Shown: in pieces, positions 1-38,722 of the stretch
Position numbering within the stretch: the first letter of the stretch is position 1
How the letters are laid out: every line of letters starts with the position of its first letter
IMG/VR virus record: IMGVR_UViG_3300037119_009677
Coordinates: 1-38,722 of that record
DNA: 38,722 bases
Reading direction: 5' to 3' (one strand)
Origin: a virus
Translations under genes and position numbers: made by a program
Notes under the pieces: generated by a model
Database searches by the model: none
The model's input: only the letters and a program-made list of their open reading frames with translations
What the model was told of the DNA's origin: nothing

Positions 1-126
1 AGTGGGTGGAATGACCCGCCACGCCAAATTTAAGGAGACGCGAGATGAGTTGGATCTGTCTGTCGTGCGCGCGGTCGGGCGGCCGGGTGGCGTTCTGCAC
101 CGACTGCGAGAGGTCGCAGGTGCTGA
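1..126. repeat. Direct terminal repeat, left copy
   Basis: These 126 bases are identical to 38594-38719. The repeat covers the ribosome binding site and the first 27 codons of the first gene. An exact repeat at both ends of a contig means either a genuine terminal redundancy or, more simply, the overlap left when an assembler walks round a circular or circularly permuted genome. The size is close to a common assembly k-mer length, which favours the assembly explanation. Either way the window is one full genome unit of about 38,593 bp. Confidence 0.95.
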
Positions 127-245
127 CGGTGAGGCAGAGGGCGGAGGCCGCGGTGAGGTCTCTGACCAAGCACGTAATCAGCCAGGACCGCGACCGGTAC
201 CTGCTCGAGCGGCCGAGGATGGAGAGCCTGGGCGTGCAGGCGTGA
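45..245 (+). CDS. Small zinc-ribbon-like protein
   Basis: A 66-residue protein with two cysteine pairs, C5-x2-C8 and C18-x2-C21, separated by nine residues. This is the spacing of a minimal zinc ribbon or knuckle. The rest is basic and probably helical. The start is supported by AAGGAG seven bases upstream. The stop overlaps the GTG start of the ERCC4 nuclease gene (GTGA), so the two are translationally coupled. The function is unknown; a nucleic-acid-binding or protein-protein adaptor role in replication or recombination is an inference from fold type and neighbours. A truncated second copy lies at the right end of the window because of the terminal repeat. Confidence 0.75.
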   Translation: MSWICLSCARSGGRVAFCTDCERSQVLTVRQRAEAAVRSLTKHVISQDRDRYLLERPRMESLGVQA

Positions 246-688
246 GGCTGCCGAAGCTCGTGGTCGACACGAGGGAGCAGAGGGCGCTGGACTTCGGCGC
301 GCTCCCGACCACGAGGAGGAAGCTGGACTTCGGCGACTACTCGCTCCGGGGGATGGAGACGAGGGTGTGCGTCGAGCGCAAGTCGGTGGCGGACCTCTGG
401 GGGAGCCTGAGCCAGCCGGGCAACTGGGGGCGCTTCAACGCGGAGCTGGCGAGGGCGCAGGCGAAGGGGTGCAGGCTGCACGTGGTGGTGGAGGGGGCGG
501 CGGCGCACGTGCTGAGGCCGAGCAGGTACGCGGCGATGAGCCCGCTGAGGGTGCTGGACAGGCTGTGGGAGGCGTGCCACCGCTACGGGGCGGCGGCGAC
601 GTTCGCTGGCGGGAGGCAGGACGCCGCGGCGGTGACGGTGGCGATACTGCGCGGGGCTTGGCGGGCGGAGACCGGCGAAGCCGAGTAG
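242..688 (+). CDS. ERCC4-domain (XPF/Mus81-type) endonuclease
   Basis: The 148-residue product opens with VVDTREQ, then has FGDYSL and VERKSVADL. Together these form the GD-x(n)-ERKxxxD active-site signature of the ERCC4 nuclease fold. Enzymes of this family cut branched DNA such as flaps, forks and crossovers. The protein is a bare nuclease domain; the helix-hairpin-helix that usually dimerises XPF proteins is not obvious. I chose GTG at 242 because the homology starts three residues later and the codon overlaps the upstream stop (GTGA). The longer frame back to base 2 reads as shadow sequence. Its place just before a RecB-like nuclease and a Sak4-like ATPase suggests a role in recombination or replication-fork processing. 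Confidence 0.88.
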   Translation: MRLPKLVVDTREQRALDFGALPTTRRKLDFGDYSLRGMETRVCVERKSVADLWGSLSQPGNWGRFNAELARAQAKGCRLHVVVEGAAAHVLRPSRYAAMSPLRVLDRLWEACHRYGAAATFAGGRQDAAAVTVAILRGAWRAETGEAE

Positions 689-719
689 GGGACGGTCCGA
701 CGTGCTCAGGGAGACGACC

Positions 720-1715
720 ATGAAAGCAAAGGCCAAGCCCAAGGGGCAGCTTGTCGTGCAGACTTTGCCGGAGGCGCGGTGGGACGGCGCGCTGACCAAC
801 TCGGCGAGGTCGACGTTCCTAAACTGCAGGAAGAAGTTCGAGTGGCAGTACATGAGGAGGCTAAGCCCGAGGGCGCCGAGCATACCTTTCCTAGTGGGCG
901 GCCTGGTCCACAACGGGCTGGAGAGGCTCTACAAGACCGGCGTGTTCAGGCCGATCGCCGAGGGCCAGATCGTAGCGAAGGCCTGCGAGGAGGCCTGCCT
1001 CGACTCGTCGCTGAACCCGCAGCAGTCCGACAAGGTGTGGGAGCAGCAGGCCATGATCATGGGCATCCTCCGCGGCTACGCCAAGCTGTACCTGGCCAAG
1101 GACATGAAGGCCTGGGAGGTGCTGGAGGCCGAGTCCTCGTTCTCGTATGACATCCCTAATGGGTGGACCGCCCAGGGAAAGCGCGACATGGTTGTCAGGC
1201 GCAGGTCCGACCGCAAGATGGGGCTGGTCGAGCACAAGACCGCCGGGCGCGTGGACGCCAACTATGTCTCGAAGCTGCCGCTTGACAACCAGATCATCGG
1301 CTACGCCAACGCCCTGAAGAAGAAGTACGGCCGGCTGCCAGACTTCGTGGTCTACAACATCATGAAGAAGTCGCAGCTGCGCAAGGGCCAGAAGGAGACC
1401 TTCGAGAAGTACCAGAAGCGCATAGAGGACGACTACACGCTGAACCCGTCGTCCTACTTCTACCGCGAGACGCTGACGATCAGCGAGAAGGACGCCAGGC
1501 GGTTCGAGGAGGAGCTGTTCAGGTTCGCCAAGGAGATGGAGCGGGCGATCGAGGAGGGCTTCTTCTACAAGAACACCGGGCAGTGCACCGCCATGGGGGT
1601 GTGCCCCTACATGCCGTTGTGCATTGAGGGGCCGAACCGGGCCAACCTCAGCAGGTTCAGGGAGCGCGCGGAGCTCCACGAAGAGTTAGCCGAACTTCCG
1701 GCTCAAGGAGAATAG
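720..1715 (+). CDS. PD-(D/E)XK nuclease, RecB/AddB/Cas4-like, with probable iron-sulfur cluster
   Basis: A 331-residue protein. The N-terminal NSARSTFLNC segment (C36) and FLVGGLVHNGLERL helix are typical of the PDDEXK_1 (AddB/Cas4) superfamily. In the middle, GKRDMV followed by LVEHKTAG gives the D...ExK catalytic core, and NQIIGYANAL is the QxxxY-like motif. Near the C-terminus three cysteines spaced C-x5-C-x5-C (about residues 296-308), together with C36, match the four-cysteine 4Fe-4S arrangement seen in AddB, Cas4 and Dna2. It is expected to be a single-strand exonuclease or end-processing nuclease that works with the adjacent Sak4-like ATPase. ATG 720 has AGGGAG six bases upstream; an in-frame GTG at 702 is less likely. 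Confidence 0.88.
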   Translation: MKAKAKPKGQLVVQTLPEARWDGALTNSARSTFLNCRKKFEWQYMRRLSPRAPSIPFLVGGLVHNGLERLYKTGVFRPIAEGQIVAKACEEACLDSSLNPQQSDKVWEQQAMIMGILRGYAKLYLAKDMKAWEVLEAESSFSYDIPNGWTAQGKRDMVVRRRSDRKMGLVEHKTAGRVDANYVSKLPLDNQIIGYANALKKKYGRLPDFVVYNIMKKSQLRKGQKETFEKYQKRIEDDYTLNPSSYFYRETLTISEKDARRFEEELFRFAKEMERAIEEGFFYKNTGQCTAMGVCPYMPLCIEGPNRANLSRFRERAELHEELAELPAQGE

Positions 1716-1717
1716 CA

Positions 1718-2497
1718 ATGGGAACAGAGCTGCCGACTAAGCAGACGATCGAGGGGGCCAAGCTGTCGCACCTGAAGTGGCTGCTCTACGGGCCGCCCGG
1801 CATAGGCAAGTCGACCTTCTTCTCGAAGGCGATAGACGGGAAGCGCAAGCCGCTGTTCCTGTTCACGGACCCGGGGCTGCGGTTCATCAAGGCTTACAAG
1901 AAGCCGATCATGAACTGGCGGGAGTTCCGGCGCACGGTCAGCGAGTCCATCATAAAGGAGAACCCCAAGATCTACTCGATGATCGTCATCGACACGGTCG
2001 ACCTCCTGTTCCGAATGTGCCGCCGCGAGATCTGCCTCAAGAGGAACATAGAGCACGTGTCCGACGAGCAGTGGGGGAAAGGCTACGACTTGGTGCGCGA
2101 CGAGTTCGAGCAGTGCATCGCGCAGCTCGCGGTGTGGTGCGACAACCACGAGACCGGGCTGGCGTTCATCAGCCACATGAAGGACGTCGAGATCCGCGGC
2201 CGCACCGTGAAGACGAATAAGCTGGTGCCGACGCTGCCGAAGCAAGGCCTCGACATAGTGGCGCCACTGTGCGACATCATCGGGTACGCCGGCTTCACGC
2301 AGGAGAAGGCCGACAAGGCCACGAACGGCGAAATGGGCCGTGTGGTGATTTTCGAGCCGGACGAGACCGTCGAGGCTAAGGATCGCACGGGCATGCTGCC
2401 CCCGAAGTGCAAGCTGGACTACGACGCCGTGAAGGAGGCCCTGGAGGGCGGCGAGGAAGAGGAGGTCGTAGAGGACGAGGAAGTAGTCGAAGAGTAA
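1718..2497 (+). CDS. Sak4-like RecA-fold ATPase (AAA_24 family)
   Basis: A 259-residue P-loop protein. Walker A is GPPGIGKST (residues 25-33) and Walker B is SMIVID with D92. FISHMKDVEI further on is typical of the AAA_24 family of phage recombinases related to Sak4 and RAD51-like ATPases. The C-terminus is a strongly acidic tail of Glu, Asp and Val residues, as found on proteins that interact with SSB or are self-regulated. An AAGGAG ribosome binding site lies at the end of the preceding nuclease gene. The gene order nuclease, Sak4-like ATPase, DUF669-like protein is a recurrent phage single-strand-annealing module, so a role in recombination-dependent replication is likely. Confidence 0.85.
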   Translation: MGTELPTKQTIEGAKLSHLKWLLYGPPGIGKSTFFSKAIDGKRKPLFLFTDPGLRFIKAYKKPIMNWREFRRTVSESIIKENPKIYSMIVIDTVDLLFRMCRREICLKRNIEHVSDEQWGKGYDLVRDEFEQCIAQLAVWCDNHETGLAFISHMKDVEIRGRTVKTNKLVPTLPKQGLDIVAPLCDIIGYAGFTQEKADKATNGEMGRVVIFEPDETVEAKDRTGMLPPKCKLDYDAVKEALEGGEEEEVVEDEEVVEE

Positions 2498-2520
2498 ACA
2501 AGCTGCAAGGAGACAACACA

Positions 2521-3540
2521 ATGGCAATTCAGAACGCGTCGAAGGAGCAGGCGGCCCTGGCGGCCGCATGGAAGAACTCGAAGCCGGCCTCGCAGGGGCG
2601 GCTGTCGAACGTGGAGTGGGCGGACGGCAAGTACCAGTTCGAGGTCACGACCTGGGAGCCGGAGTTCGCGAAGGCCAGGATCAAGGCGGGTTACACCATC
2701 ATCGGGGGCAACGAGTCGTACATCGGGCAGGAGCACCTCCAGTACGAGAACCTGACCGGGTCCGAGGACTCGCTGGGCTATTTCAAGGGCCGGCTCGTCA
2801 ACATGGGCATCCCCGAGGACGACTTCGCGGACCTCGAGCCGAAGCAGGTGCTGGGCGACAAGCTGAAGTCGATGGTGCTGGGCCGCAAGTTCGTGGGGCA
2901 GGTCAAGACCAAGAACGACTACACCAATGTGTACGCCAACTCGGCTCTGGACGGCGACGACGCCAACGAGACGGAGGCCACGACCGACGCCGAGGAGGCG
3001 ACCGAAGAGGCCGCGACGGAGCTCGCCGAGGGGGCCCGCGTCTCGTTCACCTCGAAGAAGGACGGGGAGCTGGAGGGCGTCATCGAGTCCGTCGAGGACG
3101 GCACGGCGCGCGTCAAGGCGGACAACGACAAGACGTACAAGCTGCCCGTGGACCGCTTCACGGTGATCGCGCCCGAGGCGACCGAAGAGGCCGCTGAGGA
3201 GACGGTCGAGGAGGAAGTGACGGAGGAGGCCGAGGAGACCACGGACGAGGCGCCCGCGAAGGGCAAGGCCAAGATCCCGGCCCCGAAGCTGATCCAGGCC
3301 ATGCGGGCTCCGGAGCTGAAGCAGCTGTACGCCAAGCTCGGCATCAAGTTCGAGGCGGTCAAGCAGCCGCGCGAGCTCGCGGTCGGCATCGCCGGCTTCG
3401 TCCACGACAAGAAGTACATGCCCTCGATCGCGCTGCTGCCGGCGCTGTCCACCGGCCTGGGTGTCAAGACGGAGAAGGGCGCGAAGCCGGCCGCCGTCGT
3501 CGCGGCGCTGCGGCAGAAGGCGCTCGCGAAGTTCAGCTGA
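2521..3540 (+). CDS. DUF669-like putative ssDNA-binding protein with two added C-terminal modules
   Basis: A 339-residue product. Residues 1-145 resemble the DUF669 phage proteins: repeated beta segments ending in FVGQVKTKNDYTNVYANS, a pattern usually found next to Sak4-like ATPases and suspected to be an SSB-like OB fold. Residues 146-170 are a Thr/Glu/Ala acidic linker. Residues 171-215 form a small beta unit resembling KOW or Tudor folds (GARVSFTSKKDGELEG...VKADNDKTYKLP). A second acidic linker follows to about 245, and a basic helical module occupies 250-339. The fold assignments of the two extra modules are inference. ATG 2521 is preceded by AAGGAG. The gene closes the recombination operon before a 176-base noncoding gap. 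Confidence 0.7.
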   Translation: MAIQNASKEQAALAAAWKNSKPASQGRLSNVEWADGKYQFEVTTWEPEFAKARIKAGYTIIGGNESYIGQEHLQYENLTGSEDSLGYFKGRLVNMGIPEDDFADLEPKQVLGDKLKSMVLGRKFVGQVKTKNDYTNVYANSALDGDDANETEATTDAEEATEEAATELAEGARVSFTSKKDGELEGVIESVEDGTARVKADNDKTYKLPVDRFTVIAPEATEEAAEETVEEEVTEEAEETTDEAPAKGKAKIPAPKLIQAMRAPELKQLYAKLGIKFEAVKQPRELAVGIAGFVHDKKYMPSIALLPALSTGLGVKTEKGAKPAAVVAALRQKALAKFS

Positions 3541-3716
3541 GAAGCCACGGGCAACCCGGCGGGGGGTCTCCCCCCGATAGAGCAACCCACAAAAGACTAG
3601 TTCCCGGGTTCAGCTAGTCCAAAGACAGGTCTGGCCATCGACAATGGCCGGGTAAACGGCCGCAGTGGTTGCTCGGTCGGCCTGTCACACTTTTAGAGAG
3701 CAGCAAGGAACCCCAA
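3541..3716 (+). ncRNA. Structured noncoding leader with candidate three-way junction RNA
   Basis: This gap between the DUF669-like gene and the primase-helicase gene contains several nested inverted repeats. A 7-bp GC stem with a TCT loop spans 3560-3576, and GACTAG/CTAGTC pair across 3595-3600 and 3614-3619. An outer stem GACAGG/CCTGTC (3624-3629 with 3681-3686) encloses two hairpins: 3631-3651 (8 bp including one wobble, loop CGACA) and roughly 3658-3678. The outer stem plus two inner hairpins make a three-way junction. It sits directly in front of the AAGGA ribosome binding site at about 3705. It could be a cis-acting regulator, a processed small RNA, or a DNA-level site such as an origin. 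I recognise no known riboswitch family. The pairing was worked out by eye. Confidence 0.45.
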
Positions 3717-6416
3717 ATGGGCGCGAAAGAGAGGGTGCTGGAGCAGATAGACCCGGCACAGGCGTGGGCCGAGCTGTTCCCGGGCTGGAAGGAGGGCGTG
3801 AACGTGCCCTGCGTGGTCGCGTCTGAGAACCACGAAAGCGGGGCAGACGAGAACCCGTCCCTCAGCCTGTCGGTTGACGGGAAGGCCTATTGTCACGCCT
3901 GCGGCTACAAGGCCACCAGCGTGGTGGGCGTGCTCGCCGACAAGGAGCAGCTGGCGTTCAAGGACGCCCTCCGGGAGGCGTACAACCTCTTCGTGGCGCC
4001 TCTCGTGCCGGAGTCGTACGTCGCCGACTGCCACCAGGCGCTGCTGCGCGACGAGTACATGCGGGCCGTCGTGGAGGAGCGCCGGGGCCTGTCGGCGGCC
4101 ACCATAAAGAAGTTCGAGCTGGGCTGGGACAAGAAGAAGCGCCGGCTCGTCATCCCGGTGAGGGACGAGCACGGCTGGTGCGTCAACACCAGGCTGCACG
4201 ACACGATGGGCGTGCACCCGCCGGAGATGAAGATCCTGTCCTACGGCAAGGGCTACGGGTCCGCTAGGCTGTGGCCGCAGTGGCAGGTGCAGCTGCCCGG
4301 CCCGGTGTTCGTGTTCGAGGGGGAGCTGGACGCGATGCTGGCGCACTCGCAGGGCCTGCCGGCCCTGTCCGTGACCGGCGGGGCTAGCACCTGGAAGGAG
4401 GAGTGGACGAAGGCGCTGCGGGGCCGCAGGGTGTACGTCGTGCCCGACATGGACAAGGCGGGGATGAAGGGCGCCGACAAGAAGGTGGAGAGCCTGGGGC
4501 GCAAGTGCAAGGTGTCCGTCGTGAAGCTGCACGGCATGCCGGGCGGGAAGGACGGCAAGGACTTCACCGACTGGGTGGTCAAGCACGGGCGCACCGGCAA
4601 GGAGCTGCTGGAGATGGCCGAGGAGGCCGAGTCCGTCGAGCCCACGAAGGAGCAGGCCGAGGAGGTGGCGCAGGAGGGGCTGGAGGCGTTCGACGAGCTC
4701 AGCGCCAAGGAGCGCCAGGACCTGCTCAGGAGCGAGGCTACGTGGAAGTGGCTGAGGAGCAGGGGCGCCTTCTTCAAGAGCCAGGCGCTGGACCTGTTCT
4801 ACGCCAGGGAGGGTGGCAGTGTCTACAAGGTGGGCGAGAAGGTGGACGGGTTCGCCGCCATGCTGGGGTCGCAGGTGTCGTGGGCGATAAACACTGCGAC
4901 CACGTCCGGCAAGTTCGTCATCAAGCATATAGTCCACAGGGGGACGGCAGAGGCCAGGGCCTCGACGGCCGGCTCGTGGAGCTTGTACACGGAGGCCGGC
5001 GCCATCTACATGCACTGCGGGGCCGACAAGCTGCTGATGGCCAGGGGCGGCGAGCTGACCATCGTGAAGAACGCGCTGAACGACGAGGGCGTGCTGCTTG
5101 AGTGCCCGGCGCAGATCCAGGACTTCGAGCCCGTGCTGGACGCCGACCCGGACGAGGCCGTGAGGATGCTGTGGGACGAGTGCTTCAGGCTGTTCCCGGT
5201 GAGCGAGACGGACAAGCTGCTGACCATGTGCTGGTGGATAGGGCTTTTCGTCAAGGAGTACGTGCGGCCGAAGCCGCTGCTGAGGTTCATGGCCAGGACG
5301 GCCTACGGCAAGTCGACGACCACGAAGATGATGTCCCTGATCACGTACGGGGAGGAGGTGCTGCAGAACAGCGCCACCACGACCGCCGCGCTCTACTCTA
5401 TCGCCAAGCAGTTCCCGGTGCTGTTCCACGACAACGTCGAGACCAGGAACATGACGCCGCAGTTCGACGACTTCATGCTGACGGCGGCGACGGGGGGCGG
5501 CAAGTCGAAGCGCCAGATGAACACAGACCAGGGCGTGATCTGGGAGAACACGAACTGCCTGATCGTGACGAACGGCATCGAGCCGGTGAGCAAGAGGGAG
5601 ATCGTCAGCCGGACAGCCGAGGTGGCGCTGGACCTGGCCAAGTACGGCTCCAAGAACTTCCACGAGACGAGCGTGTTCGACGCCATAAAGAAGGACCGTG
5701 CCTACATAATCTCCGGGCTGCTGAAGAAGATCACGAGGGACATGGTGCCGAGGATGCGCACCGGCGAGGTGCAGCGCATCGCCAAGGAGCTGGGCAGCCA
5801 CGCCAAGAACCGCTTCGACGAGTACCTGGGCATCATGGCAGTGGGGCTGGACATGGTCTGGCCGGTGCTGAAGCCCGCGGGCTTCGCGCGGCCGAACGAC
5901 GTCGTCAACGCCTGGCTGAAGAGCCAGACGGAGGCCACCGAGGAGCAGGACGAGGGCACCAACGAGGTGCTGTACTTCCTGAACGAGCTGGCCGAGCGCG
6001 GACCGTCGATCCCAGACGTGAGGACGAGGCCCGAGGTGCAGAAGGACGGCAGCCTGGCGATGCAGGCCTCGACAAGGCAGCTGTTCACCGACTCCAGGGT
6101 GATCGCCAGGGCGCTGAACGGCAAGTGCCCGTGGCAGAACGAGAGGCAGCTGGGCACCAGGATCGTCGACGCGTACACGGTGCTGGTCAAGTCGGGCTGG
6201 ACGCACCGCAAAAAGGTAGTCAACGGAAGGTCAATACATGAGCTCAGGCGACAAGGCGTCAAAGAAGACAAGGTTCGAGGTGTGGCTCAGGGTGGAGTGC
6301 CCGTCAAAGGAGTGCAAGTGCTGGACGTACATCCCCGCCGCGGCGCTGCCGTCATACCTTCTCTGCGTAGTGTGCGGGCTCAGGGTGTCACTAAGGGAGC
6401 TCGCAAAGGTAGGTGA
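3717..6416 (+). CDS. Primase-helicase: zinc finger, TOPRIM and P-loop ATPase domains
   Basis: An 899-residue replication protein. A CHC2-like zinc site is formed by C32, H39, C59 and C62 (PC...H...CHAC). The TOPRIM primase core shows VFEGELDAML (E201) and VPDMDKAG (D244, D246). After a charged linker, a C-terminal ATPase has Walker A AYGKST (G531-S533) and a Walker B-like LFHDNVE, resembling D5/SF3-type phage primase-helicases more than DnaB. It should prime and unwind at the fork for the PolA-type polymerase. AAGGA precedes ATG 3717. The last 59 codons overlap, in another frame, a zinc-motif gene starting at 6238. That tail is Arg/Gly/Val-rich and shadow-like, so the functional C-terminus probably ends near residue 840. 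Confidence 0.88.
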   Translation: MGAKERVLEQIDPAQAWAELFPGWKEGVNVPCVVASENHESGADENPSLSLSVDGKAYCHACGYKATSVVGVLADKEQLAFKDALREAYNLFVAPLVPESYVADCHQALLRDEYMRAVVEERRGLSAATIKKFELGWDKKKRRLVIPVRDEHGWCVNTRLHDTMGVHPPEMKILSYGKGYGSARLWPQWQVQLPGPVFVFEGELDAMLAHSQGLPALSVTGGASTWKEEWTKALRGRRVYVVPDMDKAGMKGADKKVESLGRKCKVSVVKLHGMPGGKDGKDFTDWVVKHGRTGKELLEMAEEAESVEPTKEQAEEVAQEGLEAFDELSAKERQDLLRSEATWKWLRSRGAFFKSQALDLFYAREGGSVYKVGEKVDGFAAMLGSQVSWAINTATTSGKFVIKHIVHRGTAEARASTAGSWSLYTEAGAIYMHCGADKLLMARGGELTIVKNALNDEGVLLECPAQIQDFEPVLDADPDEAVRMLWDECFRLFPVSETDKLLTMCWWIGLFVKEYVRPKPLLRFMARTAYGKSTTTKMMSLITYGEEVLQNSATTTAALYSIAKQFPVLFHDNVETRNMTPQFDDFMLTAATGGGKSKRQMNTDQGVIWENTNCLIVTNGIEPVSKREIVSRTAEVALDLAKYGSKNFHETSVFDAIKKDRAYIISGLLKKITRDMVPRMRTGEVQRIAKELGSHAKNRFDEYLGIMAVGLDMVWPVLKPAGFARPNDVVNAWLKSQTEATEEQDEGTNEVLYFLNELAERGPSIPDVRTRPEVQKDGSLAMQASTRQLFTDSRVIARALNGKCPWQNERQLGTRIVDAYTVLVKSGWTHRKKVVNGRSIHELRRQGVKEDKVRGVAQGGVPVKGVQVLDVHPRRGAAVIPSLRSVRAQGVTKGARKGR

Positions 6417-6453
6417 GAGCTGGTCACGGAGGGGGAACAATGGCAAAGTATAG
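6238..6453 (+). CDS. Small cysteine-rich protein overlapping the primase-helicase end
   Basis: A 71-residue protein with cysteines arranged C-x4-C-x-C early and C-x2-C (LLCVVCGL) later, likely a zinc-binding knuckle. ATG 6238 has GGAAGG seven bases upstream. Its first 179 bases lie inside the primase-helicase frame, an unusually long overlap for this compact genome. The ordered cysteines and hydrophobic pattern here read as the true coding frame. It overlaps the next gene by 14 bases. Function unknown. Confidence 0.6.
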   Translation: MSSGDKASKKTRFEVWLRVECPSKECKCWTYIPAAALPSYLLCVVCGLRVSLRELAKVGESWSRRGNNGKV

Positions 6454-6721
6454 GAAGAAGCCGGTGGTCATAGAGGCTTTCGTGTGGACGGGGGATGAGA
6501 AGCAGACAGAAGACCCGGCCTGGATCAACGTGCCCGGAGTCGCGACGTTTGAGAACAGTGGCACGCCAGAAGTAAAGCTCAAGATACAAACGCTGGAAGG
6601 CGTGATGACGGCAAACCGCGGTGACTACATCATTCGTGGGATTAAGGGTGAAGTCTACCCTTGCAAGCCGGACATTTTCAACGCAAGCTACGAGCTCGTG
6701 CTCGAAGGGGATAATACCTGA
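6440..6721 (+). CDS. Conserved phage protein of unknown function
   Basis: A 93-residue protein beginning MAKYRKKPVVIEAF and ending near GDYIIRGIKGEVYPCKPDIF. I recognise this as a widespread small phage family, with the GD(Y/W)IIRG and YPCKPDIF signatures, but it has no established function. A strong GGAGGGGG ribosome binding site lies just before ATG 6440. It sits among replication and nucleotide-metabolism genes. The composition is alternating beta strands with one conserved cysteine. The family assignment rests on recall of the motif only. Confidence 0.8.
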   Translation: MAKYRKKPVVIEAFVWTGDEKQTEDPAWINVPGVATFENSGTPEVKLKIQTLEGVMTANRGDYIIRGIKGEVYPCKPDIFNASYELVLEGDNT

Positions 6722-6722
6722 C

Positions 6723-7079
6723 ATGGCCAAGACACCGAGCCGGATGGACCTGGACGCGCTCAGCCCGATCGCGTGGGTCCAGGAGGAGAGGCGCCGTCAG
6801 TACGAGGCGCGCGGGGACCAGGACCACAACCCGCTGAAGTGGCTGGCGGTCCTGGCCGAGGAGTTCGGGGAGGTGGCCAAGGCGCTCGAGGACGGCCATG
6901 AAGGCAAGCATGACCACCCGACCTACACGAACCAGCTGGAGTACGAGCTGATCCAGGTGGCGGCCGTGGCCGTCGCCTGGGTCGAGGCGATCAGGCGCGG
7001 CAACGACAGCAGCCTGTTCCCGTGGTGCGGCTGCGAGGAGTGCCCCATGGAAAAGAATAGCGAGGAGGCGGCGATATGA
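6723..7079 (+). CDS. MazG-like nucleotide pyrophosphohydrolase
   Basis: A 118-residue, mostly helical protein. WVQEERRRQYEARG is followed by LAVLAEEFGEVAKAL, which carries the ExxE metal-binding helix of the MazG/dUTPase all-alpha superfamily, and a second helix with ELIQVAAVAVAWVEAI. Such enzymes hydrolyse NTPs or dNTPs to monophosphates; in phages they are thought to clean up dUTP or noncanonical nucleotides or to lower host alarmone signalling. Here dUTP removal would feed dUMP to ThyX downstream; that link is inference. A cysteine-containing tail (WCGCEECP) looks capable of metal binding and is unusual for the family. The stop overlaps the next start (ATGA). Confidence 0.8.
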   Translation: MAKTPSRMDLDALSPIAWVQEERRRQYEARGDQDHNPLKWLAVLAEEFGEVAKALEDGHEGKHDHPTYTNQLEYELIQVAAVAVAWVEAIRRGNDSSLFPWCGCEECPMEKNSEEAAI

Positions 7080-7405
7080 CACACGACGAGTTCAGGCTGC
7101 TGCTGAGCGCCATGGAGGACGACGAACACGCTGTTGTGCTGGGAAAGGGCGAGGAGTACACCAGGGGGCAGAAGGACAGGCTCGCGTCGTTCTACGAGAT
7201 AGCCTCATTCGCCGGCGTTACGCCAAAACAAGTCTGCATGATCTTCATGACCAAGCACTGGCAGGCGCTGGCCCACTTCGTGGCCACCGGCACCACTAAG
7301 AGCAATGAGACCGTGGACGGGAGGATCATGGACCTGCGGGTGTACCTGGCCCTCATGCGGGCCTTGATCGCAGAGGAGGCCGAGACACGTGAATCCATCG
7401 GTTAG
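7076..7405 (+). CDS. Conserved small phage protein, DUF1599-like
   Basis: A 109-residue helical protein with the pattern KGEEYTRG...RLASF...GVTPKQV...KHWQAL...ETVDGRIMDLRVYLALMRALIAEE. This resembles a phage family related to DUF1599 / nucleotide-modification-associated domains: K-x2-EY, then RL-x2-F, then GRI-x-D-x2-VYL. ATG 7076 overlaps the MazG-like stop (ATGA), and the end overlaps ThyX by 17 bases, so it belongs to the nucleotide operon. No catalytic role is established. A function in dNTP metabolism is suggested only by its neighbours and family association. Confidence 0.72.
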   Translation: MTHDEFRLLLSAMEDDEHAVVLGKGEEYTRGQKDRLASFYEIASFAGVTPKQVCMIFMTKHWQALAHFVATGTTKSNETVDGRIMDLRVYLALMRALIAEEAETRESIG

Positions 7406-8138
7406 GCTCCTCGACAAGACGGGACAGCCCATGCGCGCCATGGCGCTGGCGGCCAGGCTCTGCTACACGCAGGGCATGACCATAGAGCAGGTCGACAAGA
7501 ACCTGTCAGACGAGCAGTGCGAGAAGCTGGTGCTGAAGGTGCTGGCCTCGCGCCACATGTCGGTGCTGGAGCACGCCACCTTCATGTTCGGGGTGGAGGG
7601 CGTCAGCCGCAACTTCAGCCACCAGATGGTGCGCCACCGGAACACCAGCTACGAGCAGCAGAGCCTGCACTACACGCTGGCCGGGCCGGACATGGAGGTC
7701 GCGGCCCCGTCGGGGCTGTCGGACGAGCAGAAGCAGCTGTGGGGCAGCGCCAAGGACGTGGCCTTTAAGTCGTACGCCGCCCTGCTGCAGACGGGCGTGC
7801 CGAGGGAAGAGGCGAGACACCTGCTGCCGAGCGGCGTCGAGACCAAGCTGGTCATGACGGCCAACCTGCGCCAGTGGCTGCACTTCGTGCAGATCAGGGC
7901 CTGCGTCGTCAACTGCCAGGAGATCCTGGTGGTCGCCCACAAGGTGAAGAAGATCCTGGAGGCAGAGCTGCCGATGCTGCGGCCGCACCTCGGGCCGACA
8001 TGCTGGACGGACGGGACGTGCCACGAAGGCAAGAAGTTCTGTGACGCCCCGTGGAGGGACAAGTGCGTGGTGAGTGGGATGGGAGTGGAGGAGCCTTATG
8101 TCTGGGAGCGTTCTAGACCTGAAGCACGTCCGGTCTAA
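7389..8138 (+). CDS. thyX: FAD-dependent thymidylate synthase ThyX
   Basis: This 249-residue enzyme makes dTMP from dUMP using methylenetetrahydrofolate, FAD and NADPH. The defining ThyX motif RHR-x7-S is present as RHRNTSYEQQS, followed by LHY. The LRQWLHFVQIR and CQEI segments also fit the family. GTG 7389 is chosen because the conserved beta strand VRLLDKTG starts four residues later, and GAGGAGG lies nine bases upstream. It overlaps both the preceding gene and the dCMP deaminase gene. Cysteines near the C-terminus (CWTDGTCHEG...KFC...KC) form an unusual extension that may bind a metal. Together with the deaminase it gives a dCMP-to-dTMP route independent of the host. Confidence 0.95.
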   Translation: MNPSVRLLDKTGQPMRAMALAARLCYTQGMTIEQVDKNLSDEQCEKLVLKVLASRHMSVLEHATFMFGVEGVSRNFSHQMVRHRNTSYEQQSLHYTLAGPDMEVAAPSGLSDEQKQLWGSAKDVAFKSYAALLQTGVPREEARHLLPSGVETKLVMTANLRQWLHFVQIRACVVNCQEILVVAHKVKKILEAELPMLRPHLGPTCWTDGTCHEGKKFCDAPWRDKCVVSGMGVEEPYVWERSRPEARPV

Positions 8139-8496
8139 GTACAAGGATCGCATGCTGCAAGTCGCCTTCGTGGTGTCCGGCTGGTCGCCGGAGCCTGAGG
8201 GGCAGCGCCACGGCTGCGTGCTGGCCGTAGACGGCAAGTACATCGTGGCCACAGGGTTCAACGGGCCAGATCGCTTCCACAAATGGCCGAAGGACGGGTC
8301 GCCCAGGGTGGTGCACGCCGAGGAGAACGCCATGCTGAACCTCAGGCTGGCCGGCGACATTCCGCTGGACCGCTGCGTGGCGTTCGTGACCAAGAAGCCG
8401 TGCGACCACTGCATGGAGCTGCTGAGGAGGGGAGGCGTCCTGTCGATATTCTGGCTGCAGGACGTGGGGGAGGACCGCGGGCAATGGACACGGTGA
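8098..8496 (+). CDS. Deoxycytidylate deaminase
   Basis: A 132-residue zinc-dependent deaminase. HAEENAML supplies the zinc histidine and catalytic glutamate, and PCDHCMELL supplies the two zinc cysteines of the CDA fold. The N-terminal GCVLAVDGKYIVATGFNGP matches the dCMP deaminase family. It converts dCMP to dUMP, the substrate of ThyX encoded just upstream. GGAGGAG precedes ATG 8098. The start lies 41 bases inside the ThyX gene and the end overlaps the Vsr-like gene by 13 bases, indicating tight coupling. An allosteric dCTP site cannot be judged by eye. Confidence 0.93.
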   Translation: MSGSVLDLKHVRSKYKDRMLQVAFVVSGWSPEPEGQRHGCVLAVDGKYIVATGFNGPDRFHKWPKDGSPRVVHAEENAMLNLRLAGDIPLDRCVAFVTKKPCDHCMELLRRGGVLSIFWLQDVGEDRGQWTR

Positions 8497-8903
8497 CTCC
8501 GGAGGTCAGGAGCCGCATCATGAGCCGAATCCGCGGCAAGAACACCAAGCCGGAGCTGAGGCTGCGCGGCGCCATGGCCGGCGGGGGAGTGTCTGGCTTC
8601 GAGTGCCACGCCGACGACCTGCCCGGCAAGCCTGACTTCGCATTCAGGTCCACCCGCACGGCCGTGTTCGTCGAGGGCTGTTTCTGGCACGGGTGCCCGG
8701 TCCACTACAAGGCGCCGAAGAGCAACGTGAGCTTTTGGGCCACAAAGGTGAAGAGGAACATGCAGAGGGATGGCGAGAACGAGACCAAGCTGCGCCTTAT
8801 GGGCTGGTCCGTTTACCGGTTCTGGGAGTGCCAGGTGAAGCACTCCGGCAAGCTGGCAGTCGCTGTGTCCATGGTGAAGAGGGCGACAGGCTATGCACGC
8901 TAA
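8484..8903 (+). CDS. Vsr-like (very short patch repair) endonuclease
   Basis: A 139-residue protein matching Vsr: MSRIRGKNTKPELRLR at the N-terminus, GKPDFAFRSTRTAVFVEGCFWHGC containing the catalytic aspartate and the conserved FWH, then KVKRNMQRD and LGW-like MGWSVYRFWEC. Bacterial Vsr nicks beside T:G mismatches created by deamination of 5-methylcytosine. No cytosine methyltransferase is visible in this genome, so the target is unclear; host-made methylation or general mismatch or branched-DNA cleavage are options. ATG 8484 overlaps the deaminase gene, and its end overlaps the next gene by 11 bases. Confidence 0.88.
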   Translation: MDTVTPEVRSRIMSRIRGKNTKPELRLRGAMAGGGVSGFECHADDLPGKPDFAFRSTRTAVFVEGCFWHGCPVHYKAPKSNVSFWATKVKRNMQRDGENETKLRLMGWSVYRFWECQVKHSGKLAVAVSMVKRATGYAR

Positions 8904-9153
8904 GAAGAGCGAGGCGGACCCGGTAGTGCCGATCGCAGAGTTGGAGACCGAGGGCATCGTCCGAGAGCGCGCCATCGTTGGGTTGCCGTACCACCTGTCG
9001 TTCGTGCTGGGAGGTTTACGCCACGAATGTGTGACAGTCTTCCTGGACGTGGACGGGGCCGTGCTGTCGGCTGGCATGGACGAGAGAGGCCTTATCGCGC
9101 CAGCCGGCGCGCGCTGGGTGGAGCATTTCAAGTGGCTAAGAAAAAGCGCGTAA
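8893..9153 (+). CDS. Hypothetical protein between Vsr-like nuclease and polymerase
   Basis: An 86-residue protein of unknown function. It has a charged N-terminus, a central hydrophobic beta-like stretch (HLSFVLGGLRHECVTVFLDVDG) and ends in a basic helix. It overlaps the Vsr-like gene by 11 bases and the polymerase gene by 22 bases, so it is embedded in the replication operon. No motif is recognised. It could be a polymerase accessory factor, but nothing in the sequence shows this. Confidence 0.65.
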   Translation: MHAKKSEADPVVPIAELETEGIVRERAIVGLPYHLSFVLGGLRHECVTVFLDVDGAVLSAGMDERGLIAPAGARWVEHFKWLRKSA

Positions 9154-10904
9154 AGCCGGCGTTCCCGCACGGGCGTGTCGTGCTTGACTACGAGACCAAT
9201 GACCTGCACCCCTACAATGGGGGGCGCGCGTTCATAGCCGGCGTCGAGGACGAGGCTGGCAACGTCATAAAGGCGCGACCCGGTGACCCCAACTGGCACA
9301 AGGTGGCTAAGGTCATCGAGGACCCGGCCATCGACAAGATTTCTCACGGTGCCCGCTTCGAGATCAAGCACAGCAAGCACCTGGGGCTGAAGCCGGCCGG
9401 GCGTTTCCACGACGCCATGGCCAAGGCCGTGCTCGTCGACGAGTACCAGCGAATCAACCTGGACTCGCTCTCCCGCCGCTGGCTGGGCGACGACACCAAG
9501 GGCATCGTGCAGGCCTGGATGAAGGCCAACGGGCCGAGGATCCGCCGCATGACGGGGCGCGAGCCGAACTACACCGACATCCCCAAGGAGCTGCTGGAGA
9601 CCTACCTGGAGGGAGACCTCGACAAGACGCTACGGCTGGACTGGCTGTGGCGTCCTATCGAGCAGGAGTTCCCGGAGCTGTACAAGATGGAGACGGACCT
9701 GGCCTGGGACGTGGCCGCCATGGAGGACATGGGCTTCCACATAGACATGCCGTATGTGCACCAGCAGCTGAGGGTGCTGCGGCCGCAGATGGACCAGATC
9801 CAACGCCAGATGCAGTCGATGGTGGGCGTGTCCTTCAACCCGGCCTCGCGGTTCGAGCTGGGGGACGTGATGATGGCGCTCGGGCTGGACACGGGCATCG
9901 TCAACAAGGACGGCACCATGAAGACTGACTTTAAGACTCTAGAGGCCATGGACTCGCACCCGTTCCTGGACCTGCTCATCCGCTGGAGGGGCCTGGCCAA
10001 GATCGTCGGGACGTATCTGATCCCGTTCACCCAGATGGCCGTCGGCGACGTCGTGCACGGCAGCCTGTGGCAGTACGGCCAGGACGAGGGCATCGTCACC
10101 GGCCGCTTCTCGTCGTCTGACCCGAACCTGCAGAATATCCCTGGCGGAGGCAGGTCCACGAACAAAGTATTGATCGAGCTCGGCCCGATCGTGCGTAGGG
10201 CCATCATCCCGCCGCCTGGCTACGACTTCATGTTCTTCGACTACAAGCAAATAGAGATGGTGATCTTCACCTGCTATGCCCAGGACCAGCGGGCCATGGC
10301 CGACCTTAACGCTGGCGTCGACCCGTACATCGCGCAGGGCAAGCTCCTTTATGGTCGTAACGCCTTCGAGGGGCTCGGCAAGGACACCTACAAGAGGAAA
10401 CGCTTCAACGCCAAGGAGCTCTGCCTGTCGTTGATCTACGGCATGGGCCTGAAGTCCATGGCGCGCCGCCTGAAGCTGCCGCTGAACGAGGCCAAGACCC
10501 TGCGCAACATGTACTTCGCGTCGTCGCCACAGACCAAGGAGTTCATGACTAGCACCATCCGGGACCTGCTCGTCTACGGGCACGTCAAGGACGTCTTCGG
10601 GCGGCACTACCACGTGCCCCAGGACCGTGGCTACAAGGCGGTGAACGCCAAGTGCCAGGGCGCGGCCGCCACGGTCATGAAGCGCGGGATCATCAGGGCC
10701 CGCCCGCTGCAGTCGCTGGGGTTCAAGCCGCTGGTGCCCATCCACGACGAGCTCATGGGCATCGTCCCGAAGAACAAGAAGCTGCGGGAGGAGATCGCCT
10801 ACGAGGGCCTGCGCCTGCTGCGTGATACCGACTCCTTCGAGGTGCCGATCGAGGCCGACGTGACCTGGTCGGACACCAACTGGGCGGAGAAGAAGCCGCT
10901 CTAG
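9132..10904 (+). CDS. Family A DNA polymerase with 3'-5' exonuclease domain
   Basis: A 590-residue PolA/T7-type replicative polymerase. Exonuclease motif I is LDYET (D19, E21) and motif III is YLEGD (Y158, D162). Motif II is altered: HGARFE has G73 and E77 where N and D are usual. Polymerase motif A is FDYKQIE (D370). Motif B is R424-x3-K428-x3-L432-x3-Y436G. Motif C is HDE (538-540). L432 aligns with Phe762 of E. coli Pol I; Leu at this site is a known viral variant linked to slower, more accurate synthesis. GTG 9132 is used, with GGTGGAG eight bases upstream. It ends tail to tail with the leftward block. Confidence 0.95.
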   Translation: MAKKKRVKPAFPHGRVVLDYETNDLHPYNGGRAFIAGVEDEAGNVIKARPGDPNWHKVAKVIEDPAIDKISHGARFEIKHSKHLGLKPAGRFHDAMAKAVLVDEYQRINLDSLSRRWLGDDTKGIVQAWMKANGPRIRRMTGREPNYTDIPKELLETYLEGDLDKTLRLDWLWRPIEQEFPELYKMETDLAWDVAAMEDMGFHIDMPYVHQQLRVLRPQMDQIQRQMQSMVGVSFNPASRFELGDVMMALGLDTGIVNKDGTMKTDFKTLEAMDSHPFLDLLIRWRGLAKIVGTYLIPFTQMAVGDVVHGSLWQYGQDEGIVTGRFSSSDPNLQNIPGGGRSTNKVLIELGPIVRRAIIPPPGYDFMFFDYKQIEMVIFTCYAQDQRAMADLNAGVDPYIAQGKLLYGRNAFEGLGKDTYKRKRFNAKELCLSLIYGMGLKSMARRLKLPLNEAKTLRNMYFASSPQTKEFMTSTIRDLLVYGHVKDVFGRHYHVPQDRGYKAVNAKCQGAAATVMKRGIIRARPLQSLGFKPLVPIHDELMGIVPKNKKLREEIAYEGLRLLRDTDSFEVPIEADVTWSDTNWAEKKPL

Positions 10905-11395
10905 AACCGGGCGCGGCCCTCGGCGCCCACCGCGCCGTCGCTGAGCCTGCGCGCCGTGTCCCAGTAGGCGCCGACGTCCAGGTTGCGCCCAAGTGAGACC
11001 CCGAGGCTGACCCTCGGCCTGCGCCAGTCGGTCGGCGCCAGCGACAGCCCGACGTAGCGGTACTGGACCCGATTTGGCGCCTGCGGCGGCGTCTCGACCC
11101 GCTCGGCCTCCTTCGCCTTGTCCACGCTGGTGGTCTCCGGGGCCTTGTCGGTGGTCGTGTTCGTCGTGATCGTGCCGTCCGGCGCCTTCACGACGCTTTT
11201 GACGACGCGCACCGGGCCGCGGACCACGACGCGCCTCTCGACGACGCGGTCGCGGAACTCCACCGTGGGGCGCGCGCGGAGCGCGACGATCGTCTCGTGC
11301 TGCCTCTTGCAGAGGGCCAGGAGGAACACGGCGGCCGCCATTAGGATGAGAGCTCGGCGCTCCCAGGCTTGCTTAAGGAGCAGGAGGAGCGGCAT
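10901..11395 (-). CDS. Membrane-anchored lysis-cassette protein, spanin-like
   Basis: A 164-residue protein with an N-terminal membrane segment (about residues 15-30, ALILMAAAVFLLALC) and a long periplasmic part. The latter contains an Arg/Val-rich stretch, a Thr/Lys/Glu-rich linker and a C-terminal beta-rich region (RYVGLSLAP...VSLGVSLGRNLDVGAYW) ending in Phe. Single-membrane topology, position after holin and endolysin, and size suggest an inner-membrane or unimolecular spanin-like role in outer membrane disruption. The beta-rich, Phe-terminated end also resembles outer membrane strand sequences; this is inference. It overlaps the holin candidate by 23 bases, and its stop shares CTAG with the polymerase stop. 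Confidence 0.6.
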   Translation of the reverse strand: MPLLLLLKQAWERRALILMAAAVFLLALCKRQHETIVALRARPTVEFRDRVVERRVVVRGPVRVVKSVVKAPDGTITTNTTTDKAPETTSVDKAKEAERVETPPQAPNRVQYRYVGLSLAPTDWRRPRVSLGVSLGRNLDVGAYWDTARRLSDGAVGAEGRARF

Positions 11396-11651
11396 CGGGC
11401 TTGACCTCCTTGGGCGCGTCCTTGCCGAGCTTCATGGCCAACACGGTCTCGCCGACCAGCTTGCCGCCGATCAGCGTCGATGAGATGGCCACACAGATCA
11501 GCCAGGTGTCGGCGCTGATGAGGTGGGCCTTGAATAGGCCCGCCGTGGCGGTCAGGAAGACCATGTACCCGAGCGTCGCGGTCTTGCTCTCGGAGTCGAG
11601 CACGTGCGTCACGATGCGGGGCCAGCGCCAGCTGTCTGGGATTAGAAGCAT
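11373..11651 (-). CDS. Putative holin (two membrane segments)
   Basis: A 92-residue protein with two predicted membrane helices: TLGYMVFLTATAGLFKAHLI (about 26-46) and WLICVAISSTLIGGKLVGETVL (about 49-70). The tail is charged, Pro/Ala-rich and presumably cytoplasmic. Size, topology and position directly downstream of the endolysin gene fit a class II holin that permeabilises the inner membrane. AGGAGG lies a few bases before ATG 11651. No sequence family is recognised, so the call rests on topology and neighbourhood. Confidence 0.65.
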   Translation of the reverse strand: MLLIPDSWRWPRIVTHVLDSESKTATLGYMVFLTATAGLFKAHLISADTWLICVAISSTLIGGKLVGETVLAMKLGKDAPKEVKPDAAPPAP

Positions 11652-11660
11652 TGGTTCCTC

Positions 11661-12167
11661 CTAGATGATCTTCGAGATGAGCGTGTACTTTCCGTCCTTC
11701 ATCGAGAGGACCTCGCCGCAGCGGGCCTTGTCCCTGTATGGCGCGCCCAGCGACACGTGGATCCAGTAGGCGCGTCCCTCGCGGCCTGCCTGGTTCTCGA
11801 CGATTAGCTGGCCGAACCTCAGCCTGCCCTCGCGCGCGGCGGTGGCCAGTCTCTGCCAGGCATTTGTCACTGTCTCTTCGGTGTCGGGCCCGCAGGGAGA
11901 GAAGTCCGCGGCCTCGCACTTGAGGTGCTGCGACCTGTCGCTTCCGCCCACGCGCTTATTAAGTTCCAGGTAGCGGCGCCCCGAATGCACGTCCAGATCG
12001 CAACCGAGGATCGCCCGACACGACTCAAGGAGATTTGCCAGCGCGCCGAGCCTGAGCTCCTCGTCTTGGGTGACATGCCGGTTCTCCTCCTGCAGGTCCG
12101 AGTGGGTCGTCACTGTCAGCTGGAACAGGCTGAAGTGCGGCGACAGCTGCTTGTCGTTCTGGATCAA
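11661..12167 (-). CDS. Endolysin, M15-family peptidase
   Basis: A 168-residue zinc peptidase of the M15_3 / D-Ala-D-Ala carboxypeptidase fold. VHSGRRY precedes the metal motif SQHLKCEAADFS (SxH-x(n)-AxD), and WIHVSLG supplies the final zinc histidine. It should cleave peptide cross-links or stem peptides of murein for host lysis. No signal peptide is seen, so it needs the adjacent holin for export. The start is inferred as TTG 12167, which overlaps the TGA stop of the upstream membrane-protein gene (TTGA) and begins just before the first conserved segment (SPHFSLFQLT). Upstream in-frame sequence is shadow of that gene. Confidence 0.85.
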   Translation of the reverse strand: MIQNDKQLSPHFSLFQLTVTTHSDLQEENRHVTQDEELRLGALANLLESCRAILGCDLDVHSGRRYLELNKRVGGSDRSQHLKCEAADFSPCGPDTEETVTNAWQRLATAAREGRLRFGQLIVENQAGREGRAYWIHVSLGAPYRDKARCGEVLSMKDGKYTLISKII

Positions 12168-12364
12168 GGCTTGTGCCACCCGTTCTGCGACAGGATGAAG
12201 TACACGAGCGCGGCGAGCGCGGCCGCCCCCAGCATCTTGAATGAGAACCAGCCGAACTCCGCGAACTTCTCGTCTAGCCACTCCTTGATTGCTTTCTTCA
12301 TGGCCATCTTCACCTCGTCGCTTGTAGCGTTGTCGTCGCGCCGCTCGTGGTTGTGCTGGGTCAC
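12164..12364 (-). CDS. Small single-span membrane protein of the lysis region
   Basis: A 66-residue protein with a charged amphipathic N-terminal half (KKAIKEWLDEKFAEFGW) and one membrane helix (FKMLGAAALAALVYFILS, about 42-60). The KEWLDEKF...FGW then membrane-segment arrangement resembles small proteins I recall from short-tailed phages near lysis genes, of unproven function. It could be a second holin, an antiholin or a pinholin. GTG 12364 overlaps the upstream TGA (GTGA), and its own stop overlaps the endolysin TTG. Confidence 0.65.
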   Translation of the reverse strand: MTQHNHERRDDNATSDEVKMAMKKAIKEWLDEKFAEFGWFSFKMLGAAALAALVYFILSQNGWHKP

Positions 12365-13641
12365 TTCTCGCTCCTTCGGGCTCGCAGGGCCGCTATGGCT
12401 GCTGCGTTCCCTGTGACGTTGGGGTTGGACAGAGTGTGGTAGTTCCTGATGGCGCCGCCCCAGAAAGCTGGCGAGGCGGTAATCGCCTCAAGGGCCAGCG
12501 GGGCCGCCACGAGGGGGTAGCCACCGGCCGCGGCCGACACGGCGGCTGTGCCCGTGAGCCCGGCGGCAGTGGTCCTCAGCGCGTCGGTCCCGCCGTACTT
12601 GTTCTGCGGCATGATCTTTGAGAGGTTCTCCTTGACGTGGGCCTTGCGCAGCACCTTCGCCGCGCCGCGCATCCCGGGGGTGCCGTTGTTCTCCAGCCAC
12701 GAAAGAAGTGACTCCTTTTGCGTCAGCAGCTCCGCGATCTGCTCCTTGTCGAGCTTGGCCGTGTTCACCTTGTTGCGCATGAACCGGTTGATCGACTGGA
12801 CGCCCTCCAGCGCGGTCTGGCCCTCCATTTGAACCAGCGAGCCGTCGGCGGCCGTCTCCGTGCCAGCCAGGATCCTGCCTGGCCGGTTGATGGCCTCGTT
12901 CCAGTCAGCCTCGCCGAGCAGCACCTTGCCCGTCGACTGCCTGAGCGACCTGGCCGCGCTCTTCAGCTTGCCGGCGGCCGCGCCGTAGGCCGTGTTGGCG
13001 TCCTTGACGCTGGGAGCGTCGAACACCGTCGGGTCGTCGATGGCCTGCTGCAGGTCGCCGGCCGGCACCTTGGTCCTGGACTGGCCTAGCTGGGCGACCA
13101 CGCCCGGCTTCCCGCCCACCTTCGCCGCGCCCCTCAGCGCCTGGTACGCCTTCATGGCCGGCGCGACCGCGTAGCCGAGCACGCCCAGCCTGGTCTGCGG
13201 CAGCGCGAACTCGGAGGCAGTAGCGAGCGTGCCCGCGGCAGCTACTCCCGGCAGCGCCCCGGCCTGTATGGTGTGGCCCGGCTGGCCGCCCGCCAGGAAC
13301 TTGGGCACCGGCAGCTCCAGCGCGTCGCCCTGCTCCGCCGCCCGCTTGGCCTCGCGTTGGCCCGTCTGCTCGGCGACTATGCCGGCCAGCGCCTGGTTGC
13401 CCTTGTTAGCGAACTGGCCGAGCCTGGCGGCCTGCGCGAGCGGGTCCGTCTTGGGCGCGCCCTCCAGGTCCCTGGTGGTGAGGTCGTGGAGTATGCCGCC
13501 CTGCGCCGGGGCCTCCGTCTTCCACGTGTACCCCTTGGCCTTGAGGGCCAGCAGGTAGGGCTCGCGCTCGGCCTCCGGTATGGAGTCGAGCTTGGCCTTG
13601 AGCCTGGCGCGGTCCAGCTGCATGGCGCTGGGCTCGGCCAT
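12361..13641 (-). CDS. Putative internal virion / DNA-ejection protein
   Basis: A 426-residue Ala-rich protein. An N-terminal segment resembles a repeat-like YLLALKAKGYTWK motif; there are two hydrophobic Gly/Ala stretches (about 127-160 and 350-395), and the helical middle is Lys/Gln-rich. These features, and a block of three such genes between the nozzle gene and lysis genes, are typical of podovirus ejection proteins that leave the capsid with the DNA. The hydrophobic stretches could form membrane-crossing segments during entry. No enzymatic motif is visible. The start ATG overlaps the upstream TAA (TAATG). Confidence 0.6.
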   Translation of the reverse strand: MAEPSAMQLDRARLKAKLDSIPEAEREPYLLALKAKGYTWKTEAPAQGGILHDLTTRDLEGAPKTDPLAQAARLGQFANKGNQALAGIVAEQTGQREAKRAAEQGDALELPVPKFLAGGQPGHTIQAGALPGVAAAGTLATASEFALPQTRLGVLGYAVAPAMKAYQALRGAAKVGGKPGVVAQLGQSRTKVPAGDLQQAIDDPTVFDAPSVKDANTAYGAAAGKLKSAARSLRQSTGKVLLGEADWNEAINRPGRILAGTETAADGSLVQMEGQTALEGVQSINRFMRNKVNTAKLDKEQIAELLTQKESLLSWLENNGTPGMRGAAKVLRKAHVKENLSKIMPQNKYGGTDALRTTAAGLTGTAAVSAAAGGYPLVAAPLALEAITASPAFWGGAIRNYHTLSNPNVTGNAAAIAALRARRSEK

Positions 13642-14627
13642 TAGGGTAGGCCGTGCCTGTTGAGGAGGTCGTCGCTGCCGCCGCCCGCGGCCGCCTGGGG
13701 CGGCGGCGCTCCCAGCGCCGGCTGCGCCGCGTTCAGCTTGCGGCGCCCGACATTGAGGTCGTTCTGGACCCCCTGCAGGAACGTCTCGACGGTGCGGAGG
13801 GCGTTGGCGTAGGCCTCCGGCGTCTTGAAGCGGCCCTGCAGCAGGCCGCCGTAGCGCGCCTCCTCGTCGGCCGTGATGGCGGCGCCCGACCGCAGGCGCG
13901 ATATGGCGTCGCCGGCCTCGCCGATCTGCTGCGCCAGGATCTGCGAGTTGGTGTCGCCCGACATGGCCGCGAACGCCTTGCCGCCGAAGCCGCCCGCGAT
14001 CATGTTGGGCGTGAGGAATTTCGACTTGTTCGCCGGGTCGGCCATTATGGTGCGGATTTGGGAGATGGCCCTGAGCCCGGCGGAGGCGAGGTTGGCCGTC
14101 TTGGCGGTCTCGGCCGAGATGGGCTTGTCGTCCTGGCCCGGCTGCAGCGGCGTGTACGTGACCATGCCCTTCATGTCCTTGCGCTTTATGAACTGGCGGC
14201 CGTCCTTGGTGACGATCTCTGGCCCGGAGCCGTCGTCCGGCGAGCCGCCCCGGTTGTACAGCCCCGCGGTCGCCGTCTTCAGGCTGGCGGACGCCTCGTT
14301 CTCGTCGATCTGCGAGCGCTGCAGCCGCTTGGTTAGCAGGTCCGGCGGGTTGAGGCCGAGTGACAGCCCGGCGATCATGCCCGTCTTGTGGTCGTCCTCG
14401 GTCGCGGTGCCGGCGTCTATCTTGGCCAGGTACTGCGCGTACGCGGCCTGCTGGGACACAACGCTCCTCTTCTTGTCGGCCGCGAAGGCCGCGTCGGCCA
14501 TCTTGCCGAGCGCCGGGATGCCCGCGACGTCGGCGCCCGTCGGCTGGGACAGGTAGGGCAGGCGCGAGCGCAGCCCCTCCTGCAGGATCGGCGCGACCGA
14601 CTGCGGCTCGAAGTGGGGCCTGGCCAT
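13641..14627 (-). CDS. Putative internal virion / ejection protein
   Basis: A 328-residue, largely helical protein. The central part contains ISQIRTIMADPANKSKFL and later SRLRSGAAITADEEARY...LQGRFKTPEAYANALRTVETF. This arrangement of SGAAIT-x-(D/E)E followed by a parameterised helix is found in internal proteins of many short-tailed phages. The C-terminus is Pro/Ala/Gly-rich. It lies in the ejection-protein block between a coiled-coil protein and another ejection candidate. The function is inferred from pattern and position; no catalytic site is seen. Confidence 0.62.
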   Translation of the reverse strand: MARPHFEPQSVAPILQEGLRSRLPYLSQPTGADVAGIPALGKMADAAFAADKKRSVVSQQAAYAQYLAKIDAGTATEDDHKTGMIAGLSLGLNPPDLLTKRLQRSQIDENEASASLKTATAGLYNRGGSPDDGSGPEIVTKDGRQFIKRKDMKGMVTYTPLQPGQDDKPISAETAKTANLASAGLRAISQIRTIMADPANKSKFLTPNMIAGGFGGKAFAAMSGDTNSQILAQQIGEAGDAISRLRSGAAITADEEARYGGLLQGRFKTPEAYANALRTVETFLQGVQNDLNVGRRKLNAAQPALGAPPPQAAAGGGSDDLLNRHGLP

Positions 14628-14631
14628 GTTT

Positions 14632-15477
14632 CTACCTCGGTGCGCCTTGCCCGGCGCGCGCCGACCCGTAGTAGGTCGGCTGCCTGTAGGCGTAGAGCGC
14701 GTCCAGCGACGGGTTGGTCTTCTTCTGCTTATCGGCGTAGGCGCTGATCATCCCGCTGCCGACCTGCCCGCCGAAGTTCAGGTAGGCGTTGGCCGACGAC
14801 TGGGCCGCCGCGTTGCTCGCCGAGGCGAGCCCGGCCAGGTACTGCTCCCTGGCGGACTGGTTCAGGTTGGCGTTGTTCTGGTTCGCGAACGTCTGGCTGA
14901 GGTTGGTCTTGGCCAGGTCGAGGTTGCTCTTGAGGCTGTCGTACTGCCGCCCCACGTCCTCTGACGAGTCGGCCAGCGGCCGCGTGATGTTCAGCTCTCG
15001 CGCAGCGCTAGTGCCGAAGTCGGCCAGCGCCGCCTGCCTCTGCGACTCGAGGTCCCCCTGGTACTTAGCCTGCGCCTCCGGCAGCGCGCCGGACTGCAGG
15101 AGCCCCAGCGCGTTGAGCCGCGCCTCGAGCTGCGGCGCCATCCGCTCGTACGCGTGCGTCTGCTGCGCCAGCAGGTCCTCGCCCAGCTGCGCCTGCATGC
15201 CGGGCACCTCGCCGCGCGCCTTGTCTAGCGCCGCGCTCTGCTGCGCCCGCAGGCTGTCCTCGGTTGCCTTCTGGTCGGCCACCTGCTTGTCGTAGAGCGC
15301 CTGCTGCTTGACCTCGTTGTCCGCCATCTGCTGCTCTTCGGTCGCCCTTTGCCTTCTGGCCTCGGCCACCGACTCCCGGTACTGCCGTGCCTGCTCCGAG
15401 CGTGCGCGCTCGCCGGCGTAGACGCCGTACCCGGACGCTGCGATCGCGACTACGGCCGCCGCCCCCACTAAGCCCAT
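14632..15477 (-). CDS. Coiled-coil internal virion protein with N-terminal membrane segment
   Basis: A 281-residue protein starting with a Gly/Ala hydrophobic helix (LVGAAAVVAIAASGYGVYAG). A long Gln/Ala/Glu-rich coiled coil follows to about residue 220, then a short Tyr/Gly-rich tail. The composition resembles T7 gp14/gp15-like or P22 ejection proteins. Together with its two downstream neighbours it probably forms the transenvelope DNA-ejection conduit. The assignment is by architecture only. Confidence 0.6.
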   Translation of the reverse strand: MGLVGAAAVVAIAASGYGVYAGERARSEQARQYRESVAEARRQRATEEQQMADNEVKQQALYDKQVADQKATEDSLRAQQSAALDKARGEVPGMQAQLGEDLLAQQTHAYERMAPQLEARLNALGLLQSGALPEAQAKYQGDLESQRQAALADFGTSAARELNITRPLADSSEDVGRQYDSLKSNLDLAKTNLSQTFANQNNANLNQSAREQYLAGLASASNAAAQSSANAYLNFGGQVGSGMISAYADKQKKTNPSLDALYAYRQPTYYGSARAGQGAPR

Positions 15478-15478
15478 G

Positions 15479-15835
15479 TTAGCGTCCCCCCACGCGGGGG
15501 ACCCGCTGCTTCATGGCCACCCCGCGGATCTGAGCCTTGATGTCCTGGGGAAGGACGCGGTCGAACTCGGCCACCGCGCCGTCCACCCCCAGCTTGTGCA
15601 CGGCGCCGGCGATCTGCACGATGAGGGCGTCGTCGATCTGGTCCATGGGAAAGTCGCGCCCGGTGAACTTCTGCACGGCGGCGATGATCTCGGGGTCGTG
15701 CCTGAAGTAGTCGAGATCGTCGTCCGTCAGGTTAAACTCCTGGCGGGGGTCCTGGGGCGCCTTTGGGGACATGGCCGCCTGCGGGTTTACGCCCGGCTGC
15801 GGGATGGACCCGACCTGCTCCATTGGCTTCATCAT
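15479..15835 (-). CDS. Hypothetical virion-associated protein
   Basis: A 118-residue protein with a Pro/Gln/Met-rich disordered N-terminus (about 1-33) and a helical acidic domain (TDDDLDYFRHDPEIIAAVQKFTGRDFP...FDRVLPQDIKAQI). It overlaps the nozzle gene by four bases (ATGA) and sits immediately before the ejection proteins, so a small structural or assembly role is likely. No family is recognised. Confidence 0.6.
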   Translation of the reverse strand: MMKPMEQVGSIPQPGVNPQAAMSPKAPQDPRQEFNLTDDDLDYFRHDPEIIAAVQKFTGRDFPMDQIDDALIVQIAGAVHKLGVDGAVAEFDRVLPQDIKAQIRGVAMKQRVPRVGGR

Positions 15836-17517
15836 CGTCTTAGCTCCTGGCGGTGCAGCTCGACGGCGTACACCTCGAAAGTCTGCGCGGCCACGCTGTT
15901 GGAGAACCTGAACTGGATCGAGCGCCCGACCCTGCCCACTACGATCGGCTGTGACTTCACCCGCGTCCCAGTCCCCGAGGTCATGTCTATCGTGGTGCTG
16001 ACGAAGGTGCCCTCGTCGACGCTGACCTCGAAGGTAAGGTTCCCGGCAGACTGCTTCTTGAGGTACACGAATACTATACCGAATCGTTGCTGGTTGGAGT
16101 ACTCGAAAACCTTGCTTGAGAACGTAGCTACAATGGCCGAGGTCAGGCCGTCCGTGCTCCCTGTGTTGAGCTGCATGAGCCCCGGCGTCCCGCCACTCCA
16201 GCTGTTAACTCCGTAGAGGACGCCAGACCGGTAGGCGAAGTCCGAGACGATCGCAGGCGCCAGCTGGCTCCACTTCCACGGCGCGCCCGTCTTGTCCAAG
16301 ACATAGGTTAGTTCTTTGTGGGAGGAGTCGATGGACGACAGCGCGTTCGAGACCTGGAGCCAGTAGTTGCCGTCGACGATGATGGCCGCCGGCTCCGCGG
16401 TCACGGTGGGCACGTTGCCCCAGGCGAATGACCCGATGTTGGCGAACTCCTGGCGGATCCTGTCGTAGTCCAGGATCTTGGAAATAGCCCCGCCGCCGCT
16501 GTAGGCGTAGAAGCCCTTCTTGCCCAGCATGATGTAGCCGTTAGGCCCGTACAGCTGGAATGACTTCGGACTGTTGATGTTGAAGTCGTTCGGGGTGAAG
16601 ATCTGGGTCAACGTGTACGTGGGGTTGGCCGGGTCGAAGATATCGCCCGTCAGCTTCCAGGCCGTGTTGGTCTTGAAGATGATTATGGACTGGCCATCGT
16701 AGGCCAGCCCGACTATGGGGAAGCCGTCGTCCGGGTTCACATCCACGAAGTTAGAAGCCGGCCACGTGGTCGGGTCCTTGAGCGAGCACCAGGCAACGCG
16801 CGACGGGTTCGCTGCGGTGTTTGCGGCGAACGTGTAGTTCTTGTACGTCAGCGAGTAGGCTGCCTGTGGGAACGCGTCGACGTAGACCGCGTTGGCGCCG
16901 TTGAAGTAGACGGAGCAGCTGCCCTGCCCGCAGATCCAGGCTTTTGAGTTCTGGTCAGTGAAGCTCACCCGCTTCGTGGCCGCCCAGCCCGGCAGCAGGT
17001 TGTAGGACGACCCGGCGTTTAGCGCGCCGAAGTTCTGGGTCAGGGTCAAGTTCAGGTCGTCAGCTACCGACAGGACTATCCCGACCACCCCGCTTACGTT
17101 GAAGATAGCCCCGGCGCGCGCGGTTGTTAGGAATGACGTGCCCACCCCTACGACGTTGGGCGATGCCACAGCGGTGGTCACGGTGCCCGCCGTCAGCGTG
17201 TACATGCCGTTGACGTTGATCGAGTCCGACGTGAACATCAGAAAGTTGTTGGTGATGCCGGCCGACGCCAGGATGAGCAGGTTCTCGGTGCCGCTGAACA
17301 CCGAGGTGTGCAGCATGTAGCCGAACCACGCCCTGCTGAGGATGGTGTTCGTGGTCGACGTGCGGCTCTGCCCGAGGCGCTTCTGAATGGCCCCGTCGTC
17401 GTTCCACACATTGGCGTGCGTCGGCAGCGCCTTGGGGTCCAGGCGGTTCGGCGCAGTCAGGGTGTTCAGCCCTAGGCTGAAGTCCTGGAAAACATCGACC
17501 TTCTCTGTCTCTGCCAT
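15832..17517 (-). CDS. Tail nozzle/hub protein, beta-propeller type
   Basis: A 561-residue beta-rich protein. It begins with a FSLGLNTLTAPNRLDP segment and an NVWNDDGAIQKRLG motif. Later WCSLKDPTTWP...VDVNPDDGFPIVGLAYDGQSIIIFKTNTAWKL is the signature I associate with nozzle and stabilisation proteins (P22 gp10 or T7 gp12 type) and related beta-propeller stoppers of podoviruses. It would plug and extend the portal-adaptor channel. It lies directly downstream of the adaptor gene, as expected. The exact relationship to P22- or T7-type nozzles cannot be decided by eye. Confidence 0.75.
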   Translation of the reverse strand: MAETEKVDVFQDFSLGLNTLTAPNRLDPKALPTHANVWNDDGAIQKRLGQSRTSTTNTILSRAWFGYMLHTSVFSGTENLLILASAGITNNFLMFTSDSINVNGMYTLTAGTVTTAVASPNVVGVGTSFLTTARAGAIFNVSGVVGIVLSVADDLNLTLTQNFGALNAGSSYNLLPGWAATKRVSFTDQNSKAWICGQGSCSVYFNGANAVYVDAFPQAAYSLTYKNYTFAANTAANPSRVAWCSLKDPTTWPASNFVDVNPDDGFPIVGLAYDGQSIIIFKTNTAWKLTGDIFDPANPTYTLTQIFTPNDFNINSPKSFQLYGPNGYIMLGKKGFYAYSGGGAISKILDYDRIRQEFANIGSFAWGNVPTVTAEPAAIIVDGNYWLQVSNALSSIDSSHKELTYVLDKTGAPWKWSQLAPAIVSDFAYRSGVLYGVNSWSGGTPGLMQLNTGSTDGLTSAIVATFSSKVFEYSNQQRFGIVFVYLKKQSAGNLTFEVSVDEGTFVSTTIDMTSGTGTRVKSQPIVVGRVGRSIQFRFSNSVAAQTFEVYAVELHRQELRR

Positions 17518-17518
17518 T

Positions 17519-18430
17519 TTACCTGGGCTGCTGGTATGTCGTGGGGAACGGCAGGAAGCGCGAGGTGTTCTGGGTGTCCGTCGAGCCCAGCACCGGCATC
17601 CAGTCGCCGTTCGCGTTCTCGCTCTCGATCAGCTGCTGGATCCCGAACTCGTAGGCCTTCTTGAGGTCGTCCTGGTTTGGGTCGTTGAGAAACTTGTTGC
17701 CGAGCCACTCGGCCCCGTCGATCATGAGGTTGTGCTGCGGCACCGGCAGCTTCGGTATGTCCCCGTCGGCGGAGAGGTCCGGCAACTCCATGAAGTAGCG
17801 GAACTCGATGTTGTAGACGGCGTCGGCGCACGGGAAGAACCCCACCTGGCGCTGCGTGGCCGCCGTGGCGCCCGTGTCCGGGTCGTCCCGGAACGTGTAG
17901 TAGGCTGACGGCATGGACACCGTGTTGATGTCGGGCTGGTAGGTGTCCAGCGTCCACACGCCGAGGTTGGTGAGCTTAAGAGGCGTGTTGCTCTGGCGGG
18001 CGTCGTAGATTGAGAACACGTCGGCGGGCAGGTCGTAGTAGACCTTGCGCAGGGTGTAGGTGCCGGTGGTGAGCGCGGCGCCAGCGAAGGCCGGCGTGAT
18101 GGTCAGCGTCTGCCCGGCCACGACGGTGACCTCGTACCAGTTGGTGTCGCCCTGCAGCTGAATGAACGAGCGCTTGTCGCCAGCGGCGAAGGCCGTCGAT
18201 GTGCCCACCACGGAGGTGCCGCCGGCGCTGACGGCAACCGTGCCGGCCGTCTTGTCCACCTGGGTCTGCACGAAGCAGCGGGCGTAGAGCCACTCGAACG
18301 GGTAGCGCGACGCGATGTCGTTCATGGTGAGGTTCAGCCACCGCTTCAGGCGGGTGGCGTTGGCCGCGACCGTCTGGTCGATGTTGAGCCGGTCCGCAAG
18401 CTCCTGCTGGAGCACCAGGAATGTGGCCAT
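17519..18430 (-). CDS. Head-to-tail adaptor protein
   Basis: A 303-residue protein. The helical N-terminus (LQQELADRLNIDQTVAANATRLKRWLNLTMNDIASRYPFEWL) is typical of phage adaptor or connector proteins (P22 gp4 / T7 gp11-like). It is interrupted by a beta insertion (about 60-130) carrying an AGGTSVVGTSTAFAAGD...WYEVTVV...TITPAF pattern. The last third is helical again with HNLMIDGAEWLGNKFLNDP and a long amphipathic helix. It should bind the portal ring and carry the nozzle encoded next. The position and length are consistent. Confidence 0.75.
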   Translation of the reverse strand: MATFLVLQQELADRLNIDQTVAANATRLKRWLNLTMNDIASRYPFEWLYARCFVQTQVDKTAGTVAVSAGGTSVVGTSTAFAAGDKRSFIQLQGDTNWYEVTVVAGQTLTITPAFAGAALTTGTYTLRKVYYDLPADVFSIYDARQSNTPLKLTNLGVWTLDTYQPDINTVSMPSAYYTFRDDPDTGATAATQRQVGFFPCADAVYNIEFRYFMELPDLSADGDIPKLPVPQHNLMIDGAEWLGNKFLNDPNQDDLKKAYEFGIQQLIESENANGDWMPVLGSTDTQNTSRFLPFPTTYQQPR

Positions 18431-18778
18431 CTACTTGTCCCCCACGCACGGGTACTTCTGCTCGCACATCGCCGGCTCCCACGGGTTCTCCTCGTGGCAG
18501 ATCTCGTGTGGCAGGCAGGCCATGTACGACTTCCCCACGAAGATGTTGGCCTTGCGCCCGAACCCGCGCTGCACGTGGCACGCCCTCGGGTGGTAATTCA
18601 CCGGCTTGCCGTTGTCCGCCACCCTCGCCACCCTCTTGCAGTGGATCCCCACCGACATGTCGTCGCACGCCAGGACGTTGTAGCCCTTGTGCCTGAACCG
18701 GTAGCAGTCAGCGGCCTTGAACGACGGCGCAGACTGGCACCCGGACAGAACGAGGGCGACGAGGACGGCCATCCTCAT
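18431..18778 (-). CDS. Cysteine-rich lipoprotein with HExxH motif
   Basis: A 115-residue protein with a signal-peptidase II signal: a short hydrophobic start followed by LSGC, with lipidated C14. The mature part has eight further cysteines, suggesting disulfides in the periplasm or on the outer membrane. HEICH (91-95) matches the zinc-metallopeptidase signature HExxH; with so small a domain it may be a true minimal protease or a coincidence. ATG 18778 overlaps the upstream stop (ATGA). Alternatives are an outer-membrane spanin or a superinfection-exclusion lipoprotein. It lies among other exported proteins, not in the lysis cassette, which argues against a spanin. Confidence 0.72.
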   Translation of the reverse strand: MRMAVLVALVLSGCQSAPSFKAADCYRFRHKGYNVLACDDMSVGIHCKRVARVADNGKPVNYHPRACHVQRGFGRKANIFVGKSYMACLPHEICHEENPWEPAMCEQKYPCVGDK

Positions 18779-19479
18779 CGCTTCATCACGCTGAACGTCG
18801 CGTTGTAGTTGTTCGCGTTGACCGTCCCGCCGCCCGCCGCGTTCGAATAAGCCTTGCACACGACCGAGTCCGTGGCCACCAGCTCGTAGCCGGGCAGGAA
18901 CGCGGCCAGGGTGTTGCCCTCGGTGCCGGCCGTCCCCAGGTTGCCGTTGGCGCGCGCCTTGGCCGCCCCGTTGACCCAGATACTCGCCCCGGCGTTGTCC
19001 GTGACGACGCCCGCGGTCCATGTGAGCGAGCAGAACATGTCGTACGCCCCGCCCATCCCCGTGGCTATGACCACCGCGCTCGAGCTGTTGGTCTGGTCGA
19101 AGTTGATGTTCACGACCTTGTCGATCGTGTTCCAGAACACCGGCTGCTCCCCGCTGAACACCTTGGCCGTGGTCAGCCGCAGGATGGCCCGCGGCTGGCT
19201 CGGCACGAACAGCGCGCCGTTGGACCCCACCGTGAGGGTGGACCCGGACACGGACAGCGACCCGCCGAACAGCCCGCTCGTCGTGGTGATCGACGAGGCG
19301 CTGATGATGTTTCCGTTCGGCCCGGAAGCCGTGAACGACGCGTTGGTGATGGTGGACGCTCCGGTGAGGCTCACCGATGTAGGGGACGACGACGCGCTGG
19401 TCCCATTCTGCTTCATCGGCTGGGCCACGGCCAGCGACGGGCAGAGCAGGGACAGCGCCATCAGGACATGTATCTTCAT
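18775..19479 (-). CDS. Exported beta-rich protein, fibre/C1q-like C-terminal domain
   Basis: A 234-residue protein with a clear Sec signal peptide (MKIHVLMALSLLCPSLAVAQ, cleavage after AVA or AQ). Residues 25-100 are Ser/Thr/Gly-rich with beta-helix-like repeats (SLTGASTITNASFTASG...). Residues about 115-234 have the strand pattern of a C1q/TNF-like jelly roll as found at fibre tips: NFDQTNSSSAVV, GGAYDMFCSLTW, SIWVNG, FLPGYELVATDSVVCKAYS, ATFSVMK. A signal peptide on a fibre-like phage protein is unusual. It may decorate the host envelope rather than the virion. The fold call is inference from pattern. Confidence 0.68.
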   Translation of the reverse strand: MKIHVLMALSLLCPSLAVAQPMKQNGTSASSSPTSVSLTGASTITNASFTASGPNGNIISASSITTTSGLFGGSLSVSGSTLTVGSNGALFVPSQPRAILRLTTAKVFSGEQPVFWNTIDKVVNINFDQTNSSSAVVIATGMGGAYDMFCSLTWTAGVVTDNAGASIWVNGAAKARANGNLGTAGTEGNTLAAFLPGYELVATDSVVCKAYSNAAGGGTVNANNYNATFSVMKR

Positions 19480-19487
19480 GGTGGGCC

Positions 19488-19892
19488 TCACTTCAGCTGG
19501 GTGATGGTGACCCTGGTGCAGCCGCCGGAGTTCTGCGTCATGCACCAGGTCTTCCTGGTCGAGGGCGGGACGGCGTAGTAGAGGCCGATGCCGGCAGGGA
19601 TCTCGCGCCCGTACCAGACCGACGTCACGGCCGTCGACAGGGCGACGTCCTGCCCGCAGTTGATCGTGCTCGTGCTCACCGCCGGGTTGTAGACCTCGAT
19701 GGCGAACGCGCCCGACAGCGTCCCCGACGACGTCGCCGCCGTCACGTCCGTCCTGCCTCCCGACGCGCACAGGTTGATCGTCTGCGTGATCGTCTGCGTG
19801 GTCAGGGCCACCTCGTGCACGTTCTGCACGTTGCTCTGCGCTGACGCCACTGTCCCCACTAAGGACAGCACCACGAATAGGACATATCTCAT
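19488..19892 (-). CDS. Small exported protein with paired cysteines
   Basis: A 134-residue protein with a Sec signal peptide (MRYVLFVVLSLVGTVASAQ). The mature part of about 115 residues is beta-rich and carries four cysteines (LCASGG, INCGQD, TWCMTQ, GGCTRV), likely two disulfides formed outside the cytoplasm. It ends VTITQLK. It sits directly upstream of the exported C1q-like protein and downstream of a small virion-like protein, with a four-base overlap at 19889-19892. Function unknown. It may be a decoration, receptor-masking or envelope protein. Confidence 0.68.
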   Translation of the reverse strand: MRYVLFVVLSLVGTVASAQSNVQNVHEVALTTQTITQTINLCASGGRTDVTAATSSGTLSGAFAIEVYNPAVSTSTINCGQDVALSTAVTSVWYGREIPAGIGLYYAVPPSTRKTWCMTQNSGGCTRVTITQLK

Positions 19893-20182
19893 GAGGTCTG
19901 CTCCTGTAAGTAGTCGAAGTCCACGTAGCTGATGTTGGCGTCCAGGTCGGCGTAGCAGCCGGCCGGGAAGAACTTGCCCTCGACACCGAAAGCCTTGTCA
20001 GCGCTGCTGTCCGTGTTGCCCTGGAAGATGTACTTCTCGGTGCCTCCAGTTGACGTCCCGTTGTAAAGCGTGACGGTGCCAGGGCCGCCGCCACCGCTGC
20101 GGGTGGTGAACCCGAAGATCCTGACCGCCTTGCCGGACACCCCTACGACGCCGGCCGCCGTGATTCTGATGCTCCCTGCCAT
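19889..20182 (-). CDS. Small beta-rich virion-associated protein
   Basis: A 97-residue protein without a signal peptide: SGKAVRIFGFTTRSGG, then TVTLYNGTSTGG and EGKFFPAGCYADLDANISYVDFDYLQE. The pattern of short strands with a FPxGCY motif resembles small phage structural or decoration proteins. Its neighbours are exported proteins on one side and a zinc-finger protein on the other. It probably adds a beta sandwich to the particle; no specific family is named with confidence. Confidence 0.6.
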   Translation of the reverse strand: MAGSIRITAAGVVGVSGKAVRIFGFTTRSGGGGPGTVTLYNGTSTGGTEKYIFQGNTDSSADKAFGVEGKFFPAGCYADLDANISYVDFDYLQEQTS

Positions 20183-20195
20183 ATTCGTGCCCCCC

Positions 20196-20648
20196 TTAGG
20201 CGTGCTTCGAGCGAGTCTTGTGGATCTTCAGAGCGTTCTCGGTGTTGAAGTCGGCGTTGCAGGTCTCGCAGGCGAAGCCCTCGGCCGCCTTCGCGGCCGC
20301 CTTGCCCTCCCACTCCACGACCGGCACGTCCTCGGCGTCGACGGACCAGCCGTCGCTGTTCTTCTCCGACACGGGCAGCGCCTCCGGCATCGGGCGGTCT
20401 CGGCGCGCGCCGAGGAAGGCCTCGCGCTGCGCGTTGTTCCACGCCTCCTGGTCCGGCCCGCGGTCGAGGTTGAGCAGGACCGGGTACACGGCCCCGCCCT
20501 CCACCTTGGTCTTGAACGGCACCAGGCACCCGGGCAGCTTGGTGAAGCGGATGACCCGGTCGACGTTGCCAGCCCCCACGAGGATGACGGTCCCGTCCAC
20601 GGCTGCGACCTTGTTGCGGAGGCGGCTATCGGCGCTAAGCGTTGACAT
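20196..20648 (-). CDS. Hypothetical protein with C-terminal C2H2 zinc finger
   Basis: A 150-residue protein. Residues 1-60 are beta-rich (GTVILVGAGNVDRVIRFTKLPGCLVPF); a charged linker follows; residues 125-149 form a textbook C2H2 finger with C127-x2-C130-x12-H143-x5-H149 and the expected Phe and Leu core. Such classical fingers are rare in phage structural operons. It could bind DNA, tether a partner or act as a folding clip. ATG 20648 has a GGAGAG ribosome binding site, and it overlaps the upstream glycosyltransferase gene by 14 bases. Confidence 0.72.
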   Translation of the reverse strand: MSTLSADSRLRNKVAAVDGTVILVGAGNVDRVIRFTKLPGCLVPFKTKVEGGAVYPVLLNLDRGPDQEAWNNAQREAFLGARRDRPMPEALPVSEKNSDGWSVDAEDVPVVEWEGKAAAKAAEGFACETCNADFNTENALKIHKTRSKHA

Positions 20649-21498
20649 GTTCTCTCTCCTTTGTGTTAAGGTTCAGTTTTTGAAGCAAGACTTTCATGCG
20701 CTCGGCGTACGTGTGTGCCGAGACGGCGATGCGGCCGGCGTGGGCGATGGCCTCGCGCTCCTCGTGGTTTGTGAGCAGGCTGCGCGTGACTGCGGCCAGC
20801 TCGTCCAGGCTCGAGTAGCCCACGTAGTGCAGGCCGTCCACGAACCCCAGGCGCTCCATGTCCGGCACGCGGTCCGTCACCAAGCACGACCCGGAGCAGA
20901 GCGCCTCGAACACGCGCATGTTGGCGTCGCCGTTGATCGAGCGGTTGAAGACCAGCCTGGACTCGGCGTACTTCTTCGTCACTTCGTGGAATATCCGGTT
21001 GCCGAAGAATATCGGCCCGCGGCAGGCCTTGAAGAAGGCGTCCAGTGCCTCCACGCGCGGGCCGGCCAAGCCGTTGTGGAAGTTGCCGATGAAGCACCCG
21101 TCGTACTTCTTCTCCATCAGCCCCAGGCAGTGAATATTGGGGTCGCACCCGACGGGGTTCCAGTAGACGTCGTCGCGGCCCCAGTCCAGCGCCAGCCCGC
21201 CGTGGTGCGCGACAGAGACGCTGTCGAACCGGCCGTACCTGGCCAGCTCGATGCGCCAGTCGCTCTCGATGTGGGTGTCTATGCAGTAGTAGGCCGAGGG
21301 GTGGAGCTCCGGGTTCCAGGTGGTCTGGCGCTGCCCGTCGTCCACCTTGACGTAGAGGTCGTACCCGCCCTTCACCTCGTGGATCTTCTCCGGCAGCACA
21401 TGGTCCACCTCGTGGCCGAGCTGCCTGAACGCCTCGATGATGTAGACGCCGGTGCTGTCCGGCCGCACCCGCGTCTCCAGCGACACCATGACCCTCAT
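20635..21498 (-). CDS. Glycosyltransferase, CgeB-like (GT-B fold)
   Basis: A 287-residue protein. The C-terminal half matches the Glyco_trans_1_2 / CgeB pattern: FIGNFHNGLAGPR, FFGNRIFHEV, SRLVFNRSINGDANMRVFEALCSGSCLVTDRVPD, then GLHYVGYSSLDELAAV. The NMRVFEALCSG segment with its following acidic region is the nucleotide-sugar site of GT-B enzymes. It should transfer a sugar from an activated donor; the acceptor could be virion protein, host envelope glycan or DNA. ATG 21498 overlaps the stop of the bifunctional enzyme gene (ATGA). It is the third enzyme of the sugar cassette. Confidence 0.82.
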   Translation of the reverse strand: MRVMVSLETRVRPDSTGVYIIEAFRQLGHEVDHVLPEKIHEVKGGYDLYVKVDDGQRQTTWNPELHPSAYYCIDTHIESDWRIELARYGRFDSVSVAHHGGLALDWGRDDVYWNPVGCDPNIHCLGLMEKKYDGCFIGNFHNGLAGPRVEALDAFFKACRGPIFFGNRIFHEVTKKYAESRLVFNRSINGDANMRVFEALCSGSCLVTDRVPDMERLGFVDGLHYVGYSSLDELAAVTRSLLTNHEEREAIAHAGRIAVSAHTYAERMKVLLQKLNLNTKEREHVNA

Positions 21499-22817
21499 GC
21501 CGCCACCGCCACGCCGCCGGTCATGGTGACGTAGGGCACCTGGACCCGCTGCCAGTTGGCCGTCGCGGACACCATGAAGACGTAGCCCGGCTTCACGCTC
21601 TCGGTGCGGGTCACGGTGAAGTCGAGCGCCCCGAGCAGCGACGCTACGCTCTCCGGCGTGAAGGCGTGGACGTGCGACGGGTCGACGCTGATGGCCTCGC
21701 AGTATCTGTAGTCGGGGCACAGGATCACGAGCTTGCCGCCGAGCTTGAGCACGCGTTTCCACTCCAGTATGGCCTTGACGGGGTCCACGATGTGCTCCAG
21801 CAGGTGCTTCGCGAGGATTCCGTCGACCGTGTGGTCCTCGAGCGGGAGGCTGAGCACGTCGGCCTCCAGGTCGGCGGCCGCGGGCTTGTCGGAGTTCGCG
21901 CCCACGCCCACCTGGCCGTTCCTGCGGATGTCGACCCCGACCATTTTCTCGTGGAGCTTCTGCCCGCCGCAGCCGAGGTCGAGCACCAGCCTGCCGTCGA
22001 GCAGCGGCTCCAGCTCGCCCAGCGCCAGCTGCTCCTCGCTCGCCACGAAGTCGTAGCCGGAGTCGCCGCCGGGCAGCTTGTGGTTCATGCAGTCGAACCA
22101 CGACTTGAAGCCGTGCTTCTGGATCAGCCAGGTGTTGATGGCCTCGCCCTGCGCCGGTGAGTTCCAGTACTCGCCGTAGATCTTCTTCCCCGTGACGCTG
22201 CAGAAGTGCAGCATGAACGCCCGGCGGCAGATGCAGATCTTGTAGCCGGCGGCCGTGAGGCGGATGGAGTAGTCCAGGTCGTCGCCGCCCGCCTCGCAGG
22301 CGTCCAGCGGGCCCATCTCCTGCACCACCTCGCGGCGGACCAGCATGCACATGCCCGAGAGGAAGGTCGTCTCGACCGCCGGCGGCAGCTTGACGTAGTT
22401 CGTGGTCTGGAAGCCCATGACGTTGTTGCTCGTCGGCCCCACGACCGCCACCTTCGGGTCCAGCTGGAAGCAGTTGAGCATCTTCGTCAGCCACCCGAAG
22501 TCGTGTGGCAGTATCTGCACGTCGTCGTTGAGCCACATGACGAAGGGCGCCGGGTCGTTCTCCATGACCCAGCGGACGCCCGCGTTGACGCCGTGCGTCC
22601 AGCCCAGGTTCTTCTCCTGCTGCAGGACCACCACGCCGCTCTCGGGGGGCACGTCGAAGCGCTGGTCACCGTTGTTGACCACGACGAGGCGCACGGGCTC
22701 GGCCGTGTTCTGCATGATGGACGAGATGCAGCGGTCGAGCACGTTGAGGTTGTTCCAGGTGACGATGACGATGTCGACCGTGGGCCTGGCCGTCTGGACG
22801 GACAGCGCTGTCTTCAC
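21495..22817 (-). CDS. Bifunctional family-2 glycosyltransferase fused to SAM-dependent methyltransferase
   Basis: A 440-residue fusion. Residues 12-215 are a GT2 (GT-A fold) domain: VDIVIVTWNNLNVLDRCI, LGWTHGVNAG and WLNDDVQ with D98-D99 as the metal and nucleotide-sugar site. GGDDLDYSIRL supplies the catalytic-base region. Residues 272-430 are a class I methyltransferase with motif I VLDLGCGG (278-285), GVDIR, and later AKHLLEHIVDPVKAI...RVLKLGGKLVI. It likely adds and methylates, or caps, a sugar. GTG 22817 overlaps the preceding stop (GTGA). Such fusions are known in surface-polysaccharide loci; here it is carried inside a late structural operon. Confidence 0.85.
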   Translation of the reverse strand: MKTALSVQTARPTVDIVIVTWNNLNVLDRCISSIMQNTAEPVRLVVVNNGDQRFDVPPESGVVVLQQEKNLGWTHGVNAGVRWVMENDPAPFVMWLNDDVQILPHDFGWLTKMLNCFQLDPKVAVVGPTSNNVMGFQTTNYVKLPPAVETTFLSGMCMLVRREVVQEMGPLDACEAGGDDLDYSIRLTAAGYKICICRRAFMLHFCSVTGKKIYGEYWNSPAQGEAINTWLIQKHGFKSWFDCMNHKLPGGDSGYDFVASEEQLALGELEPLLDGRLVLDLGCGGQKLHEKMVGVDIRRNGQVGVGANSDKPAAADLEADVLSLPLEDHTVDGILAKHLLEHIVDPVKAILEWKRVLKLGGKLVILCPDYRYCEAISVDPSHVHAFTPESVASLLGALDFTVTRTESVKPGYVFMVSATANWQRVQVPYVTMTGGVAVAA

Positions 22818-23569
22818 GCTGCCACCGCCAGCTTGTTCAGCTCGTCGATGTTGGCGACCGGCTTCGGGTAGACCTTGGCGAATTTCTCCTCGAGGCCGCG
22901 CACCTTGACGTAGTCGTGCTCCGTCGCCATCTGGGGCGGGCGTAGGTGCCCCACCTTGATGGCGGTGTCCATGACGATCTTTGCTCCCGCCTCGCCCTTG
23001 GCCTTGATGCAGAAGAAGATGTCCTCGCCCAGGTGGGTGTTGGAGAAGAAGCGCGGCTGCCTGATCTTCGCGATCGTGGCGACCCTGATGAGCACCACGC
23101 CGAAGCCCACCGCGTCGCACTCTACGACGGAGTTGGGCTCGTAGTCGGCGATGAACTCGTTGGAGATGCTCCTCTTGCCGTCGCCCTCGAACCAGCTCTG
23201 CTTCCACATGACCGGGTTGAACGGGTGGAGGCGCTGCGTGACCATTGGCGAGACGATGTCGGCGCCGGTGGCCTGCGCCGTCTTGAATAGGCGCTCGAAC
23301 ATGTCGCGGGGGACAATCTGGTCGTCGTCCACCATTAGGATGTAGTCCATCCCCTGCTCGACGGCCGCGGACGCCATCGCCTCGCGGGCGTAGTTCACGG
23401 CCATGCGGCCGGTGTTGCCGGTGAAGAACTTGAATTTGGAGCGGGCCTCGAGGCGCGCTAGCTCCATGTAGAAGTCAATGCGGTTGTCGAAGACCTGGCA
23501 GTCCACCAGGCCCGCGGACGGCTCGGACGTCATGACCTTTATGGTCGTAGTGTCTTCGAAGGGATTCAC
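22814..23569 (-). CDS. GT-A-type glycosyltransferase
   Basis: A 251-residue protein. TGRMAVNYAREAM is followed by DYILMVDDDQIVP (D81-D83), the DxD metal and nucleotide-sugar motif of GT-A enzymes. DAVGFGVVLIRVATIAKI and a THLGEDIFFCIKAK segment supply the acceptor-side acidic residues. It opens the three-gene sugar cassette. GTG 23569 is preferred because it overlaps the stop of the small upstream gene (GTGA), a pattern repeated throughout this genome. ATG 23608, in the same frame with AGGGAG upstream, is the alternative and adds 13 residues. Confidence 0.78.
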   Translation of the reverse strand: MNPFEDTTTIKVMTSEPSAGLVDCQVFDNRIDFYMELARLEARSKFKFFTGNTGRMAVNYAREAMASAAVEQGMDYILMVDDDQIVPRDMFERLFKTAQATGADIVSPMVTQRLHPFNPVMWKQSWFEGDGKRSISNEFIADYEPNSVVECDAVGFGVVLIRVATIAKIRQPRFFSNTHLGEDIFFCIKAKGEAGAKIVMDTAIKVGHLRPPQMATEHDYVKVRGLEEKFAKVYPKPVANIDELNKLAVAA

Positions 23570-23727
23570 AGCTTTCCCGCCAACTTCCAGTATAGAACCC
23601 TGATCCATTCCAGTAGGCTCCCTGAGGTCGCAAGTTTGATCTGGTGCCCGAGGCAAACGCCCCGGTCTATGTCCGTCCTCCGCAGCAGCCGCTGGTCCTG
23701 GCTGCACCGGTATAGGGGTAGGCTCAT
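23566..23727 (-). CDS. Small protein preceding the glycosyltransferases
   Basis: A 53-codon gene read directly from the gap. The product has the pattern YRCSQDQRLLRR...GVCLGHQIKLATSGSLLEW...WKLAGKL, with C8, C25 and H28, and a basic, tryptophan-containing amphipathic C-terminus. I recall similar short phage proteins carrying a C-x-GH and a SLLEW helix, without known function. GAGGGG lies eight bases before ATG 23727, and its TGA overlaps the downstream GTG start. The coding frame is open and has plausible residue composition throughout. Confidence 0.62.
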   Translation of the reverse strand: MSLPLYRCSQDQRLLRRTDIDRGVCLGHQIKLATSGSLLEWIRVLYWKLAGKL

Positions 23728-23746
23728 GTCTGTGCCCCTCTACCGT

Positions 23747-24172
23747 TTACAGCGCGCGGATGAAGCCGCGCCAGTACCCGACGCCGGACGTGGCGTTGTC
23801 CATGACCATGATCGGTCCGAAGGCGAAGGACTGACCGTTGGAGTGGAACGACGCCTGACCCGCGACCGGACCGACGATCATGCCGGCCGCGGAGGCCGAC
23901 ACGTTGACGGCGACCTGCCCCGCGATGGAGGCCCGGAAGCCGTAGACCTGCACCAGCTGGTACGCGTCCGCCGCCGCGTCGGCGTCGATGACGCCGGCGA
24001 AGAGGTTGAGGTTCGACGTCGCGGGCTTGTTGAAGGCGTTCCCGAGGGACGCCGCCGCGACGATCGACTCCCAGCACACGAGGGTGTTGCCCACCGTGGT
24101 GCCGGTGCTGACGTTCTGCCCGATCACGAACACCTTCTCGGCGTCCGTCCGATTCAGCTGTTGCAGTAGCAT
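23747..24172 (-). CDS. Putative head decoration or minor capsid protein
   Basis: A 141-residue protein, Ala/Gly/Ser/Val-rich and beta-patterned: GNTLVCWESIVAAASLGNAF, VIDADAAADAYQLVQVYGFRASIAG, then SFAFGPIMVMD. It follows the capsid protein and a small beta protein in the late operon, so a capsid decoration or head-completion role is likely. No family is recognised. Confidence 0.6.
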   Translation of the reverse strand: MLLQQLNRTDAEKVFVIGQNVSTGTTVGNTLVCWESIVAAASLGNAFNKPATSNLNLFAGVIDADAAADAYQLVQVYGFRASIAGQVAVNVSASAAGMIVGPVAGQASFHSNGQSFAFGPIMVMDNATSGVGYWRGFIRAL

Positions 24173-24210
24173 TTCGTTCTCTCCATTACGTGGCGTTTAT
24201 TTTCACTGGC

Positions 24211-24232
24211 GGGCCCGGAGGCCCCGTTTTTT
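24211..24232 (+). terminator. Rho-independent-like terminator facing rightward
   Basis: A GGGCC/GGCCC stem (24211-24215 with 24220-24224, loop CGGA) is followed after two bases by six T residues at 24227-24232. This orientation terminates rightward transcription, although every gene here runs leftward. It lies in the 73-base gap between two head genes. On the leftward strand there is no T-run after the hairpin. It may block antisense transcripts or act as an RNA-processing hairpin for the capsid message. Confidence 0.45.
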
Positions 24233-24245
24233 CACTGACCCACGC

Positions 24246-24521
24246 TTACGCGCTGATGATGCTGAACGTCCCGGCCGTGACGTCGGCCGAGTTGTAGACC
24301 GTCAACGTCACGATGCCCGCCGTTCCGGCCGGCGAGACCGCCACCGCGGGCTGGTACTCCCCCGAGGTGATGTTGGGAAGGAACTGCGCCTGGTACACCT
24401 TCCCGGCCGCCAGGGTGAGTGTGCCGGCCGCGTCCGCCTGCGCCCCGGTCCAGTCCCCGACGGTCAGCCGCAGGTTGCCCCCGAGGGAGCAGGACCTGAC
24501 GTTCGAAGTCGCGAATGCCAT
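24246..24521 (-). CDS. Small beta-rich head protein
   Basis: A 91-residue protein immediately downstream of the major capsid gene. The pattern is LRLTVGDWTG...AGTLTLAAGKVYQAQFLPN, then VAVSPAGTAGIVTLTVYNSADVTAGTFSII, an all-beta sandwich-like composition. An AAGGAGGGG ribosome binding site precedes ATG 24521. Its position suggests a decoration (cement) protein on the capsid surface; a strong ribosome binding site fits a high-copy product. Confidence 0.62.
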   Translation of the reverse strand: MAFATSNVRSCSLGGNLRLTVGDWTGAQADAAGTLTLAAGKVYQAQFLPNITSGEYQPAVAVSPAGTAGIVTLTVYNSADVTAGTFSIISA

Positions 24522-24530
24522 GTCCCCTCC

Positions 24531-25499
24531 TTAGGCAGTGATGCCCGTCAGCTTTCCGAGCCGGCGGATGTTGTCGGAGGCCAGCTGGCCGGCCCAGAGG
24601 ATCTGGGCGGTCTTCGCGTCCTGGTTCTCCGGCTTGATGAACGGCGTGGTGATGAAGTTCGTGCCCTTGGAGGTCACGAGCTTCAGCGAGTCGGACGACA
24701 GCATGAACAGCGTGCCGGCGGGAGTGTTCGGGTCGTACGTGAACGTGGCGCCCTTGTAGCGCAGGTTCTCGAATCCGGCCCCGGCCATCTTCTCGTCGGT
24801 GAAGCGCTGCTGCGGCTGGAGGGCGGCCTCGTAGAACTGATAGGCCGTCTGATCCGAGCAGATGAAGTCCGGAGCCCCGCCCGAGAGGCTCTGGTTGCTG
24901 ATGTTGTTGTACAGCGCGCGCATGTCGGCGAGGCCGCGGGCAGCGAACGAGCCCGAGGCCGTGACCTGCGCCTGCCACCAGCTGTTGGACGACTTCGCCA
25001 CGTTGCCGATGGACGTTGAGGCGTCCACTAAGGTAACGAGCGTGTTCATGTTGGTGCCGGTGACCGCCGACGCCCACATGTCGATGTCCAGCTTGTCTCG
25101 CAGAGACATCTCGGCCTGCTTGATCTTCGACTCGAGGATCTTGATGACCGCGCTGTCCCCGACGTTCTGGATGCGCTCCTCGAGGCCGCTGATCGTCACC
25201 GTCGCCGCGTACTGGGACCAGATGTACTGCGCGGCCGTGAGGCCTTCCTGGGGCGTGACGTCGATGATGCCGTAGCCCGAGTAGGACTTCGCGGTCGTGT
25301 TCTTGCCGTACATCAGGGGCACGACGAGCGACGCCCCGCCGTCTTCCGTGATCTTCGCCTTGCTCTTCAGCCACATGAAGAGCGGGATCTTGGTGAAGAT
25401 GTTGTCTGCGAACTTCTTGCGCACCGCCGAAAGCGTGGTCGATAGAAGAGCGTCGACGTTGCTCGGGCCGTACGTGAACAGCTGTCCGGGAACTGCCAT
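24531..25499 (-). CDS. Major capsid protein, HK97-fold
   Basis: A 322-residue protein in the classic place after the scaffold gene. The N-terminal arm (LSTTLSAVRKKFADNIFTKIPLFMWLK), followed by GGASLVVPLMYGKN, resembles capsid proteins of short-tailed phages with a separate scaffold. QNVGDSAVIKILESKIKQAEMSLRDKLD is the spine helix. GGAPDFICSDQTAYQFYEAALQP and later KGATFTYDPNTPAGTLFMLS form the A-domain pattern. GAGGAAAC precedes ATG 25499. No protease gene is seen, so uncleaved assembly on a scaffold is likely. Confidence 0.85.
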   Translation of the reverse strand: MAVPGQLFTYGPSNVDALLSTTLSAVRKKFADNIFTKIPLFMWLKSKAKITEDGGASLVVPLMYGKNTTAKSYSGYGIIDVTPQEGLTAAQYIWSQYAATVTISGLEERIQNVGDSAVIKILESKIKQAEMSLRDKLDIDMWASAVTGTNMNTLVTLVDASTSIGNVAKSSNSWWQAQVTASGSFAARGLADMRALYNNISNQSLSGGAPDFICSDQTAYQFYEAALQPQQRFTDEKMAGAGFENLRYKGATFTYDPNTPAGTLFMLSSDSLKLVTSKGTNFITTPFIKPENQDAKTAQILWAGQLASDNIRRLGKLTGITA

Positions 25500-25519
25500 G
25501 TTTCCTCCTTACTGCGTTT

Positions 25520-26326
25520 TCAGTCGCCTATCTCGTCGAACTCCGGGACAGGACGTCCGGCCCTGATGGCTTCCGCCACCATATTCATCGCTTCCTCGCG
25601 GTTCTTCGCGACGACTCGGGCCCCCTTGGCCGCCGTCGTCACTCCCGGGCGCTCCACCGTGGCCTTCTTCTTGCCGTCCACGATGCCGCGCGCCCTGCGG
25701 TCCGCCTCCTCGTTGATCGTCTCGTGCTTGGCGAGCTTGTACGCGTCCTCGAAGGACAGCCCAGGGTACTTCCTGATCAGCGGCTCGATCAGCCCGCGCT
25801 TGTCCAGCTCCTTGAAGTCCGGGTACTTCGCCACGGTCTGCTGGAGCTCCGTGACCTTCGAGGTGAACTCGTTGTGCTGGTTCACCCGCTCCAGCTGCGG
25901 GGCCACCTGCTCCTTCAGCAGGTGCTGCGCCGCCTGCATGACCGTCTCCTGGAACTTGCCCTTGTCGCCGCTGAGGATGGCGGCGAACGCCTCGTCCGAC
26001 ACCTCGAAGGGCTTGGCCGGCGCCGGCTTGCGCAGGCCCTCGGCCCACTGCTGGAAGCGGGGGTCGTTGCGCACGCCCTCCCACTCCTGGGCGGCGGCGC
26101 GGTGGCGCTCGTAGTCGGCGTACTTGGCCGCCGCCTCCGTCGCAGCCGCCTCGCGCTGCTTGGTGACGTAGCCCTTGATCTCGGCGGGCAGCGCCTCCGG
26201 GTCGAACTGCTTCGTGGCCGGCGCCCCTGCGGGCGCGGCGCTGCCGGCCTCGGGAGCCCCCTCCGCGGGGGCGGCCTCTACGGGTGCGGGTGCGGTCTCG
26301 GTGACTGGCTCAATTGCCGTCGTCAT
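25520..26326 (-). CDS. Capsid scaffolding protein
   Basis: A 268-residue protein of low complexity and high charge. A Pro/Ala/Glu-rich N-terminus (about 1-50) precedes Ala/Glu/Lys-rich helices with coiled-coil character (KQREAAATEAAAKYADYERHRAAAQEW). The C-terminus is basic then acidic (KNREEAMNMVAEAIRAGRPVPEFDEIGD). Composition and the location directly upstream of the major capsid gene are typical of podovirus scaffolds. ATG 26326 is selected from the GGAGG nine bases upstream; the frame further upstream is Arg/His-rich shadow. It overlaps the preceding small gene by 17 bases. Confidence 0.78.
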   Translation of the reverse strand: MTTAIEPVTETAPAPVEAAPAEGAPEAGSAAPAGAPATKQFDPEALPAEIKGYVTKQREAAATEAAAKYADYERHRAAAQEWEGVRNDPRFQQWAEGLRKPAPAKPFEVSDEAFAAILSGDKGKFQETVMQAAQHLLKEQVAPQLERVNQHNEFTSKVTELQQTVAKYPDFKELDKRGLIEPLIRKYPGLSFEDAYKLAKHETINEEADRRARGIVDGKKKATVERPGVTTAAKGARVVAKNREEAMNMVAEAIRAGRPVPEFDEIGD

Positions 26327-26558
26327 TGGGTGGTGCCTCCGGTGCGACTTCGTCCGCCGGCGCCTCTTCATTCTGTTGGGCGCCGAGCAGCTGCAAGATC
26401 TGGTCCAGCTTCGCGTCCATCGCCGCGAACTTCTCCACGACCGCGTCGCCGGGGCCCGCCTCGGGCGCCGCGGGCCCGGCCGGCACGGCCTGCGGCACGG
26501 GCGAGGGGCCGCCTCCTTCCTGGCGGCTCTTCTGCAACGCGGCGATCATGGGGTTCAA
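26310..26558 (-). CDS. Small helical protein upstream of the scaffold
   Basis: An 82-residue protein with a Pro/Gly/Ala-rich middle, a single predicted helix (AVVEKFAAMDAKLDQILQLLGAQQ) suited to oligomerisation, and an acidic Pro-rich tail. It overlaps the scaffold start by 17 bases and the upstream gene by four (ATGA). It may be a scaffold partner or assembly chaperone. No family is recognised. Confidence 0.6.
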   Translation of the reverse strand: MNPMIAALQKSRQEGGGPSPVPQAVPAGPAAPEAGPGDAVVEKFAAMDAKLDQILQLLGAQQNEEAPADEVAPEAPPNDDGN

Positions 26559-27172
26559 GGTTGGCTCCTGTACTGCTGAAGCGCGGCCGCGGCGGGGTTC
26601 CAGGGCTGCAGGACCCCAAGGTTGCGGTCAGGCGCGTACTGCGGCTGCTTGGCTGAGATCTTGCCGTTCTCGATGGCGCCGGCCATGAAGCGGTAACCGG
26701 GCTGGCCCTGCTCCCCGAAGTGGAAACCGTCCGGCGCGGCGGCCTCCGACATGCGGGCGTCGCCCGGCGCGGTGGCGAACTCGTAGGGCTTCGGCCCCGT
26801 CTGCCCCGCCTCGTAGTTGTTGCCGTTGACGTTGTACTCCCTGCCGTTGACCCACTGCGTGGCGTTGCCGACCGCGGGGGCGGCCGGCTGCCGCGACCCG
26901 ATGACGGTCTTCCCGGGTAGGTACGGCATCCACTTGCCGCCGCTGAAGTACCCCTGCAGGTAGGGGTTCACGCCGGGGTCTAGGCCGTCCAGCTTGTTCT
27001 CGCGCGTGAACCCGGTGGGGTAGGGGGTGGCGTTGGGGTTCCAGATGTTGTTCTCGAAGCCCCCGGAGGTGGACTCGACGGGGAGCGTCATGTAGCCCAT
27101 GCTGCCGGTGTTCTGGCCGGAGGCGGCGTCGTAGCCGGGCACTTGGTACTGCGGCAGGTACGGTGTGGGCAT
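26555..27172 (-). CDS. Hypothetical Tyr/Pro/Gly/Asn-rich protein
   Basis: A 205-residue protein with abundant Tyr, Pro, Gly and Asn and little predicted helix: YLPQYQVPGYDAASG, NNIWNPNATPYPTGF, NPYLQGYFSGGKW, REYNVNGNNYEAG. The composition suggests an extended, surface-exposed virion protein or disordered linker. It lies between portal and scaffold genes. The N-terminus has no signal peptide. No family is recognised. Confidence 0.55.
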   Translation of the reverse strand: MPTPYLPQYQVPGYDAASGQNTGSMGYMTLPVESTSGGFENNIWNPNATPYPTGFTRENKLDGLDPGVNPYLQGYFSGGKWMPYLPGKTVIGSRQPAAPAVGNATQWVNGREYNVNGNNYEAGQTGPKPYEFATAPGDARMSEAAAPDGFHFGEQGQPGYRFMAGAIENGKISAKQPQYAPDRNLGVLQPWNPAAAALQQYRSQP

Positions 27173-27181
27173 CCCCCTCCC

Positions 27182-27367
27182 CTAGTCCACTTTCGTGGAG
27201 TGTATCTTCGCCAGGTACCCCTGGCTGAAGTGCAGGGTGATGTTCCCGTTCACTTCCTCTTTCCTGAACTCCTCCAGCAGGTCGCCGAAGCGGCCGCGGA
27301 GGTCCTTCTTGTTCTGCGTCGACTGGTACACGAACAGCACCCGCTCAGTATTGGTCACGGGCGCCAT
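27182..27367 (-). CDS. Small hypothetical protein near the portal gene
   Basis: A 61-residue alpha/beta protein (ERVLFVYQSTQNKKDLRGRFGDLLEEFRKEEVNGNITLHFSQGYLAKIHSTKVD). It overlaps the zinc-ribbon gene by 23 bases. Function unknown; head-assembly context only. Confidence 0.55.
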   Translation of the reverse strand: MAPVTNTERVLFVYQSTQNKKDLRGRFGDLLEEFRKEEVNGNITLHFSQGYLAKIHSTKVD

Positions 27368-27617
27368 GCACCTTGTCTCCCACTTCCCTCACCCCGAGGG
27401 TCTTCATCAGCATCGCCTTGTGCTCCCTGCTCCTGACGAACGTCCCCTTGGGCGACTTCTCGGGGTCGGCGAGGTGCGGCTCGAAGCCGGGCTTCCTGAA
27501 GTAGACGTCCGAGAACTTGAAGGAGCTGGCGGAGCCGCAGGCGTCGCACGTCATCGCCCCGCCCAGTGACCAGCTGCCCCTGCTCGCCCTCTTGTTGCCG
27601 CACCCGGTGCAGATCAT
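27345..27617 (-). CDS. Conserved phage zinc-ribbon protein
   Basis: A 90-residue protein with an N-terminal zinc ribbon (C-x2-C at MICTGCGNK and C-x2-C at TCDACGS) followed by DVYFRKPGFEPHLADP and FVRSREHKAMLMKTLGVREVGD. The second part matches a small phage protein family commonly placed beside portal genes: FRKP, then SR-x2-K and L-x-LGV-x-E-x-GD. Function is unproven. It has its own promoter-like sequence immediately upstream (27627-27643) with GAGGGG as ribosome binding site, suggesting it starts a transcription unit within the late block. Confidence 0.72.
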   Translation of the reverse strand: MICTGCGNKRASRGSWSLGGAMTCDACGSASSFKFSDVYFRKPGFEPHLADPEKSPKGTFVRSREHKAMLMKTLGVREVGDKVHGARDQY

Positions 27618-27660
27618 CGCCCCTCCATTATAGCCCCATTATAGGGAAAAGTACATGGGG
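27618..27660 (-). promoter_or_regulatory. Leftward promoter region with two tandem TATAAT boxes
   Basis: On the leftward strand, perfect TATAAT hexamers lie at 27643-27638 and 27632-27627. The proximal one is embedded in GGCTATAATGGAGGGGCGATG, which closely matches the sequence in front of the first leftward gene at 34472. A TGTAC element sits just upstream (about 27649-27654). No good -35 hexamer is seen, so it may depend on a phage factor or an extended arrangement. It would boost transcription of the zinc ribbon, scaffold and capsid genes downstream of the portal. Confidence 0.5.
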
Positions 27661-29451
27661 TCACTGGGGCAATAACGGGGGAGCCTGGTGGTGGACGACG
27701 TGCTGCGTCCTGTCGCCGCCCTGCGGCGGGGCCGGCTGCGGGGCCTCTGGCACCTGCGGGGCGTTCGGATCCACGCCCGGGCTACCCGGCTGTATCTGGC
27801 CGGCACCGGCCGCCGTCATCTGCTGGACCTGCTGGTCGTAGGCGTCGGCGACCTCCTTCATGTCCAGCTCGCGGAACAGCGCCTTGCCGAGGGCGAAGGA
27901 CGTGGGCGACCCGGGCAGTATGCCGAGCACCTGCGCCACCTGGGGGTTGAGCGTGCTCTCGATCAGCTTGACCTTGTTCTCGCGGTTGAGCGGCAGCGTC
28001 GAGCCGGCCTTGGCCTCGCAGTCGTACTCGCCCTTGATGTTCTCGTTGGTGAAGTAGATGCCGGTCTCGTCCATCTGCAGCCCAGGGAACGCCTCGGCTA
28101 TCTGCTCAGGCTCCATGCCCGTGATGCGGACGTACCGGGGCGTGGTCTGGAACTGCTTGATGAGGGATATGACCTTCATGGTCACCTCCTCCATGAAGTC
28201 CTCGAGCACGTCCTGCCGCGACGACTGCCTGATGCTGGTCCCGGCCTGCTGGCTCTGCAGCTCGAACTTGGTGTTGGTGTCCGTCTTCGCGACCCCGCCG
28301 CGCTCGGTCTCGTTCTGGCCGATGACCGCGTCGATGTCCTGCTGGATGAGGCTGTCTATCTGGAACGACTCCTTCTGGATGTCGGCGTACTGGATCGGGG
28401 TGGGCGGCGCCGAGCCGCGGGCCCGCTGGGTGATGGCGCCGTCGACGCCCTGGGCGAACTTCTCCATCTCCTCCTTCTCCATCGACCCCTTCTCGATGGA
28501 CAGCTGCCTGGACCACCGCTTGATGTGGTTGATCTGCGCCGCGCGCAGCTTGACCCGCTCGAGGATCTGTGCCTCGATGATGTAGATGTCGCTGAGGGGG
28601 TACGGCTCGCCTGGCACCATGTTCAGCTTGAGCATGGAGAACGGGAAACCCTTCATCTCGTAGACGTTCGGCCCCTCTCGGAGGTACTTGTCGGTGCCGT
28701 CGCACACGACGTAGATCATGTTGGTGTCCTTGTCGTGCACCTCCCAGAACTCGAAGAGGTCCAGGTCGTTGTCGCGCAGGCTGTCCTCCACCTTCTCGCC
28801 GCGCGAGTCGCGGGCGTGGACGTTGGGGCGCAGCCGCCCCGTGTTGGTGTACTTCGGGTCGGCCTTGACGTCGGCCAGCGGGCGGATCACGCGGTGGGCC
28901 AGCCACCTGCAGTCGTGCGGGGGGTCCTGGCTGAGGGTCACGTCGAAGACCACGTCCTCGTAGGGGACGTAGGCCACGAAGATCTCCTCGTCCTTGATGT
29001 ACTCGGAGGCCTCGTCGGGCGCCTCGCACTCGGTCTGGCCCAGCGTCCCTATGTACCCGTACTTCAGCCAGCCGTGGCCCACGAGGAACGTGTCGAGGAG
29101 GACGCGGAGGATCTGCTGCTTCAGGTTGAGCTGCCTGAAGATGTAGCCGATCGAGAGCTCCAGGATCTTGGCGCCCATGACCGACTGCGCCCCCTCGGGG
29201 TTGATGGACATGTGGGGGTCGCGGAAGTAGATCCGGGGGATGGCGGTCTGGACGTAGCCGTAGACCAGGTTGATCGGGGGCGCGTTCACGCCTCCGTTGT
29301 TGATCTTGTACTTGCCCTTGTACTCGTCGTGGATGCGCTTCCAGGCCTGGTCGTCGCGCACCTGGTCCCTGAACTTGAGGGAGCGGTTGATCCGCTTCAT
29401 CCACTGGGAAGCGGTGATGCGCTTGGGGTCGACGTCTGTCTTCGTGGCCAT
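27661..29451 (-). CDS. Portal protein
   Basis: A 596-residue protein. The N-terminus (TASQWMKRINRSLKFRDQVRDDQAWKRIHDEYKGKY) and then NLVYGYVQTAIPRIYFRDPHMSINPEG and LKYGYIGTLGQT follow the portal pattern of podovirus-type phages. The central DVVFDVTLSQDPPHDCRWLAHRVIRP and the long helix QILERVKLRAAQINHIKRW fit the stem region. The tail is Gln/Pro/Gly-rich, as in many portals. Twelve copies should form the DNA channel at the capsid vertex. ATG 29451 overlaps the upstream TAA by one base (TAATG). Confidence 0.85.
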   Translation of the reverse strand: MATKTDVDPKRITASQWMKRINRSLKFRDQVRDDQAWKRIHDEYKGKYKINNGGVNAPPINLVYGYVQTAIPRIYFRDPHMSINPEGAQSVMGAKILELSIGYIFRQLNLKQQILRVLLDTFLVGHGWLKYGYIGTLGQTECEAPDEASEYIKDEEIFVAYVPYEDVVFDVTLSQDPPHDCRWLAHRVIRPLADVKADPKYTNTGRLRPNVHARDSRGEKVEDSLRDNDLDLFEFWEVHDKDTNMIYVVCDGTDKYLREGPNVYEMKGFPFSMLKLNMVPGEPYPLSDIYIIEAQILERVKLRAAQINHIKRWSRQLSIEKGSMEKEEMEKFAQGVDGAITQRARGSAPPTPIQYADIQKESFQIDSLIQQDIDAVIGQNETERGGVAKTDTNTKFELQSQQAGTSIRQSSRQDVLEDFMEEVTMKVISLIKQFQTTPRYVRITGMEPEQIAEAFPGLQMDETGIYFTNENIKGEYDCEAKAGSTLPLNRENKVKLIESTLNPQVAQVLGILPGSPTSFALGKALFRELDMKEVADAYDQQVQQMTAAGAGQIQPGSPGVDPNAPQVPEAPQPAPPQGGDRTQHVVHHQAPPLLPQ

Positions 29452-30827
29452 TATCTTAGCTCCGTGACGCTGAATTGGTTGCCGAGCACAGCGCTCGACG
29501 TGAACGTGCAGGTGGCCCCGAAGGGCGAGATCATCGAGACGCACCAGGAGTGGCTGCCGGCGCCCGGGCTAGGGAACACGCGCACCGTGGTGGCGTTGCC
29601 GGATCCCCCAGCCGACGCGTTGTTGGACTTGCCCATGCCTATGGTGGAGGAGGCGGGGGATATGAACGCCCCGTCCTGCAGGAAGTTGATCACGCAGTAC
29701 TGCCCGGCCGCCCCAGAGTTGGTGATGTCGCCACTGTAGGCTACCTGGACCTGCGTGCCGGCGGACGTCGTGAGCGTGCCGGAGCCGTAGCACACCTTGA
29801 AGGTGGTCGTCTCTGTGGTGGCACCCGAGAGGTTGTAGGTCACCGTCGTCTGGGCGACGGGCAGGCCGGTCAACGCCGAGCCATTCCCGAAGAAGCCGCT
29901 GGCCGTCACCGACGACTTGCCGAGCACGTCGCTGGTGAACGTCTTCGATGACGCGTACGTGTTGGCCTCGCCGGCTATCCCCGTGAGCGCCGACCCGTCG
30001 CCGAAGAACGCCGAGGCGGTTATCGAGGACTTTCCGAGGACCGCGGCCGTGAACGTCTTGGACGAGGTGTACGTGTTGGACTCGGCGCTGGACAGCCCGG
30101 TCAGGGCGGAGCCGTTGCCGAAGAAGGCGGAGGCGGTGACCGAGGAGTTGCCCACGATTGTCCCCCGCACGTCGAGCGTGCCGGTCGGCTGGCTGGACCC
30201 GAGGCCTATCCCCACGCTCCCGCCCGACTTCATCAGGGACATGGTGCTGAAGCTGGGGCCCGACGCCCACTGCGCCGCGGCCCTGAACATACCGGCCTGC
30301 GTGTCGTAGTAGGCTAGCTGCCCCACGTCCCCGTCGTTGCCCCCGGGGCCGACGAACAGCCCCTGCCCCGCGGTCTGGTAGATCCCGCCGCCGGCGACGC
30401 GCTCGCCGCTGGCCCCGTCCATGAAGTAGCGGAGCGAGCGGGTCCCGTCGGAGAAGGTCACGACGTTGCCGAGGTCGGCCACCACCATGTTCGAGCGGGT
30501 GTTGGCGCCGTTGCGGAGGGTGAAGGGCTCGGCGTTCGGCAGGCGTAGGTACCCCTGGTTGTTGAACGAGAACAGGGGGATGCCGGTCACGTTGTAGAGG
30601 TTCCACAGGTCGGCGATGCCGGCGGTCGTGGAGGTGAACGAGGAGACGCCCAGGACGGAGAGGGTGGCGGTCGGGGAGGACGTGCCGATGCCGACCCGCA
30701 CGTTGGCGGTGTCCACGAAGATGGTGTTGGCCGAGGCCGCGAGGCCCTCCATCACGGTCCGCCTCTGGGCGGCCGCCGGCACGGCCATCGCCAGCAGGCT
30801 AAAGAGGAGTGGTAGTAATCGCGCCAT
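29451..30827 (-). CDS. Exported fibre-like repeat protein
   Basis: A 458-residue protein with a Sec signal peptide (MARLLPLLFSLLAMAVPAAAQ). VRVGIGTSSPTATLSVLG and GSVGIGLGSSQPTGTLDVRG are the motifs that begin many tail-fibre and surface beta-helix proteins. Residues 226-325 hold three copies of a 38-40 residue repeat: SS(V/I)TAS(A/G)FFG(N/D)GSALTG(L/I) followed by NTY(T/A)SSKTFT. The C-terminal domain (330-458) has four cysteines and a C1q-like strand pattern ending in QFSVTELR. A signal peptide would send it to the periplasm or surface. A receptor-binding fibre is the alternative if the hydrophobic start is not cleaved. Confidence 0.68.
   Translation of the reverse strand: MARLLPLLFSLLAMAVPAAAQRRTVMEGLAASANTIFVDTANVRVGIGTSSPTATLSVLGVSSFTSTTAGIADLWNLYNVTGIPLFSFNNQGYLRLPNAEPFTLRNGANTRSNMVVADLGNVVTFSDGTRSLRYFMDGASGERVAGGGIYQTAGQGLFVGPGGNDGDVGQLAYYDTQAGMFRAAAQWASGPSFSTMSLMKSGGSVGIGLGSSQPTGTLDVRGTIVGNSSVTASAFFGNGSALTGLSSAESNTYTSSKTFTAAVLGKSSITASAFFGDGSALTGIAGEANTYASSKTFTSDVLGKSSVTASGFFGNGSALTGLPVAQTTVTYNLSGATTETTTFKVCYGSGTLTTSAGTQVQVAYSGDITNSGAAGQYCVINFLQDGAFISPASSTIGMGKSNNASAGGSGNATTVRVFPSPGAGSHSWCVSMISPFGATCTFTSSAVLGNQFSVTELR
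29853..30152 (-). repeat. Three tandem coding repeats of about 115 bases
   Basis: Within the fibre-like gene a unit of 38-40 codons is repeated nearly three times; the last copy is truncated. Each unit encodes a GSALTG(L/I) turn and an SSKTFT strand. Such repeats vary in number by recombination and are typical of trimeric beta-helix shafts. Confidence 0.75.
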
Positions 30828-31044
30828 CGTTGTCGACCCCCAGTCTGTATCTAGTCCCGTTGGCTGACTTCAGGATCAGCCCCCGCCCAACCGTCGCGAT
30901 CTCCACGTCGCCGCCCGTGACCACGATGCTCCCCGACACGCTGATGGAGCCCATGCTCCCGTCGATCGCGCGCCTGAGGATCTCCGACAGGAGCTGGTAC
31001 AGCCCCATCTCCAGCCCCTGCGGCACCGGCAGCGATATCGGCAT
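30799..31044 (-). CDS. Small protein with fibre-type motif
   Basis: An 81-residue protein. A helical start (GLEMGLYQLLSEILRRAID) is followed by strands (GSISVSGSIVVTGGDVEIATVG) and RGLILKSANGTRYRLGVDNDGAITT, a motif seen in many phage fibre-associated proteins. It overlaps the fibre-like gene by 29 bases and the terminase stop by one base (TGATG). It may be an assembly partner of, or a base attachment for, the exported fibre-like protein; unlike that protein it has no signal peptide. Confidence 0.62.
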   Translation of the reverse strand: MPISLPVPQGLEMGLYQLLSEILRRAIDGSMGSISVSGSIVVTGGDVEIATVGRGLILKSANGTRYRLGVDNDGAITTTPL

Positions 31045-32408
31045 CAGGTATTGAGCTCGGCGTACCAGCCCTCTGACGTCGGCTTGTGCGCCTGCTCCCT
31101 CCACCACTCGAAGCTGTTCTTGGGGGCGTCCCGCGTGGGCGCCTCCGGCCTGTCCCAGCGCCCCACCTGCATGCACAGCGCGTCTATCAGGTCGTCGTGG
31201 AGGCCGTGGGGGAAGGCCAGCAGCTCCCCGACCACGTCCCGCTGGCTCTCGGGGTGGAACAGCAGGGTCCCCGCGGCTATCTTGGGCTGCAGGGCCATGA
31301 TCCTGGCCTGCTTCGTGGTCTTGTGGGAGCGGATCTCCTCGACCCCGAAGTGCACGTTGCGCTCGCGCATGCCCTCGTAGAGCCAGTGCATGAGCATCTT
31401 CTGGAACCCGATGGTCTCCACCTGGAGCCAGGTGACGCCGTGCCGGACCACCATCTCGAAGACCTTGTCGACGATGGCCTGCACGTCGTCGGTCCTGAGC
31501 TTGGCGTGGTCGAGCAGGTAGGTGCGCCCGCCGTCCTCCTTCGAGGCCGTCCCTGTCACGATCATCCCTGTGGCGTCGCCGTTCAGGGAGATGGCCGGGT
31601 CCACGCTCATGACGCGGGCCAGCCTCTCCGGCAGCTTGGCCGGGTCGTAGGTCTTAATCATGTGCTTCTGGAAGAACTGGGTGCCGGGCGAGAGTCGCTC
31701 GAGCAGGTACTCGCGGGCGAACCCGTACTCCCCGACCTCGGCCTTGCGCTCCATCAGCTTGTCGATGGGCCAGCGTGTCGGCCAGAGCGCCTGCTTGGTG
31801 AGCGGGTGGATGGCCGGGTACTCGGCCACGTGGTAGGCCTTGTTGGCGCGCAGCCTCTCGATGAGGTCCATCTCGTAGACGAAGGTGCCGGTCACCACGA
31901 TCTGGCCGTCCGGCTTGCACATGGGGACGAGGGCGCGGAGGAAGTAGTCCTCCTGCTCGTCGGGGTCCATGCCGCCGTAGTCCTTGACGGGGTCGTCCAC
32001 TAGGATGAGGTCGTAGTGGCCGCCGCGGCCGGAGGTCCCGAAGGTCAGGCTGTCGACGCGGGAGCCGTTCCTGAGCTTGAAGGCCTGCTTGGACCAGTCC
32101 TCCTCGCGGTAGGCGGGGACGAGGGTGCTGATCAGCCTCTTCTTCTCGAACAGGTCGGTCATCCCCACCATCAGCTTGTGCACCTGCTTCTCGGAGTAGC
32201 TGACCACCAGGATCTCGAGGCCGTGGGTCGTGATCGCCCGCATCATGGGGTACAGCTTGGACAGCAGGGTGCTCTTGCCGTGGTCGCGCGAGGCGATCAG
32301 CAGCAGCCGCCTGTGCGTCTCCAGCAGCTGCTCCCACTCGGCGAAGTGGGCTGGGAAGTCGTAACCGCAGATGGCGGTGGCGAGCGGCTCTATGCGGCTC
32401 TCACCCAC
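31044..32408 (-). CDS. Terminase large subunit
   Basis: A 454-residue packaging motor. Walker A is ASRDHGKST (39-47). Walker B is LILVDDP with D138-D139. VVTGTF is the coupling motif. The nuclease domain shows MSVDPAIS (D270), VETIGFQK and LHDDLIDALC, the RNase H-like metal ligands. It cuts concatemeric DNA and pumps it through the portal. It overlaps the small-subunit gene by eight bases. The subgroup, and hence headful versus cos packaging, cannot be told by eye. Confidence 0.93.
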   Translation of the reverse strand: MGESRIEPLATAICGYDFPAHFAEWEQLLETHRRLLLIASRDHGKSTLLSKLYPMMRAITTHGLEILVVSYSEKQVHKLMVGMTDLFEKKRLISTLVPAYREEDWSKQAFKLRNGSRVDSLTFGTSGRGGHYDLILVDDPVKDYGGMDPDEQEDYFLRALVPMCKPDGQIVVTGTFVYEMDLIERLRANKAYHVAEYPAIHPLTKQALWPTRWPIDKLMERKAEVGEYGFAREYLLERLSPGTQFFQKHMIKTYDPAKLPERLARVMSVDPAISLNGDATGMIVTGTASKEDGGRTYLLDHAKLRTDDVQAIVDKVFEMVVRHGVTWLQVETIGFQKMLMHWLYEGMRERNVHFGVEEIRSHKTTKQARIMALQPKIAAGTLLFHPESQRDVVGELLAFPHGLHDDLIDALCMQVGRWDRPEAPTRDAPKNSFEWWREQAHKPTSEGWYAELNT

Positions 32409-32832
32409 CGCTCTTCTCCCTGAACGCCTGCATAAACTCCCTGTAGGCGTCCGCCCCGAAGAAGTTGTTGACCTGTGTCTCCACGGTCTTCTCCTTGGCT
32501 CCCTGCAGCTCTACAGCCAGCTCCAGGTACCCCTTGCGGGTAGACATATCGTTGTCTGTGCGCTCGTCCACCACGTTGCCCTTGTCCGCGAAGTACTGGG
32601 TCTTCTTGGACTCCAGCCCCTCCTCGAGGCGCTTGAGCAGCGCGGGGAGCCTCAGCTTGGGGCGCGAGTCCATTAGCTCCCTGATGCGCAGCTTCACGTG
32701 CGGCTTGTTGAGCTCACGCGTCACATTTGACCGAATGGTGCCTGTTTGGAGCCCAATCTCTCTATGGGTGGCCTCTGGGTCTCTGAGACGTGCCGTCACA
32801 AGCTTAGACTGCTTGCGCGTCAGCTTCTTCAA
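32401..32832 (-). CDS. Putative terminase small subunit
   Basis: A 143-residue protein with a basic N-terminal helix-turn-helix-like region (LTRKQSKLVTARLRDPEATHREIGLQTG...SNVTRELN) and a helical C-terminal part (VKLRIRELMDSRPKLRLPALLKRLEEGLESKKTQYF). This is the layout of DNA-recognising small terminase subunits. It lies immediately upstream of the large subunit and overlaps the radical SAM gene stop (ATGA). Specific pac or cos recognition is not shown. Confidence 0.78.
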   Translation of the reverse strand: MKKLTRKQSKLVTARLRDPEATHREIGLQTGTIRSNVTRELNKPHVKLRIRELMDSRPKLRLPALLKRLEEGLESKKTQYFADKGNVVDERTDNDMSTRKGYLELAVELQGAKEKTVETQVNNFFGADAYREFMQAFREKSGG

Positions 32833-34301
32833 GCGGGCACCATTAAGGAAGAAGTCCGCAGGATGTGGCCTGGCAGCTGGCCCATGCTGTGCTCGTACCG
32901 CTGGGCTGCCCGGCTCTGGTTGAACGGTATGCCGAGCGCGGAGCGCACGCTCTTCTCTACCAGATCACGAGCAACCACAAGACCAGCAGGGTCAAGGTCG
33001 TCAGTGAACACGTAAGCCTTGTACCCCCCGTCGGGGTCGCCCTTGTAGTAGTCGGCCACCTCAGTATAGTCGAGCTCGTAGGCGTGCAGGCGGTCCCCGT
33101 TCCTGGGATAGGTGTAGGTCCAAACACCCGGCGAAGTCTCCACCGCCCTGTCGTAGTACGGGGTTCCAGGGTACGTGGTAATGACTGTGACGTCAAAGTC
33201 ATCGGGCATCTCCTTGAGCAGCCAGTCCTCGGTCTCCTGGATCGTCTTGGCCGACTCGCCCGGGTGGCCGACCGACATGAGGGCCTTGACCTTCAGGCCG
33301 TGCCTCCGGGCGATCTCCATGCACCGGCTGTTCTGCTCTACCGTCGCCTTCTTCTCGATGTTCTCAAGGATGCGTGGAGAGCCGGACTCGAATCCCACGA
33401 GTATCCACTTGAATCCGGCTCTGGCCATTGCCGCGGCCTGCGCGTCCGTGAAGAGCTGGCTCTTAATGAAGCCGCGGAGCCTGAACTCGACGCCGAGCTC
33501 CTTCTGCTTCTCATATATCATGTCCATCAGCTCGACCATCTTGGTGTTCACGTTCAGCTCGTCGTCGTAGAGCATGAAGCCCGTCACGCCGTAGGTCCTG
33601 TGCAGGTGCTCGATCTCGTCCACGACGTTCTTGGAGGACCGGGTTCGCACGCGGCGGAGCATGGCAGACTCTCGCCCCCCGCAGAAGCCGCAGCCGAACG
33701 GGCAGCCGAGCTGGCAGATGAGGGACATCGCCTTGTGGCCCTCTATGGAGTAGTTATAGGAGGAGGCGTCGACGAGGTGGCGGGCAGGCCACGGGGTGTG
33801 GTCAAGCGTCTCGTTGGTCAGGAACAGGTCTGTCCCGGGGATGTCGGCGTCCACGATGCCGAAGGTCTGCGGCTCGATGGCCACGTGGATGGCGGCTTCC
33901 CCGTCGCCGGAGACCACTACATCGAAGTTCTTGCAGAGGATCTCCATCGCCGCTTCTGCCCGCCCCCTTGTCCCGCGCTTCTTCTCCCCCTTCCAGGCGG
34001 CATGGACGAGTGTAGGGTGCGGGCCTCCAAGAATGACTCTATGACCAGGGATGGCGCGCCTGATCTTGAGGGCCGCGGGCATCTGGGGGGTGGTCGCCGT
34101 GATGCCGAAGACCTCGGCCTGGGTGTTGGCGGCATGGATCCTGGCGACCTCCTCGTAGTTCTCCACGCCCGAGAGGTCGAGGACCTCAACCTCGTGCTTG
34201 GCGGCCTCGAGGCTCGCCGCGACCTTGAGGACGCCGAGGTTCATGAACACCCGCTCGTCGAGTAGGAATATGGAGGGGGGCACGACTAGGCACACTTTCA
34301 T
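32829..34301 (-). CDS. Cobalamin-binding-type radical SAM enzyme
   Basis: A 490-residue protein. Residues 1-150 resemble the B12-binding domain found in class B radical SAM proteins: VCLVVPPS, VLDLSG, FGITATTPQMPAAL, VILGGPHPT. The radical SAM core starts with C200-x3-C204-x2-C207 (CPFGCGFC), which binds the 4Fe-4S cluster. MLYDDELNVN and WILVGFESGS follow as expected. Family members methylate unactivated carbons, rearrange or cyclise lipids, natural products and sugars. The substrate here is unknown. It is the second gene of the late operon, before the terminase, with AAAGGA ahead of ATG. Oxygen sensitivity of this chemistry suggests an anaerobic or microaerobic host. Confidence 0.88.
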   Translation of the reverse strand: MKVCLVVPPSIFLLDERVFMNLGVLKVAASLEAAKHEVEVLDLSGVENYEEVARIHAANTQAEVFGITATTPQMPAALKIRRAIPGHRVILGGPHPTLVHAAWKGEKKRGTRGRAEAAMEILCKNFDVVVSGDGEAAIHVAIEPQTFGIVDADIPGTDLFLTNETLDHTPWPARHLVDASSYNYSIEGHKAMSLICQLGCPFGCGFCGGRESAMLRRVRTRSSKNVVDEIEHLHRTYGVTGFMLYDDELNVNTKMVELMDMIYEKQKELGVEFRLRGFIKSQLFTDAQAAAMARAGFKWILVGFESGSPRILENIEKKATVEQNSRCMEIARRHGLKVKALMSVGHPGESAKTIQETEDWLLKEMPDDFDVTVITTYPGTPYYDRAVETSPGVWTYTYPRNGDRLHAYELDYTEVADYYKGDPDGGYKAYVFTDDLDPAGLVVARDLVEKSVRSALGIPFNQSRAAQRYEHSMGQLPGHILRTSSLMVPA

Positions 34302-34310
34302 TGAGGTCCT

Positions 34311-34472
34311 TTACTGTACTGGGTGCTGCCCGAGCCTTATCGCTTCCTTCACCGCCCACCGGAGGGGGATGTCCCCGCCGCTTGAGACCACCAGCTCCGC
34401 CGCCACCCTGCAGGCCTCGGCCCAGTCCTTGTCCCGCATTCCGGCTGGGCGAAGCTCCCGTGTGGGGTACAT
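34311..34472 (-). CDS. Small first gene of the leftward block
   Basis: A 53-codon gene read directly from the gap upstream of the radical SAM gene. The product (DKDWAEACRVAAELVVSSGGDIPLRWAVKEAIRLG is its core) is mixed helical, with one cysteine and a GDIPLRWAVKEA segment. ATG 34472 directly follows GGGGGGC and a TATAAT box at 34487-34482. The codons are GC-rich at third positions, as in neighbours. Function unknown; an early-late switch factor or a radical SAM partner are guesses. Confidence 0.6.
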   Translation of the reverse strand: MYPTRELRPAGMRDKDWAEACRVAAELVVSSGGDIPLRWAVKEAIRLGQHPVQ

Positions 34473-34481
34473 TGCCCCCCT

Positions 34482-34487
34482 ATTATA
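34482..34487 (-). promoter_or_regulatory. Leftward -10 box of the late block
   Basis: A consensus TATAAT on the leftward strand lies ten bases upstream of ATG 34472, within GGCTATAATAGGGGGGCAATG. The same arrangement recurs before gene 27617. No convincing -35 hexamer is seen at 17 bases. The predicted transcription start is about three bases before the ATG, so the message would be almost leaderless. Confidence 0.45.
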
Positions 34488-34566
34488 GCCTGCCGGGTCC
34501 TATTAGGGAATAGCGGGGGCCCCTGGCATAACAGGGGGACAAAAAGGCCCTAGGACCTTTTCCCTA

Positions 34567-34595
34567 TGTACAAGCGCTTGTACTTGTGCTATAAT
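34567..34595 (+). promoter_or_regulatory. Rightward promoter of the early block
   Basis: TGTACA (four of six matches to the -35 consensus), 17 bases, then a perfect TATAAT preceded by TGC (an extended -10). It is the best promoter match in the window. The expected start is at or within a base of ATG 34602, predicting a leaderless transcript. It overlaps the 16-bp palindrome 34568-34583, so a bound regulator would block polymerase. Confidence 0.62.
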
Positions 34596-34601
34596 ACAAG
34601 C

Positions 34602-34781
34602 ATGGCAATAGAGAGATGCTTGGAGTGCAGGGGATGGGTGAACCGGTACGGAAAGAACACGGGGCAGTGGATGGTCCACACCATTAAGGACAAGGTTAAG
34701 GCCCACTGGACTCCGGAGCAGGTCGGCCGGGTTAAGACGGCCTGCGGGAAGTGGGTGTGGGTGGAGATGCACGAGAAGTGA
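34602..34781 (+). CDS. Small protein at the head of the rightward block
   Basis: A 59-residue protein with C6-x2-C9 (ERCLECRGW), a basic helical middle, and TACGKWVWVEMHEK at the end (a third cysteine). ATG 34602 is used because an in-frame ATG at 34566 lies inside the promoter. No Shine-Dalgarno is possible if transcription starts at 34602. As the first gene after the control region it could be an immediate-early regulator or host-takeover protein; the sequence itself does not tell. Confidence 0.62.
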   Translation: MAIERCLECRGWVNRYGKNTGQWMVHTIKDKVKAHWTPEQVGRVKTACGKWVWVEMHEK

Positions 34782-34818
34782 CCGGCCTCGGCCGGGAGAC
34801 GGGCTCAAGGAGAAAGCG

Positions 34819-35076
34819 ATGAAGAAGAGAGAGAAGGCGAAGAAGGCGTCGATCCAGCTGCTGGTCTGCGAGCTAGTGAACAAGAAGAAGATGCTGGGCA
34901 TGGAGGGCAAGGACGCGGCGCAGGTCCTCGTGCCCCGGGTCAAGAAGCGGTTTCCGCACAGCAAGTTCAAGCTGGACCACGTCTACTGGTACCTCGGCCA
35001 GCTGCGGTGGCAGCGCGAGAACGGTCTCACGACCGCACGCCTGGTCTCGCGGGCGCACAAGAGAGGGTCCAAATGA
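34819..35076 (+). CDS. Small basic helical protein, possibly DNA-binding
   Basis: An 85-residue Lys/Arg-rich protein: SIQLLVCELVNKKKMLGMEGKDAAQVLVPRVKKRFPHSKFKLDHVYWYLGQLR. The arrangement of helices ending FKLDHVYWY-x2-QLR resembles a small helix-turn-helix-like module. A related end (FDAKMLAWYKSQVK) occurs in the last gene of this block. AAGGAGAAAG precedes ATG 34819. Its stop overlaps the next start (ATGA). Function unknown; nucleic acid binding is suggested by charge. Confidence 0.62.
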   Translation: MKKREKAKKASIQLLVCELVNKKKMLGMEGKDAAQVLVPRVKKRFPHSKFKLDHVYWYLGQLRWQRENGLTTARLVSRAHKRGSK

Positions 35077-35300
35077 GCCAAGGCACGCAGGGCCAGTTCA
35101 AGGTGGCCGTCCTGGGCCGGGCGCACAAGGACTACCACGAGGCCAGGGCGGCGATGGAGGCCATGGCCACGCACATGAAGCAGGCGGGCCTCGACTCGTC
35201 GCCGGTGCTGGCGGCCATCACGGTGCTCGACGAGTGCGACCAGGCCGTTATAACAACGTACGGAAAGATCGTACTGGACGGGCACGCGGCCATTAAGTGA
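35073..35300 (+). CDS. Small hypothetical protein
   Basis: A 75-residue, mainly helical protein (GQFKVAVLGRAHKDYHEARAAMEAMATHMKQAG...LAAITVLDECDQAVITTYGKI). ATG 35073 overlaps the upstream stop. It ends just before a strong hairpin (35310-35338), so it is probably the last gene of the first rightward transcript. No family is recognised. Confidence 0.58.
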   Translation: MSQGTQGQFKVAVLGRAHKDYHEARAAMEAMATHMKQAGLDSSPVLAAITVLDECDQAVITTYGKIVLDGHAAIK

Positions 35301-35309
35301 AGACATGGC

Positions 35310-35338
35310 GGCCGGCGCGCTTGGCCTAGGCGCCGGCC
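35310..35338. terminator. GC-rich hairpin between convergent small genes
   Basis: GGCCGGCGC pairs with GCGCCGGCC over nine base pairs, with an 11-base loop. It lies between the rightward gene ending at 35300 and the leftward gene ending at 35326. No T-run follows on either strand, so it may be a bidirectional or factor-assisted terminator, or a transcript-end stabilising hairpin. Confidence 0.45.
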
Positions 35339-35526
35339 ACCTCTGTGATCGGCCGCTTCTTTTTCCAGTCCCATGCTAGATCCACCCAGAGGTGGCTCTT
35401 TCTGGTTTGCTCACGCTGGTACCAGTTCCAGTTAGCTCGGTTGTCTTCGTACCACTGGCGCATGTACAGACGCTTGCGTATTCGTTTCTGCAGCGGTGAC
35501 AGCACCGGCTTCTTATCGGTAGGCAT
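35326..35526 (-). CDS. Lone leftward small basic protein in the early block
   Basis: A 66-residue protein, very basic and aromatic: LQKRIRKRLYMRQWYEDNRANWNWYQREQTRKSHLWVDLAWDWKKKRP. It is the only leftward gene inside the rightward early block and has its own promoter-like sequence, TGC-TATATT (35548-35540). ATG 35526 is chosen because the upstream ATG at 35541 would overlap the -10 box. Orientation, charge and a private promoter suggest a regulator acting on the nearby control elements; this is inference. The Tyr/Trp/Asn/Arg pattern also loosely resembles the flank of HNH-type proteins. Confidence 0.55.
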   Translation of the reverse strand: MPTDKKPVLSPLQKRIRKRLYMRQWYEDNRANWNWYQREQTRKSHLWVDLAWDWKKKRPITEVAGA

Positions 35527-35539
35527 GAGAGCATTGTAC

Positions 35540-35548
35540 AATATAGCA
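35540..35548 (-). promoter_or_regulatory. Leftward extended -10 promoter with TTGTACAA palindrome
   Basis: On the leftward strand TGCTATATT (35548-35540) is an extended -10. It adjoins ATTGTACAAT, a 10-bp palindrome at 35533-35542 that shares TTGTAC with the main operator at 34568-34583. The predicted start is near 35533, seven bases before ATG 35526, giving a very short leader. Confidence 0.4.
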
Positions 35549-35887
35549 CTATTCCCTGTACGAGTTAAGTGGGGGTGGTGCTAGCCATATTATGAGAAGC
35601 CTATGGGGGATATAGCAGGAGAGGGGCTTATTTAAGTGGTTATCTAGATAACCCCTATGTGAGACACATATATTATATACACCACCACCCTAAAAAGAAC
35701 AATAGATTCATACACAATCAGGGTGGTGGTCTGGCTACGGAGCGATATAACGCGCCAAATCGGCGATCGGGGAGGCACGGCGGCCGGATCCGGCTCCCCT
35801 GTATTTCTTGTGTACTTCACGCGACGCCGCATGACAAAATCTTGTCGCAGCGTGGTCGCGGGCGAGACGGGCTCAAGGGGGACGGTC
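35542..35887. other. 346-base intergenic region rich in palindromes, candidate origin or control region
   Basis: No gene is supported here. The first 180 bases are markedly AT-rich for this genome. They hold a perfect 16-bp palindrome, GGTTATCT/AGATAACC (35638-35653); TATGTG/CACATA around 35656-35669, followed by TATTATATA; and an 11-bp inverted repeat (35681-35691 with 35720-35730) enclosing an AT-rich 28-base loop. Further right are a GGGGAG/CTCCCC hairpin (35769-35799) enclosing GCCGGATCCGGC, then GACAA/TTGTC (about 35832-35845). TGTAC elements occur at about 35556 and 35811. The features fit a replication origin, or a promoter-operator array for the second early transcript. Confidence 0.45.
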
Positions 35888-36052
35888 ATGGAGAGAGGGA
35901 TCGGGTTGGTCTGCGGGGACGAGTGCGGGTGGAAGGGCTGGTCGATGGTCTGGGCCGGCGTCGCTGCCGCCACCTTCCTTATAATGGGCGTGAAGCTGGT
36001 GGATGCCAGGCACCAGATCGGCCGGCTGGAGGCCAAGCTTGAAGCCCGCTAA
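35888..36052 (+). CDS. Small membrane protein
   Basis: A 54-residue protein with one membrane helix (WSMVWAGVAAATFLIMGVKLV, about 18-38) and a basic helical tail (RHQIGRLEAKLEAR). AAGGGGG lies before ATG 35888. The short N-terminus has two cysteines. It may target host membrane functions early in infection; no family is recognised. Confidence 0.6.
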   Translation: MERGIGLVCGDECGWKGWSMVWAGVAAATFLIMGVKLVDARHQIGRLEAKLEAR

Positions 36053-36650
36053 GGCGCAGGCCGTGACATTCGTGGAGGCGCGCGCCGCCGAGCAGGGCGC
36101 GTCCTACGTCAACTGGGCGCTGCACGACGTGCTGGTGGCGACGGGGAGGACGAGGGAGCTGCCGCAGAACCGGCACGTCGAGTACCAGTTCGCCGGCTAC
36201 CACGACGGCGGGGAGACGGTGGAGATCTGGGTGGCGGCGCACTACCCGCTCAGGGTGGACCCGGCCCGCGTGGCCTCCATAAGGGAGCAGCACGACCGGC
36301 TGGCCAGGGTTATCAACGGGCGGGCGAGCGGCCTGAAGGCGAGCCGTGTGGCCTCAGAGGAGGTCGAGGTGGTCGACCCCGAGACCGGCGAGGTCACGGT
36401 CGAGGTGAGGGCGAAGGCCAAGGCGCCGAGCAAGCCGCGGGCGGCCGCGGACCCGGCCACCGGCTGCCAGGCCGGCACGAGCGGGCACAAGGTCGGGCTG
36501 ATCGTGCTGCGCCAGAAGCCGAGGGGCTTCGACCGCTCGAAGGCGATCGCGGCGGCCATTAAGGAACTGAAGATGGATAAAGGGCTGGCGAGCTCGTGGG
36601 TGTCCACGCTGTTGAAGCGCAAGCCGGCCTTCAAGGAGTACGGAAAGTGA
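36039..36650 (+). CDS. Hypothetical early protein
   Basis: A 203-residue protein, larger than its neighbours. The N-terminal half is alpha/beta (AVTFVEARAAEQGASYVNWALHDVLVATG... VEYQFAGYHDGGETVEIWVAAHYPLRVD); the middle is a Val/Glu/Lys/Ala/Pro-rich linker; the end is a basic helical module (FDRSKAIAAAIKELKMDKGLASSWVSTLLKR). The start is taken as TTG 36039, with GGAGG six bases upstream and a 14-base overlap with the membrane-protein gene. GTG 36063 is an alternative. Function unknown. Confidence 0.6.
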   Translation: MKPAKAQAVTFVEARAAEQGASYVNWALHDVLVATGRTRELPQNRHVEYQFAGYHDGGETVEIWVAAHYPLRVDPARVASIREQHDRLARVINGRASGLKASRVASEEVEVVDPETGEVTVEVRAKAKAPSKPRAAADPATGCQAGTSGHKVGLIVLRQKPRGFDRSKAIAAAIKELKMDKGLASSWVSTLLKRKPAFKEYGK

Positions 36651-36814
36651 AGATTCACCATTGGAATGGGAAGCACCACGACCGGGCCTATCCAGTTACA
36701 TGTGGCAAGAGTGCAAAGAATTGGCCTTTCAAGTTCTGGCAACAAAGGAAATGGAAGGGAGTCACGTGCGTGGCCTGTATCGCCTGCCGTAAGAAGCCTT
36801 CCACGGAGAGATAA
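36647..36814 (+). CDS. Small cysteine-containing basic protein
   Basis: A 55-residue protein with YPVTCGKSAK and GVTCVACIACRKK: one cysteine plus a C-x2-C-x2-C cluster, and many Lys, Arg, His and Trp residues. It is probably a metal-binding nucleic-acid-associated peptide. GTG 36647 overlaps the upstream stop (GTGA). Function unknown. Confidence 0.58.
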   Translation: MKIHHWNGKHHDRAYPVTCGKSAKNWPFKFWQQRKWKGVTCVACIACRKKPSTER

Positions 36815-37045
36815 ATGGCCTGCACACAGAAGGAGTCGTACTTCATTGCGCAGGACGAGTGGCACCTGCAGGCGCTGATCGAGGGGACCCACGGCCGGCA
36901 CGTGTGGGTGTGCCACGACCCGGGCCACCAGCACTACATCCTGAGGGCGTGGGCGCTGGACAGGGACGTCGTCGACAGCGTCGACTGGGCCAGAAGGTGG
37001 AAGGCCTGGAAGAGGGACTGGCGCCCGCAGGACGGCGGCGGGTGA
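36815..37045 (+). CDS. Small hypothetical protein
   Basis: A 76-residue protein (SYFIAQDEWHLQALIEGTHGRHVWVCHDPGHQHYILRAWALDRDVVDSVDWARRWKAWK), rich in His and Trp, with a WVCHDPGHQHY segment that could bind a metal. It starts directly after the preceding stop, and its stop overlaps the next GTG (GTGA). No family is recognised. Confidence 0.58.
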   Translation: MACTQKESYFIAQDEWHLQALIEGTHGRHVWVCHDPGHQHYILRAWALDRDVVDSVDWARRWKAWKRDWRPQDGGG

Positions 37046-37218
37046 TCAGGGTCTGCAGGTACTGCCGGGCCGCGTCGGTTGTGCCCGGGCCCAGGAACGC
37101 CAAGGCGGTCGGCGTGTGCGCCGCCGACGCCTGCAGGCTGTCCGCGCTGCTCCTGCTGGCCGAGGCGGACATGCTGGACGACGCGGAGTGGGCGGAGCTG
37201 GAGAGGAGGCTGCTGTGA
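37042..37218 (+). CDS. Small zinc-knuckle-like protein
   Basis: A 58-residue protein with C-x2-C (RVCRYCRA) and C-x4-C (VCAADACR), followed by an acidic helix (LLLLAEADMLDDAEWAELERRLL). The layout is a zinc knuckle plus interaction helix. GTG 37042 overlaps the upstream TGA, and its own stop overlaps the next GTG. Confidence 0.58.
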   Translation: MIRVCRYCRAASVVPGPRNAKAVGVCAADACRLSALLLLAEADMLDDAEWAELERRLL

Positions 37219-37334
37219 CACCGAAGACGATATGGAACTTCTGCGTACTGGGCTCGATGGTCGGCTTCGTGCTGACCGGGCACGGGGTCGCGGCGTTCCT
37301 GTTCGCATTTTTGTTTGCTGGCAAAGGAGACTGA
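37215..37334 (+). CDS. Very small membrane peptide
   Basis: A 39-residue product that is hydrophobic from residue 6 to 35 (IWNFCVLGSMVGFVLTGHGVAAFLFAFLFAG), probably one long or two short membrane helices. GTG 37215 has GAGAGGAGG upstream and overlaps the previous stop (GTGA). The size suggests an inner-membrane effector or a small toxic peptide. No family is recognised. Confidence 0.5.
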   Translation: MTPKTIWNFCVLGSMVGFVLTGHGVAAFLFAFLFAGKGD

Positions 37335-37335
37335 C

Positions 37336-37527
37336 ATGAACGTGGAGCAGCCGGACGGGACGGTCAAGACGCTGGAGGGCAACGAGGCCATAGAGGCATT
37401 CAAGAAGCACCCGGGGCCGTGCACTCTGAACGTGGGGCCTAGCCTCAGGAAGAAGTTCGTGCAGCGGCACCGCGGCGAGGGCATCGCGGCCATGATCGAG
37501 AGGCTGCAGGGCAGGCGCTGGATATGA
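37336..37527 (+). CDS. Small hypothetical protein
   Basis: A 63-residue protein (VEQPDGTVKTLEGNEAIEAFKKHPGPCTLNVGPSLRKKFVQRHRGEGIAAMIERLQGRRW). It has a basic helical C-terminus. AAAGGAG precedes ATG 37336, and the stop overlaps the next start (ATGA). Function unknown. Confidence 0.58.
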   Translation: MNVEQPDGTVKTLEGNEAIEAFKKHPGPCTLNVGPSLRKKFVQRHRGEGIAAMIERLQGRRWI

Positions 37528-37712
37528 AGGGGCGGTTCTGGGTGCAGAAGCACGAGGTCGCCTACCTCAGGAGTCACGTGAAGATGAGGGGCAAGGGCGC
37601 GCTGGGCTGCGGAGGGCTGGGCGTCTATTTCTGGAACGACGTCTCGGATATGCAGAAGTCCAAAGACTTCGTATACCTGGAGGTCACCCTCAAGAGGGCG
37701 AAGCGGCCATGA
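37524..37712 (+). CDS. Small hypothetical protein
   Basis: A 62-residue basic, beta-patterned protein (RFWVQKHEVAYLRSHVKMRGKGALGCGGLGVYFWNDVSDMQKSKDFVYLEVTLKRAK). The FVYLEVTLKRAK end looks like an edge strand. It is coupled to both neighbours through ATGA overlaps. Function unknown. Confidence 0.55.
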   Translation: MKGRFWVQKHEVAYLRSHVKMRGKGALGCGGLGVYFWNDVSDMQKSKDFVYLEVTLKRAKRP

Positions 37713-37891
37713 AGGCCAAGTCCCACGCAAAGGGCGCGGGCCGGCGCAGGGCCGGCGAACCGTACCACGGCGGGGCCAAGGTCGGGCGCGGCGCGTGGTG
37801 CGTGAAGGGCAGGCACGGCCGGTGCACAGTGATGGACTGCAAATGCCTCTGCCACGACTCGCCGGACAACTGCTTCATCGTAGGCGCATGA
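37709..37891 (+). CDS. Small cysteine/histidine-rich basic protein
   Basis: A 60-residue protein. The first half is Lys/Arg/Gly-rich; the second has cysteines packed as WC, RC, DCKCLCHDS and NC. The C-x-C-x-CH spacing suggests metal binding. ATGA overlaps occur on both sides. Function unknown; it is one of several cysteine-paired mini-proteins in this block. Confidence 0.52.
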   Translation: MKAKSHAKGAGRRRAGEPYHGGAKVGRGAWCVKGRHGRCTVMDCKCLCHDSPDNCFIVGA

Positions 37892-38487
37892 GCCGGGGCT
37901 GCGGAATCAATCAGGAGGGCCAACACTCGTTCCAGTGCTGGGGCGCGTGGCGCAAGCTGGCCGACTACCGGTTCCAGGTGGGCCACCGGCTGCACGAGGC
38001 CGAGCACGGGGAGGCCTTCAGGAAGAGGATGCTGGAGCTGGAGGGCGCGCACAGGGAGGCCAAGCTGCACTGCGGCGTGTGCTCCCCCGTCGGCCCCGGA
38101 AATACGACGTCTAAACCGCACGGGACTGTCGTAGAATGTACACGCGACAAATTTAAGCGCGATCCGCCTGGCCACGCCAAACACAGAGTGATGACTGCCG
38201 AGGGACGGAGATCGCGCCGATCCGGAAGACGCAAGGGAGATAAGAGAATGGGGACCGCGGTGGCTGAGAAGGTGTCGATGGCGCAGGCGTTCCGCGACAT
38301 CGCGACGGAGGCGGTGAAGGGCGGCGGGATCCGGCTGAAGAAGGTCCTGCCGGCGGACGAGGCGATCATCGCGCACGTCACGAAGGCGTCGGGCAAGAAG
38401 ACGTTCGACGCGAAGATGCTGGCGTGGTACAAGAGCCAGGTCAAGGCGAACCGGCTGGCCAAGAAGGGCAAGGCCTCCGACAACTAG
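37888..38487 (+). CDS. Hypothetical protein; probably two units joined by an open noncoding stretch
   Basis: A 199-codon frame. Residues 1-70 read as a genuine small protein: CGINQEGQHSFQCWGAWRKLADYRFQVGHRLHEAEHGEAFRKRMLELEGAHREAKLHCGVC, with cysteine pairs. Codons of 38100-38247 lose the strong GC bias at third positions and encode a Lys/Arg/Ser-rich tract that looks noncoding. From ATG 38248 a second plausible protein begins. The frame contains no stop between them, so either it is one protein with a disordered linker, or the upstream gene has lost its stop and runs through a promoter region. ATG 37888 overlaps the previous stop (ATGA). Confidence 0.5.
   Translation: MSRGCGINQEGQHSFQCWGAWRKLADYRFQVGHRLHEAEHGEAFRKRMLELEGAHREAKLHCGVCSPVGPGNTTSKPHGTVVECTRDKFKRDPPGHAKHRVMTAEGRRSRRSGRRKGDKRMGTAVAEKVSMAQAFRDIATEAVKGGGIRLKKVLPADEAIIAHVTKASGKKTFDAKMLAWYKSQVKANRLAKKGKASDN
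38110..38142 (+). promoter_or_regulatory. Possible promoter for the last small gene
   Basis: TAGAAT at 38132-38137 is a five-of-six -10 match, flanked by TGTCG (38127-38131) and CGACA (38145-38149). It runs into TGTACA (38137-38142), the element present at other candidate promoters. The -35 is not convincing. It lies in a stretch without coding bias, 110 bases before ATG 38248. Confidence 0.3.
38248..38487 (+). CDS. Small basic helical protein (internal start alternative)
   Basis: A 79-residue unit with its own AAGGGAG ribosome binding site before ATG 38248. MAQAFRDIATEAVKGGGIRLKKVLPADEAIIAHVTKASGKKTFDAKMLAWYKSQVKANRL has the helical layout and WYKSQ-type end similar to the gene at 34819. 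Nucleic acid binding is likely from charge. It is in the same frame as the longer 37888 reading, of which it would be the C-terminus if that is a single protein. It is the last gene before the junction and leads into the nuclease operon. Confidence 0.5.
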   Translation: MGTAVAEKVSMAQAFRDIATEAVKGGGIRLKKVLPADEAIIAHVTKASGKKTFDAKMLAWYKSQVKANRLAKKGKASDN

Positions 38488-38637
38488 GGTCCCAGTGCCG
38501 TATGAGGTAGCCTCGCTACCTATCAAAATGACGGCGGGACTATACGGACGCGTGCCGGTGAGAGGGTATAGAGCGTAGCCCCCAAGCCCGGAAAGTGGGT
38601 GGAATGACCCGCCACGCCAAATTTAAGGAGACGCGAG
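38488..38637. other. Intergenic leader before the recombination operon
   Basis: About 150 bases without a gene. It contains a perfect 7-bp hairpin, AGGTAGC-CTC-GCTACCT (38505-38521), not followed by a T-run, and a weaker inverted repeat GTGGGT/ACCC(gc)CAC near 38595-38615. The sequence CCAAATTTAAGGAG ahead of the first gene shares CAAATTTAAG and GCCACGCCAAA elements with 38147-38190, in a different order. No promoter is convincing. It may be a transcript leader or attenuator. Confidence 0.35.
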
Positions 38638-38719
38638 ATGAGTTGGATCTGTCTGTCGTGCGCGCGGTCGGGCGGCCGGGTGGCGTTCTGCACCGACTGC
38701 GAGAGGTCGCAGGTGCTGA
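38594..38719. repeat. Direct terminal repeat, right copy
   Basis: Identical to bases 1-126. The last three bases of the window (TTT) differ from the continuation at 127-129 and are probably an assembly-end artefact. Trimming this copy gives a circular unit of 38,593 bp. Confidence 0.95.
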
Positions 38720-38722
38720 TTT
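38638..38722 (+). CDS. Truncated second copy of the zinc-ribbon gene
   Basis: The first 27 codons of the gene at 45-245, repeated because of the terminal redundancy and cut by the end of the window. It includes both cysteine pairs. It is not a separate gene if the ends are joined. Confidence 0.9.
   Translation, partial: MSWICLSCARSGGRVAFCTDCERSQVLI

Follow-up and report, generated by a model that had tools for sequence, protein, structure and literature searches.

In the mycobacteriophage Corndog (cluster O), an O-methyltransferase and glycosyltransferases (GTs) are encoded between the portal and protease genes, among the structural genes (PMC4351075), and the capsid proteins of Che8 and Rita have been reported to be glycosylated, as cited in PMC11256854. 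In chlorovirus PBCV-1, the A064R protein combines two rhamnosyltransferases and a methyltransferase, which assemble the terminal part of the capsid glycan and carry out its 2-O-methylation (PMC9614988). In STIV, the virus-encoded GT A197 is essential, and the coat protein is glycosylated (PMC10551542). In the present study, we analyzed a viral record from IMG/VR with a length of 38,722 bases (the window), which carries on its minus strand a cassette of a 53-aa metal-knuckle-like protein, a GT-A enzyme, a GT2-methyltransferase (GT2-MT) fusion, and a GT-B enzyme. Virion glycosylation by phages and viruses is already known, and the cassette probably belongs to it in a new arrangement.

As in Corndog, several GTs and a methyltransferase are placed among virion structural genes (PMC4351075); unlike the window, Corndog has separate genes, and neither a GT2-MT fusion nor a knuckle protein was described there. 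At the sequence level, a tblastn search with the fusion gave no match in mycobacteriophages at E 1e-5, and the one weak phage record was not a mycobacteriophage. Like the fusion, PBCV-1 A064R (with A061L) joins a GT and a C-terminal SAM methyltransferase in one polypeptide (PMC9614988), but it comes from a eukaryotic algal virus, has two GT domains plus the methyltransferase, and has a known sugar specificity, and we claim no homology. STIV A197 (PDB 2c0n) has the closest fold to the GT-A family of the window (Z 19.6), but it is a stand-alone minimal GT of an archaeal non-tailed virus with 19% identity over the aligned residues, and its acceptor, like that of the GT-A of the window, is a presumed one. 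The gtr seroconversion clusters of temperate phages resemble the cassette in that their GTs are phage-encoded. Unlike in those clusters, the GtrA family (PF04138) and two common integrase families (integrase and resolvase) were absent from the record, no clear membrane segment was seen in the four cassette proteins, and the GTs are situated inside the structural operon, as in virion-glycosylation systems of the mycobacteriophage type.

The minus-strand structural operon runs from the terminase and portal to the major capsid protein (MCP) and on to tail and virion proteins (15832-18430, PHROG). The cassette is thus located between capsid and tail genes, as a sequence-only reading had proposed. 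From head to tail (23727 to 20635), its four genes are joined by start/stop overlaps (GTGA, GTGA, and ATGA), in agreement with the three coupled enzyme genes and the preceding 53-residue protein of that reading, and the next gene (start 20648) again overlaps the end of the GT-B gene. The G+C content of the cassette was level with that of the neighboring genes, giving no sign of recent import. The features are listed in Table 1.

Table 1. Genes of the head module, the cassette, and the adjoining gene, in head-to-tail order (positions of the window).
Feature	Position	Strand	Basis
Major capsid protein (MCP), heading the module tied to the cassette	24531..25499	-	PHROG 9953 major head protein, 5.3e-56
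Conserved 91-aa head-module protein	24246..24521	-	66-71% identity, same place, in the two closest relatives
Predicted capsid decoration protein, 141 aa; candidate acceptor	23747..24172	-	AlphaFold model and structural matches
53-aa metal-knuckle-like protein, C-x2-D...C-x2-H, Trp-rich C-terminal tail	23566..23727	-	59 distinct homologues
GT-A glycosyltransferase, GTG start	22814..23569	-	PF00535, 1.9e-5; invariant residues; family model
GT2 (about 12-235) and class I SAM methyltransferase (about 272-405), 440 aa	21495..22817	-	PF13641, PF08241
GT-B glycosyltransferase, CgeB-like C-terminal domain, 287 aa	20635..21498	-	PF13524, 8e-20
150-aa protein, C2H2-like zinc finger at the C-terminus	20196..20648	-	PF12171, 2.3e-4; 56-58% identity, same place, in L004 and L005

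Several other genes of the window were observed in passing. The zinc-finger segment of the 150-aa protein (20196-20648, minus strand), whose gene start overlaps the GT-B stop, reads FACETCNADFNTENALKIHKTRSKH. Three successive late genes on the minus strand (19488-19892, 18775-19479, and 18431-18778) have signal-peptide-like or lipoprotein-like starts (MRYVLFVVLSLVGTVASAQ; MKIHVLMALSLLCPSLAVAQ; MRMAVLVALVLSGC), and the product of 18775-19479 has the largest proportion of Ser/Thr/Asn (0.315), with a C-terminus that looks C1q-like by eye. An early block on the plus strand (1-10904) encodes an ERCC4 nuclease, a PD-(D/E)XK nuclease, an AAA_24 ATPase, a Toprim primase, ThyX, a Vsr-like endonuclease, and a family A DNA polymerase.

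The GT-A enzyme matched PF00535 with 25.1 bits, just above the curated gathering score of 23.3. In the 264-aa numbering, the previously noticed DDD motif was located at residues 94-96, and Arg75, Asp94-x-Asp96, Gly194-Glu195-Asp196, Asp214, and His221 were invariant in 48 of 48 homologues. We modeled the family with the L006 protein as the first row and the window protein within the alignment; the stand-alone knuckle proteins were left out of the folding alignment, as mixing misaligned them. The model showed a GT-A fold (pLDDT 90), and after STIV A197 its structural matches were LH3 (Z 17.6), Mimivirus R699 (16), and COLGALT1 (15). LH3 and COLGALT1 are enzymes that add sugars to protein side chains, although a modeled fold in common with protein-modifying GTs does not prove a common acceptor. 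An alternative GT-A start at ATG 23608 was disfavored, because the similarity upstream of 23569 stems from the overlapping 53-aa frame.

Most of the 59 distinct members of the 53-aa family carry C-x2-[C or D] followed by [C or H]-x2-H, with a tail rich in Trp. In the window, the motif is CSQD...CLGH, in which Asp occupies one ligand position, and the protein gave no Pfam match. In three loci (L006, L145, and L057), this protein forms the N-terminal domain of the GT-A itself, and the model of the fused protein reached a pLDDT of about 85-90 over the knuckle and >90 across most of the enzyme. The simplest reading is that the 53-aa protein is a putative adaptor for the GT-A, with metal binding suggested by its ligand-like residues. 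It was also considered as a modified peptide (a glycocin-like precursor), and this was rejected on the grounds that its conserved residues are Cys/His/Asp and Trp and that it is an enzyme domain in the three loci.

In the fusion protein, the GT2 domain (PF13641, residues 12-205, 4e-13, 50.4 bits) and the methyltransferase domain (PF08241, residues 279-365, 2e-12, 47.9 bits) both scored above the cut-offs, and they lie within one open frame with their motifs intact, including LNDD and the VLDLGCGG recognized earlier. Residues Asn97-Asp98-Asp99, Asp179-Asp180, and His204 of the GT2 domain and Gly282, Asp296, His338, and Glu341-His342 of the methyltransferase domain were invariant in 49 of 49 homologues. 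The methyltransferase domain was carried by 52 of 61 GT2 copies, was missing from 8, and was a separate frame in 1; methylation thus appears to be modular. The GT-B enzyme matched PF13524 with 71.7 bits (cut-off 25), and Arg12, Asp53, Asp74, His76, Arg82, Gly138, Arg195, and Glu198 were invariant in all 50 homologues. The Pfam matches therefore bore out the family assignments made from sequence (GT-A, GT2-methyltransferase, and CgeB-like GT-B). Inactive DxD or SAM sites in homologues would have spoken against a working cassette, and this objection fails since the catalytic residues of all three enzymes were invariant in 48-50 homologues. Judged by their sequences, the three enzymes look active.

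For the 141-aa protein upstream of the cassette, an AlphaFold model was built from 68 homologues (pLDDT 82, pTM 0.79). The best structural match was the Haloferax tailed virus 1 (HFTV1) protein (Z 13.4), followed by T1/FCWL1 (about 11), Pam3 (10.5), TW1 (9.1), the phi29 head-fibre base (8.3), and lambda gpD (6.0); capsid decoration or stabilizing proteins made up almost all of the good matches to solved structures. Together with its place right after the MCP, the modeled fold predicts a capsid decoration protein. Capsid decoration proteins face outward on the phage head, and the protein would therefore be the most natural acceptor of the cassette. Ser82 and Ser111 were conserved (94% Ser/Thr) and offer a lead as candidate acceptor residues. 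A literature search on decoration proteins that carry glycans gave no relevant paper. In L079 (7458-8974; same contig as L160), the decoration-protein gene was observed in three tandem copies just ahead of the cassette. The sequence-only reading had described the virion proteins as Ser/Thr/Asn-rich; the share was indeed 0.20-0.32 in the head, tail, and exported proteins versus 0.13-0.14 in GT-A and GT2-MT, but this enrichment proves nothing alone.

The distribution of the cassette was surveyed in deposited phages and in IMG/VR. A tblastn search of about 50,700 deposited phages revealed no relative of the whole GT2-MT fusion, with partial and weak matches for GT-A and for the fusion of a relative. 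Single-protein IMG/VR scans with GT2-MT or GT-B found nothing, and those with GT-A and MCP recovered syntenic relatives with enzymes of 54-57% identity. An alignment-based scan yielded 60 viral loci and a few contigs from metagenome-assembled genomes, including Nitrososphaeraceae and Bacteroidales bins. A search for the cassette in related phages had been suggested previously, and it was answered by >60 distinct IMG/VR contigs with the same gene order, which is far beyond chance. In the HMM-annotated loci, one order was repeated: terminase, portal, MCP, decoration gene, knuckle, GT-A, GT2-MT, GT-B, and tail genes.

Positions were counted in 66 non-redundant loci with a strong GT-A. The MCP and decoration genes were upstream of GT-A in 61 of the 61 loci with 2.5 kb of upstream DNA, one small gene (decoration) separating the cassette from the MCP. 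The median gap from the decoration gene to GT-A was 206 nt (61 loci), and the knuckle gene was adjacent in 50. GT2 came next after GT-A (median overlap 12 nt), with GT-B also present, in 51/51 loci with 3 kb downstream, and a tail gene was reached in 32 of the 37 loci with 6 kb. GT2 and MCP served as baits, so their presence is partly due to selection; gene order and spacing were not used in this way.

Relatives carry further genes in the cassette slot, namely a DegT aminotransferase and WbqC (L145), an NAD epimerase (L106), a UDP-glucose dehydrogenase (L023), the rhamnosyl O-methyltransferase RMNT_CmcI immediately after the fusion (L055), and, in others, additional GTs and methyltransferases. 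The slot looks like a variable glycan locus, of which the initiating end (knuckle and GT-A beside the decoration gene) is most constant. Several individual loci deserve mention in their own right. In L007 (13899-15005), a methyltransferase with a kinase-like (Bud32/APH-like) C-terminus lies between GT2-MT and GT-B. L008 (11879-14436) has a different cassette in the same slot, consisting of a radical SAM/SPASM protein, a methyltransferase, a 93-aa zinc ribbon, and a GT-A. In an otherwise different environmental phage (L246:5505-8112, MW202711), a single GT-A-like gene is flanked by those for the major capsid protein and tail tubular protein A, a placement like that of the cassette but with one enzyme. 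Two contigs with MCP and GT2-MT were binned with ammonia-oxidizing archaea (L093, Nitrososphaeraceae; L096, Nitrosotalea). Archaea may be among the hosts of the cassette viruses, unless the binning is wrong; the nearest decoration fold is also from an archaeal tailed virus.

To follow the cassette in a set that was not chosen by it, we used 115 non-redundant contigs from two MCP-alignment scans. Both GT-A and the decoration type were present in 46 contigs, neither in 66, and only one of them in 3. On the MCP tree (111 rows), all cassette bearers fell within a single deep clade, where they made up 45 of the 55 rows. Three changes are required to explain this distribution, and they can be read as a gain and losses. 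The two traits changed together nearly every time, but the sign test on these 3 independent changes gave p 0.25; the association between cassette and decoration type is real, yet it rests on just three independent changes. In addition, a profile-profile comparison detected a distant homologue of the decoration protein at the corresponding position of cassette-less relatives (probability 91%, E 9e-7), which indicated that this protein can do without the cassette. For both reasons, co-occurrence, at first taken as evidence of an enzyme-acceptor pair, was downgraded to a supporting observation. The MCP gene itself was found in separated pieces in L007 (8925-10693), L057 (6718-8462), L064 (5929-7604), L079 (4587-6857, with a LAGLIDADG-like frame between the pieces), and L030 (9597-10776), probably owing to introns or inteins in the capsid gene.

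Collectively, we consider it probable that the cassette is a virion-glycosylation set that is expressed with the head and tail genes and acts in the host cytosol, where it assembles a short glycan on a structural protein. The GT-A, aided by the 53-aa metal-knuckle protein, which in some loci is part of the enzyme as its N-terminal domain, would attach the first sugar to the protein; the GT2 domain would attach a second sugar, which the fused methyltransferase would then methylate, presumably on an oxygen; and the GT-B may attach a further or branching sugar. We infer the order of these steps, and likewise the identity of the sugars. The likeliest acceptor would be the decoration protein just upstream or the MCP itself. 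No nucleotide-sugar synthesis gene was recognized in the window, so the sugar donors would be supplied by the host. For this reason, and given the GT2 copies that have no methyltransferase, the term "complete pathway" used in the sequence-only reading was too strong. Its proposal of virion modification, in turn, was strengthened by the conserved active sites, the lock to the capsid and decoration genes across a deep clade, and the sugar-synthesis genes of relatives. Against it, enzymes of a late operon could have other targets, and the genes that follow in the window include three with signal-peptide-like or lipoprotein-like starts. A more specific reading is possible and is offered tentatively: in a deep clade of uncultured tailed viruses, the cassette and the decoration protein could form a near-core, ancient, position-locked module in which the knuckle serves as a specificity subunit that brings the initiating GT-A to the decoration protein, making up a dedicated cytosolic protein-O-glycosylation system that includes its own acceptor.

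Within virion glycosylation, the sugars could be placed on tail or fibre proteins instead of the head and thereby tune adsorption. The tail genes come after the cassette, and the highest Ser/Thr/Asn share belongs to the 18775-19479 protein; however, linkage to the MCP and decoration genes was tighter than that to the downstream tail gene, and the variable genes were inserted on the downstream side of the cassette. We therefore regard this sub-case as rather unlikely. A further possibility is that the enzymes act on the host surface, changing the LPS, the capsule, or some other glycan of the envelope at a late stage of infection, for example against superinfection or the sticking of progeny to debris. 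O-antigen work commonly involves GT2 and GT-B enzymes along with the methylation of sugars, the WbqC-type and DegT-type genes of relatives also occur in O-antigen loci, and the exported-looking genes lie downstream in the window. In L004 and L005, however, where the cassette is retained, these genes were not seen in the interval that leads from it to the tail gene, and the position of the cassette is locked between decoration and tail genes across the deep clade. With the missing GtrA and integrase families and the lack of clear membrane segments described above, the host-surface alternative, which had been left standing beside virion modification, was weakened, and we consider it improbable.

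Glycosylation of phage DNA, in which a hypermodified base and a GT would shield against restriction, is more improbable still. GTs that modify DNA are well known from phages, and the record has ThyX (PF02511, 1.9e-47), a nucleotide-metabolism gene; however, the thymidylate-synthase-type family (PF00303, ThyA), to which a hydroxymethylase would belong, was absent from the record (which may be incomplete), the cassette is located in the structural operon outside the replication block, and the closest GT-A folds act on proteins or glycans. That the genes are degenerate, inactive passengers is hardly credible, since despite divergent sequences and occasional split copies (L079) the catalytic residues were invariant at often 25-55% identity and the coupled starts were retained.

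To our knowledge, virion glycosylation has been demonstrated in only a few phages. Virion glycosylation by this cassette would be a conserved and widespread part of head building in a large group of environmental viruses. Dozens of environmental viruses that are only distantly related have it at this position, which indicates that it is apparently a long-standing component of particle building and not a stray gene. The cassette offers a candidate acceptor (the decoration protein), a candidate adaptor (the knuckle protein), and a putative methyl cap, and a compact cytosolic set for protein glycosylation could also serve glyco-engineering. Co-expression of the four or five genes would make it possible to test the role of phage glycans, the way in which the first sugar reaches its protein, and the reason for methylating it.
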